Assembly: GCA_028281795.1 (NCBI GenBank)
Contig: JANQJE010000035.1
Span: 1 to 32,328, forward strand
Direction of reading: 5' to 3'
DNA from: Cohaesibacteraceae bacterium
GTDB taxonomy: Bacteria > Pseudomonadota > Alphaproteobacteria > Rhizobiales > MH13
Length of the DNA stretch: 32,328 nucleotides
The translations under genes and the position numbers were made by a program. How positions within the stretch are numbered: the first letter of the stretch is position 1; every line of letters begins with the position of its first letter. Positions 1 through 32,328 of this stretch are shown in pieces. The notes beneath the pieces are model-generated. The model saw nothing but the letters and a program-made list of their open reading frames with translations. It was not told the origin of the DNA and did not search any database.

Positions 1-434
1 AATGTGTCAGCGCGCTGCATAGCGGTGTGCGACATGGTGAGGCGATCCAGAGCGTGGATGGCAAACGCCCGTTCGGCGGGCGAATAGAGCTTCAGCATCG
101 AAGAGGCGAAGCCGTGATGATACATGCGGCCCGTCAGGACATTGGTGATGACGTCCAGGCGGCCGACCAGGTTGAACTGCTGGAAAATCATGGCGCATTC
201 GCTACGCCATTTCAGCAACTCGCGCCCTTTGATCTTGGCGACATCGCGCTGGTTGAAGTTGATGGCGCCGCCGGTGGGATCAGCAAGCCGGTTGATCATG
301 CGCAGGAGTGTGGACTTGCCAGCGCCCGACCGGCCGATGATGCCGACCATTTGGCCGTCGGGGATCGAGACCGTGACATCGTCGACGGCTTTGGTGGCGG
401 TGAAATGCTTTGACAAATTGTTGATCTCTAGCAT
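1..434 (-). CDS. phnC: PhnC, phosphonate ABC transporter ATP-binding protein (partial, N-terminal part)
   Basis: The ATPase of the phosphonate importer; it powers uptake through PhnE with PhnD as binding protein. The frame opens at ATG 434 (MLEINNLSKHF...) and runs uninterrupted off the left edge, giving about 144 residues of the N-terminal half. The Walker A motif GRSGAGKS is at residues 34-41 and the Q-loop lies in MIFQQFNLV. The following stretch LVGRLDVITNVLTGR is typical of PhnC rather than of other importers. The ABC signature and Walker B lie outside the window. It follows phnD on the same strand after a 181-base gap that holds a strong hairpin. The phnE permease genes would be expected further left. 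The assignment is firm; only the C-terminus is missing. Confidence 0.95.
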   Translation of the reverse strand, partial: MLEINNLSKHFTATKAVDDVTVSIPDGQMVGIIGRSGAGKSTLLRMINRLADPTGGAINFNQRDVAKIKGRELLKWRSECAMIFQQFNLVGRLDVITNVLTGRMYHHGFASSMLKLYSPAERAFAIHALDRLTMSHTAMQRADT

Positions 435-571
435 GGCTCAGGCTCCAGCGGTGGCACACATGAGGCGTGTGAATGACGGTGGTCAGTTCGGGGGGAACTG
501 TGCGGGTGGCAGTGTTGCTGTGGTGGCTCGATAGACGTGGCCTGGTTGCTTGGGCACGACTCAAAGCGAAA

Positions 572-597
572 GGGGCCGGACCCTTCGGTCCGACCCC
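572..597 (-). terminator. Hairpin between phnD and phnC (attenuator or mRNA-stability element)
   Basis: An 11-base stem (572-582 with 587-597) closes a four-base loop (583-586). Read on the minus strand, all pairs are Watson-Crick except one G-U wobble. On the plus strand that position is a C-A mismatch, so the structure suits minus-strand RNA (phnD to phnC). The bases that follow on the minus strand are TTTCGCTTT, only partly T-rich, so it may be a leaky terminator. Such hairpins after binding-protein genes commonly keep the binding protein more abundant than the ATPase and permease. Confidence 0.6.
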
Positions 598-615
598 TGA
601 TGATCGCAGCGCTGT

Positions 616-1536
616 CTAGCGAGTTGCCGTCAGTTCACGGCGCATGTTGATGATCGGCAAGTAAAAGTCGTGGCCGATCGGATAGTACGACATGGACTCG
701 CCATCATTGATCGCGTCGTAGCAATCGCGGTCCACGAACTGAAGGCGCATCATGGCGCCCGTTACGAGTGATTTCAGCTCTTCGGGCAGATCCTGACGGA
801 TCACGCGCGGGCCATTGGTGATCAGGTTCGACTGCCAGATGATGCGGATGTCTTCCATATCCAGCAGGTCTTTATCGACCATGGAGCGCAGGTTGCCGCG
901 CGAATAACCCTCTGACAGTTCTCCGACGCCGGATGTCCAGGTTACGCCGGCATCGTACTGACCTTGCAGAACGGAGATCACAGCCTGCTCATGGCCGCCA
1001 CCGAATCCGGTTTCGGAGAAATAGGCTTCCAGATTGATGCCTTCGTCGTCGCGCAACTCAAAAGATGGAACGAGGTAGCCGGAGGTCGAGTTGGGATCGG
1101 CGAAGGCCAGCGAACGGCCTTCCATGTCTGCCAGCGACTGAATGTCGGAATCGGCGCGCACATACATCACCGAATAATAGCCTAGCGAACCGTCGATCTG
1201 CTGAGTGGTGTACAGTGGTTCAACCGCGTTTTCGTCTTGCAGGACGATGCCCGCATAACCGGCTGAGCCGAGACCGGCAAATTCAAGCTGGCCAGCCAGA
1301 AGACCCTGCAGAACACCGGCATAGTCGGAAGCCGGGAAGAGTTCGACCGGAACACCGAGAATGTTTTCCAGATAGTCTTTCTGGCATGCATGTTCGCGCA
1401 AGCGGTCGGCCTCATTTTCGCCGCCGAGAATGCCAATACGGAAGACCGAAACCTCGTCTCGCCAATCGGCAAGAGCGGCTGTGCCTGTCAGTGCGGTGGC
1501 GCCAACGAGCAGCGCGCTGAGTGTCATTTTCAACAT
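616..1536 (-). CDS. phnD: PhnD, periplasmic phosphonate-binding protein
   Basis: Periplasmic receptor of the phosphonate ABC importer. The product of 306 residues starts at ATG 1536 with MLKMTLSALLVGATALTG, a clear signal peptide with likely cleavage after ALA and before DWRDEVSVFRIG. The mature part has the PhnD/phosphate-phosphite-binding family features: FRIGILGGENEADRL near the N-terminus, an ASDYAGVLQGLLAGQLEFAG block, and FADPNSTSGYLVPSF in the middle. The open frame extends upstream to 1665, but the added 43 residues are basic, precede the signal peptide and are unlikely to be translated; an AGGGA lies just before ATG 1536. It precedes phnC in the same direction and follows a phn acetyltransferase gene after 210 bases. 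The exact phosphonate bound cannot be told from sequence. Confidence 0.95.
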   Translation of the reverse strand: MLKMTLSALLVGATALTGTAALADWRDEVSVFRIGILGGENEADRLREHACQKDYLENILGVPVELFPASDYAGVLQGLLAGQLEFAGLGSAGYAGIVLQDENAVEPLYTTQQIDGSLGYYSVMYVRADSDIQSLADMEGRSLAFADPNSTSGYLVPSFELRDDEGINLEAYFSETGFGGGHEQAVISVLQGQYDAGVTWTSGVGELSEGYSRGNLRSMVDKDLLDMEDIRIIWQSNLITNGPRVIRQDLPEELKSLVTGAMMRLQFVDRDCYDAINDGESMSYYPIGHDFYLPIINMRRELTATR

Positions 1537-1628
1537 GGGAATCCCTGTTTTGAACTTCGCTGATGGAGTAGCTGCGCGTTCAGGAAAGCTGACAAGCAGA
1601 CGCGCAAAGCGCTGTTTAGGGATCGTGC

Positions 1629-1680
1629 GTGACAGGGAAGCAAAGCTTCGATGAAACTCCTGCAACGCTTTTGTTGCAGG
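1629..1680 (-). promoter_or_regulatory. phnD leader with two inverted repeats and a Pho half-site
   Basis: The 210-base gap 1537-1746 has no gene. Within it CCTGCAAC at 1659-1666 pairs perfectly with GTTGCAGG at 1673-1680 across six bases. A second repeat, GAAGC/GCTTC, is at 1637-1641 and 1645-1649. Reading the minus strand, CTGTCAC at 1635-1629 matches one Pho-box heptamer (CTGTCAT) in six of seven bases, but the expected second heptamer is not convincing. The 8-bp hairpin could end the acetyltransferase transcript or act as an operator, since no T-run follows it. This suggests phnDC may have its own control point. Confidence 0.35.
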
Positions 1681-1746
1681 CCTGTGAATGCTCTAATCTT
1701 TTGTTTTGAAACAGAAAAATGTGATCGTGACCTGTGGATATCCAGG

Positions 1747-2361
1747 TCAACGGTACTTTTGAACGAAGTCTTCAATGCTCAGATTGCGAAAATCCGTCAT
1801 CGCCGTTCGGATCGCCGCGTGCGACCAGTCCCACCAGGCTATCTCCATTAACGCCTCACCCTGTTTTCTGGTAAAGCGTTCGCGTATCGGCTTGGCCGGA
1901 ACGCCGCCGACGATCATGTAAGGTGCAACATCTTTTGTTACCACGGCACCGGCCCCAACGACCGCACCGGTCCCGATGGTCACGCCTGCGGTCACGGTGA
2001 CGCCGTGACCGAGCCAGACATCGTGGCCAAGGGTGACCCAGTTATCCTTGCGCCACGCGAAGAACTCCGTGTCGTCTTCGCCCAGATCATAGGCAGCCGC
2101 GCGGTATATGGCGTGATGCTGACGGACGCGCCAGGTCGGGTGATTGCCAGGATTGAGCCGCGCTCCATTGGCAATGGAGCAAAACTTTCCGATCGTCGTC
2201 CAGACGACATGGCCGTCTTCGGTGATGTAGGAATAGTCGCCCATGGATGAATCCTTCATTTGGGTGCGCCTGCCGACCTCGGTCCACCTGCCAAGCGTGC
2301 AACTGGCATCCACCTCGGCCTCAGGATGGATCGTTGGTTGTTCGGAAAGTGATTTGGCCAT
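1747..2361 (-). CDS. Phosphonate-locus hexapeptide-repeat acetyltransferase
   Basis: A left-handed beta-helix acyltransferase of the xenobiotic/chloramphenicol acetyltransferase group, 204 residues from ATG 2361 with an AGGGA nine bases upstream. Hexapeptide repeats are visible at residues 9-60 ([35 protein letters not shown]) and 108-156 ([47 protein letters not shown]). A GNHPTW...HH segment at residues 72-83 carries the histidines expected to act as general base in this group. Members of this subfamily recur in C-P lyase loci and are thought to acetylate aminophosphonates or an intermediate, as the unrelated PhnO does in E. coli. The substrate is an inference. The gene faces a phnM-like gene across 168 bases and precedes phnD. 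Confidence 0.82.
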
Positions 2362-2445
2362 AGTGCTGGTTCCCTGCCTGACTGCCGAAACGCTAAGCAT
2401 GCCCCCCTGGCGACCAAAAGAGCGCCGGTCCATCTGGGCTGTGAA

Positions 2446-2462
2446 TGTCACAAAACGATCAT
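2446..2462 (+). promoter_or_regulatory. Pho-box-like direct repeat upstream of the phnM-like gene
   Basis: TGTCAC at 2446-2451 and GATCAT at 2457-2462 are spaced 11 bases apart with AAAAC between them. The E. coli Pho box is two CTGTCAT heptamers with four bases between, and each half here matches five of seven. The site is 68 bases before the ATG at 2530 and 85 bases before the divergent acetyltransferase start at 2361. The rest of the 168-base gap shows no other clear signal. Confidence 0.45.
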
Positions 2463-2529
2463 GGAACCTGCACGGAACCGTCATGCTTGTGCGCGTCTAA
2501 CGCCGCGTATCAACAATGAGGACAAGAAA

Positions 2530-3723
2530 ATGCTGGAGCGTGTGAACGCTGGAAGCCGAACGGCTTGGTCGGTCAATGACCATGCGCTTGAATATGTCGG
2601 AGCGCAGGTTGTGCTGGCCAATGAGGTCGTTGATGCCGTCGTCCGCGTCGAAGGTGGTCGTATCGCCGGCGTCAACGGATCGACATCGGGGCATGCCGAG
2701 ATCGTGGACCTTGCAGGCCTGACGCTCATCCCTGGCATCGTCGATGTGCACACCGATCATGTCGAAACCCATGTCCATCCCCGTTCCACTGTCCAGTGGG
2801 GTTTCCTGCCTGCACTGATGGCCCATGACGGGGTGGTTGTGTCCGGTGGAACCACGACCGTGTTCGACAGTCTCTCGGTGGGCGCTTCTATGAAGCGGCC
2901 GGAACGGCGCGAAATACTTGGGCCCCTGGTCGACGCCATGGAGTACGGCGTGCGTGAAGGCCTGTTCCGCGCCGATCATCTTTTGCACATGCGTTGCGAA
3001 ATCTCCGATCCGGAGACGGTTGGTCTGGTGGACGCCACCATTGGCAAAGACATCGCGCACCTCGTTTCGGTGATGGATCACACGCCTGGCGACCGTCAGA
3101 GCCCGGACATCGGACGTTGGCTCAATCATATGATCCACGAAATGGAAATCACGCTTGAAGAGGGCCGCGAGCGGATGGCTGAACTGTTCGAGCGGTCAGC
3201 GCGCGTGGGCGCAGAGGTGCGCGCTCATGTGATCAACGCTTCACAGTCTCACGGCGTTCCGTTGATGAGCCATGATGACCGCTCGGTGGAGCATGTCGAT
3301 CAGGCCGATGCCGAAGGTGTGCACATTTCCGAGTTTCCGACCACCCTTGAGGCTGCGCAACGCGCCAAAGCGCTTGGGTTGGCTACGGTTGCCGGTGCGC
3401 CAAACTATCTGCGTGGCGGCTCGCAGTCCGGCAATGTGGCCGTGAAGGCCTTGCTTGAGGAAGGTCTGGTGGACTCGCTGGCATCGGACTATGTGCCGCG
3501 CAGTCTGCTGGATGCGGCCTTTGCCATTGCTGCCGATCCGGACCTTCCCATCGATCTGCCTCAAGCGGTCGGCTTGGTGAGCGATGCGCCGGCGCGCCTC
3601 ACGGGACTTGATGATCGTGGCCGCATCGAAGTTGGCCGTCGTGCGGACCTTGTCGCTGTTCGCCAGATGGCCGGTCAACCGCAGGCCCATGCGGTCTGGC
3701 GCGAAGGCGTGCGTGTTTTCTAG
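2530..3723 (+). CDS. PhnM-like amidohydrolase (second PhnM paralog)
   Basis: A member of the PhnM family, which hydrolyses alpha-D-ribose 1-methylphosphonate 5-triphosphate to the 5-phosphate and pyrophosphate in the C-P lyase pathway. The 397-residue product starts at ATG 2530 after a GAGGA. Residues 74-84 hold the metal-binding HTDHVETHVHP motif. Further family marks are the MDHTPGDRQ block, SHDDRSVEHV, ISEFPTT, GAPNYLRGGSQSGNVA and the C-terminal SDYVPRS metal/base aspartate, so the active site looks intact. It differs markedly in its N-terminus and many positions from the canonical PhnM encoded at 13542-14690. It is followed after nine bases by a sugar isomerase/epimerase gene and faces phn genes. 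It may be a true second PhnM or may process a different ribosyl phosphonate; that distinction is inference. Confidence 0.88.
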   Translation: MLERVNAGSRTAWSVNDHALEYVGAQVVLANEVVDAVVRVEGGRIAGVNGSTSGHAEIVDLAGLTLIPGIVDVHTDHVETHVHPRSTVQWGFLPALMAHDGVVVSGGTTTVFDSLSVGASMKRPERREILGPLVDAMEYGVREGLFRADHLLHMRCEISDPETVGLVDATIGKDIAHLVSVMDHTPGDRQSPDIGRWLNHMIHEMEITLEEGRERMAELFERSARVGAEVRAHVINASQSHGVPLMSHDDRSVEHVDQADAEGVHISEFPTTLEAAQRAKALGLATVAGAPNYLRGGSQSGNVAVKALLEEGLVDSLASDYVPRSLLDAAFAIAADPDLPIDLPQAVGLVSDAPARLTGLDDRGRIEVGRRADLVAVRQMAGQPQAHAVWREGVRVF

Positions 3724-3732
3724 GAGATCAGA

Positions 3733-4566
3733 ATGTCCGCTCTCAAAATTGGTGCCGCGCTCACCACTGCCGATCTGCCAGGCTATCGCGATTGGCTGAT
3801 CGAGGATGAACGCGATCTTGAGATTCAGGATTTCATCTCGACCGAATTGCTTTTTAGCGATTGGCAAGCCCGCGTGGATGAGGCGAAAAAGCTGTTGGAT
3901 GGCTTTACCGGGCGGCTTGGTATCCATGGTCCGTTCTGGGGCGTACCGATCGACAACAACGACCCGGAGATTAGGCCGATCATCACGCGGCGCTATCTGC
4001 GCGCTCTGGATGTTTGCGAGGCCTTGGGTGCGACCCAAATGGTTGTGCACTCGCCCTACTCGACGTGGGATTACAACAATTTCGACAATCGCCCGCGCGT
4101 TGGCAACACGCCATCGGCGCGTGAAGAAAAGATCGAGAACGTGCATGCCGTCATGCGGACTGTTGTGTCCCGCGCGGCCGATTTGGGTGTCACGCTCGTG
4201 ATCGAGAACATTGAAGACATCAATCCGATGGACCGGAAGGAGCTTGCTGCATCCTTCAACAGCGATGCCATAAAACTCTCGATCGACACCGGCCACGCAC
4301 ACTATGCGCATGGTTCGACGGGTGCGCCGCCGGTGGACTATTTTGTGCGCCAGGCCGGAGATATGCTGGACCATGTGCATCTTCAGGATGCTGATGGTTA
4401 CGCCGACCGTCACTGGGCGCCGGGGCGGGGAACGATCCGCTGGCATGCTGTTTTTGAGGCTTTGAGAGACCTGCCGGTTTCCCCGCGCCTGGTGCTCGAG
4501 TTGAGGGACTCTGCCGATATTCCCGAAGCTATGCGGTATCTGGAAGGCGAGGGGCTCGCCGTTTAG
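3733..4566 (+). CDS. Sugar phosphate isomerase/epimerase (xylose-isomerase-like TIM barrel)
   Basis: A 277-residue protein of the AP-endonuclease-2/xylose-isomerase-like TIM-barrel family, which binds divalent metal and isomerises or epimerises sugars and sugar phosphates. Likely metal or catalytic residues are His65 (IHGPF), His106 (VVHSP), Glu158 (VIENIED), Asp185 and His188 (SIDTGHAH), His216 and Asp219 (HVHLQDADG), and Glu256 (LVLELRD). This is the full set expected of an active enzyme. ATG 3733 follows a TAGGAGATCAGA segment with a good ribosome binding site. It sits nine bases behind the phnM-like gene and ends 25 bases before the convergent dctM. Its place suggests it acts on a ribose phosphate released from phosphonate breakdown, but the true substrate is unknown. 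Confidence 0.85.
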   Translation: MSALKIGAALTTADLPGYRDWLIEDERDLEIQDFISTELLFSDWQARVDEAKKLLDGFTGRLGIHGPFWGVPIDNNDPEIRPIITRRYLRALDVCEALGATQMVVHSPYSTWDYNNFDNRPRVGNTPSAREEKIENVHAVMRTVVSRAADLGVTLVIENIEDINPMDRKELAASFNSDAIKLSIDTGHAHYAHGSTGAPPVDYFVRQAGDMLDHVHLQDADGYADRHWAPGRGTIRWHAVFEALRDLPVSPRLVLELRDSADIPEAMRYLEGEGLAV

Positions 4567-4591
4567 AGTTATCCTGCCTTCGTTCCCGCTT

Positions 4592-5947
4592 TTAACCCTG
4601 CAGCAGTAACGGCAGGGCCAGGGTCAGCGACGGGAACAGGATCAATATCCCAACCCGGACAATCTCGGAGGCGAAGAATGGTGCGACGCCGCGAAAAGTC
4701 GTGGCCATGGGGACATCTTTCGCCAGCGCGGATATCACAAACACGTTCATACCCACAGGTGGCGTGATGAGCCCTAACTCGACCACTACCAGCGCAAGAA
4801 TGCCGAACCATATTTTGAGGTGCTCGGTGGACATGCCGAACCCGGATCCTTCCGCTGGCTGAAAGTCGCCACCGTTCATGGCGACAAGCACCGGCCAGAA
4901 GAACGGCAGGACCAACAGAATCATGGAAAGCGAATCCATAAGGCAGCCCAGCAGGATAAGAGCGACCAGCAAGAGCAGCAGCACCATCATTGGTGTAAGG
5001 CCGGAATTGACGGCCATCTCGGCGGCGAACTGTGGAACACCGGCGCGTGACATGAATATCTTCAGCAGCTCGGCCCCCAACAGGATGAGGAATATCATTC
5101 CGGTGGTCGAGGCAGTCTCACGCAGCGAGTCGAGCGTGTTTTTGAGGTTGAGGTATCCTTTCAGGACTCCGAAGGCGAAGACAACGAACACACCGATGGC
5201 TGCCGCCGGTGTCGGGGTATAGAGGCCAGCATAGATGCCACCGATGACAATGCCGAACACGATGACAACAGGCACCATACCGCGGGTTGCAGCCCAGAAT
5301 TCTGCTCGGTCATCTGCACCTTTGGCCGGCCCGGCATCTGGTACGAAGCGGACATAGAGAGCAATTGTCAGAAGAAACAGAAGAACTGCCAGCGCGCCGG
5401 GGATCAGCGCCGCCATAAACATGGTCACCACGTTCGCTTCAACGATGATGGCGTAGATCACCAAGACAACGGACGGCGGTATAAGGATGCCGAGCACGCC
5501 GCCGGCGGCAACCGATCCCGTAGCCAGTGCCGGCGAGTAGTTGTACCTGCGCAATTCCGGCAGAGCGACCTTACCCATCGTTGATGCGGTTGCCAGCGAT
5601 GAGCCACAGACAGCACCGAACCCTGCGCAGGCTGCAATGGAAGCCATAGCAGTTCCTCCGCGCATCCAACCCAGCCAGGCGTTGGCTGCGCGGAACAAGT
5701 CTCGTGAGAGCCCGGTTTTCACAGCCAGCGAGCCCATCAAAATGAACATGGGAACGACCGATAGGTCGTAGATTGAGAACTGGCCGTATGCGAGCGTCTT
5801 GAGCTGTGACAGCAGGACGTTCGAACCGCTCAGCACGGTGGTGCCAATAGCACCAACGAGGATCATCGCGTAGGCAATTGGCACCCGCAAGATGATGAGA
5901 GCGATCAGCGCACCCAGCCCTATCGCTCCAAGTGTGATCGGATCCAT
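4592..5947 (-). CDS. TRAP transporter large permease (DctM family)
   Basis: The large membrane subunit of a tripartite ATP-independent periplasmic (TRAP) transporter, which couples solute import to a sodium or proton gradient. From ATG 5947 (MDPITLGAIGLGALIALIILRVPIAYAM) the product has 451 residues with about a dozen hydrophobic segments. Family patterns seen include VVPMFILMGSLAVKTGLSRDLF, GGTAMASIAACAGFGAVCGSS, GVLGILIPPSVVLVIYAI, YTPTPAAAIGVF and the C-terminal ELGLITPPVGMNVFVI. The open frame extends to 6112, but the extra residues are polar and overlap the dctQ gene, so they were rejected. Its ATG shares one base with the dctQ stop (TGATG). It ends the long pca/pob operon. The aromatic-acid substrate is inferred from that context. 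Confidence 0.93.
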   Translation of the reverse strand: MDPITLGAIGLGALIALIILRVPIAYAMILVGAIGTTVLSGSNVLLSQLKTLAYGQFSIYDLSVVPMFILMGSLAVKTGLSRDLFRAANAWLGWMRGGTAMASIAACAGFGAVCGSSLATASTMGKVALPELRRYNYSPALATGSVAAGGVLGILIPPSVVLVIYAIIVEANVVTMFMAALIPGALAVLLFLLTIALYVRFVPDAGPAKGADDRAEFWAATRGMVPVVIVFGIVIGGIYAGLYTPTPAAAIGVFVVFAFGVLKGYLNLKNTLDSLRETASTTGMIFLILLGAELLKIFMSRAGVPQFAAEMAVNSGLTPMMVLLLLLVALILLGCLMDSLSMILLVLPFFWPVLVAMNGGDFQPAEGSGFGMSTEHLKIWFGILALVVVELGLITPPVGMNVFVISALAKDVPMATTFRGVAPFFASEIVRVGILILFPSLTLALPLLLQG

Positions 5948-6438
5948 CAACCCTCTCCGGTCACGTCCGCCAAAAGCGTCATCACGGCAGCGACGACAAG
6001 CAGGAACAAGGAGATCAGGACGGGAACGAACACCCACCAAGTCGGGATCTGCAGGATCGTGCTGCTGTACCCAAACGTCCTCTGGTCGATCAGGCCGAAA
6101 AACATACGCCATAGCAAAAGGGCGGCGAAGCCTAGAGCCACCGCAGATGCAACGCTGTCGAGAATGCGACGGGCAAGCGGTCCTGCTGCGGATGTAAAAA
6201 GGTCAGCCCGCACGTTTTGTCTATGGAGCTGACAGTAGGGCAGGAACGTGAAGGCTGCGGCGGCAACGCCCATCTCGGTGAGCTCCACACTGCCTGCAAA
6301 CCCCACTCCGAAGAACTCACCGACGACCGCCCAAACATTGACCAGGACCAGGATGACGAGCACCACACCGCCCAGCAGCGCCCAAACGTCGATTGTGCGC
6401 TGGAGTGCGCCCCACAACTGAGTGCTCGTCATCGTCAT
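5947..6438 (-). CDS. TRAP transporter small permease (DctQ family)
   Basis: The small membrane subunit of the TRAP system, 163 residues. Four hydrophobic segments lie at about residues 19-39, 56-70, 91-113 and 132-156, the usual DctQ layout. The central stretch SVELTEMGVAAAAFTFLPYCQLHRQNVRADLF matches the conserved DctQ region with its R-x-D motif. It starts at ATG 6438, three bases after the dctP stop, and overlaps dctM by one base. DctQ binds DctM and is needed for transport. It is very probably co-translated with its partners. Confidence 0.92.
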   Translation of the reverse strand: MTMTSTQLWGALQRTIDVWALLGGVVLVILVLVNVWAVVGEFFGVGFAGSVELTEMGVAAAAFTFLPYCQLHRQNVRADLFTSAAGPLARRILDSVASAVALGFAALLLWRMFFGLIDQRTFGYSSTILQIPTWWVFVPVLISLFLLVVAAVMTLLADVTGEG

Positions 6439-6441
6439 TGC

Positions 6442-7470
6442 TTAGTTGCTTGCCGCCGCGATGGCGCCACGTGCTGCATCGACAAGGGCCGCGCCATCGA
6501 CGCCCGCACTGGAAACCTCGTCGATCCAGCGCTCTACGACCCCTGCCATCGGTGCAAGCAAGGCGACGGTTTCCTCGTCCGTGAGAACGACATGGGTGTT
6601 GCCGGCTTCGGTGGCCATGCCGATACCGAAATCGTCCGTGCCGCGCCAAAGCTCACCAACTTCACGCAACCACTCTTCGTTGGAGGCTTCGCGAAAGGCA
6701 TTCTGAACGTCTGCCGGCAGACTGTCCCAGGTCGCTTTGTTCATGGAGACCTGGAAAACCGACGTTCCGAGACGCGCCATGTCGGCGCCCTCAATCTGGA
6801 AGTCCGTCTGCTCCTGCAACCGCAATGGCGGGATGATCTCCCAGGGTATCAAAGCACCGTCAACAACACCGCGCGACAACGCCTGCGGAAGCTCGGGAAC
6901 AGGCATCGCGACGGGCGTGGCGCCAAGTGCTTCGATTACCCAGGCGCCACTGCGAGAGGGAGTGCGAAGGCTTAGGCCGTCGAGATCTGCAGGTGAACGT
7001 ACTTCGTCGTCGACCATCTGCATCCCGTTTCCAGCATGCACGTGCAGGAACATGACTTCCAAACCGGTATACTCTTCAGCGAGTTGGCCGTCGAACATGG
7101 CCCGCATCGCAAGATTGGTGGCGGTGGGGTCGTTCACGAAAACCGTTGGCAGTTCGAAGACCTCGGTGCGCGGGAACAAGCCCGGCGTGTAGCCGTTCAG
7201 TGTCCAGACCAAATCGACAACACCGTCCCGGGCCTGACTGACCAGTTCAGGTGGACGCCCGCCAAGGGTCATCGCCGGAAAGACCTCAATGTCGACGACA
7301 CCGCCGGAAAGCTCTTCAACGCGTTCCGCCCATGGGACCAGCATCTGGCTATGCGCGGGCGCGCGCTCGCTCAAAAAATGGTGCAGTTTCAGCTGGTAAT
7401 CCTGGCCTGTGGCCGGTGTGGCAAACATTGCTGCAATGGCTGCAGCACCTAAAGCGATCTTGGAACTCAT
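6442..7470 (-). CDS. TRAP transporter substrate-binding protein (DctP family)
   Basis: Periplasmic solute receptor of the TRAP transporter, 342 residues. The N-terminus MSSKIALGAAAIAAMFATPATG is a signal peptide, probably cut before QDYQLKLHHF. The family's central region is clear: PADLDGLSLRTPSRSGAWVIEALGATPVAMPVPELPQALSRGVVDGALIPWEI, where the arginine of LRTPSR is the usual carboxylate-binding residue. ATG 7470 follows GGGAGGAAACC, a strong ribosome binding site. It lies 42 bases behind pobA on the same strand, with only a weak short hairpin between them. The position points to uptake of 4-hydroxybenzoate, protocatechuate or a related acid; this is inference. Confidence 0.93.
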   Translation of the reverse strand: MSSKIALGAAAIAAMFATPATGQDYQLKLHHFLSERAPAHSQMLVPWAERVEELSGGVVDIEVFPAMTLGGRPPELVSQARDGVVDLVWTLNGYTPGLFPRTEVFELPTVFVNDPTATNLAMRAMFDGQLAEEYTGLEVMFLHVHAGNGMQMVDDEVRSPADLDGLSLRTPSRSGAWVIEALGATPVAMPVPELPQALSRGVVDGALIPWEIIPPLRLQEQTDFQIEGADMARLGTSVFQVSMNKATWDSLPADVQNAFREASNEEWLREVGELWRGTDDFGIGMATEAGNTHVVLTDEETVALLAPMAGVVERWIDEVSSAGVDGAALVDAARGAIAAASN

Positions 7471-7512
7471 GGTTTCCTCCCTTGTCCATCGCTGGTGTGT
7501 CGGGTCCTGACC

Positions 7513-8685
7513 CTAGAGTGGTAGCCCGATGTAGTTTTCGGCCAATCCGCGACGTGCGGTTTCGGATCGGGTGAGATAGTCGAATTCGGCTTTCTGCATT
7601 CGCTTCTCGAAGGGCTCATATTGGGGGAAATCATGGAGCATGGTTGTCATGGTCCAGGAGAAGCGTTCCGCCTTCCAGACGCGGCTGAGTGCTTTGGCGG
7701 AATAGCCATCGATGCCTGCGCTGGTATGGTGGTTGAAATGAAGGTCCAGCGCCTGGTGTAGGTAGTGAACGTCGCTCACGGCAAGGTTGAGGCCCTTTGC
7801 CCCGGTGGGCGGCACAATGTGCGCGGCATCGCCCGCCAGGAACAGAGATCCATGGCGCATAGGTTCGCAGACAAAGGACCGCAGCGGCGCCACAGACATT
7901 TCCAGCACTTCGCCGTCGGTGATCAGGCTCCGGGCAACATCGACAGGAATACGGCGTTTTAGCTCTTCCCAGAACCGGTCGGCTGTCCAGTCCGTTGCCT
8001 CTTCACCGATTGGCACCTGGATATAGTACCGGCTGACGGTGTCGGATCGCATGGAGCACAACGCAAAACCGCGCTCATGGGTTGCATAAATCAGTTCGGG
8101 AGCCGCTGGGGGCGTGCGGGAGAGGAGTCCCAGCCATCCGAACGGGTACGCCCGCTCGAACTCCCGGCGCGTGCCGTCGGGGATCATTTGGCGTGCCGGA
8201 CCGTGATAGCCATCGCAGCCAGCGACAAAGCGGGCTTCCAGTCGGTGTTCAGCGCCGTCCTTCTCGTAGACGACCACAGGCTCTTCACCTTCTATGCCTT
8301 CAATCCGCTTGACGGCAGCTTCATGGAGGACGATGGCGTCGCGGGCTTCGGCGGCATCATAAAGGTCCCGCGTGACTTCCGTCTGGCCATAAACCACAAC
8401 GGTCTCACCGGTCAGTCCTTCAAGATCTATCCGCAGGCGTTCATCGTGCCAGCTCAACTCTACGCCTTCGTGAGGCTGACCTTCCCGCGCAACGCGATCG
8501 CCCACACCGGCTTCGGTCAACACACGGACCGTGCCTGATTCCAAAACTCCGGCGCGGATGCGGCTGAGAACATAATCGCGCGATCGCCGTTCGATCACGA
8601 CGTTGTCTATGCCACTCAGGTGGAGCAATTGAGAAAGCAACAGACCCGCTGGGCCGCCGCCGACAATGGCAACTTGTGTTTTCAA
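7513..8685 (-). CDS. pobA: PobA, 4-hydroxybenzoate 3-monooxygenase
   Basis: FAD- and NAD(P)H-dependent hydroxylase turning 4-hydroxybenzoate into protocatechuate, 390 residues against about 394 for the Pseudomonas enzyme. GGGPAG at residues 9-14 binds the FAD ADP part. CDGYHGP at about 157-163 is the DG motif, and AGDAAHIVPPTGAKGLNLA is the GD motif. Tyr200 in LIYATHERGFALCS matches the substrate-binding Tyr201 of the Pseudomonas enzyme, and the C-terminal ENYIGLP carries its Tyr385. The start codon is TTG at 8685: an in-frame TGA lies two codons upstream, and no ATG precedes the flavin motif in frame. The TTG overlaps the pcaB stop (TTGA), with GAGGAC upstream. It is co-transcribed with pcaB and the TRAP genes. 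Confidence 0.97.
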   Translation of the reverse strand: MKTQVAIVGGGPAGLLLSQLLHLSGIDNVVIERRSRDYVLSRIRAGVLESGTVRVLTEAGVGDRVAREGQPHEGVELSWHDERLRIDLEGLTGETVVVYGQTEVTRDLYDAAEARDAIVLHEAAVKRIEGIEGEEPVVVYEKDGAEHRLEARFVAGCDGYHGPARQMIPDGTRREFERAYPFGWLGLLSRTPPAAPELIYATHERGFALCSMRSDTVSRYYIQVPIGEEATDWTADRFWEELKRRIPVDVARSLITDGEVLEMSVAPLRSFVCEPMRHGSLFLAGDAAHIVPPTGAKGLNLAVSDVHYLHQALDLHFNHHTSAGIDGYSAKALSRVWKAERFSWTMTTMLHDFPQYEPFEKRMQKAEFDYLTRSETARRGLAENYIGLPL

Positions 8686-9992
8686 CGTTCATGTCCTCGT
8701 GAACTGGCAAATGCCCGCGCGATATGAGGAGCGCGACCAGTTGCGCTGATCCAGTCCTCCACACCCGTCCAATCGGTTCCGGGATGGTTGGTTTTTAGTG
8801 TTTCGAGCGGGTTGTCTGAGCCCAATGCCGCCGCGACTGCTTTGCGCGCATCAGAGCGCGGCATCCCCTGAGAGAGCCGGTAGGTCAGCATTTCAGACAA
8901 AGCAACCGGCCCGACGCTCTTGAGGTTCTTCGCCATCGCGTCCCGGTTTATCTGGAGCGTTTCGATGATTTTATCGATGTTGTCCAAGGCTGCCGCCGCT
9001 GTGCCGCAGAGGGGCCGGAGGGCCAGCCATTCCAGGCTCCATGCTACACCGTCGCGCTGAGATCCATGGATGGCTGACTCTGCCACTGCACCCTGTAGAT
9101 GGACTGAAAACCGCGCCAGTGATTGCGCGGCCTCCGCACGTACAGGGTTCACTTTGTAAGGCATCGCAGACGAGCGACCCCCGGCAAAACTCACCTCGTT
9201 GATGCCGGTCGATGCCAGGAACGCCAAATCGCTCGCGATACGGCCAGCCTGTGTTGCCAGAGCCGTCATCGCGCCGGCAAACGCCGATATGCGGGCGCGC
9301 CGCGTATGCCATGGGGCCTGATCAACGCCGATTTTGAGCGCCTCGGCCATTGCGAGCCGGACGTCAGGTGCATCACCGGCCAATACGGAGTCATTTCCGG
9401 CGGCGCCGTAAAGCGAGACAACCGCCAACTCGTCCACCGAGGACGACACCGCCTCGGCCGCCTCCAGCAGCCCGGCGCCCCAGACGGATAAAGTGGAACC
9501 GAAGGTTGTCGGCACCGCTCCTTGCGTGCGGGTCCGTGCAAGCTGAAGAGTCTCGGCTTCCTGACCGGCCAACAGAGCTATACGGTCAATCAAATCGTTG
9601 GCCTGGTCCAGCAATGCGCGTTTGAAGTCGCGCAGACACAGGACCATTGCTGTATCCACGATATCCTGCGAAGTGGCGCCCCAGTGCAGCGCATCCAATG
9701 CCTCCCCGCTCAGACTGGTGCGCAGCACGGAAAGCAGGGCGGGTATCGGAACGCCGTCGCTTGCCGCCGTTTCTGCAAGCTCGGATATCTCCGGCTTCAC
9801 GTCTGCCAGGGCCGTTTCAATTGCCTTGCCGGTGCCCGGTGCCGTGATTTCACAGGCTTCGAGTGCGTGACCCAACGCAATCTCCACTTGGATCATCGCC
9901 GCAATCAGAGCATCGTCTGCGAGGTGAGCCTGTGCGACGGGGCTGCCAAAGAGCCTCGCCCAAAGCTGGCTGTCGAGTGGCGTAAGCGTCAT
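8682..9992 (-). CDS. pcaB: PcaB, 3-carboxy-cis,cis-muconate cycloisomerase
   Basis: Converts 3-carboxy-cis,cis-muconate to gamma-carboxymuconolactone in the protocatechuate branch of the 3-oxoadipate pathway. It belongs to the fumarase/aspartase superfamily. The 436-residue product starts at ATG 9992 (MTLTPLDSQLWARLFGS). HWGATSQDIVDTA at about 103-115 and the superfamily signature GGRSSAMPYKVNP at 271-283 are both present; the latter holds the catalytic serine loop. The open frame continues to 10073, but that would run into pcaG and adds non-conserved residues. It follows pcaG by 13 bases and overlaps the TTG start of pobA by four. Confidence 0.95.
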   Translation of the reverse strand: MTLTPLDSQLWARLFGSPVAQAHLADDALIAAMIQVEIALGHALEACEITAPGTGKAIETALADVKPEISELAETAASDGVPIPALLSVLRTSLSGEALDALHWGATSQDIVDTAMVLCLRDFKRALLDQANDLIDRIALLAGQEAETLQLARTRTQGAVPTTFGSTLSVWGAGLLEAAEAVSSSVDELAVVSLYGAAGNDSVLAGDAPDVRLAMAEALKIGVDQAPWHTRRARISAFAGAMTALATQAGRIASDLAFLASTGINEVSFAGGRSSAMPYKVNPVRAEAAQSLARFSVHLQGAVAESAIHGSQRDGVAWSLEWLALRPLCGTAAAALDNIDKIIETLQINRDAMAKNLKSVGPVALSEMLTYRLSQGMPRSDARKAVAAALGSDNPLETLKTNHPGTDWTGVEDWISATGRAPHIARAFASSRGHER

Positions 9993-10005
9993 TGACGGGG
10001 CCGTC

Positions 10006-10605
10006 CTACATATCCAGAAAGACGGTTTCGTTCGGACCTTGAAGCCGAACGTCGAAGTTGTAAGCCCCACCACCCAGCGGCTTTGCCTTCAGTGTCTGCA
10101 AACGCTCCCTGGGTTGCACGCGCCGCAACACGGGGTCCTGGTCGACATCAGCGTCTTCAAAGTAAACCCTCGTCGACAACCCAATGTTGATGCCTCGCGC
10201 CACAATCCAAAGCGCAATATGCGGAGACTGTTCACCACCCTCAGGCAACGCGACCGGTCCCGGTTTGATGGTTTTGAGTGTGAAACGCTCTGTTTGCGGA
10301 TCGATGGCGAAACGGCAGAAACCCTTGACATTTCTGTCCGCGCCTTGCTGCCCGGGAAACAGTCCCTGGGCATCGGCCTGCCAGCTTTCGATCACGGCAT
10401 CCAGCATCGGGTTGCCGGTGGCATCGAGCACCTGTCCGCTAATCTCGATGGGTGAGCCTTTTGCACCCCCAAGGATGGGGGAGACACCCAACTCGGTCTC
10501 GAAGGTGCTCGAGTTGCCCGCGTGCGTGGGCATCAATCCAATGTGAACATACGGTCCAGCCGTTTGAGAGGCGGTTTCGCTATGCGTAACTAGTTTTTGC
10601 ACCAT
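10006..10605 (-). CDS. pcaG: PcaG, protocatechuate 3,4-dioxygenase alpha subunit
   Basis: The non-iron-binding subunit of the intradiol ring-cleaving dioxygenase that opens protocatechuate to 3-carboxy-cis,cis-muconate. The 199-residue product shows ETASQTAGPYVHIGL at the N-terminus and the intradiol core VLDATGNPMLDAVIESWQADAQGLF. This is followed by FTLKTIKPGPV and PHIALWIVARGINIGLSTRVYFED, all characteristic of the alpha subunit. ATG 10605 shares one base with the pcaH stop and follows GGAGGG by seven bases; a GTG at 10608 is an alternative one codon earlier. It is translated with pcaH, with which it assembles as (alpha-beta-Fe)n. Confidence 0.96.
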   Translation of the reverse strand: MVQKLVTHSETASQTAGPYVHIGLMPTHAGNSSTFETELGVSPILGGAKGSPIEISGQVLDATGNPMLDAVIESWQADAQGLFPGQQGADRNVKGFCRFAIDPQTERFTLKTIKPGPVALPEGGEQSPHIALWIVARGINIGLSTRVYFEDADVDQDPVLRRVQPRERLQTLKAKPLGGGAYNFDVRLQGPNETVFLDM

Positions 10606-11330
10606 CACAGTCCCTCCGGTCGGTTCTCGAAGTAGCTCTGACGGCGACCGCGCAGTACAATGTCGAACCGGTACGCAAGGTGATCCAGCGGTCGTGAGCG
10701 GCTCATATCGAGTGGGGCCACAAGCCGGTCGATCTGGCTACGATCTTTGATGGTGTGAGCGATAGGGCAACGATCGATAAGGGGATCGCCCTCGAAGTAC
10801 ATCTGTGTGATCAGACGCTGCCCAAAGCTGGCTCCAAACAAAGAGAAATGAATATGCGCAGGGCGCCAGTCATTGCCTCTGTTGGGCCAGGGATATGCGC
10901 CCGGTTTTATGGTCATAAAGGCATACTGACCCGACTCATCGGTCAGACACCGGCCTGCTCCCCCGAAATGGGGGTCGAGCGGTGCCAGATATCCATCCAT
11001 CTTGTGGCGGTAGCGCCCACCTGCGTTGGCCTGCCACACCTCGACCAGTGAACCCGGTAGACCGCGGCCTTGCTCGTCGAGAACGCGCCCATGAACCAGG
11101 ATTCGTTCGCCAACTGCATTTTCCTTGCCCCCGGTCCAGTTGCGAATAAGGTCATGATCCAGTGGGCCAAGATCGGAGTGACCAAAGCGCGGACCGGATT
11201 CTTCGGTTGGCGTGGATTCGAGAGAAAGAAGCGGCATCGAAGGTGATCGCGTGACGCTTGTCTTGTAGTTCAGGTCGTGCGCAACGGGGTGTGCGTCCCT
11301 ATCGCGCGGGATCAGTCGTCCACCGCTCAT
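10605..11330 (-). CDS. pcaH: PcaH, protocatechuate 3,4-dioxygenase beta subunit
   Basis: The iron(III)-binding catalytic subunit of the intradiol dioxygenase, 241 residues. The iron ligands are visible as Tyr107 (GGRYRHK), Tyr146 (GAYPWPN), His159 and His161 (RPAHIHF). Their spacing of 39, 13 and 2 residues equals that of the Pseudomonas enzyme (Tyr408, Tyr447, His460, His462). Arg156 is in the place of the catalytic Arg457. The core LPGSLVEVWQANAGGRY and the LITQMYFEGDPLI stretch are also family-typical. ATG 11330 overlaps the pcaC stop by four bases (ATGA) and the gene shares one base with pcaG. Confidence 0.97.
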   Translation of the reverse strand: MSGGRLIPRDRDAHPVAHDLNYKTSVTRSPSMPLLSLESTPTEESGPRFGHSDLGPLDHDLIRNWTGGKENAVGERILVHGRVLDEQGRGLPGSLVEVWQANAGGRYRHKMDGYLAPLDPHFGGAGRCLTDESGQYAFMTIKPGAYPWPNRGNDWRPAHIHFSLFGASFGQRLITQMYFEGDPLIDRCPIAHTIKDRSQIDRLVAPLDMSRSRPLDHLAYRFDIVLRGRRQSYFENRPEGL

Positions 11331-11707
11331 GCCTCTCTCTCCATCTCTGCAAAGGTCGCCTTGGCGATTTTCAAGGCATGGTTGGCCCTCGGCACACCGG
11401 CATAAATCGCGACATGCTGGAGAGCTTCAGCGACGTCGCTCTTGGAAGCGCCGGTTTTCGCGGTTGCGCGTATATGCATGGCAAGCTCATCGTAGTTGCC
11501 CAGTGCAGCGAGAAGGGCGATCGTGAGCATTGACCGTTCTCGATCGCTGATCCCGTCGGACTCCCAAACGTGCCCCCAGGCTGCTTCCGTGATCAGGCTT
11601 TGAAACGCCCGATCGAGATCATCGGTTTCGTCTTGGGCGCGATCGACATGAGCGTCACCCAACACTCGCCTGCGAACATCCATGCCGCGGTTGTGACGAT
11701 TACTCAT
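11327..11707 (-). CDS. pcaC: PcaC, 4-carboxymuconolactone decarboxylase
   Basis: Decarboxylates gamma-carboxymuconolactone to 3-oxoadipate enol-lactone. From ATG 11707 the product has 126 residues, the usual size of free-standing PcaC. The AhpD-like core SMLTIALLAALGNYDELAMHIRAT and DVAEALQHVAIYAGVPRANHA is strongly conserved. The open frame extends to 11875, but that portion overlaps pcaD and is not PcaC-like. It begins inside the end of pcaD (eight-base overlap) with GGGAG upstream, and ends in an ATGA overlap with pcaH, so translation is likely coupled along the operon. Confidence 0.96.
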   Translation of the reverse strand: MSNRHNRGMDVRRRVLGDAHVDRAQDETDDLDRAFQSLITEAAWGHVWESDGISDRERSMLTIALLAALGNYDELAMHIRATAKTGASKSDVAEALQHVAIYAGVPRANHALKIAKATFAEMEREA

Positions 11708-12491
11708 TCGGTAAGCTCCCAAAAAAATGAGAGACGGCGGTGTTAAACGCCTCTGGGCTTTCAATCGCCGGCAGATGACCAACACCTTCGAATTCCAAGT
11801 ACTGTGCTTGAGGCAAGCTGTCGGCCAGGGCCTGCACAGCATCTGCCGGTGTTGCCCTGTCGGAGCTTCCGGCAATCACCAAAGCCGGCACATCGATGTT
11901 ATGGACACTTTGGCTGAGATCGGCTTCAGCGATGGCATGGCACAGCGCGACGTAGCCTGCCGACGGAATGCGCTCGAGCATCGTGCGCCAAAGATCCACC
12001 TCCGGCTCGTTGATCGGTGAAGGTTGAGCGAACCACCGCTCCACGATCTCGCTTGCCATTCCAGGCATGCCCAGAGCGTTTACGCGGTCCACCCTGTCGA
12101 TCCACGCTTCGGCCGTCCCGAGTTTTGGTGCGCAGTTGGAAAGAACGAGGGCCTCGACGCGATCAGGCGCCGCCAGCGATAGCTGTTGGGCGACCAATCC
12201 TCCAACGGAGCATCCGATGATTTTGGCACGTTCGAGATCGACGGTGTCCATGCAGGCCAGAACGTCGTCGGCCAGATCGGCGATGCTGTAGGAATATGGA
12301 GCGACCGCACTCAACCCGTGTCCGCGGAAGTCAAGCCGCACGGCAATGGCGAGTTCCGGCAAACCGCGAACCACACTGTCCCACATGCGGGTGTCCGTGC
12401 CCAACGAGTTGAGGAACACCGCGGCATGCGTTCCGCCACATTCGTCTATTCGGGCGTGCAGCGTACCCCAAGGCCGAGAAATGGCGCGCAT
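11700..12491 (-). CDS. pcaD: PcaD, 3-oxoadipate enol-lactonase
   Basis: Alpha/beta hydrolase that opens 3-oxoadipate enol-lactone to 3-oxoadipate, 263 residues from ATG 12491. The catalytic triad is visible: Ser95 in GCSVGG, Asp211 in AGSSDRATP and His239 in GVGHLPA. The DFRGHGLS stretch at 54-61 is also standard. A TTG at 12497, two codons earlier, is better spaced from GGAGG (five bases against eleven), so the true start may be either. It is the first gene of the pca-pob-TRAP operon and is divergent from the pcaQ-type regulator across about 80 bases. Confidence 0.95.
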   Translation of the reverse strand: MRAISRPWGTLHARIDECGGTHAAVFLNSLGTDTRMWDSVVRGLPELAIAVRLDFRGHGLSAVAPYSYSIADLADDVLACMDTVDLERAKIIGCSVGGLVAQQLSLAAPDRVEALVLSNCAPKLGTAEAWIDRVDRVNALGMPGMASEIVERWFAQPSPINEPEVDLWRTMLERIPSAGYVALCHAIAEADLSQSVHNIDVPALVIAGSSDRATPADAVQALADSLPQAQYLEFEGVGHLPAIESPEAFNTAVSHFFGSLPNE

Positions 12492-12530
12492 CAGCAAATT
12501 TTCCTCCCAATCGCCAGCATGACCAAAACC

Positions 12531-12546
12531 ATTTTCGATTGAAAAT
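12531..12546. promoter_or_regulatory. Perfect inverted repeat, likely LysR-type operator between pcaD and pcaQ
   Basis: ATTTTC and GAAAAT flank GATT, giving a 6-4-6 perfect inverted repeat that contains the T-N11-A pattern of LysR-type binding sites. It lies 40 bases upstream of pcaD and 28 bases upstream of pcaQ, in the divergent control region. The sequence is not the published rhizobial PcaQ box (ATAACC-N4-GGTTAA), so binding by this regulator is inferred from position and symmetry. Confidence 0.5.
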
Positions 12547-12562
12547 AGAATTTGGACCTGTT

Positions 12563-12578
12563 TTCATAACCAAATGAA
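12563..12578. promoter_or_regulatory. Second inverted repeat overlapping the pcaQ start, with ATAACC half-site
   Basis: TTCAT at 12563-12567 and ATGAA at 12574-12578 form an inverted repeat around AACCAA; the right arm contains the pcaQ start codon. ATAACC at 12566-12571 equals the left half of the known rhizobial PcaQ box, but the right half (GGTTAA) is absent. Binding here would allow autoregulation of pcaQ. This is a weak inference. Confidence 0.35.
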
Positions 12579-13488
12579 TATACCTCTTGGCCTGAAGCTT
12601 CGCCATATTGAAGGTTTCCTGACTGTCGCCGAATGCGATTCCGTGAGTGAGGCGGCGCGTTGTCTCAATGTGTCGCAACCTGCACTCTCCAAAACGATTG
12701 CAGATGCTGAAATCATTCTTGACCGGAAACTGTTCGACCGTTCCGGCAGGCGACTGACGTTGACCGCGGCAGGTAGCTTGTTTCGCCGCTATGCGCTCGA
12801 TGCAGTCAAAAGCCTGGAGGAAGGTACGTTCGCACTCAACGGGCAGAACAAGGCGACGAACATCTCGGTTGGCGTTTTGCCAACTGTGGCCGGTGGGCTT
12901 TTCCCCTCAGCAACCAAGAGTTTTGTGGCGCTCAGACCGGAAACGACGGTATCGGTGACAACGGGTCCCCATCGCTTCCTGCTGGATCTCTTGCGTCAAG
13001 GAGCCATTGATCTGATGGTCGGGCGCATGCCCACACCAGATGAGATGGTAGGGTTGAACTTTGCATTCCTGTACAACGACGCCATTGAGCTTGTTGCGTG
13101 CTCCGATCACCCAAGCATCAATTTGGGTGCCGTCCGCGCGCTTGTGGAAAATCCGGTCATCTTGCCGACACGGGAGTCGATCATCCGGAAAATCGTTGAT
13201 GGTTTCTTGAATGCCCAAGGCCTGTCAGCCTTGAAACCCAAACTTGAAACCGTATCGCTTAATCTGAGCCTGCCGCTGCTTTTGGATTCAAACATGCTTT
13301 GGTTCATCTCACGCGGGGTCGTCGGTCGCGAACTGGCTGCCGGCAACCTTGCGACGTTCGATCTTGGCGCCGACTATATGTCCGGCGCGGTCGGGGTGAC
13401 ACAAAGGCGCTCTGACACCCAGGACACCAGCATAAACGACCTTATCGAGCTTCTGCATACCGAAGCGCAAAACGTGGGCCGTCGTTGA
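12574..13488 (+). CDS. pcaQ: PcaQ-type LysR-family transcriptional regulator
   Basis: A 304-residue LysR-type regulator with an N-terminal winged helix-turn-helix (residues 10-70: LRHIEGFLTVAECDSVSEAARCLNVSQPALSKTI) and a C-terminal effector-binding domain. The effector domain pattern (ISVGVLPTVAGGLFP, GAIDLMVGRMP, LVACSDHP) and the divergent position beside pcaDCHGB match PcaQ. In agrobacteria and rhizobia PcaQ activates pca genes with beta-carboxymuconate, and in some cases gamma-carboxymuconolactone, as inducer. ATG 12574 lies within an inverted repeat and has no strong ribosome binding site. A related name such as PobR or GalR-type LysR cannot be fully ruled out, but context favours PcaQ. 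Confidence 0.88.
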   Translation: MNIPLGLKLRHIEGFLTVAECDSVSEAARCLNVSQPALSKTIADAEIILDRKLFDRSGRRLTLTAAGSLFRRYALDAVKSLEEGTFALNGQNKATNISVGVLPTVAGGLFPSATKSFVALRPETTVSVTTGPHRFLLDLLRQGAIDLMVGRMPTPDEMVGLNFAFLYNDAIELVACSDHPSINLGAVRALVENPVILPTRESIIRKIVDGFLNAQGLSALKPKLETVSLNLSLPLLLDSNMLWFISRGVVGRELAAGNLATFDLGADYMSGAVGVTQRRSDTQDTSINDLIELLHTEAQNVGRR

Positions 13489-13541
13489 TCCGCATGTGTT
13501 GCGATCATGGAACTCTGCGAGCCTATCAGTCGATCGGCGCT

Positions 13542-14690
13542 TCAGGCGGCTCTGTTACCGTTCGACCAAACGCCGCGCAGCAACGGGACGTCGTCTTCCA
13601 TCCGGAAGCGGATGATGTCGGCCCGCTTGCCGATTTCCAGAACACCGCGATCGTCCAGATGCGTTGCCTTGGCGGGGGCGGATGTCACGGTTGCTATGGC
13701 GCGGGGCAGGTTGTCCCAAATCTTGCCGACTTTCGCCGCTGCATAGAGCAGAGCCGACGGCACGTAGTCGGAGGACAGGATGTCCAGCAGGTTGGCATCG
13801 GCAAGTGTGTGTGCTGCCACATTGCCGGAATGTGAGCTGCCGCGCACGACGTTGGGCGCGCCCATCATGATTGCGATGTCGTGCTTGCGGCAGGCGTGCG
13901 CCGCACCGATGGTCGTGGGGAACTCCGCAAGGTGGATGCCGTGAGATGCGCTGCGCTCCACATGCTCGTGGGTTGTGTCATCGTGGCTGGCCAGCACGGC
14001 ACCGAACCGCGCGGCCGCATCGACAGCAGCGTTTTCATGCGCTTCACCGACCCGCGCTCCCAGCGCTTTGCGCTCGGCCACATGGTCATCGAACGCCTTC
14101 TGCGACATGCCATGCTTGCCGCGCATGTAGGCTTCATACTGCGTTATGTCCGTGAACTGACGCTGGCCCGGGGTGTGATCCATGAGGCTGACAATGCCGA
14201 TACGGTCATCCGGGCCGAAGGTGGCCAGTTCATCCAGCAAGGTGGTGGAGCAGATCTCGGCGCGCAGATGAATGTGGTGGCTGATCTTGAGCAGGCCGGC
14301 CTCGCGCGCGGCAAGGATTTCATTGACCATGGACCGCGCATAAGGCTCGGGCATGCGATTGGAGTTCAACTCCTCGATAAACCCCAGGCGAACCGCGTCA
14401 AATACGGTTGTGATGCCGGTGGACGCCAACTCCGCATCGTGCGCGGTGATCGCCGCGTTGTGTGGCCAGTTGACTCGTGGGCGTGGATGCAGATGACGCT
14501 CCAGATTGTCGGTGTGCAACTCCACCAGCCCCGGAGACACGTAGTCCCCTTCGCAGTCTATGGCATCCGATGAGACACCCGCACCCTGATCAATGGTTGT
14601 GATCGCGCCGTTCTCGAAGCGCACAGCGCCAGTGATCACCTCATCGGCAAGGACAAGGCGTGCATTGGCCAGAATGGTCGGTTGCGTCAT
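13542..14690 (-). CDS. phnM: PhnM, alpha-D-ribose 1-methylphosphonate 5-triphosphate diphosphatase
   Basis: Amidohydrolase-superfamily enzyme that removes pyrophosphate from the ribosyl phosphonate triphosphate made by PhnGHIL, giving the substrate of PhnJ. The product is 382 residues, the usual length. Residues 59-69 carry the metal motif HTDNLERHLHP. HIHLRAEI, MDHTPGQRQ, ASHDDTTHEHV, LAEFPTT, GAPNVVRGSSHSGNVA and the late SDYVPSA aspartate complete the active site. This is the canonical form, unlike the more divergent paralog at 2530-3723. It starts at ATG 14690, 60 bases from the divergent DUF1045 gene, with only a weak A-rich ribosome binding site. It ends 53 bases from the convergent pcaQ. 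Confidence 0.95.
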   Translation of the reverse strand: MTQPTILANARLVLADEVITGAVRFENGAITTIDQGAGVSSDAIDCEGDYVSPGLVELHTDNLERHLHPRPRVNWPHNAAITAHDAELASTGITTVFDAVRLGFIEELNSNRMPEPYARSMVNEILAAREAGLLKISHHIHLRAEICSTTLLDELATFGPDDRIGIVSLMDHTPGQRQFTDITQYEAYMRGKHGMSQKAFDDHVAERKALGARVGEAHENAAVDAAARFGAVLASHDDTTHEHVERSASHGIHLAEFPTTIGAAHACRKHDIAIMMGAPNVVRGSSHSGNVAAHTLADANLLDILSSDYVPSALLYAAAKVGKIWDNLPRAIATVTSAPAKATHLDDRGVLEIGKRADIIRFRMEDDVPLLRGVWSNGNRAA

Positions 14691-14717
14691 ATGGCGTTCT
14701 TTCTTCTATGGAATTTG

Positions 14718-14734
14718 TCGCTGGAGAACAGCGA
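14718..14734. promoter_or_regulatory. Inverted repeat in the phnM / DUF1045 divergent gap
   Basis: TCGCTG at 14718-14723 and CAGCGA at 14729-14734 form a perfect inverted repeat with a five-base centre. It sits in the 60-base gap just before the AAGGAG ribosome binding site (14737-14742) of the DUF1045 gene and 28 bases before phnM. It could be an operator for both genes or a leader hairpin. It does not resemble the operator-like site upstream of phnG. Confidence 0.3.
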
Positions 14735-14750
14735 TCAAGGAGTGTCCGCA

Positions 14751-15437
14751 ATGTCCGATTACAGCCGTTATGCTATTTACGTCCTGGCGGAAGGCGCACT
14801 GCATGAGGAAGCCTCGCGTTGGCTTGGTTGGGACCCGCGTACCGGTAAAACTCTTCCGCATCCCGATGTCGATGGCCTGTCTGCCCCGGTTGAAGATCTG
14901 ACCGCGACGCCGCGCAAATACGGCTTTCATGGAACCATCAAACCGCCCTTTCGCCTGGCTGCGGGCGAAAGCCGTGCGACGCTGGAAACCGCCTGTGAGA
15001 CCGTTCTGTCCGGTTTGCAATCCGCCCAAGTGGATCGCCTGGTTGTGGGGCCGCTGAGCGGGTTTGTTGCCATGCTTCCACAGAACCCCAGTGCCTCGTT
15101 GAACCGGCTTGCCGGGGAGGTGGTGGAGAAGCTCGACGGCCTGCGCGCGCCTGCGAGCGACGATGAACTGGCGCGCCGCCGCAAGTCCGGTCTGACGCCC
15201 CGCCAGGACGCACTGCTCATGCGATGGGGCTATCCGTATGTGATGGAGGAGTTCCGATTTCACATGACGCTGTCGGGCAAAAGGAGCACGGAGGAGGCCG
15301 CCAGTCTGGCGGATCGCCTTGGGCGCCACTTTGCGCCTGTCATACCCATACCGTTCGATGTGAATGCGCTTGGCTTGCTTGGCGAAGATGCAACTGGACG
15401 GTTTCATCTCATCCGGACGTACAGGTTGGCCGGTTGA
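14751..15437 (+). CDS. DUF1045 phosphonate-metabolism protein (2H phosphoesterase fold)
   Basis: A 228-residue protein of the DUF1045 family found in many C-P lyase loci of alphaproteobacteria. Two H-x-T motifs are present, HGT at residues 60-62 (YGFHGTIKPPF) and HMT at 171-173 (FRFHMTLSG). This is the signature of the 2H phosphoesterase / 2'-5' RNA-ligase-like fold, which hydrolyses cyclic phosphodiesters. No phnP is seen in the window. A role in opening 5-phosphoribosyl 1,2-cyclic phosphate, the PhnJ product, is therefore plausible but inferred. ATG 14751 follows AAGGAG by eight bases. It is divergent from phnM, and its last 34 bases overlap the end of the convergent phnN. Confidence 0.9.
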   Translation: MSDYSRYAIYVLAEGALHEEASRWLGWDPRTGKTLPHPDVDGLSAPVEDLTATPRKYGFHGTIKPPFRLAAGESRATLETACETVLSGLQSAQVDRLVVGPLSGFVAMLPQNPSASLNRLAGEVVEKLDGLRAPASDDELARRRKSGLTPRQDALLMRWGYPYVMEEFRFHMTLSGKRSTEEAASLADRLGRHFAPVIPIPFDVNALGLLGEDATGRFHLIRTYRLAG

Positions 15438-15976
15438 AGGGCTGATAGCGCGGCTTCGACGGCCTCGTTGAGGTCACCGGAGTTGTCGATCTCCGTCACA
15501 TCGATGTCCGATGGTATGGCTGGAGCCGCGCGTGACAAGCGTTTGGTTCTGTCTTCCTGCGTTTCCCGCCCGCGGGCGGCCAGCCGCCGGGCCAGTACCT
15601 CAGGCTTTGCCGTGATGGAGAGCACATGGAATCCCGGAAAGGTTCTTGCGCCCTCTTCGAGCTTGCTGCGAGAGAGGTTGGCGATCACGTCATGCCCCTC
15701 GCGCAGATGCTGCTGCGCGCTCTGCGGGATGCCATAGTAGAGGCCGTGCGCGGACCACCAGAGCGCAAAGTCCCCGCGCCGAGCACGGGCGTGAAAGGTG
15801 GCCTCGTCGACCGGTTCATAGTCTTCGCCACCAGCCTCAGGCGCCCGCGTGATGGTTCGCCGTATCCGCACCATCTCGGGCAGGCGCGCGCAGAGAGCGT
15901 TCATCAGACTGTCCTTGCCGACGCCGGATGGGCCGACGACCGCAATGAACCGGCCCTGTTTGGCTGCGTTCGACAT
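15404..15976 (-). CDS. phnN: PhnN, ribose 1,5-bisphosphate phosphokinase
   Basis: Kinase that phosphorylates ribose 1,5-bisphosphate to PRPP, returning the sugar from C-P lyase breakdown to metabolism. The 190-residue product resembles guanylate kinase. The Walker A motif GPSGVGKD is at residues 15-22. RRTITRAPEAGGEDYEPV and FALWWSAHGLYYGIP are typical of PhnN. ATG 15976 lies two bases after the phnL stop, so the gene is in the phnGHIJKLN operon. Its 3' end overlaps the convergent DUF1045 gene by 34 bases. Confidence 0.95.
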   Translation of the reverse strand: MSNAAKQGRFIAVVGPSGVGKDSLMNALCARLPEMVRIRRTITRAPEAGGEDYEPVDEATFHARARRGDFALWWSAHGLYYGIPQSAQQHLREGHDVIANLSRSKLEEGARTFPGFHVLSITAKPEVLARRLAARGRETQEDRTKRLSRAAPAIPSDIDVTEIDNSGDLNEAVEAALSALQPANLYVRMR

Positions 15977-15978
15977 AT

Positions 15979-16662
15979 CTAAGCTGCCGCCTTTGGCGTA
16001 AACGCCGTCACGTTGATTTCCCGATCAGCGATCCGCTCACGGGCGGCCAGATCGTGAAAGATTCCGACAATCGCCGCGCCGGAGGCTTTGGCTTCCTCAA
16101 TGAGCGTCAAGACGGTCTCCCGGTTCTGAGCGTCCAGGCTTGCTGTCGGCTCATCCAGAAGCAGTGCCGGGTAGGTGTGGGCAAAGCCGCGGGCTATGTT
16201 CACCCGTTGCTGTTCACCGCCTGAGAAGGTGGTCGGCGAGAGCTCCCAAAGGCGTTCAGGGATGCGCAAACGGGAAAGAAGATCACATGCTCGCTCACGT
16301 GCTTCTTCTTCGCTCTTGCCGACCGATAGCAACGGTTCGCTGACCACGTCGAGAGTCGGGACACGGGGCACCACCCGCAAAAACTGGCTGACATAGCCCA
16401 GTGTCTCACGTCTCAGCGCGAGGATTTCGCGCGGCTCGGCCCTGGTGATATCGAGACCGTCGATTTCCACCTTGCCGTTTTGGGCCAGATAGTTGCCGTA
16501 GAGAATGCGCATCACCGTGGATTTTCCGGCTCCCGACTCGCCGGTCAGTGCGACGCATTCGCTTGGTTGTACCTCGAAGGCGCCGTCTTCCAGAACAGGA
16601 ATGACGGTTGCGCCCTGATTATGCAGGGTGAAGCTTTTGGCAAGGTTTTCCACTTTGATCAT
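15979..16662 (-). CDS. phnL: PhnL, C-P lyase ABC-type ATPase subunit
   Basis: ABC-type ATPase of the C-P lyase system, needed with PhnG, PhnH and PhnI to form the ribosyl phosphonate; it is not a transporter subunit. The 227-residue product has Walker A GESGAGKST at 41-49, signature FSGGEQQR at 146-153 and Walker B ALLLDEP at 166-172. VSQFLRVVPRVPTLDVVSEPLL is specific to PhnL. ATG 16662 follows TAGGAGCG. It lies nine bases after phnK and two bases before phnN. Confidence 0.96.
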   Translation of the reverse strand: MIKVENLAKSFTLHNQGATVIPVLEDGAFEVQPSECVALTGESGAGKSTVMRILYGNYLAQNGKVEIDGLDITRAEPREILALRRETLGYVSQFLRVVPRVPTLDVVSEPLLSVGKSEEEARERACDLLSRLRIPERLWELSPTTFSGGEQQRVNIARGFAHTYPALLLDEPTASLDAQNRETVLTLIEEAKASGAAIVGIFHDLAARERIADREINVTAFTPKAAA

Positions 16663-16671
16663 CTGGCGCTC

Positions 16672-17448
16672 CTAAACCTGCAGGACGGATGACACGAGCA
16701 GTTGCGTGTAGGCATGCTGGGGGTCGTCCAGAACCTGATCGGTCAGGCCTGTTTCGACCACATCGCCTGACTTCATGACCATCAGCCGGTCGGCCAGCAG
16801 GCGCACCACGGCGAGATCGTGCGTCACAATGATCGCTGAAAGTCCCATCTTGCGCACAAGGCCGCGCAGTAAATCGAGCAGGCGTGCCTGAACTGAGACA
16901 TCCAGGCCACCGGTCGGCTCGTCCATGAAGACAAGACGCGGGCCGGAGACGAGATTGCGGGCAATCTGCAAACGCTGTTGCATGCCGCCGGAAAACTGTG
17001 CCGGTCGGTCATCCATCCGGTCGGTATCGATCTCGACACGCTCCAGCCAGTCTTCCGCCGCGTTTCGAATATTGCCGTAGTGCCGCGCGCCAACAGCCAT
17101 CAGCCGTTCGCCGACATTGCCGCCCGCCGAGACGCGCATGCGCAGTCCGTCGCGCGGATTCTGGTGCACAAAGGCCCAGTCGGTTCGCCCCAGCATGCGC
17201 CGTTCCGGTTCACTCATGGTCAGCGTGTCCCGCGGCCCTTCCGTGCGGGTGTCGAAAAGAATGCGGCCCTCGTCGGGCGGAAGATGGCCGGCCAGACAGT
17301 TGAGGAGCGTCGACTTGCCGGAACCGGACTCGCCGACGACACCCATCACTTCCCCGGGATAGAGCTTGAACGAGACATCGCTGCAGCCGATGCGCGTGCC
17401 ATACCGTTTGGTGAGGTGTTGAACGTCAAGGAGTGGTGTCACGCTCAT
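16672..17448 (-). CDS. phnK: PhnK, C-P lyase complex ATPase subunit
   Basis: ABC-type ATPase that binds the PhnGHIJ core complex at PhnJ; in E. coli its ATP use is coupled to core opening. The 258-residue product has Walker A GESGSGKST at 39-47, a VHQNPRDGLRM Q-loop near 95-104, signature FSGGMQQR at 152-159, Walker B VFMDEPTGGLD at 173-183 and an H-loop at His210. ATG 17448 overlaps the phnJ stop by four bases, and nine bases separate it from phnL. The resemblance to oligopeptide importer ATPases is a family trait and does not imply transport. Confidence 0.96.
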   Translation of the reverse strand: MSVTPLLDVQHLTKRYGTRIGCSDVSFKLYPGEVMGVVGESGSGKSTLLNCLAGHLPPDEGRILFDTRTEGPRDTLTMSEPERRMLGRTDWAFVHQNPRDGLRMRVSAGGNVGERLMAVGARHYGNIRNAAEDWLERVEIDTDRMDDRPAQFSGGMQQRLQIARNLVSGPRLVFMDEPTGGLDVSVQARLLDLLRGLVRKMGLSAIIVTHDLAVVRLLADRLMVMKSGDVVETGLTDQVLDDPQHAYTQLLVSSVLQV

Positions 17449-18308
17449 GCCGCCTGCTCCTGTCTGCGGATGCGTGAGGCGCAGTAGTCGGTATCGGAGC
17501 AGACAAACATGCGTCCGCCTTTGTCATCGACGATTACCTCGTCCAGATAGCTCGTGACGGAGCCACACAGTGCGCAGGGGTGATTGGCCTTGGAAGGATC
17601 AAACGGGTAATCGTCGAAATCGAGGCTGACGACCTTGGTGTAGGGCGGGACGGCGTAGATGCGTTGTTCGCGCCCCGCGCCGAAGATCTGGATTGCTTCA
17701 GATTCCAGTTTGGGATTGTCAAACTTGGGGATCGGCGAAGGGTCCATAACGTAACGATCCTCGACCTTGACCGGATAGGCGTAGGCCGTGGTGATCGCAC
17801 CATGCTTGGCGATGTTCTCATAAAGCCGCACATGCATCAGCCCATATTCCTCAAGCGCGTGCATTTTGCGGGTTTCGGTTTCGCGCGGTTCGATGAAGCG
17901 CATCGGTTCGGGAATCGGAACCTGATAGACGAGGATCTGATCCTCGTTCAGCAGCTCTTCAGGGATGCGGTGACGGGTCTGGATGATCGTTGCTTCGCTG
18001 GTCCGCTCGGTGACATCGATATCAGCGGTCCGTTCAAAGAACTTGCGGATGGAGACCGCGTTGGTCGTGTCGTCGGCGCCCTGGTCGATCACCTTGATCG
18101 TATCGTCCGGTGTCATCACAGCGGCTGAAACCTGCACACCGCCGGTACCCCAACCATAGGGCATAGGCATCTCACGGCTGGCAAACGGCACCTGATAGCC
18201 GGGCACCGCCAGCCCCTTGAGAATCGCGCGACGGATCATGCGCTTGGTCTGCTCATCAAGGTAGGCGAAGTTGTAATCGTCCATCGCTGCGGCTGCTTGC
18301 GCGGTCAT
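17445..18308 (-). CDS. phnJ: PhnJ, carbon-phosphorus lyase (radical SAM-type C-P bond cleavage)
   Basis: The enzyme that breaks the C-P bond of 5-phosphoribosyl 1-phosphonate, giving the hydrocarbon and the 1,2-cyclic phosphate, using an iron-sulfur cluster and S-adenosylmethionine. The 287-residue product has four key cysteines at 245, 248, 270 and 276. Their spacing (3, 22, 6) equals that of E. coli Cys241, 244, 266 and 272. Gly37 in VPGYQVPF is in the place of the E. coli radical Gly32. YNFAYLDEQTKRMIRRAILK, REMPMPYGWGTGG and DPSPIPKFDNPK are near-invariant in the family. ATGA overlaps join it to phnI and phnK. Confidence 0.98.
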   Translation of the reverse strand: MTAQAAAAMDDYNFAYLDEQTKRMIRRAILKGLAVPGYQVPFASREMPMPYGWGTGGVQVSAAVMTPDDTIKVIDQGADDTTNAVSIRKFFERTADIDVTERTSEATIIQTRHRIPEELLNEDQILVYQVPIPEPMRFIEPRETETRKMHALEEYGLMHVRLYENIAKHGAITTAYAYPVKVEDRYVMDPSPIPKFDNPKLESEAIQIFGAGREQRIYAVPPYTKVVSLDFDDYPFDPSKANHPCALCGSVTSYLDEVIVDDKGGRMFVCSDTDYCASRIRRQEQAA

Positions 18309-19417
18309 TCTGCGGCCTCCTGAAAAGGGGATGCGTCCTCCTCGGCTTTTGCCGTCTCGGCTTCAGCCCGCAGTTTGCGGATCAGTTCAAGCTCCGATTG
18401 GAAATCCACATAGTGGGGTAGCTTGATGTGTTCGAGGAAACCGGTCGCCTGGACATTGTCGGCATGGGATAGGACGAACTCGACGTCCTGCGCCGGAGCG
18501 CCGACATTGTCTTCGCCCAGCTCTTCCCAGCGTAGCGCACGGTCGACCAGTGCCATGGAGATCGCCTTGCGCTCGCAGTGCCCGAAGACCAGTCCGTAGC
18601 CGCGGGTGAACTGTGGTGGTTCGCTCTTCGAACCCATGAACTGGTTCACGGTCTCGCATTCGGTGATCGTCACCTCGCCGATGTCGATGGCAAAGCCGAG
18701 TTCGGGAATGTCCATCTCGATAGCCACTTGGCCGACGCGCAACTCGCCGACAAACGGGTGATTGCGGCCATAACCGCGCTGTGTGGAATAGGCCATGGAC
18801 AGGATGAAGCCTTCATCGCCACGGGCGATGGCCTGCAGGCGCAACGGTCTGTCAGCCGGAAAATCCAGCGGTTCGCGCGTCAGGTCGCGTGGTGTCTTCG
18901 TGTCGTCCTCTTCGGTCTGGATCAGGCCCTCGCGGTCCAGGAACTCGGTCACATGCGGGGTCGGTTCCGTGCGCGGTTCACCGGCTTGGGCTTCAGGCGG
19001 CAGTTCGCCGGTTGCTGCTAGTGTGAAGTCGATCAGCCGGTGGGTGTAGTCAAAGGTCGGTCCGAGAACCTGGCCGCCGGGAACATCCTTGAACGTGGCG
19101 GAGATACGCCGGTCGCAAGTCATCGCACCGGTGTCGATGGGTTCGCTCGCACCGAAACGCGGCAGGGTGGTGCGGAACGCACGGATCAGGAAAACGGCTT
19201 CGATCATATCGCCGCGAGCCTGCTTGATGGCCAGCGCTGCAAGATCGGGATCGAACAGCGAGCCTTCGGCCATCACACGGGCCACGGCCAGCGCCAACTG
19301 CTCACGGATCTGGGCAATGGACAGCTCTTCGACGGAGATGTCGCCCCGGCGCTCTTCGGCAAGCCAGGTGTGGGCATTGTCGATGGCGCGCTCGCCACCT
19401 TTGACGGCTACATACAT
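18305..19417 (-). CDS. phnI: PhnI, C-P lyase core subunit
   Basis: Core subunit that couples phosphonate to ATP with loss of adenine (nucleosidase/transferase activity). The 370-residue product begins MYVAVKGGERAIDNAH, the family's hallmark N-terminus. AIKQARGDMIEAVFLIRAFRTTLPRFG and MTCDRRISATFKDVPGGQVLGPTFDYTHRLID follow. The later HPFVGELRVGQVAIEMDIPELGFAIDIGEVTITECETVNQF and EFVLSHADNVQATGFLEHIKLPHYVDFQSEL blocks are also conserved. It starts directly after the phnH stop with no gap and overlaps phnJ by four bases. Confidence 0.97.
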   Translation of the reverse strand: MYVAVKGGERAIDNAHTWLAEERRGDISVEELSIAQIREQLALAVARVMAEGSLFDPDLAALAIKQARGDMIEAVFLIRAFRTTLPRFGASEPIDTGAMTCDRRISATFKDVPGGQVLGPTFDYTHRLIDFTLAATGELPPEAQAGEPRTEPTPHVTEFLDREGLIQTEEDDTKTPRDLTREPLDFPADRPLRLQAIARGDEGFILSMAYSTQRGYGRNHPFVGELRVGQVAIEMDIPELGFAIDIGEVTITECETVNQFMGSKSEPPQFTRGYGLVFGHCERKAISMALVDRALRWEELGEDNVGAPAQDVEFVLSHADNVQATGFLEHIKLPHYVDFQSELELIRKLRAEAETAKAEEDASPFQEAAE

Positions 19418-20008
19418 CTAGGCGGCCTCCTCGGCAGACAGGTCCGAAACACGGGTGGATCGCGGCAGGGCCGCAATGCTTTGCCCGCTGGTGAAAAAAC
19501 AGTCGAACCCGAGCGGGAAAAGACGCCGGTTGGCCTGAAAGGCCCCGATCTCCGGCAGGTTCAGATTTGCCGTGTCTTTGATGCCCGGGCCGGAGAGTTG
19601 CGCACCGTTCCGCTCAAGGCTAGGCATCTCAACGATCAGAGTTGCTGCGCGATCGGGATATTCGGCCACGCCTACCTTGTAGGCGGAGACCGGTTGAAGG
19701 GCGCCCCATGTACCCACAGCGAAATCGGCCCGATCCGCAGGCAGCAATGGAGCGCCGATGTGGAAGCCAACCCAAGCGCGGGCAGCCTCATTGTCATGCT
19801 CGCCCGCCAAATAGAGGCTGGTGTCGGGATCACACAGTGTCAGCAGCAAAGAGGCAGCGGCCTCTGAGAACGGCTCGGGCGCCCTGGCTCCCGCAATCGC
19901 CTCAATGGTGCCCGGGCGTGCCATGGCCCGCATGGCAGCGCGGAAGGCCTGTGCGGAATCTGTCGGCGGACTGGCGAATGCGCCCTCATAGGATGATTGT
20001 GTATCCAT
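19418..20008 (-). CDS. phnH: PhnH, C-P lyase core subunit
   Basis: Structural core subunit, related in fold to PLP enzymes but without cofactor; required with PhnG, PhnI and PhnL. The 196-residue product has the family pattern FRAAMRAMARPGTIEAI near the N-terminus, LLLTLCDPDTSLYL in the middle, and GTWGALQPVSAYKVGVAEYPDRAATLIVEM followed by LSGPGIK. The end FPLGFDCFFTSGQSIAALPRSTRV is typical. The ATG at 20008 shares one base with the phnG stop, and the TAG is immediately followed by the phnI ATG. Confidence 0.95.
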   Translation of the reverse strand: MDTQSSYEGAFASPPTDSAQAFRAAMRAMARPGTIEAIAGARAPEPFSEAAASLLLTLCDPDTSLYLAGEHDNEAARAWVGFHIGAPLLPADRADFAVGTWGALQPVSAYKVGVAEYPDRAATLIVEMPSLERNGAQLSGPGIKDTANLNLPEIGAFQANRRLFPLGFDCFFTSGQSIAALPRSTRVSDLSAEEAA

Positions 20009-20487
20009 CAGTTGTCTCCCCGTACCATGGTGAAAAACTCCACCTTGGTCGCAGCGGCCTTGGCGGCGCGCGAGGCGACATTGGCTTCGGCTTCCAGTTG
20101 CAGCGGTTCGACCACCATGTCATCGACGGCATCAGCCTGATCGCTCTGCGCCAAAGCATCGATCATGGCAGCGGCCAGCGAGGCACGCTTGTCGCGCCCC
20201 TGAACATAGCCGTGACCGATATGGCCGGTTGAAAGGCGGACCGAGCAGCGCGTAACGGTGATTTCACCCAGGTTGAAAGGCGCGCCCGTCGCTCCGGCGC
20301 GCCCACGCACCATCACGGTGCCGATTTCCGGTGTGCGTAAAATATCGTGGTCGGGTACGCCCGATCGCACGCACCACGCGTCCCACAGTGTTTTGAGCCG
20401 GTCCGCAGGTGCTTTTGCCAGCACCGACAGGCGTTGTTTGCGGGCCGGATCATCGTTGGCGGCTGTTTCGGATCGGTTTTTCGACAT
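20008..20487 (-). CDS. phnG: PhnG, C-P lyase core subunit
   Basis: First gene of the C-P lyase operon and a core subunit of the PhnG2H2I2J2 complex. From ATG 20487 (MSKNRSETAANDDPARKQRLSVLAKA) the product has 159 residues, close to the E. coli length. The family pattern includes PEIGTVMVRGRAGATGAPFNLGEITVTRCSVRL, GHGYVQGRDKRASLAAAMIDAL and the C-terminal ATKVEFFTMVRG. The frame is open up to 20664, but the extra 59 residues run through the promoter region and over the phnF start, so they were rejected. The ribosome binding site is weak. Confidence 0.95.
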   Translation of the reverse strand: MSKNRSETAANDDPARKQRLSVLAKAPADRLKTLWDAWCVRSGVPDHDILRTPEIGTVMVRGRAGATGAPFNLGEITVTRCSVRLSTGHIGHGYVQGRDKRASLAAAMIDALAQSDQADAVDDMVVEPLQLEAEANVASRAAKAAATKVEFFTMVRGDN

Positions 20488-20512
20488 CTTGGCAAGTTGT
20501 CCAAATAAATAT

Positions 20513-20524
20513 ACAACTAGACAA
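20513..20524. promoter_or_regulatory. Candidate PhnF (GntR/UTRA) operator over the phnG transcription start
   Basis: ACAACTAGACAA contains CTAGAC, half of the GTCTAGAC palindrome bound by several HutC-subfamily regulators. AGTTGT at 20495-20500 and ACAACT at 20513-20518 also form an inverted repeat with a 12-base centre. The site falls where transcription from the predicted phnG promoter would start, a classic repressor position. Binding is inferred. Confidence 0.45.
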
Positions 20525-20525
20525 A

Positions 20526-20554
20526 TTAGTACGAAGCCTGCGCGAGTCACGCAA
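20526..20554 (-). promoter_or_regulatory. Predicted sigma70-like promoter of phnGHIJKLN
   Basis: On the minus strand TTGCGT (20554-20549) and TACTAA (20531-20526) are separated by exactly 17 bases, resembling -35 and -10 boxes. The start would be near 20519, about 32 bases before the phnG ATG. The Pho-box-like repeat lies about 22 bases upstream of the -35, further than in classic PhoB promoters, so the true -10 could differ. Confidence 0.4.
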
Positions 20555-20575
20555 GGTCTGTTTCGTGAATTTTTG

Positions 20576-20593
20576 GTGACACCGCGTTGACAA
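20576..20593 (-). promoter_or_regulatory. Pho-box-like direct repeat upstream of phnG
   Basis: On the minus strand TTGTCAA (20593-20587) and GTGTCAC (20582-20576) are two heptamers separated by four bases. Both contain the TGTCA core of the CTGTCAT Pho-box unit, at the exact 11-base repeat distance. It is the best Pho-box candidate in the window. It fits phosphate-starvation control by PhoB, the rule for C-P lyase operons, and lies between phnG and phnF. Confidence 0.55.
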
Positions 20594-20608
20594 TCGGGGA
20601 GAGCCGAC

Positions 20609-21328
20609 GTGCCGCGCACTGCATTATGGACGTCCATTCGCAAGACGCTTGAACAGGAGATCACGACCGGACACTACGCCGCCGGAGACAAGCTTCCGAC
20701 CGAAGCACAGCTGTCGGACCGCTTTGGCGTCAATCGGCACACCATTCGCCGAGCGCTCGTCGACCTTGCTGACAGCGGTCTGGTTTACGCGCGGCGCGGG
20801 GCCGGGGTGTTCGTCACGCACACGCCGACAGACTATCCCATCGGGCGGCGTGTGCGCTTTACGCAGAGTATCACGGCGACCGGTCGCACGCCGGGGCGCA
20901 AGGTGCTGTTGCATGAAACGCGCGCTGCCGATCCGAAGGAAGCAGACGCGCTGGCGATCCAACCCGGGGCGCCTGTTCATGTCAGCGAAGGCCTGTCATT
21001 GGTTGACAGCGAGGTGCTGGCGATGTCGCGGGGTGTTTATCCTGCGGAGCGCTTCCCCAACTTTCTGAAGCATTTACAGGACGAGCAATCCGTCACTGCG
21101 GCGTTCAAGGCTGAAGGCGTGGCGGACTACACCCGTGCATCCACCCGCATTGATGCCAAGCTTGCCTCACCGACGTTGGCTCTGCATTTGCAACTGCCCC
21201 AGGGCGCGCCGATCCTGCGCACCATCGGGATCAATGTGGATAGCGATGGCGTGCCGATTGAGTATGGCCGCACCTGGTTCGCTGGCGATCGCGTCACGCT
21301 CACCCTGGCGGACGACGATGTCGGTTAG
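20609..21328 (+). CDS. phnF: PhnF, GntR/UTRA-family regulator of the C-P lyase operon
   Basis: A 239-residue HutC-subfamily GntR regulator. The N-terminal winged helix (residues 5-70: WTSIRKTLEQEITTGHYAAGDKLPTEAQLSDRFGVNRHTIRRALVDLADSGLVYARRGAGVFV) is followed by a UTRA ligand-binding domain (about 85-235). PhnF proteins repress phn genes until a phosphonate-related ligand or phosphate shortage is sensed. The start is GTG 20609 with GGGGAG seven bases upstream. It is divergent from phnG across 121 bases, whereas E. coli phnF lies inside the operon. Its stop overlaps the convergent stop of the next gene (TTAG). Confidence 0.93.
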   Translation: MPRTALWTSIRKTLEQEITTGHYAAGDKLPTEAQLSDRFGVNRHTIRRALVDLADSGLVYARRGAGVFVTHTPTDYPIGRRVRFTQSITATGRTPGRKVLLHETRAADPKEADALAIQPGAPVHVSEGLSLVDSEVLAMSRGVYPAERFPNFLKHLQDEQSVTAAFKAEGVADYTRASTRIDAKLASPTLALHLQLPQGAPILRTIGINVDSDGVPIEYGRTWFAGDRVTLTLADDDVG

Positions 21329-22122
21329 TCGTCTTTCGGGCCGGTGTATGTCCAGCGATAGGCGGGCGGAGTCGGCCCTTTGTTGCGGCCACCCTGTTCC
21401 ATCTGTTCCCAGGCGTGGGACAGGATGCCGACCGAACGCGACAGGCAGAAGAGGCCGCGCGCCAGGGGACCGGCGAAGCCCAGTTCGGCATAAATAACGG
21501 CCGTTGCGCCGTCTATGTTCATCGGAACGGGCTTGCCTTTGCGTGTGTTCAGAATGTCCTGGATCGCCCGGCCAATGGCGGCAAACTCACCTGTCACAGT
21601 GCCTTTGGCGGCGGCTTCATCCACCAGACCCAGAAGGCGTGGTGCACGCGGGTCAACCGGCTTGTGGAAGCGATGTCCGAAGCCCGGTATGAAGGTGCTC
21701 CGTTCTGTCTGCCATCGGTCGATGGCAGATGCCGCTGCATCGTTCAGCGCTGTGCCGGCATCGACGGCGTCTTTGATCCATCCGTAAAGCTCAACAGCCT
21801 GTTCTCCGGCCCCGCCATGAACGTCGTCCAGCATGTTCACGGCGGAGGCCATGGCGCCATTGAGGCCAAGTCCACAGGTAACGGCCATACGGGCCGCCGC
21901 GATGGACGGCGCTTGCGGGCCATGGTCAACGGCGGCGACCAGCGCGTACTCGAGAAGCCTAGCTTCCTCCGCACTTGGCAGAGTGCCGCGGGTCATCAGC
22001 CAGATCATCTGCGGAAAGGAGACGCTGCCAATCAGGTCTTCGACAGGATGGCCCCTTAGAGCGATGCGGCCCGGCTCCATATCGATGATAGCGGTGGACC
22101 ACCAATCGGAAACATCACTCAT
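21325..22122 (-). CDS. Short citrate-synthase-like protein (citryl-CoA lyase type)
   Basis: A 265-residue protein covering mainly the catalytic part of the citrate synthase fold, much shorter than citrate synthase (about 430) and close to citryl-CoA lyase. The catalytic trio appears intact: His102 in VHGGAGEQ, His150 in GFGHRFHK and Asp204 in MNIDGA. RSVGILSHAWEQ near the end holds the conserved arginine and histidine. It should therefore make or cleave a citrate-like acyl-CoA. The start is ATG 22122 inside the end of the CoA-transferase gene (eight-base overlap) with GAGGAG upstream. The frame extends to 22200, but that is less likely. The natural substrate is unknown. It probably works with the CoA-transferase: CoA is put on an acid, then C-C cleavage follows. 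Confidence 0.8.
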   Translation of the reverse strand: MSDVSDWWSTAIIDMEPGRIALRGHPVEDLIGSVSFPQMIWLMTRGTLPSAEEARLLEYALVAAVDHGPQAPSIAAARMAVTCGLGLNGAMASAVNMLDDVHGGAGEQAVELYGWIKDAVDAGTALNDAAASAIDRWQTERSTFIPGFGHRFHKPVDPRAPRLLGLVDEAAAKGTVTGEFAAIGRAIQDILNTRKGKPVPMNIDGATAVIYAELGFAGPLARGLFCLSRSVGILSHAWEQMEQGGRNKGPTPPAYRWTYTGPKDD

Positions 22123-23329
22123 CGGTCGGCTCCTCATGAACAGGCAGGCAAATGATCTCGCGTGCAGCGAGGTCGGCGATCTCATTCTCGCTGAGCCCAA
22201 GTTCTCCCAGCACGTCGGTGGTGTCTGCGCCGAGCACGGGCGGGTGGGACCTTAGACCTGGGGCATGGCCATTCATTTCGATGGGCAGCGCCGGCAGTTT
22301 GGTGGTGACGCCGTCTGACAGTTGCGTCGTCAGCAAGCGTCTGCCGGCGTTGAGATGCGGGTCATCGAACAACTGCTCCGGCTTGGCCACATGGGCAAAT
22401 GGCAGTTTCGCGGTGATGGCTTTCTCCGTCAGTTCGGCGAGCGAAAGCGCCCCGACGATTTCGCTGACAGCGGGTAGCAGCCGTTCTCTTGCTTCAATGC
22501 GCTGGTTGTTGGTGGCAAGTGTTTCATCTTCCGCCAGGTCGGGACGTTCGAAGACGTCGCAGAAGCGTGCCCAATGGCGGTCGGACGTAATACCGAGGAA
22601 CACGCGTTCGCCATCGAGGCTGATGAACTGATCATAGATCGCCCAGGCCGACACGCGCGCGGGCATCGGCGGCACCGGTTCATCGGAGAGGGCGGCATAG
22701 GCGAGGTGCTGGCCCATCAGAAACATCGCCGACTCGAACAGGTTGGAGGTGACAAGTTGACCTTTGCCGGTTGCTTCGCGTTCACGCAGTGCGGCCTGAA
22801 TGGCGATCACACCGAACATGCCGCCCATGATATCGACGACCGAGGATCCAGCGCGCAGTGGCTGGCCGGGAGGACCGGTCATGTAGGCGAGGCCGCTCAT
22901 CATCTGAACGACCTCATCGAGTGCAACGCGGTTCTCATAAGGCCCGGCAGAAAACCCTTTGAGTGACAGATAGATGAGCTGCGGAAAGGTGTCTTTCAGC
23001 GCATCGTACCCGAGCCCCAGACGCTCCATTGTTCCCGGCCCGAAATTCTCGATCAGCACGTCGGATATTGCGATGAGTTTCTTGGCCAGTGCCAGCCCTT
23101 CCGGGGTTTTCAGGTTGAGAGCGACACTCTTCTTGTTGCGGTTGAAAAAAGGGAAGTAACCCGTTCCGAAACCTTTGAGTTTGCGTGTCGGGTCGCCACC
23201 AGGAGCAGGTTCGATCCGGATCACCTCAGCGCCCAGATCAGCGAGCACCAGACCTGCCGTCGGTCCCATGACCGTGTGGCCGAAGTCGAGCACGCGCAGG
23301 TTGGCAAGTGGAAGGGTTTGGGAGGGCAT
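22115..23329 (-). CDS. Family III CoA-transferase (CaiB/BaiF)
   Basis: A 404-residue class III CoA-transferase, which moves CoA between acids through an aspartyl anhydride. LANLRVLDFGHTVMGPTAGLVLADLGAEVIRIE opens the protein and LIENFGPGTMERLGLGYDAL is the usual central block. Asp138 in NRVALDEVVQ is the expected catalytic aspartate. The start ATG 23329 gives the family length; the frame extends to 23410 with no family match. Its end overlaps the citryl-CoA-lyase-like gene by eight bases, so the two are translationally coupled. Donor and acceptor acids cannot be told from sequence. Confidence 0.9.
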   Translation of the reverse strand: MPSQTLPLANLRVLDFGHTVMGPTAGLVLADLGAEVIRIEPAPGGDPTRKLKGFGTGYFPFFNRNKKSVALNLKTPEGLALAKKLIAISDVLIENFGPGTMERLGLGYDALKDTFPQLIYLSLKGFSAGPYENRVALDEVVQMMSGLAYMTGPPGQPLRAGSSVVDIMGGMFGVIAIQAALREREATGKGQLVTSNLFESAMFLMGQHLAYAALSDEPVPPMPARVSAWAIYDQFISLDGERVFLGITSDRHWARFCDVFERPDLAEDETLATNNQRIEARERLLPAVSEIVGALSLAELTEKAITAKLPFAHVAKPEQLFDDPHLNAGRRLLTTQLSDGVTTKLPALPIEMNGHAPGLRSHPPVLGADTTDVLGELGLSENEIADLAAREIICLPVHEEPTDE

Positions 23330-23415
23330 AAGAGGCTTTCTGATCGCGCGTTGCTCTCTGCCTATCACATTCGCGTTGGGTGGGTAGCCTTGGTGCGGGC
23401 AAGCGCGCATAGGAC

Positions 23416-23454
23416 GTTCAACAGCAGGTGCACGGCATCTGCACCCTCTTGAAC
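23416..23454. repeat. Nested inverted repeats upstream of the GST gene
   Basis: GTTCAA at 23416-23421 pairs with TTGAAC at 23449-23454. Inside it GGTGCA at 23427-23432 pairs with TGCACC at 23440-23445 around a seven-base loop. The inner spacers are five and three bases. It lies 15 bases before the GST ATG and 87 bases before the divergent CoA-transferase start. It could fold in the GST leader RNA or bind a regulator dimer. The rest of the 140-base gap shows nothing clear. Confidence 0.5.
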
Positions 23455-23469
23455 ATATTGGATACTCTC

Positions 23470-24093
23470 ATGCTCACGCTTTACGCTTGGAATACCCCTA
23501 ATGGGCAGAAGCCCGCTATCTTGCTCGAAGAGCTTGGCCTTACCTACGATCTGGTGATGATCGACATCGGCAAAGGCGATCAACACAAAGACGATTTTCG
23601 GGTGATCAGTCCGAACAGCAAAATTCCCGCGCTTGTGGATGGCGAACAGACGATGTTCGAATCCGGGGCGATCCTGATGCATCTGGCGGAGAAGCATGGC
23701 AGGTTTCTGCCGATGTCAGGGCAGGCGCGCATCGATACGCTTGTCTGGACCTTCTGGCAGGTTGGCGGACTTGGGCCGATGATCGGCCAATGGGGACACT
23801 TTTCCCGTGCCGAGGAGAAAATCCCCTACGCGATCGAGCGTTATCTTGCTGAGTCCATTCGTCTTCTGGAGGTCATGGAAGAACAGCTTTCGAAGAATGC
23901 CTTTCTGGCCGGAGAGGAATACACCATTGCCGACATGATGAGCTTTCCCTGGGTAAAGGGGGGCTATCAGTTCATCAACAAGGCCTCGCCGGATCGCCTG
24001 CCGCCACTGACGGCAACGCGTGCCTGGGTCGAGACGATCGATGCACGCCCTGCTGTTCAGGCGGCACTGAAGCGTTTGAAACCGGAGTCCTAG
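23470..24093 (+). CDS. Glutathione S-transferase family protein (Ure2p/YfcG-like)
   Basis: A 207-residue GST with an N-terminal thioredoxin-like domain (residues 1-80: LTLYAWNTPNGQKPAILLEELGLTYDL). The cis-proline is in NSKIPALVDG and the glutathione-contacting ESGAI in FESGAILMHLAE. An all-helical C-terminal domain includes GEEYTIADMMSFPWV, the usual N-capping box motif. The NTPNGQK start region is like the Nu-class/Ure2p-like proteins YfcG and YghU, which often act as disulfide-bond reductases. ATG 23470 was chosen because the LTLY strand follows directly; the upstream frame would cross the nested inverted repeat. The gene is monocistronic, with a hairpin after it. Confidence 0.9.
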   Translation: MLTLYAWNTPNGQKPAILLEELGLTYDLVMIDIGKGDQHKDDFRVISPNSKIPALVDGEQTMFESGAILMHLAEKHGRFLPMSGQARIDTLVWTFWQVGGLGPMIGQWGHFSRAEEKIPYAIERYLAESIRLLEVMEEQLSKNAFLAGEEYTIADMMSFPWVKGGYQFINKASPDRLPPLTATRAWVETIDARPAVQAALKRLKPES

Positions 24094-24120
24094 TCAGTCT
24101 ATCTCAATTGGATCGGCTGA

Positions 24121-24140
24121 ACGCGAGCGCGCGCTCGTGT
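24121..24140 (+). terminator. Probable rho-independent terminator of the GST gene
   Basis: CGAGCGCGCGCTCG is self-complementary and, with flanking A-T and C-G pairs, forms a GC-rich hairpin 27 bases after the GST stop. It is followed by TTTAGCCGTTTTTCTT, a broken T-rich tract. The loop would be four bases within the GC run. Confidence 0.55.
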
Positions 24141-24343
24141 TTAGCCGTTTTTCTTGCTCTGGACCTGATTCAACCAGTCTTCAAATCGGTCTGTACCATC
24201 ACGCCGGAACGATGTTCGGACGTCTGGGGGCGTATTCACATTTGGTTTCGTCAAAATGCATCTTATGTTAGGAATACGTAATATAACGGGTATACCGAAA
24301 CAGTCCTTATTGACGTAGCGGTGTTCTAACGTGGGAGAAGCAG
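24141..24343 (+). promoter_or_regulatory. Upstream region of the AMP-ligase gene with GGTATACC palindrome
   Basis: No gene is seen in these 203 bases. They are richer in A and T than the neighbours, especially at 24241-24300. A perfect 8-base palindrome GGTATACC lies at 24289-24296, and a TACGTA at 24275-24280. The area probably contains the promoter and an operator of the ligase gene, with GGGAGAAGCAG as ribosome binding site before ATG 24344. No exact promoter boxes are proposed. Confidence 0.35.
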
Positions 24344-25999
24344 ATGGTGCAGCAGGCGGCGCCGGTTGATGGTGCGGTCCAGGGGTTTTCTGGGCAAACG
24401 GTTAAGGTCGGCAAAAGGACGATTGTCATACCGGAGGCCGGGAAAGAACCATGGCGCAAATCGCTGTTTACGGCGCTTTGCGATGCACGTGCCAAACACG
24501 GTGGCAGCACCGTCGTCGTCAATGACTTTGCCAACACATCCCTGACATACGACCGATTGACGCTGGGTGCCATCCTGCTCGGCGACAAGCTGCGCGACCT
24601 AGGCCGGCCCGATGAGCCGCTCGGCATTCTTCTACCCAACGCATCCGGTGTGACGGCGGTCTTTTTTGCCTGCCAGGCCATAGGCCGCGTTCCAGCGATG
24701 CTCAACTATTCAGCCGGTCTGCGCAGCTTAAGGGCGGCCTGCGAAACCGCTCAGGTCAGTGTGATTGTGTCCTCTCGCGCATTTGTCGAGAAAGCGGGTC
24801 TTGAGGACCTGGTCGAAGGGCTTTCCCAAAACTGCCAGTTTGTCTGGACAGAAGATCTGCGCGCGCAGATCGGCTTCATGGATAAGATGAAGGGCATGGC
24901 GCGGCTCAAACTGGCTTTAGGTGGTGTGCAAGGTCACAAGACATCACCGGATGCGGTGGCCGTGATGCTGTTCACATCCGGAACGGAGGGCTTGCCCAAG
25001 GGGGTCGCGCTGACCCATGCCAACATGCTGGCTAACTGCTGGCAGATCGATCAAATCAGCGACTTGCAAACCGGTGATCTGTTCTTCACTGCATTGCCCG
25101 TCTTTCATGCCTTTGGACTCACGGCCGGGCTTGTCGGCGGTGTCGTGCTTGGCATTGGAGCCTACTTCTATCCCTCGCCGCTGCATTACAAGGAGATTCC
25201 CTCGCATGTGCGCAAGTCGGGCGCGAAGGTCGTCGTGTCGACCGATACGTTCGTCAACGGCTGGATCAAATCCGCCGAGCCTACCGACTTCAGTAATATC
25301 CGTATGATGGTGCTGGGCGCTGAACGTGTGCGCGAACAGACCCGGCAGCTTTTCCGGGACAAGTTCGATATCGATCTTTTGGAGGGCTATGGCGTGACCG
25401 AGGCCGCACCGGTTCTTTCCGTCAACCACGAGCACGACAACACCCCGGGTACCGCTGGATATCTTCTGCCGGCGATCGAGTACAAGATCGAGCCGATAGC
25501 CGGGCTTTCAGAGGGTGGGCGCCTGCTTGTGCGCGGGCCCAATGTGATGGCGGGCTATATCATGCATGACGCGCCGGGCGTGATCCGTCCGCTCCCGGAT
25601 GGCTGGCACGATACCGGCGACATCGTTGATGTCGATGAGGCAGGGCGTGTGCGTATCAAGGGCCGCGCCAAACGTTTTGCCAAGCTTGGCGGTGAAATGG
25701 TCTCGCTCAGTGCCGTCGAAGCCTACGTCAGCGAAGTCTGGCCGGATGAGAACCATGCCGTGGTTGCGGTCCCGGACAAGCGTAAGGGCGAGACGCTTGT
25801 GCTGGTGACGGAGAAAGACAACCCGGATCTCGATGAGGTGCGTGCATGGGCCAAGGAGCAGGGCGTTTCTGAGCTTATGCTGCCGAAGAAAGCCGTGGTG
25901 GTCGACGAGATGCCGGTGTTGGGCACCGGCAAGCTCAATTACGGCGCGCTGGATGAGATCGCCAATCCGGAAGCCGGTGATGAGGAGGCTGCTGCCTGA
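24344..25999 (+). CDS. Aas-like acyl-CoA/acyl-ACP synthetase (AMP-binding), stand-alone
   Basis: A 551-residue ANL-superfamily ligase that activates a carboxylic acid as its adenylate and passes it to CoA or acyl carrier protein. The P-loop MLFTSGTEGLPKG is at about 208-220. LLEGYGVTEAAPVLSVN (motif A5), WHDTGDIVDVDEAGRVRIKGRAKRFAKLGGEMVS (A7-A8) and the C-terminal lysine in LGTGKLNYG complete the set. The whole is strikingly like the ligase half of E. coli Aas (FHAFGLTAGL, YPSPLHYKEIP, GEMVSL), but no acyltransferase domain precedes it; the first 40 residues are unique. A likely role is recycling fatty acids onto ACP or activating a medium or long chain acid. It is transcribed alone and is convergent with the FAD monooxygenase gene, 17 bases away. 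Confidence 0.88.
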   Translation: MVQQAAPVDGAVQGFSGQTVKVGKRTIVIPEAGKEPWRKSLFTALCDARAKHGGSTVVVNDFANTSLTYDRLTLGAILLGDKLRDLGRPDEPLGILLPNASGVTAVFFACQAIGRVPAMLNYSAGLRSLRAACETAQVSVIVSSRAFVEKAGLEDLVEGLSQNCQFVWTEDLRAQIGFMDKMKGMARLKLALGGVQGHKTSPDAVAVMLFTSGTEGLPKGVALTHANMLANCWQIDQISDLQTGDLFFTALPVFHAFGLTAGLVGGVVLGIGAYFYPSPLHYKEIPSHVRKSGAKVVVSTDTFVNGWIKSAEPTDFSNIRMMVLGAERVREQTRQLFRDKFDIDLLEGYGVTEAAPVLSVNHEHDNTPGTAGYLLPAIEYKIEPIAGLSEGGRLLVRGPNVMAGYIMHDAPGVIRPLPDGWHDTGDIVDVDEAGRVRIKGRAKRFAKLGGEMVSLSAVEAYVSEVWPDENHAVVAVPDKRKGETLVLVTEKDNPDLDEVRAWAKEQGVSELMLPKKAVVVDEMPVLGTGKLNYGALDEIANPEAGDEEAAA

Positions 26000-26016
26000 T
26001 CACCGCTTCGGGTGTG

Positions 26017-27129
26017 TCAGGTTCCAGTGGCTTTCCAGCCGTAGAGCCAGTCATAGCGTGCCAGCATGGCGGAACCGGATTGCGCCCGTAAGACAGCGTT
26101 GCGCGCGAAAGCCATGGCACCAGTTAGATGGTAGATGTGGCCGTTGCGCGCGGCCTCCTTCCAGACTCGCGTCACTCTTGCTTTGCGCGCCATTTCATAA
26201 CGTGCCAGTGCCTGATCGCGCTCAGGCGTTGAGGTCAGCATATAAGAAAGAACCCAGGCATCCTCGATTGCCATCGCGCCGCCTTGCGCCATGAAGGGCA
26301 GCATTGCGTGGGCCGCATCGCCGACCAGCGCCACATGCTCGTCGACCCACACATCTTGAGGGTCGACACCAAAGAGGGGCCATGGAGTCCAGCTTTCCTG
26401 TTCGGCGAGCCGCGCCAGCAATCCAACATGCCACCCGGCAAAAGCGTGAACCAGTTCGTCGTGCGGGTTGGAAAGGTTCGGTTGCGGGTCGTTCGTTTGA
26501 GCAATGGCCACGAGGTTTCGCGCTTTGCCGCTGCTGATCGGATAGTCGACGAGGTGAGCCTTCGGGCCAAACCAGACCTTCGTGATCGGGTTTCGATCGA
26601 TATGCTCAACCGGATGGGTTGTTCTCCAGGCGACATAGCCGGTGAAGCGTTTATGCGATGAGGTGCGCAGGACAGCGCGCCAGGCGGAATGCACACCGTC
26701 GGCTGCGACGATCAAAGGGTGGGTATTGTCCGGCTCAACGGTGGAACCACGCTTCAGGTCGATAAGATCGTGCGCGTCGCACGCATCCGCCAGGACTTGC
26801 TGAAGATCTGCACGGTGGATGACCGCATAGTTGGCACCGTAGCGTTCGAAAGCCGTTTCTCCCAGAGGGATTTCCGCGAGTGGTTTGTTGGTGCGCCCAT
26901 CGTGTAGAGCGATCTTTGCAGGCGTTACTGTACGGTATGCCAGAGCCTCCCCGAGCCCAAGTGCGAGCAAAATGGACATTGCATTCGGGGACAGTTGGAT
27001 ACCTGCCCCCACTTCTTCAAAGACCGGGGCTTTTTCATGCACAATGCTGGCAACGCCATGATGGGCGAGGCTCAGTGCTGTCGTTAGCCCGGCAATCCCA
27101 CCGCCAACAATGGGGACAGGTGCTTTCAT
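26017..27129 (-). CDS. FAD-dependent monooxygenase (salicylate-hydroxylase-like)
   Basis: A 370-residue class A flavin monooxygenase. GGGIAG at residues 9-14 is the Rossmann motif. IVAADGVHSAWR is the DG motif, and VALVGDAAHAMLPFMAQGGAMAIEDAWVL is the GD motif. The closest known types are salicylate 1-hydroxylase and 3-hydroxybenzoate 6-hydroxylase; the substrate is not clear. The start ATG 27129 is chosen over a GTG three codons earlier because MKAPVPIVGGG is the usual length before the flavin motif; neither has a good ribosome binding site. It follows a small zinc-finger gene by 23 bases. It is not beside the pca operon but could feed aromatic catabolism. Confidence 0.87.
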   Translation of the reverse strand: MKAPVPIVGGGIAGLTTALSLAHHGVASIVHEKAPVFEEVGAGIQLSPNAMSILLALGLGEALAYRTVTPAKIALHDGRTNKPLAEIPLGETAFERYGANYAVIHRADLQQVLADACDAHDLIDLKRGSTVEPDNTHPLIVAADGVHSAWRAVLRTSSHKRFTGYVAWRTTHPVEHIDRNPITKVWFGPKAHLVDYPISSGKARNLVAIAQTNDPQPNLSNPHDELVHAFAGWHVGLLARLAEQESWTPWPLFGVDPQDVWVDEHVALVGDAAHAMLPFMAQGGAMAIEDAWVLSYMLTSTPERDQALARYEMARKARVTRVWKEAARNGHIYHLTGAMAFARNAVLRAQSGSAMLARYDWLYGWKATGT

Positions 27130-27152
27130 GTCACGCACGAACGCTTATCGGA

Positions 27153-27404
27153 TCAGGCCGCAGCATCCTCGCCGGTCCACACCGTGTCGGCCGGGTTTGC
27201 ACCATGCGCACCTAGGGACTCATTGTACACGTAAAGGGTGGAGCAGTATGGGCAGACCTTTTCACGCTCATCTCCGAACGTCAGGAATACGTGGGGATGA
27301 TCAAAGGGTGGTTTTGCGCCGATGCACATGAACGCGTGCGCCCCGACTTCGACGCGCGGAAGACCATCGTGATTGTGGACGTGGAGTATTGCCTGGTCGG
27401 CCAT
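27153..27404 (-). CDS. CHCC-type zinc-finger domain protein (NDUFS6-like)
   Basis: An 83-residue protein with the zf-CHCC pattern: Cys27 in CIGAKPPFDHPHVF, His36 or His38, and Cys51 and Cys54 in KVCPYCSTLY. This domain binds one zinc and is found in the mitochondrial complex I subunit NDUFS6 and in short alphaproteobacterial proteins thought to act with complex I or its assembly. ATG 27404 has a weak AGG-containing ribosome binding site. The gene likely shares a transcript with the FAD monooxygenase gene behind it. Confidence 0.88.
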   Translation of the reverse strand: MADQAILHVHNHDGLPRVEVGAHAFMCIGAKPPFDHPHVFLTFGDEREKVCPYCSTLYVYNESLGAHGANPADTVWTGEDAAA

Positions 27405-27555
27405 GGATTGCCTGCTGATTTGCTCGTTGGCTGATAGGCGTGGGTCTAACGTGGTCCCCCGATATCATCAAGCGCGCCGTTTGTCGCTTCGCGCGGATTG
27501 TTCCAACGCAGGATGATTGCTAACGCACGCGCCATCAACAGATGAAAGAGCAACG
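27405..27555. other. Divergent intergenic region, no clear signal
   Basis: These 151 bases separate the zinc-finger gene and the alpha/beta hydrolase. They must contain two divergent promoters, but no convincing boxes, operator or RNA gene were recognised. AAAGAG before ATG 27556 is a fair ribosome binding site. Confidence 0.4.
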
Positions 27556-28302
27556 ATGCAACGTTTTGATTCAGATGGAGTCGAGATCGCTTACCACGAC
27601 GAAGGCGAGGGATATCCCATCTTGCTTATCCACGGCTTCGCTTCGAACCATCAGGTCAATTGGGTTGGCCCGGGCTGGTTCGAAACTCTGCGAGGCGCCG
27701 GCCATCGCGTGATTGGAATAGACAATCGCGGCCATGGGCAGAGTGAAAAACTCTATGATCCGGCTCTCTATTCCGCACGCGCGATGGCGGGTGATGCGAG
27801 GCGGTTGCTGGATCACCTGGACATCGCCGATGCCGTGGTGATGGGGTATTCGATGGGCGCGCGCATTTCAGCGTTTCTCTGCATGGATGCACCGGAACGC
27901 GTTTCGCGGGTGATCTTCGGCGGGCTGGGTATCAATATGGTGCGCGGCATCGGTGGGTCGGAACAGATCGCGCAGGCTCTGCGCGCCCCGTCTTTGTCGT
28001 CTGTTGAAAGCGAGGTGGGCAAGGCATTCCGTATCTTTGCCGAGCAGACTCAATCCGACCGCGAGGCGCTCGCCTCCTGCATTCTGGCATCACGTGATCC
28101 GATCATGGAGAGTGATGTTCGTGCGATCGATCAGTCTGCACTGGTTGCCGTTGGCACCAACGATACCGTATCGGGGGATGGTGGAGAGTTGGCTCAGCTT
28201 CTCCCGCATGGGCGGTTTCTCGATATCACGCGCCGCGATCATATGACCGCGGTGGGCGACAAGATCTACAAGGCGGGTGTTCTCGATTTTCTCAGTGCTT
28301 AG
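27556..28302 (+). CDS. Alpha/beta hydrolase
   Basis: A 248-residue alpha/beta hydrolase. The nucleophile elbow is GYSMGA at 97-102 with Ser99. The oxyanion region is LLIHGFASN at 23-31, the VIGIDNRGHGQSEK block is typical, Asp203 in GTNDTVSG is the probable acid, and His229 in RRDHMTAVGD is the base. The substrate is unknown; similar proteins are annotated as esterases or lactonases. It resembles PcaD only in fold. ATG 27556 is chosen from family length; a frame from 27517 adds 13 unlikely residues. Its stop overlaps by four bases the stop of the convergent crotonase gene (TTAG). Confidence 0.87.
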   Translation: MQRFDSDGVEIAYHDEGEGYPILLIHGFASNHQVNWVGPGWFETLRGAGHRVIGIDNRGHGQSEKLYDPALYSARAMAGDARRLLDHLDIADAVVMGYSMGARISAFLCMDAPERVSRVIFGGLGINMVRGIGGSEQIAQALRAPSLSSVESEVGKAFRIFAEQTQSDREALASCILASRDPIMESDVRAIDQSALVAVGTNDTVSGDGGELAQLLPHGRFLDITRRDHMTAVGDKIYKAGVLDFLSA

Positions 28303-29093
28303 CAGCCCTTGAAGTCCGGCGTGCGTTTGTCGAGAAAGGCCTGCCAGCCTTCCGCATAGTCCTTTGATCCGAAACAGACATCGGCATCCTTGCGTGCCAG
28401 GGTATCCAGACCCGGGTCGTATGCGGCTGCAACAGCAGACTTTGCCGCGCGGTGCGTGAGGGGCGCTCGGGACAGCAGTGTGCGGATGAGCTTCTCCGCT
28501 TCTTCATCGAAAGCGTCTTGCGGTATGATCTCCTCGAGAAAGCCATACTGCAAAGCCGTCTTGGCCGTGATGGGATCGGCGGTGAAGAAAAGCCGTTTCG
28601 TCGCGCCAGGACCGATCAAACGCACCAGATCGCGCACGCCGTCCACCGGATAGGCAAGGCCGAGTTTGGCCGCGGGCACCGCGAACGTTGCTGTGTCCGA
28701 CGCAAGGCGCAAGTCACAGGCGGCTGCCAGCCCGACGCCGCCGCCAAAGCAAAAACCTTCGATCAGAGCGAGGGTAGGGGTCTTGGCGTTGCGCAGAGCG
28801 GCAAAGGCTGCGCCGTTGAACACCTGATAAGCGCTCGCCTGATCGACATTGCGCCGCGAGTCGGCGAATTCGGAGATGTCGGCACCGGAAACGAAGGTGC
28901 TGTCATGACCGCGCAATGTGATGAGATGAACCATGGGATTCCTATCAGCACGCTCGACCAGTTCTGCGATCTGTTTCCACATGGCAAGCGAAACGGCGTT
29001 ACGCCGAGCTGGATTGACGATGGTGATCGCGGCGAGGGCATCCTTTACCGAGCATGTGACATGCCCTTCTGTTTCCGTCCGATCCTGTGTCAC
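28299..29093 (-). CDS. Enoyl-CoA hydratase/isomerase-family (crotonase fold) protein
   Basis: A crotonase-fold protein of about 264 residues. The oxyanion-hole patterns STFVSGADISEF (about 65-76) and EGFCFGGGVGLAAACDLRLAS (112-132) are clear. The two positions that hold Glu144 and Glu164 in rat enoyl-CoA hydratase are Gly121 (GGGVG) and Ala141 (VPAAKLG). A classical hydratase mechanism is therefore unlikely, and it may be an isomerase, decarboxylase or thioesterase. The start is unsure: GTG 29093 has GGAG eight bases upstream and is preferred, and TTG 29114 would add seven residues. It is convergent with the hydrolase gene and divergent from cysE. Confidence 0.85.
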   Translation of the reverse strand: MTQDRTETEGHVTCSVKDALAAITIVNPARRNAVSLAMWKQIAELVERADRNPMVHLITLRGHDSTFVSGADISEFADSRRNVDQASAYQVFNGAAFAALRNAKTPTLALIEGFCFGGGVGLAAACDLRLASDTATFAVPAAKLGLAYPVDGVRDLVRLIGPGATKRLFFTADPITAKTALQYGFLEEIIPQDAFDEEAEKLIRTLLSRAPLTHRAAKSAVAAAYDPGLDTLARKDADVCFGSKDYAEGWQAFLDKRTPDFKGC

Positions 29094-29146
29094 GTGCACG
29101 TCTCCGGTTGGCAATTTCCATATGCCAGCTATAACCTACGGCCACG

Positions 29147-30037
29147 ATGAACAAACACACGCACATGAACGAGACGGTGGCGAGCGGTTCAAGTCTCTCA
29201 CCTGAGCCCCTTTTGGTTCCGCAGGATCCCATATGGCGGGCCGTGCGCGATGAGGCTTTGGCCGCCATCGATCGCGACCCGGCAACGGCCCCCATGTTTG
29301 AGGGCCAGGTGCTCAATCACAACGCGATGAGCGAAGCGCTGATCAGCGTGCTTGCCGGTCGTCTTTCCGATGCTTTGTGGGGCAGGGATGCGCTCGCTGC
29401 GATCATGAACGATACGCTTGCCGCTTCACCGGATCTCCTCAGGCACGTGGCTGCCGACATCCAGGCGATCTATGACCGCGATCCGGCCTGTAAGCGCTAT
29501 GTTGAGCCGCTGCTTTTTTTCAAAGGGTTTCATGCGCTTCAGGCGCATCGCTTTTCACATGCTCTGTGGGAGGCCGGGCGGCGTGATCTGGCGCTTTTCG
29601 TTCAAAGCCGCATGAGCGCTGTCTTTCAGGTCGACATTCACCCTGCAACGCAGATCGGCGGCGGTATCTTTCTCGATCATGCCACCGGCATCGTGATCGG
29701 TGAAACAGCTGTTGTCGATGACAATGTGTCGATTCTGCAGGGGGTAACGCTAGGCGGTACCGGTAAGGAATGCGGCGACCGCCACCCGAAAGTGCGCTGC
29801 GGCGTTCTGGTTGGTGCCGGTGCCAAGGTTCTCGGCAATATCGAGCTTGGAAAAGGTGCTCGCGTTGCGGCCAGCTCGGTTGTTCTGGATTCAGTGCCGG
29901 AACTGGCAACCGTTGCTGGCATACCGGCGAAAATCGTTGGCATGGCCAAGGCCATGGGCCCGGACTGCATGCCCTCGCTGAGCATGGATCACAATGTGCC
30001 GCATGAACGGCTTGTGGATGGCGGCTCCGGCATCTGA
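29147..30037 (+). CDS. cysE: CysE, serine O-acetyltransferase
   Basis: Transfers acetyl from acetyl-CoA to L-serine, the first step of cysteine synthesis. The 296-residue product has the N-terminal helical SATase domain (about 27-165, PIWRAVRDEALAAIDRDP and FKGFHALQAHRFSHALWEAGRRDLA). This is followed by the hexapeptide-repeat domain. The catalytic histidines lie in VDIHPATQIGGGIFLDHATGIVIGE, and the GVTLGGTGKECGDRHPKV loop binds acetyl-CoA. The protein is somewhat longer than E. coli CysE (273), with extra N-terminal residues. A later ATG at residue 7 is possible. It precedes a DUF3126 gene, an arrangement known in Rhizobiales. Confidence 0.95.
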   Translation: MNKHTHMNETVASGSSLSPEPLLVPQDPIWRAVRDEALAAIDRDPATAPMFEGQVLNHNAMSEALISVLAGRLSDALWGRDALAAIMNDTLAASPDLLRHVAADIQAIYDRDPACKRYVEPLLFFKGFHALQAHRFSHALWEAGRRDLALFVQSRMSAVFQVDIHPATQIGGGIFLDHATGIVIGETAVVDDNVSILQGVTLGGTGKECGDRHPKVRCGVLVGAGAKVLGNIELGKGARVAASSVVLDSVPELATVAGIPAKIVGMAKAMGPDCMPSLSMDHNVPHERLVDGGSGI

Positions 30038-30124
30038 TGGGGCATGACAACGGGCGTTGCCAGCGTGTGATCATCCGGCCTACAAGCACCTGATATCTTA
30101 TCGCAGACCAGCAGGAGCCAGGCG

Positions 30125-30337
30125 ATGAACGGCGAGGAACTATCGAAGCTTGAAGCCTATCTCAAACGGCTGTTCGATTCATCCTCGATCACGGTGAGGG
30201 CTCGCCCGCGCAAGGACGATTCCGCCGAGGTCTATGTCGGCGACGAGTTCGTTGGACTGATCCACAAGGATGATGAGGACGAAGACGATCTGTCCTACAA
30301 TTTCACCATGGCCATTCTGGACTACGATCTCAATTGA
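30125..30337 (+). CDS. DUF3126 family protein
   Basis: A 70-residue acidic protein (MNGEELSKLEAYLKRLFDSS...) of the DUF3126 family, small proteins of alphaproteobacteria with no known function. The conserved part is ITVRARPRKDDSAEVYVGDEFVGLIHKDDEDEDDLSYNFTMAILDYDL. ATG 30125 follows AGGAGCC by a normal distance. It follows cysE by 87 bases on the same strand and may share its transcript. Its stop codon lies at the edge of a hairpin. Confidence 0.88.
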   Translation: MNGEELSKLEAYLKRLFDSSSITVRARPRKDDSAEVYVGDEFVGLIHKDDEDEDDLSYNFTMAILDYDLN

Positions 30338-30352
30338 CCGACCGTCGTCGGT
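30337..30352. terminator. Short hairpin between convergent genes
   Basis: ACCGAC at 30337-30342 and GTCGGT at 30347-30352 pair perfectly around a four-base loop, followed on the plus strand by TCATTCGTTTCC. It fills the 15-base space between the DUF3126 stop and the stop of the minus-strand gene. It can serve both directions, though the T-run is poor. Confidence 0.45.
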
Positions 30353-31084
30353 TCATTCGTTTCCGATATAGTCCTGGCTTGAGCGGGCCAGCATAAGCAG
30401 AAATCCAAGCACACTTTCATCAAGTATCTGCCAGTCGTCCAGCAGTGCAGGCGAGAAGCGATATGTCGTTGTCAGCCCGTTGGTGAGAACAATATCGCGG
30501 TAGCACGTTTCCCAAACGGTCTCACCGCCGCCTGCGCAGCGGGTGGCAAATCCTGAGCCACGTGAAATGTCATAATAGACCATCTCATCGACATAGCCGG
30601 CCCTTGGATCGAGCTGGCGACGGACGAGGCCGCTGGGCGTCTGCTCGACGGTTCCGACAAACACTTCCCGATAAACTGACCCAAGAAGGTCGGTGGTATC
30701 CATGGTGTTTTCCGCATCTTTGAGACCGATGAAAACGATGTTCTCGCGCGGGGTGTTGCGCAGTGTTTCGGCATCGCCGATCGGTGCCATGGTTGGCCAG
30801 GCAAGCGCCAGATCGACGCCCGGAAGGACACCGTTGCGATGCTGCTCGGAGAAGCGCAGATAACCGGTAGGGATGCGCAAGTTGATGCCGCCGACAACAA
30901 TTTCATAAGCCGGCTCATCGCCGCGCTCCGCCATCTCGTTGGGCGCGATCAAGCCGGTATGGCGCAAGCCTGCATGGCCGATAAAGAGCACGGTCAACAG
31001 GATCAGCGAACTGGTCAGAAAGGTTAGGGGCAGAACCGAAAAACCTCGGTCTGCCCGCAGGAAGGGATGGTCGGCCTGGATCAT
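30353..31084 (-). CDS. Hypothetical membrane-anchored protein
   Basis: A 243-residue protein not assigned to a known family. Residues 1-15 are polar, followed by one hydrophobic segment at about 16-41 (LPLTFLTSSLILLTVLFIGHAG). The rest is a soluble domain, so it is probably a single-pass protein facing the periplasm. Two or more cysteines (FATRCAGGGETVWETCYRD) could form a disulfide there. Base use and length are like its neighbours, so it is likely a real gene. ATG 31084 sits inside a perfect inverted repeat. It faces another membrane protein gene across 113 bases. Confidence 0.7.
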   Translation of the reverse strand: MIQADHPFLRADRGFSVLPLTFLTSSLILLTVLFIGHAGLRHTGLIAPNEMAERGDEPAYEIVVGGINLRIPTGYLRFSEQHRNGVLPGVDLALAWPTMAPIGDAETLRNTPRENIVFIGLKDAENTMDTTDLLGSVYREVFVGTVEQTPSGLVRRQLDPRAGYVDEMVYYDISRGSGFATRCAGGGETVWETCYRDIVLTNGLTTTYRFSPALLDDWQILDESVLGFLLMLARSSQDYIGNE

Positions 31085-31099
31085 ATGTTTACCATATGA
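31081..31099. promoter_or_regulatory. Inverted repeat overlapping the start codon at 31084
   Basis: TCATATG at 31081-31087 and CATATGA at 31093-31099 form a perfect 7-base inverted repeat around TTTAC. It includes the start codon of the minus-strand gene. It may be an operator or a hairpin that hides the start. The remaining gap to 31197 also holds CGCGCC/GGCGCG (31160-31176), a GC-rich hairpin in the leader of the plus-strand gene. Confidence 0.35.
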
Positions 31100-31197
31100 A
31101 CAACCCAGTTAATGTCTGGTTTACCATCCGGCATGGTTTTTGCCACGCCCTGATCATAACGCGCCGCCGTGGCGCGAAGTGAAACAGGGCGCTCCAG

Positions 31198-31524
31198 ATG
31201 ACCGAACCGATGCTTTTTACCTTTGCCGCAGCCAGCGGCTTTGTCTTTGCCGCTATCCTGGCAACCGGCTATCAGCTTGTCGCCAACAGGCCCGCACGCT
31301 TTGAGATTGTGCACGACGTGGGATCTGTCTCGGTTCCCGGGGCTCTTTTCCGTATCGCCCTTATCGTTTGGGCGGCTCCTTACATTATCATGCGCAATGC
31401 AGTGCGCGGCCGTTTGATCGAGCGCCGTCCTCTCGGATGGTTGTTAGCCAGCTTCGCGATTGCCGGTGTCTGGAGTCTGTGCGCCGGGATTCTGGTCATT
31501 TACCTTGCTGTCGTGATTGCGTGA
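31198..31524 (+). CDS. Small conserved-looking membrane protein
   Basis: A 108-residue protein with about three hydrophobic segments: 7-26 (FTFAAASGFVFAAILATGY), 48-62 (GALFRIALIVWAAPYII) and 80-106 (GWLLASFAIAGVWSLCAGILVIYLAVVIA). Basic residues lie between the second and third (RNAVRGRLIERRP). I do not assign a function. ATG 31198 follows AGGGCGCTCCAG. It is divergent from the hypothetical membrane protein and precedes the carbonic anhydrase-like gene by 96 bases. Confidence 0.75.
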   Translation: MTEPMLFTFAAASGFVFAAILATGYQLVANRPARFEIVHDVGSVSVPGALFRIALIVWAAPYIIMRNAVRGRLIERRPLGWLLASFAIAGVWSLCAGILVIYLAVVIA

Positions 31525-31620
31525 CGCATGGCGGCAGACGATGTACCGTCATGCAACAGATGTTTGCTTGGGTATGTCGTTCTGGCACACGCAAGAAAGA
31601 TACAGGAAAGGTGAGCGACC

Positions 31621-32154
31621 GTGGCGCTTTTTGAACTGGATGGCGTGAAGCCGGATATCGTTGATGCGGATAGCGTCTGGGTTGCCCCATCAGCCATGGT
31701 CATAGGCAAAGTGAGATTACACCCGGGGGCCAGCGTCTGGTTCGGTGCTGTGCTGCGGGGAGACAATGAGTGGATCGACATCGGTCCTGATACCAATGTT
31801 CAGGACATGGTGATGATGCACACCGACATGGGGTTTCCGCTCACTGTGGGGCGCGGGTGCACCATTGGCCACAAGGCGATTTTGCATGGCTGCACACTTG
31901 GTGATTATGCACTGGTCGGCATGGGGGCGACGGTGTTGAACGGCGCGAAGATTGGCGACCATGCAATCGTCGGGGCCAACGCCCTGGTCTCGGAGCGCAA
32001 GGCTATCGGATCGAAGGCTTTGGCTGTCGGTGTTCCGGCCAAGGAAGTGAAAACACTTGGCGACGGCGCTTGCACGATGCTTGAACAGTCGGCGGCGCAT
32101 TATGTTGAGAACGCTGCCCGGTTTCGCTCCGGCATGACCCGCATCGATTCCTGA
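31621..32154 (+). CDS. Gamma-carbonic anhydrase-like hexapeptide protein
   Basis: A 177-residue left-handed beta-helix protein of the gamma-carbonic anhydrase/PaaY/YrdA family. The three metal-binding histidines are in place: His67 (VMMHTDMG), His84 (IGHKA) and His89 (ILHGC). [25 protein letters not shown] is a strongly conserved family stretch. The start is GTG 31621 with AAAGGTGAG upstream. Many members have weak or no proven carbonic anhydrase activity, so the role is open. It ends 22 bases before a GC-rich hairpin. Confidence 0.93.
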
Positions 32155-32176
32155 TAGGTCCGCTTGATAACAAAGT

Positions 32177-32203
32177 GGGCCGACGCCTGGGGAGCGCCGG
32201 CCC
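32177..32203. terminator. GC-rich hairpin after the gamma-CA gene
   Basis: GGGCCG and CGC (32177-32182, 32184-32186) pair with GCG and CGGCCC (32194-32196, 32198-32203), with one A-C mismatch and a seven-base loop. On the minus strand it is followed by ACTTTGTTAT, fairly T-rich. It probably ends transcription in one or both directions. Confidence 0.5.
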
Positions 32204-32245
32204 GCTGGCCCGATCTTTGGGACGGGGACCGACGGTATGGGGGTT

Positions 32246-32328
32246 TCAAGTCGGTGCAACCCATGCCTCGCCGATATCGGGCTTCGCACTCGCGGTCCAA
32301 TATGGCCCGGCATGCCTCGGTTTTCGCT
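32246..32328 (-). CDS. Possible C-terminal end of a minus-strand gene (partial)
   Basis: An open minus-strand frame runs in from the right edge and stops at TGA 32246-32248, giving 27 residues that end YWTASAKPDIGEAWVAPT. The composition is protein-like and a hairpin lies just after it, as expected between convergent genes. It is too short to identify, and other minus-strand frames are also open here, so this is tentative. Confidence 0.3.
   Translation of the reverse strand, partial: RKPRHAGPYWTASAKPDIGEAWVAPT

Follow-up and report, generated by a model that had tools for sequence, protein, structure and literature searches.

A PhnM paralog and an adjoining TIM-barrel protein as a possible accessory, phosphate-regulated module of alphaproteobacterial C-P lyase clusters

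Why should a C-P lyase cluster that has all its usual genes carry a second phnM, followed by what looks like a sugar isomerase? The question is raised by a 32,328-nucleotide stretch of DNA (the window) from an alphaproteobacterial assembly of 3.33 Mb and 79% completeness. The canonical cluster in the window is complete: it comprises phnM1, the ordinary operonic phnM by TIGR02318 and by tree (13542-14690, minus strand), a DUF1045/RcsF-type 2H phosphoesterase gene, presumed to replace phnP (14751-15437, plus), phnN (15404-15976, minus), phnL, phnK, phnJ, phnI, phnH and phnG (15979-20487, minus; phnJ with all four Fe-S-region cysteines), and the regulator gene phnF (20609-21328, plus). An open reading frame on the minus strand at 14706-15407 was rejected as a gene, being the opposite-strand shadow of the DUF1045 gene. 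At the left end of the window lie, all on the minus strand, phnC (1-434, partial at the edge), phnD for the phosphonate ABC transporter binding protein (616-1536; TIGR03431) and acT for the phn-associated hexapeptide acetyltransferase (1747-2361; TIGR03308). Divergent from acT and phnD, on the plus strand, are the two genes of interest: phnM2 (2530-3723), a PhnM-family amidohydrolase paralog by family HMMs and tree, and ISO (3733-4566), a PF01261 TIM-barrel protein that we predict to be a phosphoester hydrolase. ISO starts 9 bases 3' of the phnM2 stop codon, and an AGGAG spans the stop and the gap.

Between ISO and phnM1 the window holds a block of about 9 kb (4592-13488) with a TRAP transporter, pobA and pca (protocatechuate) genes and a PcaQ-like regulator. 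ISO and phnM1 adjoin each other directly, in convergent orientation, in relatives (two of them from the same genus); the block thus has the look of an insertion or rearrangement in the window. Just past phnF, citryl-CoA-lyase-like and CoA-transferase genes occupy 21325-23410. Locus gene maps were made with a codon-usage caller.

A sequence-only reading of this DNA had described two complete PhnM genes that share their motifs and diverge elsewhere, the first with a TIM-barrel gene nine bases behind it and an acetyltransferase gene and phnD facing it, and this description held in every point. The motifs are present in both proteins, which are 36% identical. PhnM1 (382 aa) scores 434 bits against TIGR02318, over the cut-off; PhnM2 (397 aa) scores 428 bits against NF011984 (cut-off 260) and 386 bits against TIGR02318, about 4.5 bits under the cut-off of 390.6. 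We place the phnM2 start at 2530 and not at 2461, the start of a longer frame, because the N-termini of homologues agree with the former and because the direct repeat at 2445-2484 (see below) would otherwise be partly intragenic. The amidohydrolase metal residues (HTD, DH, HDD and SD) are kept in PhnM2, and of these, H, D and HDD do not vary among 34 PhnM proteins of four types, PhnM2 included. Altogether, PhnM2 retains 70 of the 78 positions that are invariant in canonical PhnM, all metal residues among them. Six positions set it apart from the canonical enzyme. The clearest is Q169 (E. coli numbering) in the active-site loop DHTPGQRQ: it is D in 24/24 PhnM2 sequences and Q in 98% of canonical PhnM, and the sister group never has Q there. 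The changes at the other five positions are near-fixed. The retention of the metal residues together with these substitutions suggests a changed specificity of PhnM2 rather than a loss of function. Q169D is a subgroup difference around an intact metal site, and the filing under PhnM stands as a statement about family, not about a shared substrate. PhnM2 was modelled with confidence as an amidohydrolase (mean pLDDT 92.9), and a fold search with the model matched amidohydrolases only; a sequence search with PhnM2 retrieved no solved PhnM structure. Alignments for the structure models combined the window sequences with those from a one-genome-per-species scan.

That scan yielded 12 alphaproteobacterial loci with a PhnM2 61-73% identical to that of the window and, joined with genomes of the window's order and a sample of 395 Rhodobacteraceae genomes, gave 24 PhnM2 genomes. 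In 19 of them ISO lies directly downstream of phnM2, often with short gaps or overlaps. Such recurrence argues that the adjacency is not due to chance, and the pairing is widespread rather than peculiar to this genome, as the sequence-only reading had proposed to survey. In quick trees with SH-aLRT support and no bootstrap, the 24 PhnM2 sequences grouped into one clade (SH-aLRT 98), to which five further sequences are sister; the operonic PhnM1 of these bacteria (100) and a third type, PhnM3 (99), branch separately. Barrel proteins encoded in phn loci likewise formed a clade of their own (22 sequences, SH-aLRT 100), of which 18 stand next to PhnM2 and 2 next to PhnM3, with 2 others. None of the three outcomes that the sequence-only reading had named as refuting it was thus observed. 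The make-up of this clade points to ISO as the constant partner in phn loci, while the type of PhnM can change. The two genes are not an obligate pair, since five of the 24 PhnM2 genomes have no phn-type ISO and since ISO adjoins PhnM3 in other genomes. Those five genomes hold only non-adjacent ISO homologues of other branches, so that the association found in the Rhodobacteraceae sample (an ISO homologue in 10/10 PhnM2 genomes versus 99/395 overall; P = 7e-7) overstates the link. The linkage of the pair with phn genes is conserved, as expected of accessory genes of the C-P lyase pathway. PhnM3 itself is coupled to a phnDCE-like importer and a SAM methyltransferase, in a recurring operon phnD'-phnC'-phnE'-methyltransferase-PhnM3 that is often followed by ISO (L008:1850-6170, with equivalents in six other loci).

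We then asked what kind of enzyme ISO might be. The sequence-only reading had called it an isomerase with intact metal residues; the residues are indeed intact, while the isomerase label rests on the PF01261 fold only. Against NCBIfam, the best matches are far under their cut-offs (32 bits of a required 300 for D-psicose 3-epimerase, NF051856; 31 of 105 for the cobamide phosphodiesterase CbiR, NF041277), and the Nfo model gave no match at an E-value of 0.001. Among 100 ISO homologues, H65, H106, E158, D185, H188, H216, D225 and H227 are 100% conserved and E256 is 99% conserved. Eight of these nine endonuclease-IV-type ligands align by profile with the trinuclear zinc ligands of E. coli Nfo, and the ninth (H65/H69) was matched by eye. 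All nine positions are also present, in alignments read by eye, in TTHB071 and MJ1311. E. coli UlaE, YcjR and Hyi lack several of them. The epimerase FrlC keeps seven, so the nine residues favour a hydrolase without proving it. The ISO model has a mean pLDDT of 85.6 and is weak at 224-232, with a value below 50 in the loop of D225 and H227; its fold search placed epimerases and TTHB071 in a tie, and endonuclease IV lower. We consider ISO more likely to be a phosphoester hydrolase than an isomerase.

We also looked at the neighbours of ISO in 78 alphaproteobacterial loci. Outside phn clusters, it adjoins genes for calcineurin-type phosphoesterases (often with a 4-bp overlap), for 2H phosphoesterases of the DUF1868 and DUF1045 families, for GDPD and for HAD phosphatases, as well as ABC importers of two kinds. 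For example, ISO adjoins or overlaps by 4 bp a calcineurin-like phosphoesterase gene ahead of Dpp- or Ugp-like ABC importers in seven loci; a DUF1868 2H phosphodiesterase gene follows it directly in L199:12301-13832 and in one other locus, and in a distant alphaproteobacterium (L232:9256-11216) it precedes a DUF1801 gene and a DUF1045 2H phosphoesterase gene. Loci with ISO, a phosphoesterase and an importer are likely operons for organophosphate uptake under phosphate starvation. In Phaeobacter, a predicted phosphodiesterase (MED193_11288), a sugar binding protein (MED193_11293) and an ATPase (MED193_11308) go up on phosphate depletion (PMC10132767). The order of these three genes is that of the ISO-MPE-SBP-perm-perm-ATPase type of locus, and ISO would be the gene preceding MED193_11288 in that operon.

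Pho-box-like repeats precede 23 of 35 non-phn ISO genes that are first in their operon, mostly 55-100 bases upstream, versus 16 of 173 control genes (Fisher P = 5e-12, a value made too small by counting loci of related species as if they were independent). In the window, a direct repeat with an 11-bp period, ATGTCAC-AAAA-CGATCAT-GGAA-CCTGCAC-GGAA-CCGTCAT, lies on the plus strand at 2445-2484, -85 to -46 from the phnM2 start. It resembles a Pho box by consensus match and scores 13.5 of 18, a level at which 4.5 sites are expected per shuffled window. Most phn-linked PhnM2 homologues carry a Pho-box-like site on the same strand and in the same place, at about -70 to -112. Judging by these repeats, phnM2 and ISO may be under PhoB control.

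Could the pair offer an alternative exit from the cyclic phosphate, as the sequence-only reading had suggested? The pathway here can be completed without such an exit: the DUF1045 gene and phnN lie in the same cluster, and DUF1045 was present in 22 of the 22 genomes tested. None of the genomes gave a match to PhnP over the cut-off, and two studies (PMC3840354, PMC10574752) propose the DUF1045/RcsF 2H phosphoesterase as the replacement of PhnP. As a general rule, a role for ISO as the sole stand-in for the missing PhnP was therefore rejected, given the universal occurrence of DUF1045 among these genomes.

The same role is possible within a second type of cluster. Several Rhodobacteraceae have, beside the canonical genes, a second phnGHIJKLM set, whose PhnJ is 46-47% identical to that of the window, and in many such genomes phnM2-ISO or PhnM3-ISO lies within the second cluster, usually without phnN and DUF1045. 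In one genome with the second type only, phnN and DUF1045 stand beside the core and there is no ISO. Three of the four cysteines C241, C244, C266 and C272 (E. coli PhnJ) are lost in 7/7 second-type PhnJ proteins checked (L007:7943-8857 and six other loci; the clusters also occur in eight further loci), while all four are kept in 14 canonical relatives in the same alignment. From this loss in the Fe-S region, the second core probably does not cleave C-P bonds by radical SAM chemistry. Second-type PhnJ also conserves a Cys behind Gly32, giving PGCQ in place of PGYQ. Of 149 genomes sampled, 8 carry a close homologue (77-89%), in most cases next to a canonical C-P lyase. We raise, as a tentative and rather doubtful extension, that phnM2-ISO or phnM3-ISO could be an undescribed ribosyl-phosphonate branch for the hydrolysis of ribosyl phosph(on)ate esters, working both with the canonical C-P lyase and with the other, PhnGHIJKL-like core that probably lacks this chemistry.

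For the window, our main reading, to which we give a probability of about one half, is that phnM2 and ISO form an accessory, Pho-regulated module. Travelling with gene clusters for phosphonate uptake and C-P lyase, the pair would be switched by phosphate starvation. PhnM2 would most likely trim a ribosyl triphosphate, taking pyrophosphate off a ribosyl phosph(on)ate that carries a 5'-triphosphate and is poorly served by PhnM1. ISO would most likely act as a multinuclear-metal phosphoester hydrolase of the endonuclease IV/CbiR type, hydrolysing a phosph(on)ate ester on the ribose (a 1,2-cyclic phosphate or an uncleaved ribosyl phosphonate) to give ribose 5-phosphate, and the two steps would form a side branch parallel to DUF1045-PhnN. 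We call the module accessory because the canonical pathway lacks nothing when the pair is left out and because Sulfitobacter isolates without an extra phnM still degrade phosphonates (PMC5649143).

Other roles for the pair can be imagined. ISO and PhnM2 might work at the front end, processing imported organophosphorus esters (phosphonate monoesters or sugar phosphodiesters, e.g. of marine polysaccharides) before C-P lyase acts. The position beside phnCDE and acT fits such a role, as do the importer operons in which ISO relatives accompany phosphodiesterases and the ester nature of phosphonates in marine dissolved organic matter (PMC5649143). We nevertheless hold it to be unlikely: PhnM2 keeps the core of PhnM, whose known members act on a ribosyl triphosphate (PMC10574752), and the phn loci have no nucleotide or sugar importer attached. 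A true sugar or sugar-phosphate isomerase/epimerase that feeds by-product ribose 5-phosphate into central metabolism is a poorer fit to ISO, and we find it quite unlikely. D-Tagatose/psicose 3-epimerases and UlaE are among the nearest solved folds by Z, and there are the seven residues shared with FrlC; every NCBIfam isomerase model, however, is far under its cut-off, and the fully conserved H106, D225 and H227 are missing from most epimerases compared. Moreover, ribose 5-phosphate isomerases are housekeeping enzymes, and an extra, phosphate-regulated one would be superfluous.

The two genes might also have no common pathway, PhnM2 being a spare PhnM and ISO a hitchhiking gene of the Pho regulon. 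ISO occurs without PhnM2 in 89 of the 99 Rhodobacteraceae genomes that have it, and some PhnM2 genes stand alone. Yet the adjacency has been maintained across diverged genomes and in two C-P lyase contexts, and phn-linked ISO genes are a single clade, which makes plain redundancy very improbable.

Where bacteria release methane from methylphosphonate in waters that contain oxygen, C-P lyase is regarded as their main route. That its marine gene clusters can hold a second phnM was first reported a decade ago, with no role assigned to that gene (PMC3840354, PMC5649143, PMC9381506). Of the undescribed module that had been suspected at this locus, only the pairing and the clade structure therefore look new. 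In the literature searched, which covered few subscription papers, we found no paper on phnM2 paired with a barrel gene, nor any that links phnM to a sugar phosphate isomerase. The second phnM now has a clade of its own, an enzyme that recurs as its partner and signs of control by phosphate starvation, and together these give the C-P lyase pathway a putative side branch that is concrete enough to test. The misleading 'isomerase' label is also corrected on a widespread family that resembles part of the alphaproteobacterial phosphate-starvation response.

The comparison with known systems shows where the pair departs from them. PhnM2 is like PhnM (alpha-D-ribose 1-methylphosphonate 5-triphosphate diphosphatase) in family HMMs, metal residues, length and phn context, but differs in its own clade, its six near-fixed changes and a position outside the core operon order. 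Its probable counterpart, compared by gene context, is the second phnM-like gene (phnM1 in those accounts) beside a hexapeptide transferase gene and phnE in the marine C-P lyase clusters of the Rhodobacterales fosmid B3_TF_MPn_2 (PMC3840354) and Roseovarius HI0049 (PMC5649143); the parts of these accounts at hand mention no TIM-barrel partner. ISO shares the PF01261 TIM barrel with the hydrolase endonuclease IV and has counterparts of its nine metal ligands, but falls outside that family by HMM and stands among genes for phosphorus uptake, not DNA repair. With CbiR, an EDTA-inhibited cobamide phosphodiesterase of the same superfamily (PMC7733943), it shares the fold but neither the HMM score nor the B12 context, its own context being phn. 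Its closest solved relative by sequence is TTHB071 of Thermus thermophilus (3ayt/3ayv; E = 2e-18, Z = 23), a protein with no assigned function that is 23-25% identical to ISO. Finally, the PhnP, RcsF-DUF1045 and PhnPP exits, the last of which leads to ribose 5-phosphate (PMC8774927), belong to families unrelated to ISO, and a DUF1045 gene is already in its cluster, but the step proposed for ISO would be of their class, the hydrolysis of a ribosyl cyclic phosphate.

What the first reader, a model, noticed from the sequence alone, without database searches (positions are those of the whole stretch)
21325..23329. CoA-transferase plus short citrate-synthase-like pair: possible two-step acid-cleaving pathway
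Seen: eight-base overlapping genes, a family III CoA-transferase with its aspartate (Asp138) and a 265-residue citrate-synthase-like protein with His102, His150 and Asp204. Known: citryl-CoA synthetase and citryl-CoA lyase together split citrate in some reductive TCA cycles. Inference: here a CoA-transferase activates a citrate-like or other tertiary hydroxy acid without ATP, and the partner cleaves it to acetyl-CoA or a homologue and an oxoacid.
Basis: partly seen in the sequence, partly recalled or inferred. Interest (0 to 1): 0.6.

Follow-up and report, generated by a model that had tools for sequence, protein, structure and literature searches.

The report
CoA-transferase and citryl-CoA-lyase-like gene pair
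Two overlapping genes encode an enzyme that would attach coenzyme A to an organic acid and a short relative of citrate synthase that would then split it; the pair recurs in many bacteria, often beside a citrate-type uptake system, and its true substrate is untested.

Summary
The lyase belongs to a named family (NCBIfam NF004864, 442 bits, cut-off 261); its model is closest to solved citryl-CoA lyase, ahead of citrate synthase. The pairing is strongly conserved: in 90 of 101 distinct relatives a family III CoA-transferase directly adjoins the lyase gene. Best reading: an ATP-independent activate-and-cleave module for citrate or a citrate-like tertiary hydroxy acid. My searches listed no paper on such a pair. 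A new variant of a known kind; enzyme assays are needed.

The parts
22115..23329 (-). family III (CaiB/BaiF, Frc-type) CoA-transferase, 404 aa, catalytic Asp138; lineage here called CATa
   Evidence: PF02515 362 bits; Asp138 aligned with the Asp of solved family III enzymes and D in 112 of 112
21325..22122 (-). citryl-CoA-lyase-like protein (short citrate-synthase fold), 265 aa, His102, His150, Asp204
   Evidence: NF004864 442.4 bits, cut-off 261; PF00285; model pLDDT 91, best match 6hxp Z 25.0
22115..22122 (-). 8-base overlap ATGAGTGA of the two reading frames
   Evidence: sequence; overlaps of 4 bp in 81 and 8 bp in 2 of 101 relatives
22130..22135 (-). probable ribosome-binding site GAGGAG before the lyase start
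   Evidence: sequence upstream of ATG 22122 printed; its role is inference
23330..23427 (-). gap of 98 bases between the pair and the divergent glutathione-transferase-like gene (23428-24093, +); presumed place of the pair's promoter
   Evidence: coordinates; promoter not tested

Best explanation
The two genes form a two-step, ATP-independent activate-and-cleave module. Step 1 (inferred): the CoA-transferase moves CoA from an abundant thioester (succinyl-CoA or acetyl-CoA) through an Asp138 mixed anhydride onto a carboxylate of a tertiary 2-hydroxy acid, citrate or a close analogue. Step 2 (inferred from fold and residues): the short citrate-synthase-type protein runs the retro-Claisen half of the citrate synthase reaction with His102, His150 and Asp204, releasing acetyl-CoA (or a homologue) and a 2-oxo acid (oxaloacetate or an analogue). 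With acetyl-CoA as donor the sum equals citrate lyase; with succinyl-CoA the donor is regenerated by the TCA cycle. In most relatives of the commoner type the module sits with a tricarboxylate (TctABC) uptake system; in the window's lineage it is a free-standing two-gene unit.
For: Adjacency in 90 of 101 distinct loci and, in an evenly drawn class sample of 289 genomes, 18 carriers over the cut-off, of which 13 have the transferase directly adjacent and 1 more has it about 1.7 kb upstream. Partner exchange: the seven CATa transferases form one clade and the 87 CATb transferases another, with unlinked family III paralogs between them (quick tree), whereas the lyases paired with CATa are scattered among those paired with CATb (6 changes, at least 4 forced by supported branches): the lyase keeps a CoA-transferase, whichever lineage. 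A distant branch of the lyase family has yet other transferases beside it. TctA, TctB and TctC in 32 of 53 CATb loci with at least 5 kb on both sides against about 2% expected (52 TctA genes in 47.4 Mb of ten such genomes); order TctE-TctD divergent from TctC-TctB-TctA-CAT-lyase, as annotated in Ruegeria sp. AD91A. Fold: citryl-CoA lyase 6hxp Z 25.0 and lyase modules of ATP citrate lyase Z 22.6-24.0, citrate synthases Z 18.6 or less. Site residues invariant in 39 aligned relatives.
Against: No activity is shown for any member. The window's own pair (CATa type) has no Tct or TRAP genes beside it (0 of 2 CATa loci with 5 kb flanks; none in the wider stretches L120, L124, L174); one CATa-type operon on a Roseibium aggregatum plasmid has ABC-transporter genes instead. 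The genome has citrate synthase and aconitase genes, so citrate could be used without a lyase. The C-terminal Arg of the carboxylate site is not conserved in place. Six relatives lack a transferase and sit behind TRAP genes, some in quinate-type clusters. The transferase scores below the cut-off of every named model, so donor and acceptor are unknown.
Confidence: 0.66

Rival explanations
1. The substrate is citrate itself (a special case of the best explanation): the pair is a free-standing substitute for citrate lyase, or for citryl-CoA synthetase plus citryl-CoA lyase, giving acetyl-CoA and oxaloacetate from imported citrate.
For: NCBI's equivalog name and 442-bit score; TctABC-TctDE linkage in relatives, systems whose commonest tested substrate is citrate (PMC5812351, passages); nearest solved structures bind citrate or citryl-CoA. 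In one locus acetate kinase and phosphotransacetylase genes lie divergently beside the pair, which would fit acetate release, but no other locus examined has them.
Against: An aerobe with aconitase does not need it; third Arg displaced; TTT solute receptors vary in ligand (PMC5812351 and PMC2864759, passages); no transporter beside the window's pair.
Confidence: 0.33
2. Reverse direction: the short protein condenses acetyl-CoA with an oxo acid without hydrolysis and the transferase then recovers the CoA from the product, saving one thioester compared with citrate synthase.
For: Both half reactions are reversible in principle (established enzymology, recalled); no transporter at the window's pair.
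Against: Uptake-gene linkage in most CATb loci; patchy, accessory distribution (18 of 289 genomes) does not suit a core biosynthetic step.
Confidence: 0.1
3. The two enzymes are co-transcribed but work on different molecules, or the lyase-like protein has lost citrate-type activity.
For: Six lyase relatives occur without the transferase, and a distant branch has lost the residues of His102 and Asp204.
Against: In the window's family H67, H102, H150, R159, D204, R229 and R246 are invariant in 39 aligned sequences; the transferase lineage was exchanged repeatedly while adjacency was kept.
Confidence: 0.12

Closest known systems
[quoted passage not shown]
   Same: second enzyme: same fold, length, His/His/Asp; Z 25.0, 31% identity to 6hxp
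   Different: first enzyme here is a family III CoA-transferase, not an ATP-dependent synthetase; the host genome has citrate synthase; C-terminal Arg motif differs
ATP citrate lyase (lyase module)
   Same: same lyase fold (Z 22.6-24.0)
   Different: separate 265-aa protein, no ATP-grasp or synthetase part in the pair
Citrate lyase CitDEF
   Same: works alike in logic: transfer of a thiol carrier onto citrate, then cleavage (recalled)
   Different: lyase is PF00285, not a CitE-type protein, and the transferase is PF02515; no acyl carrier protein in the pair
Succinyl-CoA:malate CoA-transferase + malyl-CoA lyase; itaconate CoA-transferase + hydratase + (S)-citramalyl-CoA lyase
   Same: CoA-transferase followed by a hydroxyacyl-CoA lyase (recalled; the itaconate pathway also in the abstract of PMC12290011 as listed)
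   Different: those lyases are CitE/HpcH type (recalled); here a citrate-synthase fold; no hydratase in the pair
NCBIfam NF004864 citryl-CoA lyase (PRK06224.1-1)
   Same: the window protein is a member by score
   Different: the name is an annotation; I found no test of a member's activity

Membership tests
NF004864 citryl-CoA lyase | score over the curated equivalog cut-off | tested here: met
   442.4 bits against 261
Citryl-CoA lyase (EC 4.1.3.34) | short citrate-synthase fold nearest to solved citryl-CoA lyase | tested here: met
   6hxp first, Z 25.0; citrate synthases Z 18.6 or less
Citryl-CoA lyase (EC 4.1.3.34) | catalytic His, His, Asp | tested here: met
   H102, H150, D204 align with 6hxp and citrate synthase
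Citryl-CoA lyase (EC 4.1.3.34) | three Arg for the oxaloacetate carboxylates (Arg329, Arg401, Arg421' of pig citrate synthase; numbering recalled) | tested here: inconclusive
   R159 and R229 present; at the Arg421' place the family has R-x-K-G-P where citrate synthases have R-x-x-R-P and 6hxp has an Arg one place on; model confidence is low there (63-67)
Citryl-CoA lyase (EC 4.1.3.34) | cleaves citryl-CoA | not testable with these tools
   needs an assay
Citryl-CoA synthetase/lyase system | ATP-dependent citryl-CoA synthetase as gene partner | tested here: not met
   the adjoining gene is PF02515; a synthetase elsewhere in the genome was not looked for
Family III CoA-transferase | PF02515 domain and catalytic Asp | tested here: met
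   D138
Named family III enzymes (succinate-glutarate, formyl-CoA, mesaconate, carnitine CoA-transferase) | score over an equivalog cut-off | tested here: not met
   best NF052585 219.8 bits, cut-off 750; a CATb representative is also below
Citrate lyase CitDEF | CitE-type lyase, CitF transferase, acyl carrier CitD | tested here: not met
   domains of the pair are PF00285 and PF02515 only

The most novel reading that the evidence does not exclude
The lyase family is a general retro-Claisen enzyme for tertiary hydroxy acids other than citrate, served by interchangeable CoA-activating partners: two CoA-transferase lineages, and, in a clade without transferase, neighbours suited to quinate/shikimate-type rings (QuiC-like protein, shikimate dehydrogenase, a thiamine-diphosphate enzyme of the acetolactate synthase group and an acylating aldehyde dehydrogenase). 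Quinate carries the same tertiary hydroxy-carboxylate centre as citrate, so ring opening followed by CoA activation and lyase cleavage would be a ring-degradation route that avoids aromatic intermediates.
Probability: 0.22. Interest if true: 0.78.

Novelty: new variant of a known kind. Interest (0 to 1): 0.52.

Why it matters
It would give aerobic bacteria a citrate-type cleavage step that spends no ATP, would explain what the many genes now labelled citryl-CoA lyase do in organisms without a reductive TCA cycle (where the label can mislead surveys of carbon fixation), and names concrete substrates and strains in which to test it.

Tried and rejected
Citrate synthase as function: rejected by length and by fold ranking and because the genome has a separate citrate-synthase-like protein. 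A link to the neighbouring phosphonate (phn) genes: the pair is convergent with phnF (TIGR02325), and in a congener other phosphonate-like genes seem to lie nearby by eye, but I saw none beside CATa loci L015, L029 and L065 from the starts of their ORFs (not searched by profile); treated as location only. AckA/Pta beside the pair as proof of an acetyl-CoA donor: in 1 locus only. TctABC as part of the window's own system: not present beside it, although the genome has 8 TctA genes. Neighbourhood of CATa loci for a substrate hint: nothing recurrent seen. Papers: searches (open-licence PMC only) list no paper on a CoA-transferase/citryl-CoA-lyase pair; I saw listings for all, and passages only of PMC2864759, PMC6593406, PMC9616709, PMC4766312, PMC5812351, PMC9768450 and PMC9802188. 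Of 76 papers holding 'citryl-CoA lyase', 40 were listed, so this absence is not complete.

Limits: the 80 loci are the best-scoring relatives, not an even sample (the even sample is). The CAT tree is the quick one; the careful search did not finish. L091 (the window again) and L043 (apparently the same contig as L004/L121) were dropped as duplicates before the counts. ORF calls in the loci are mechanical; labels come from profiles that I built from clusters.

Full report
Observation. On the minus strand the CoA-transferase runs 23329..22115 (404 aa) and the lyase-like gene 22122..21325 (265 aa), overlapping by ATGAGTGA. Asp138, His102, His150 and Asp204 are correct. The pair stands alone: a glutathione-transferase-like gene diverges upstream (23428, +), and phnF (20609-21328, +) converges downstream with a 4-base overlap of the gene ends.

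Identity. The lyase-like protein scores 442.4 bits with NCBIfam NF004864 'citryl-CoA lyase' (cut-off 261) and belongs to PF00285. Its predicted model (pLDDT 91, pTM 0.85) matches solved citryl-CoA lyase 6hxp at Z 25.0 and the lyase modules of ATP citrate lyase at Z 22.6-24.0; citrate synthases follow at 18.6 and less (the Foldseek ranking agrees). The transferase is PF02515 and scores below the cut-off of every named equivalog, so its donor and acceptor are open.

Conservation. The collection scan returned the 80 best relatives; with genus and class searches this gave 103 lyase loci, 101 after dropping two duplicates. In 89 of 101 the transferase lies directly upstream on the same strand (81 with a 4-base overlap), in 1 directly downstream, in 3 further off on the same strand, and in 8 none lies in the fetched stretch; one of these 8, L089, has it about 1.7 kb upstream in a wider stretch (L119). 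The evenly drawn class sample is the fairer one: 18 of 289 genomes carry a lyase over the cut-off; 13 of these 18 have an adjacent transferase and 1 more has one nearby, the other 4 (L093, L097, L098, L099) do not. A search over 299 genomes of the phylum with a sister model found 28 places in 27 genomes (six of them repeats of earlier loci), 21 of the 28 with a family III transferase within the short flanks. On plasmid records 87 hold a relative; of the 11 regions that I opened, 3 carried no annotation, and in the others the names read 'citryl-CoA lyase' and 'CoA transferase' or 'CaiB/BaiF CoA-transferase family protein'.

Partner exchange. The transferases fall into two supported clades, CATa (the window's; 7 rows) and CATb (87 rows), about 32% identical to each other, with unlinked paralogs of the window's own and two other genomes between them. 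The lyases do not follow this split: CATa labels need 6 changes on the lyase tree, at least 4 forced by supported branches; for example the lyase of Ahrensia marina (CATb) is sister to that of a congener of the window (CATa) with 100/89 support. The lyase family thus kept a CoA-transferase partner while its lineage was exchanged, which is what one expects if the partner's product is the lyase's substrate. The quick method, long branches, and the fact that the shuffled labels reach 6 changes in 67 of 500 trials (scattered, not clustered) are to be kept in mind.

Neighbours. Among 53 CATb loci with at least 5 kb on each side, 32 hold TctA, TctB and TctC genes, 21 a TctD-like regulator and 19 an IclR-type regulator. 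Ten such genomes hold 52 TctA genes in 47.4 Mb, so about 2% of 20-kb stretches would have one by chance (the ten were picked from the same loci and include ones with TctA beside the pair). The frequent order, regulators divergent from TctCBA followed by transferase and lyase, is the one annotated in Ruegeria sp. AD91A. TctCBA and BctCBA are citrate systems in Salmonella and Bordetella, but ligands of the family vary (PMC5812351, passages). Neither of the two CATa loci with such flanks has Tct genes, nor do the wider CATa stretches L120, L124 and L174.

Active site. In 39 aligned relatives H67, H102, H150, R159, D204, R229 and R246 are invariant. Against 6hxp, a Sulfolobus citrate synthase and the citrate-synthase-like proteins of the window's genome and two congeners, H67, H102, H150, R159, D204 and R229 correspond. 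The arginine that in citrate synthase reaches over from the neighbouring subunit (Arg421' in pig numbering, recalled) lies in R-x-x-R-P in those citrate synthases by my reading of the tail; the window family has R-N-K-G-P or R-I-K-G-P there in the seven family rows shown. One more relative, from Streptomyces, has R-N-K-S-P. In one search the distant L106 does not keep R246, unlike, so the alignment of this tail is unsure, and the model is weak there. Either K248 or R246 takes the role or the substrate lacks that carboxylate. This is why I do not file the protein as a proven citryl-CoA lyase.

Mechanism. Shown: gene order, families, residues, conservation, partner exchange, transporter linkage in relatives. 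Inferred: translational coupling, CoA transfer from succinyl- or acetyl-CoA onto a tertiary hydroxy acid, then retro-Claisen cleavage. Citrate itself is the most likely single substrate but not more likely than all others together, since the genome has aconitase-family and citrate-synthase-like genes.

Novelty. The parts are named families; the combination of a family III CoA-transferase with a stand-alone citrate-synthase-fold lyase was the subject of none of the papers that my searches listed. I rate it a new variant of a known kind.

Noticed in passing
L077, L082, L117, L118 (and L115, L116): A supported clade of the same lyase family (six rows, 100/100) has no CoA-transferase and sits behind TRAP transporter genes; in L077 with a QuiC-like protein (502 bits, below its cut-off of 1200), shikimate dehydrogenase, Gfo/Idh dehydrogenases, an acylating aldehyde dehydrogenase and a thiamine-diphosphate enzyme. 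Azoarcus sp. KH32C has a comparable set with the transferase.
   Followed up: partly
L136, L140, L141, L149, L151, L158, L160, L172: A distant branch, its plasmid member annotated 'citryl-CoA lyase', lacks the catalytic His (I, V or F) and Asp (S, N or T) in all eight rows aligned, yet seven of these eight have a family III CoA-transferase nearby.
   Followed up: partly
[quoted passage not shown]
   Followed up: no
L173 (Agrobacterium vitis plasmid): A 36% identical lyase with CoA-transferase, TctABC genes, an isocitrate lyase/PEP mutase family gene and a citrate/2-methylcitrate synthase gene in one region.
   Followed up: no
L046, L050, L053, L057, L068, L069, L076, L085: An AtuA-family gene (PF07287 in L053) lies near the pair in these eight loci, in six of them together with TctA genes.
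   Followed up: no
L163: Acetate kinase and phosphotransacetylase genes divergent beside the pair in Ruegeria sp. AD91A; not in other loci examined.
   Followed up: yes
window 24344-25999: Stand-alone AMP-binding protein resembling the ligase part of acyl-ACP--phospholipid O-acyltransferase fusions (PRK06814, 662 bits against a cut-off of 1349).
   Followed up: no
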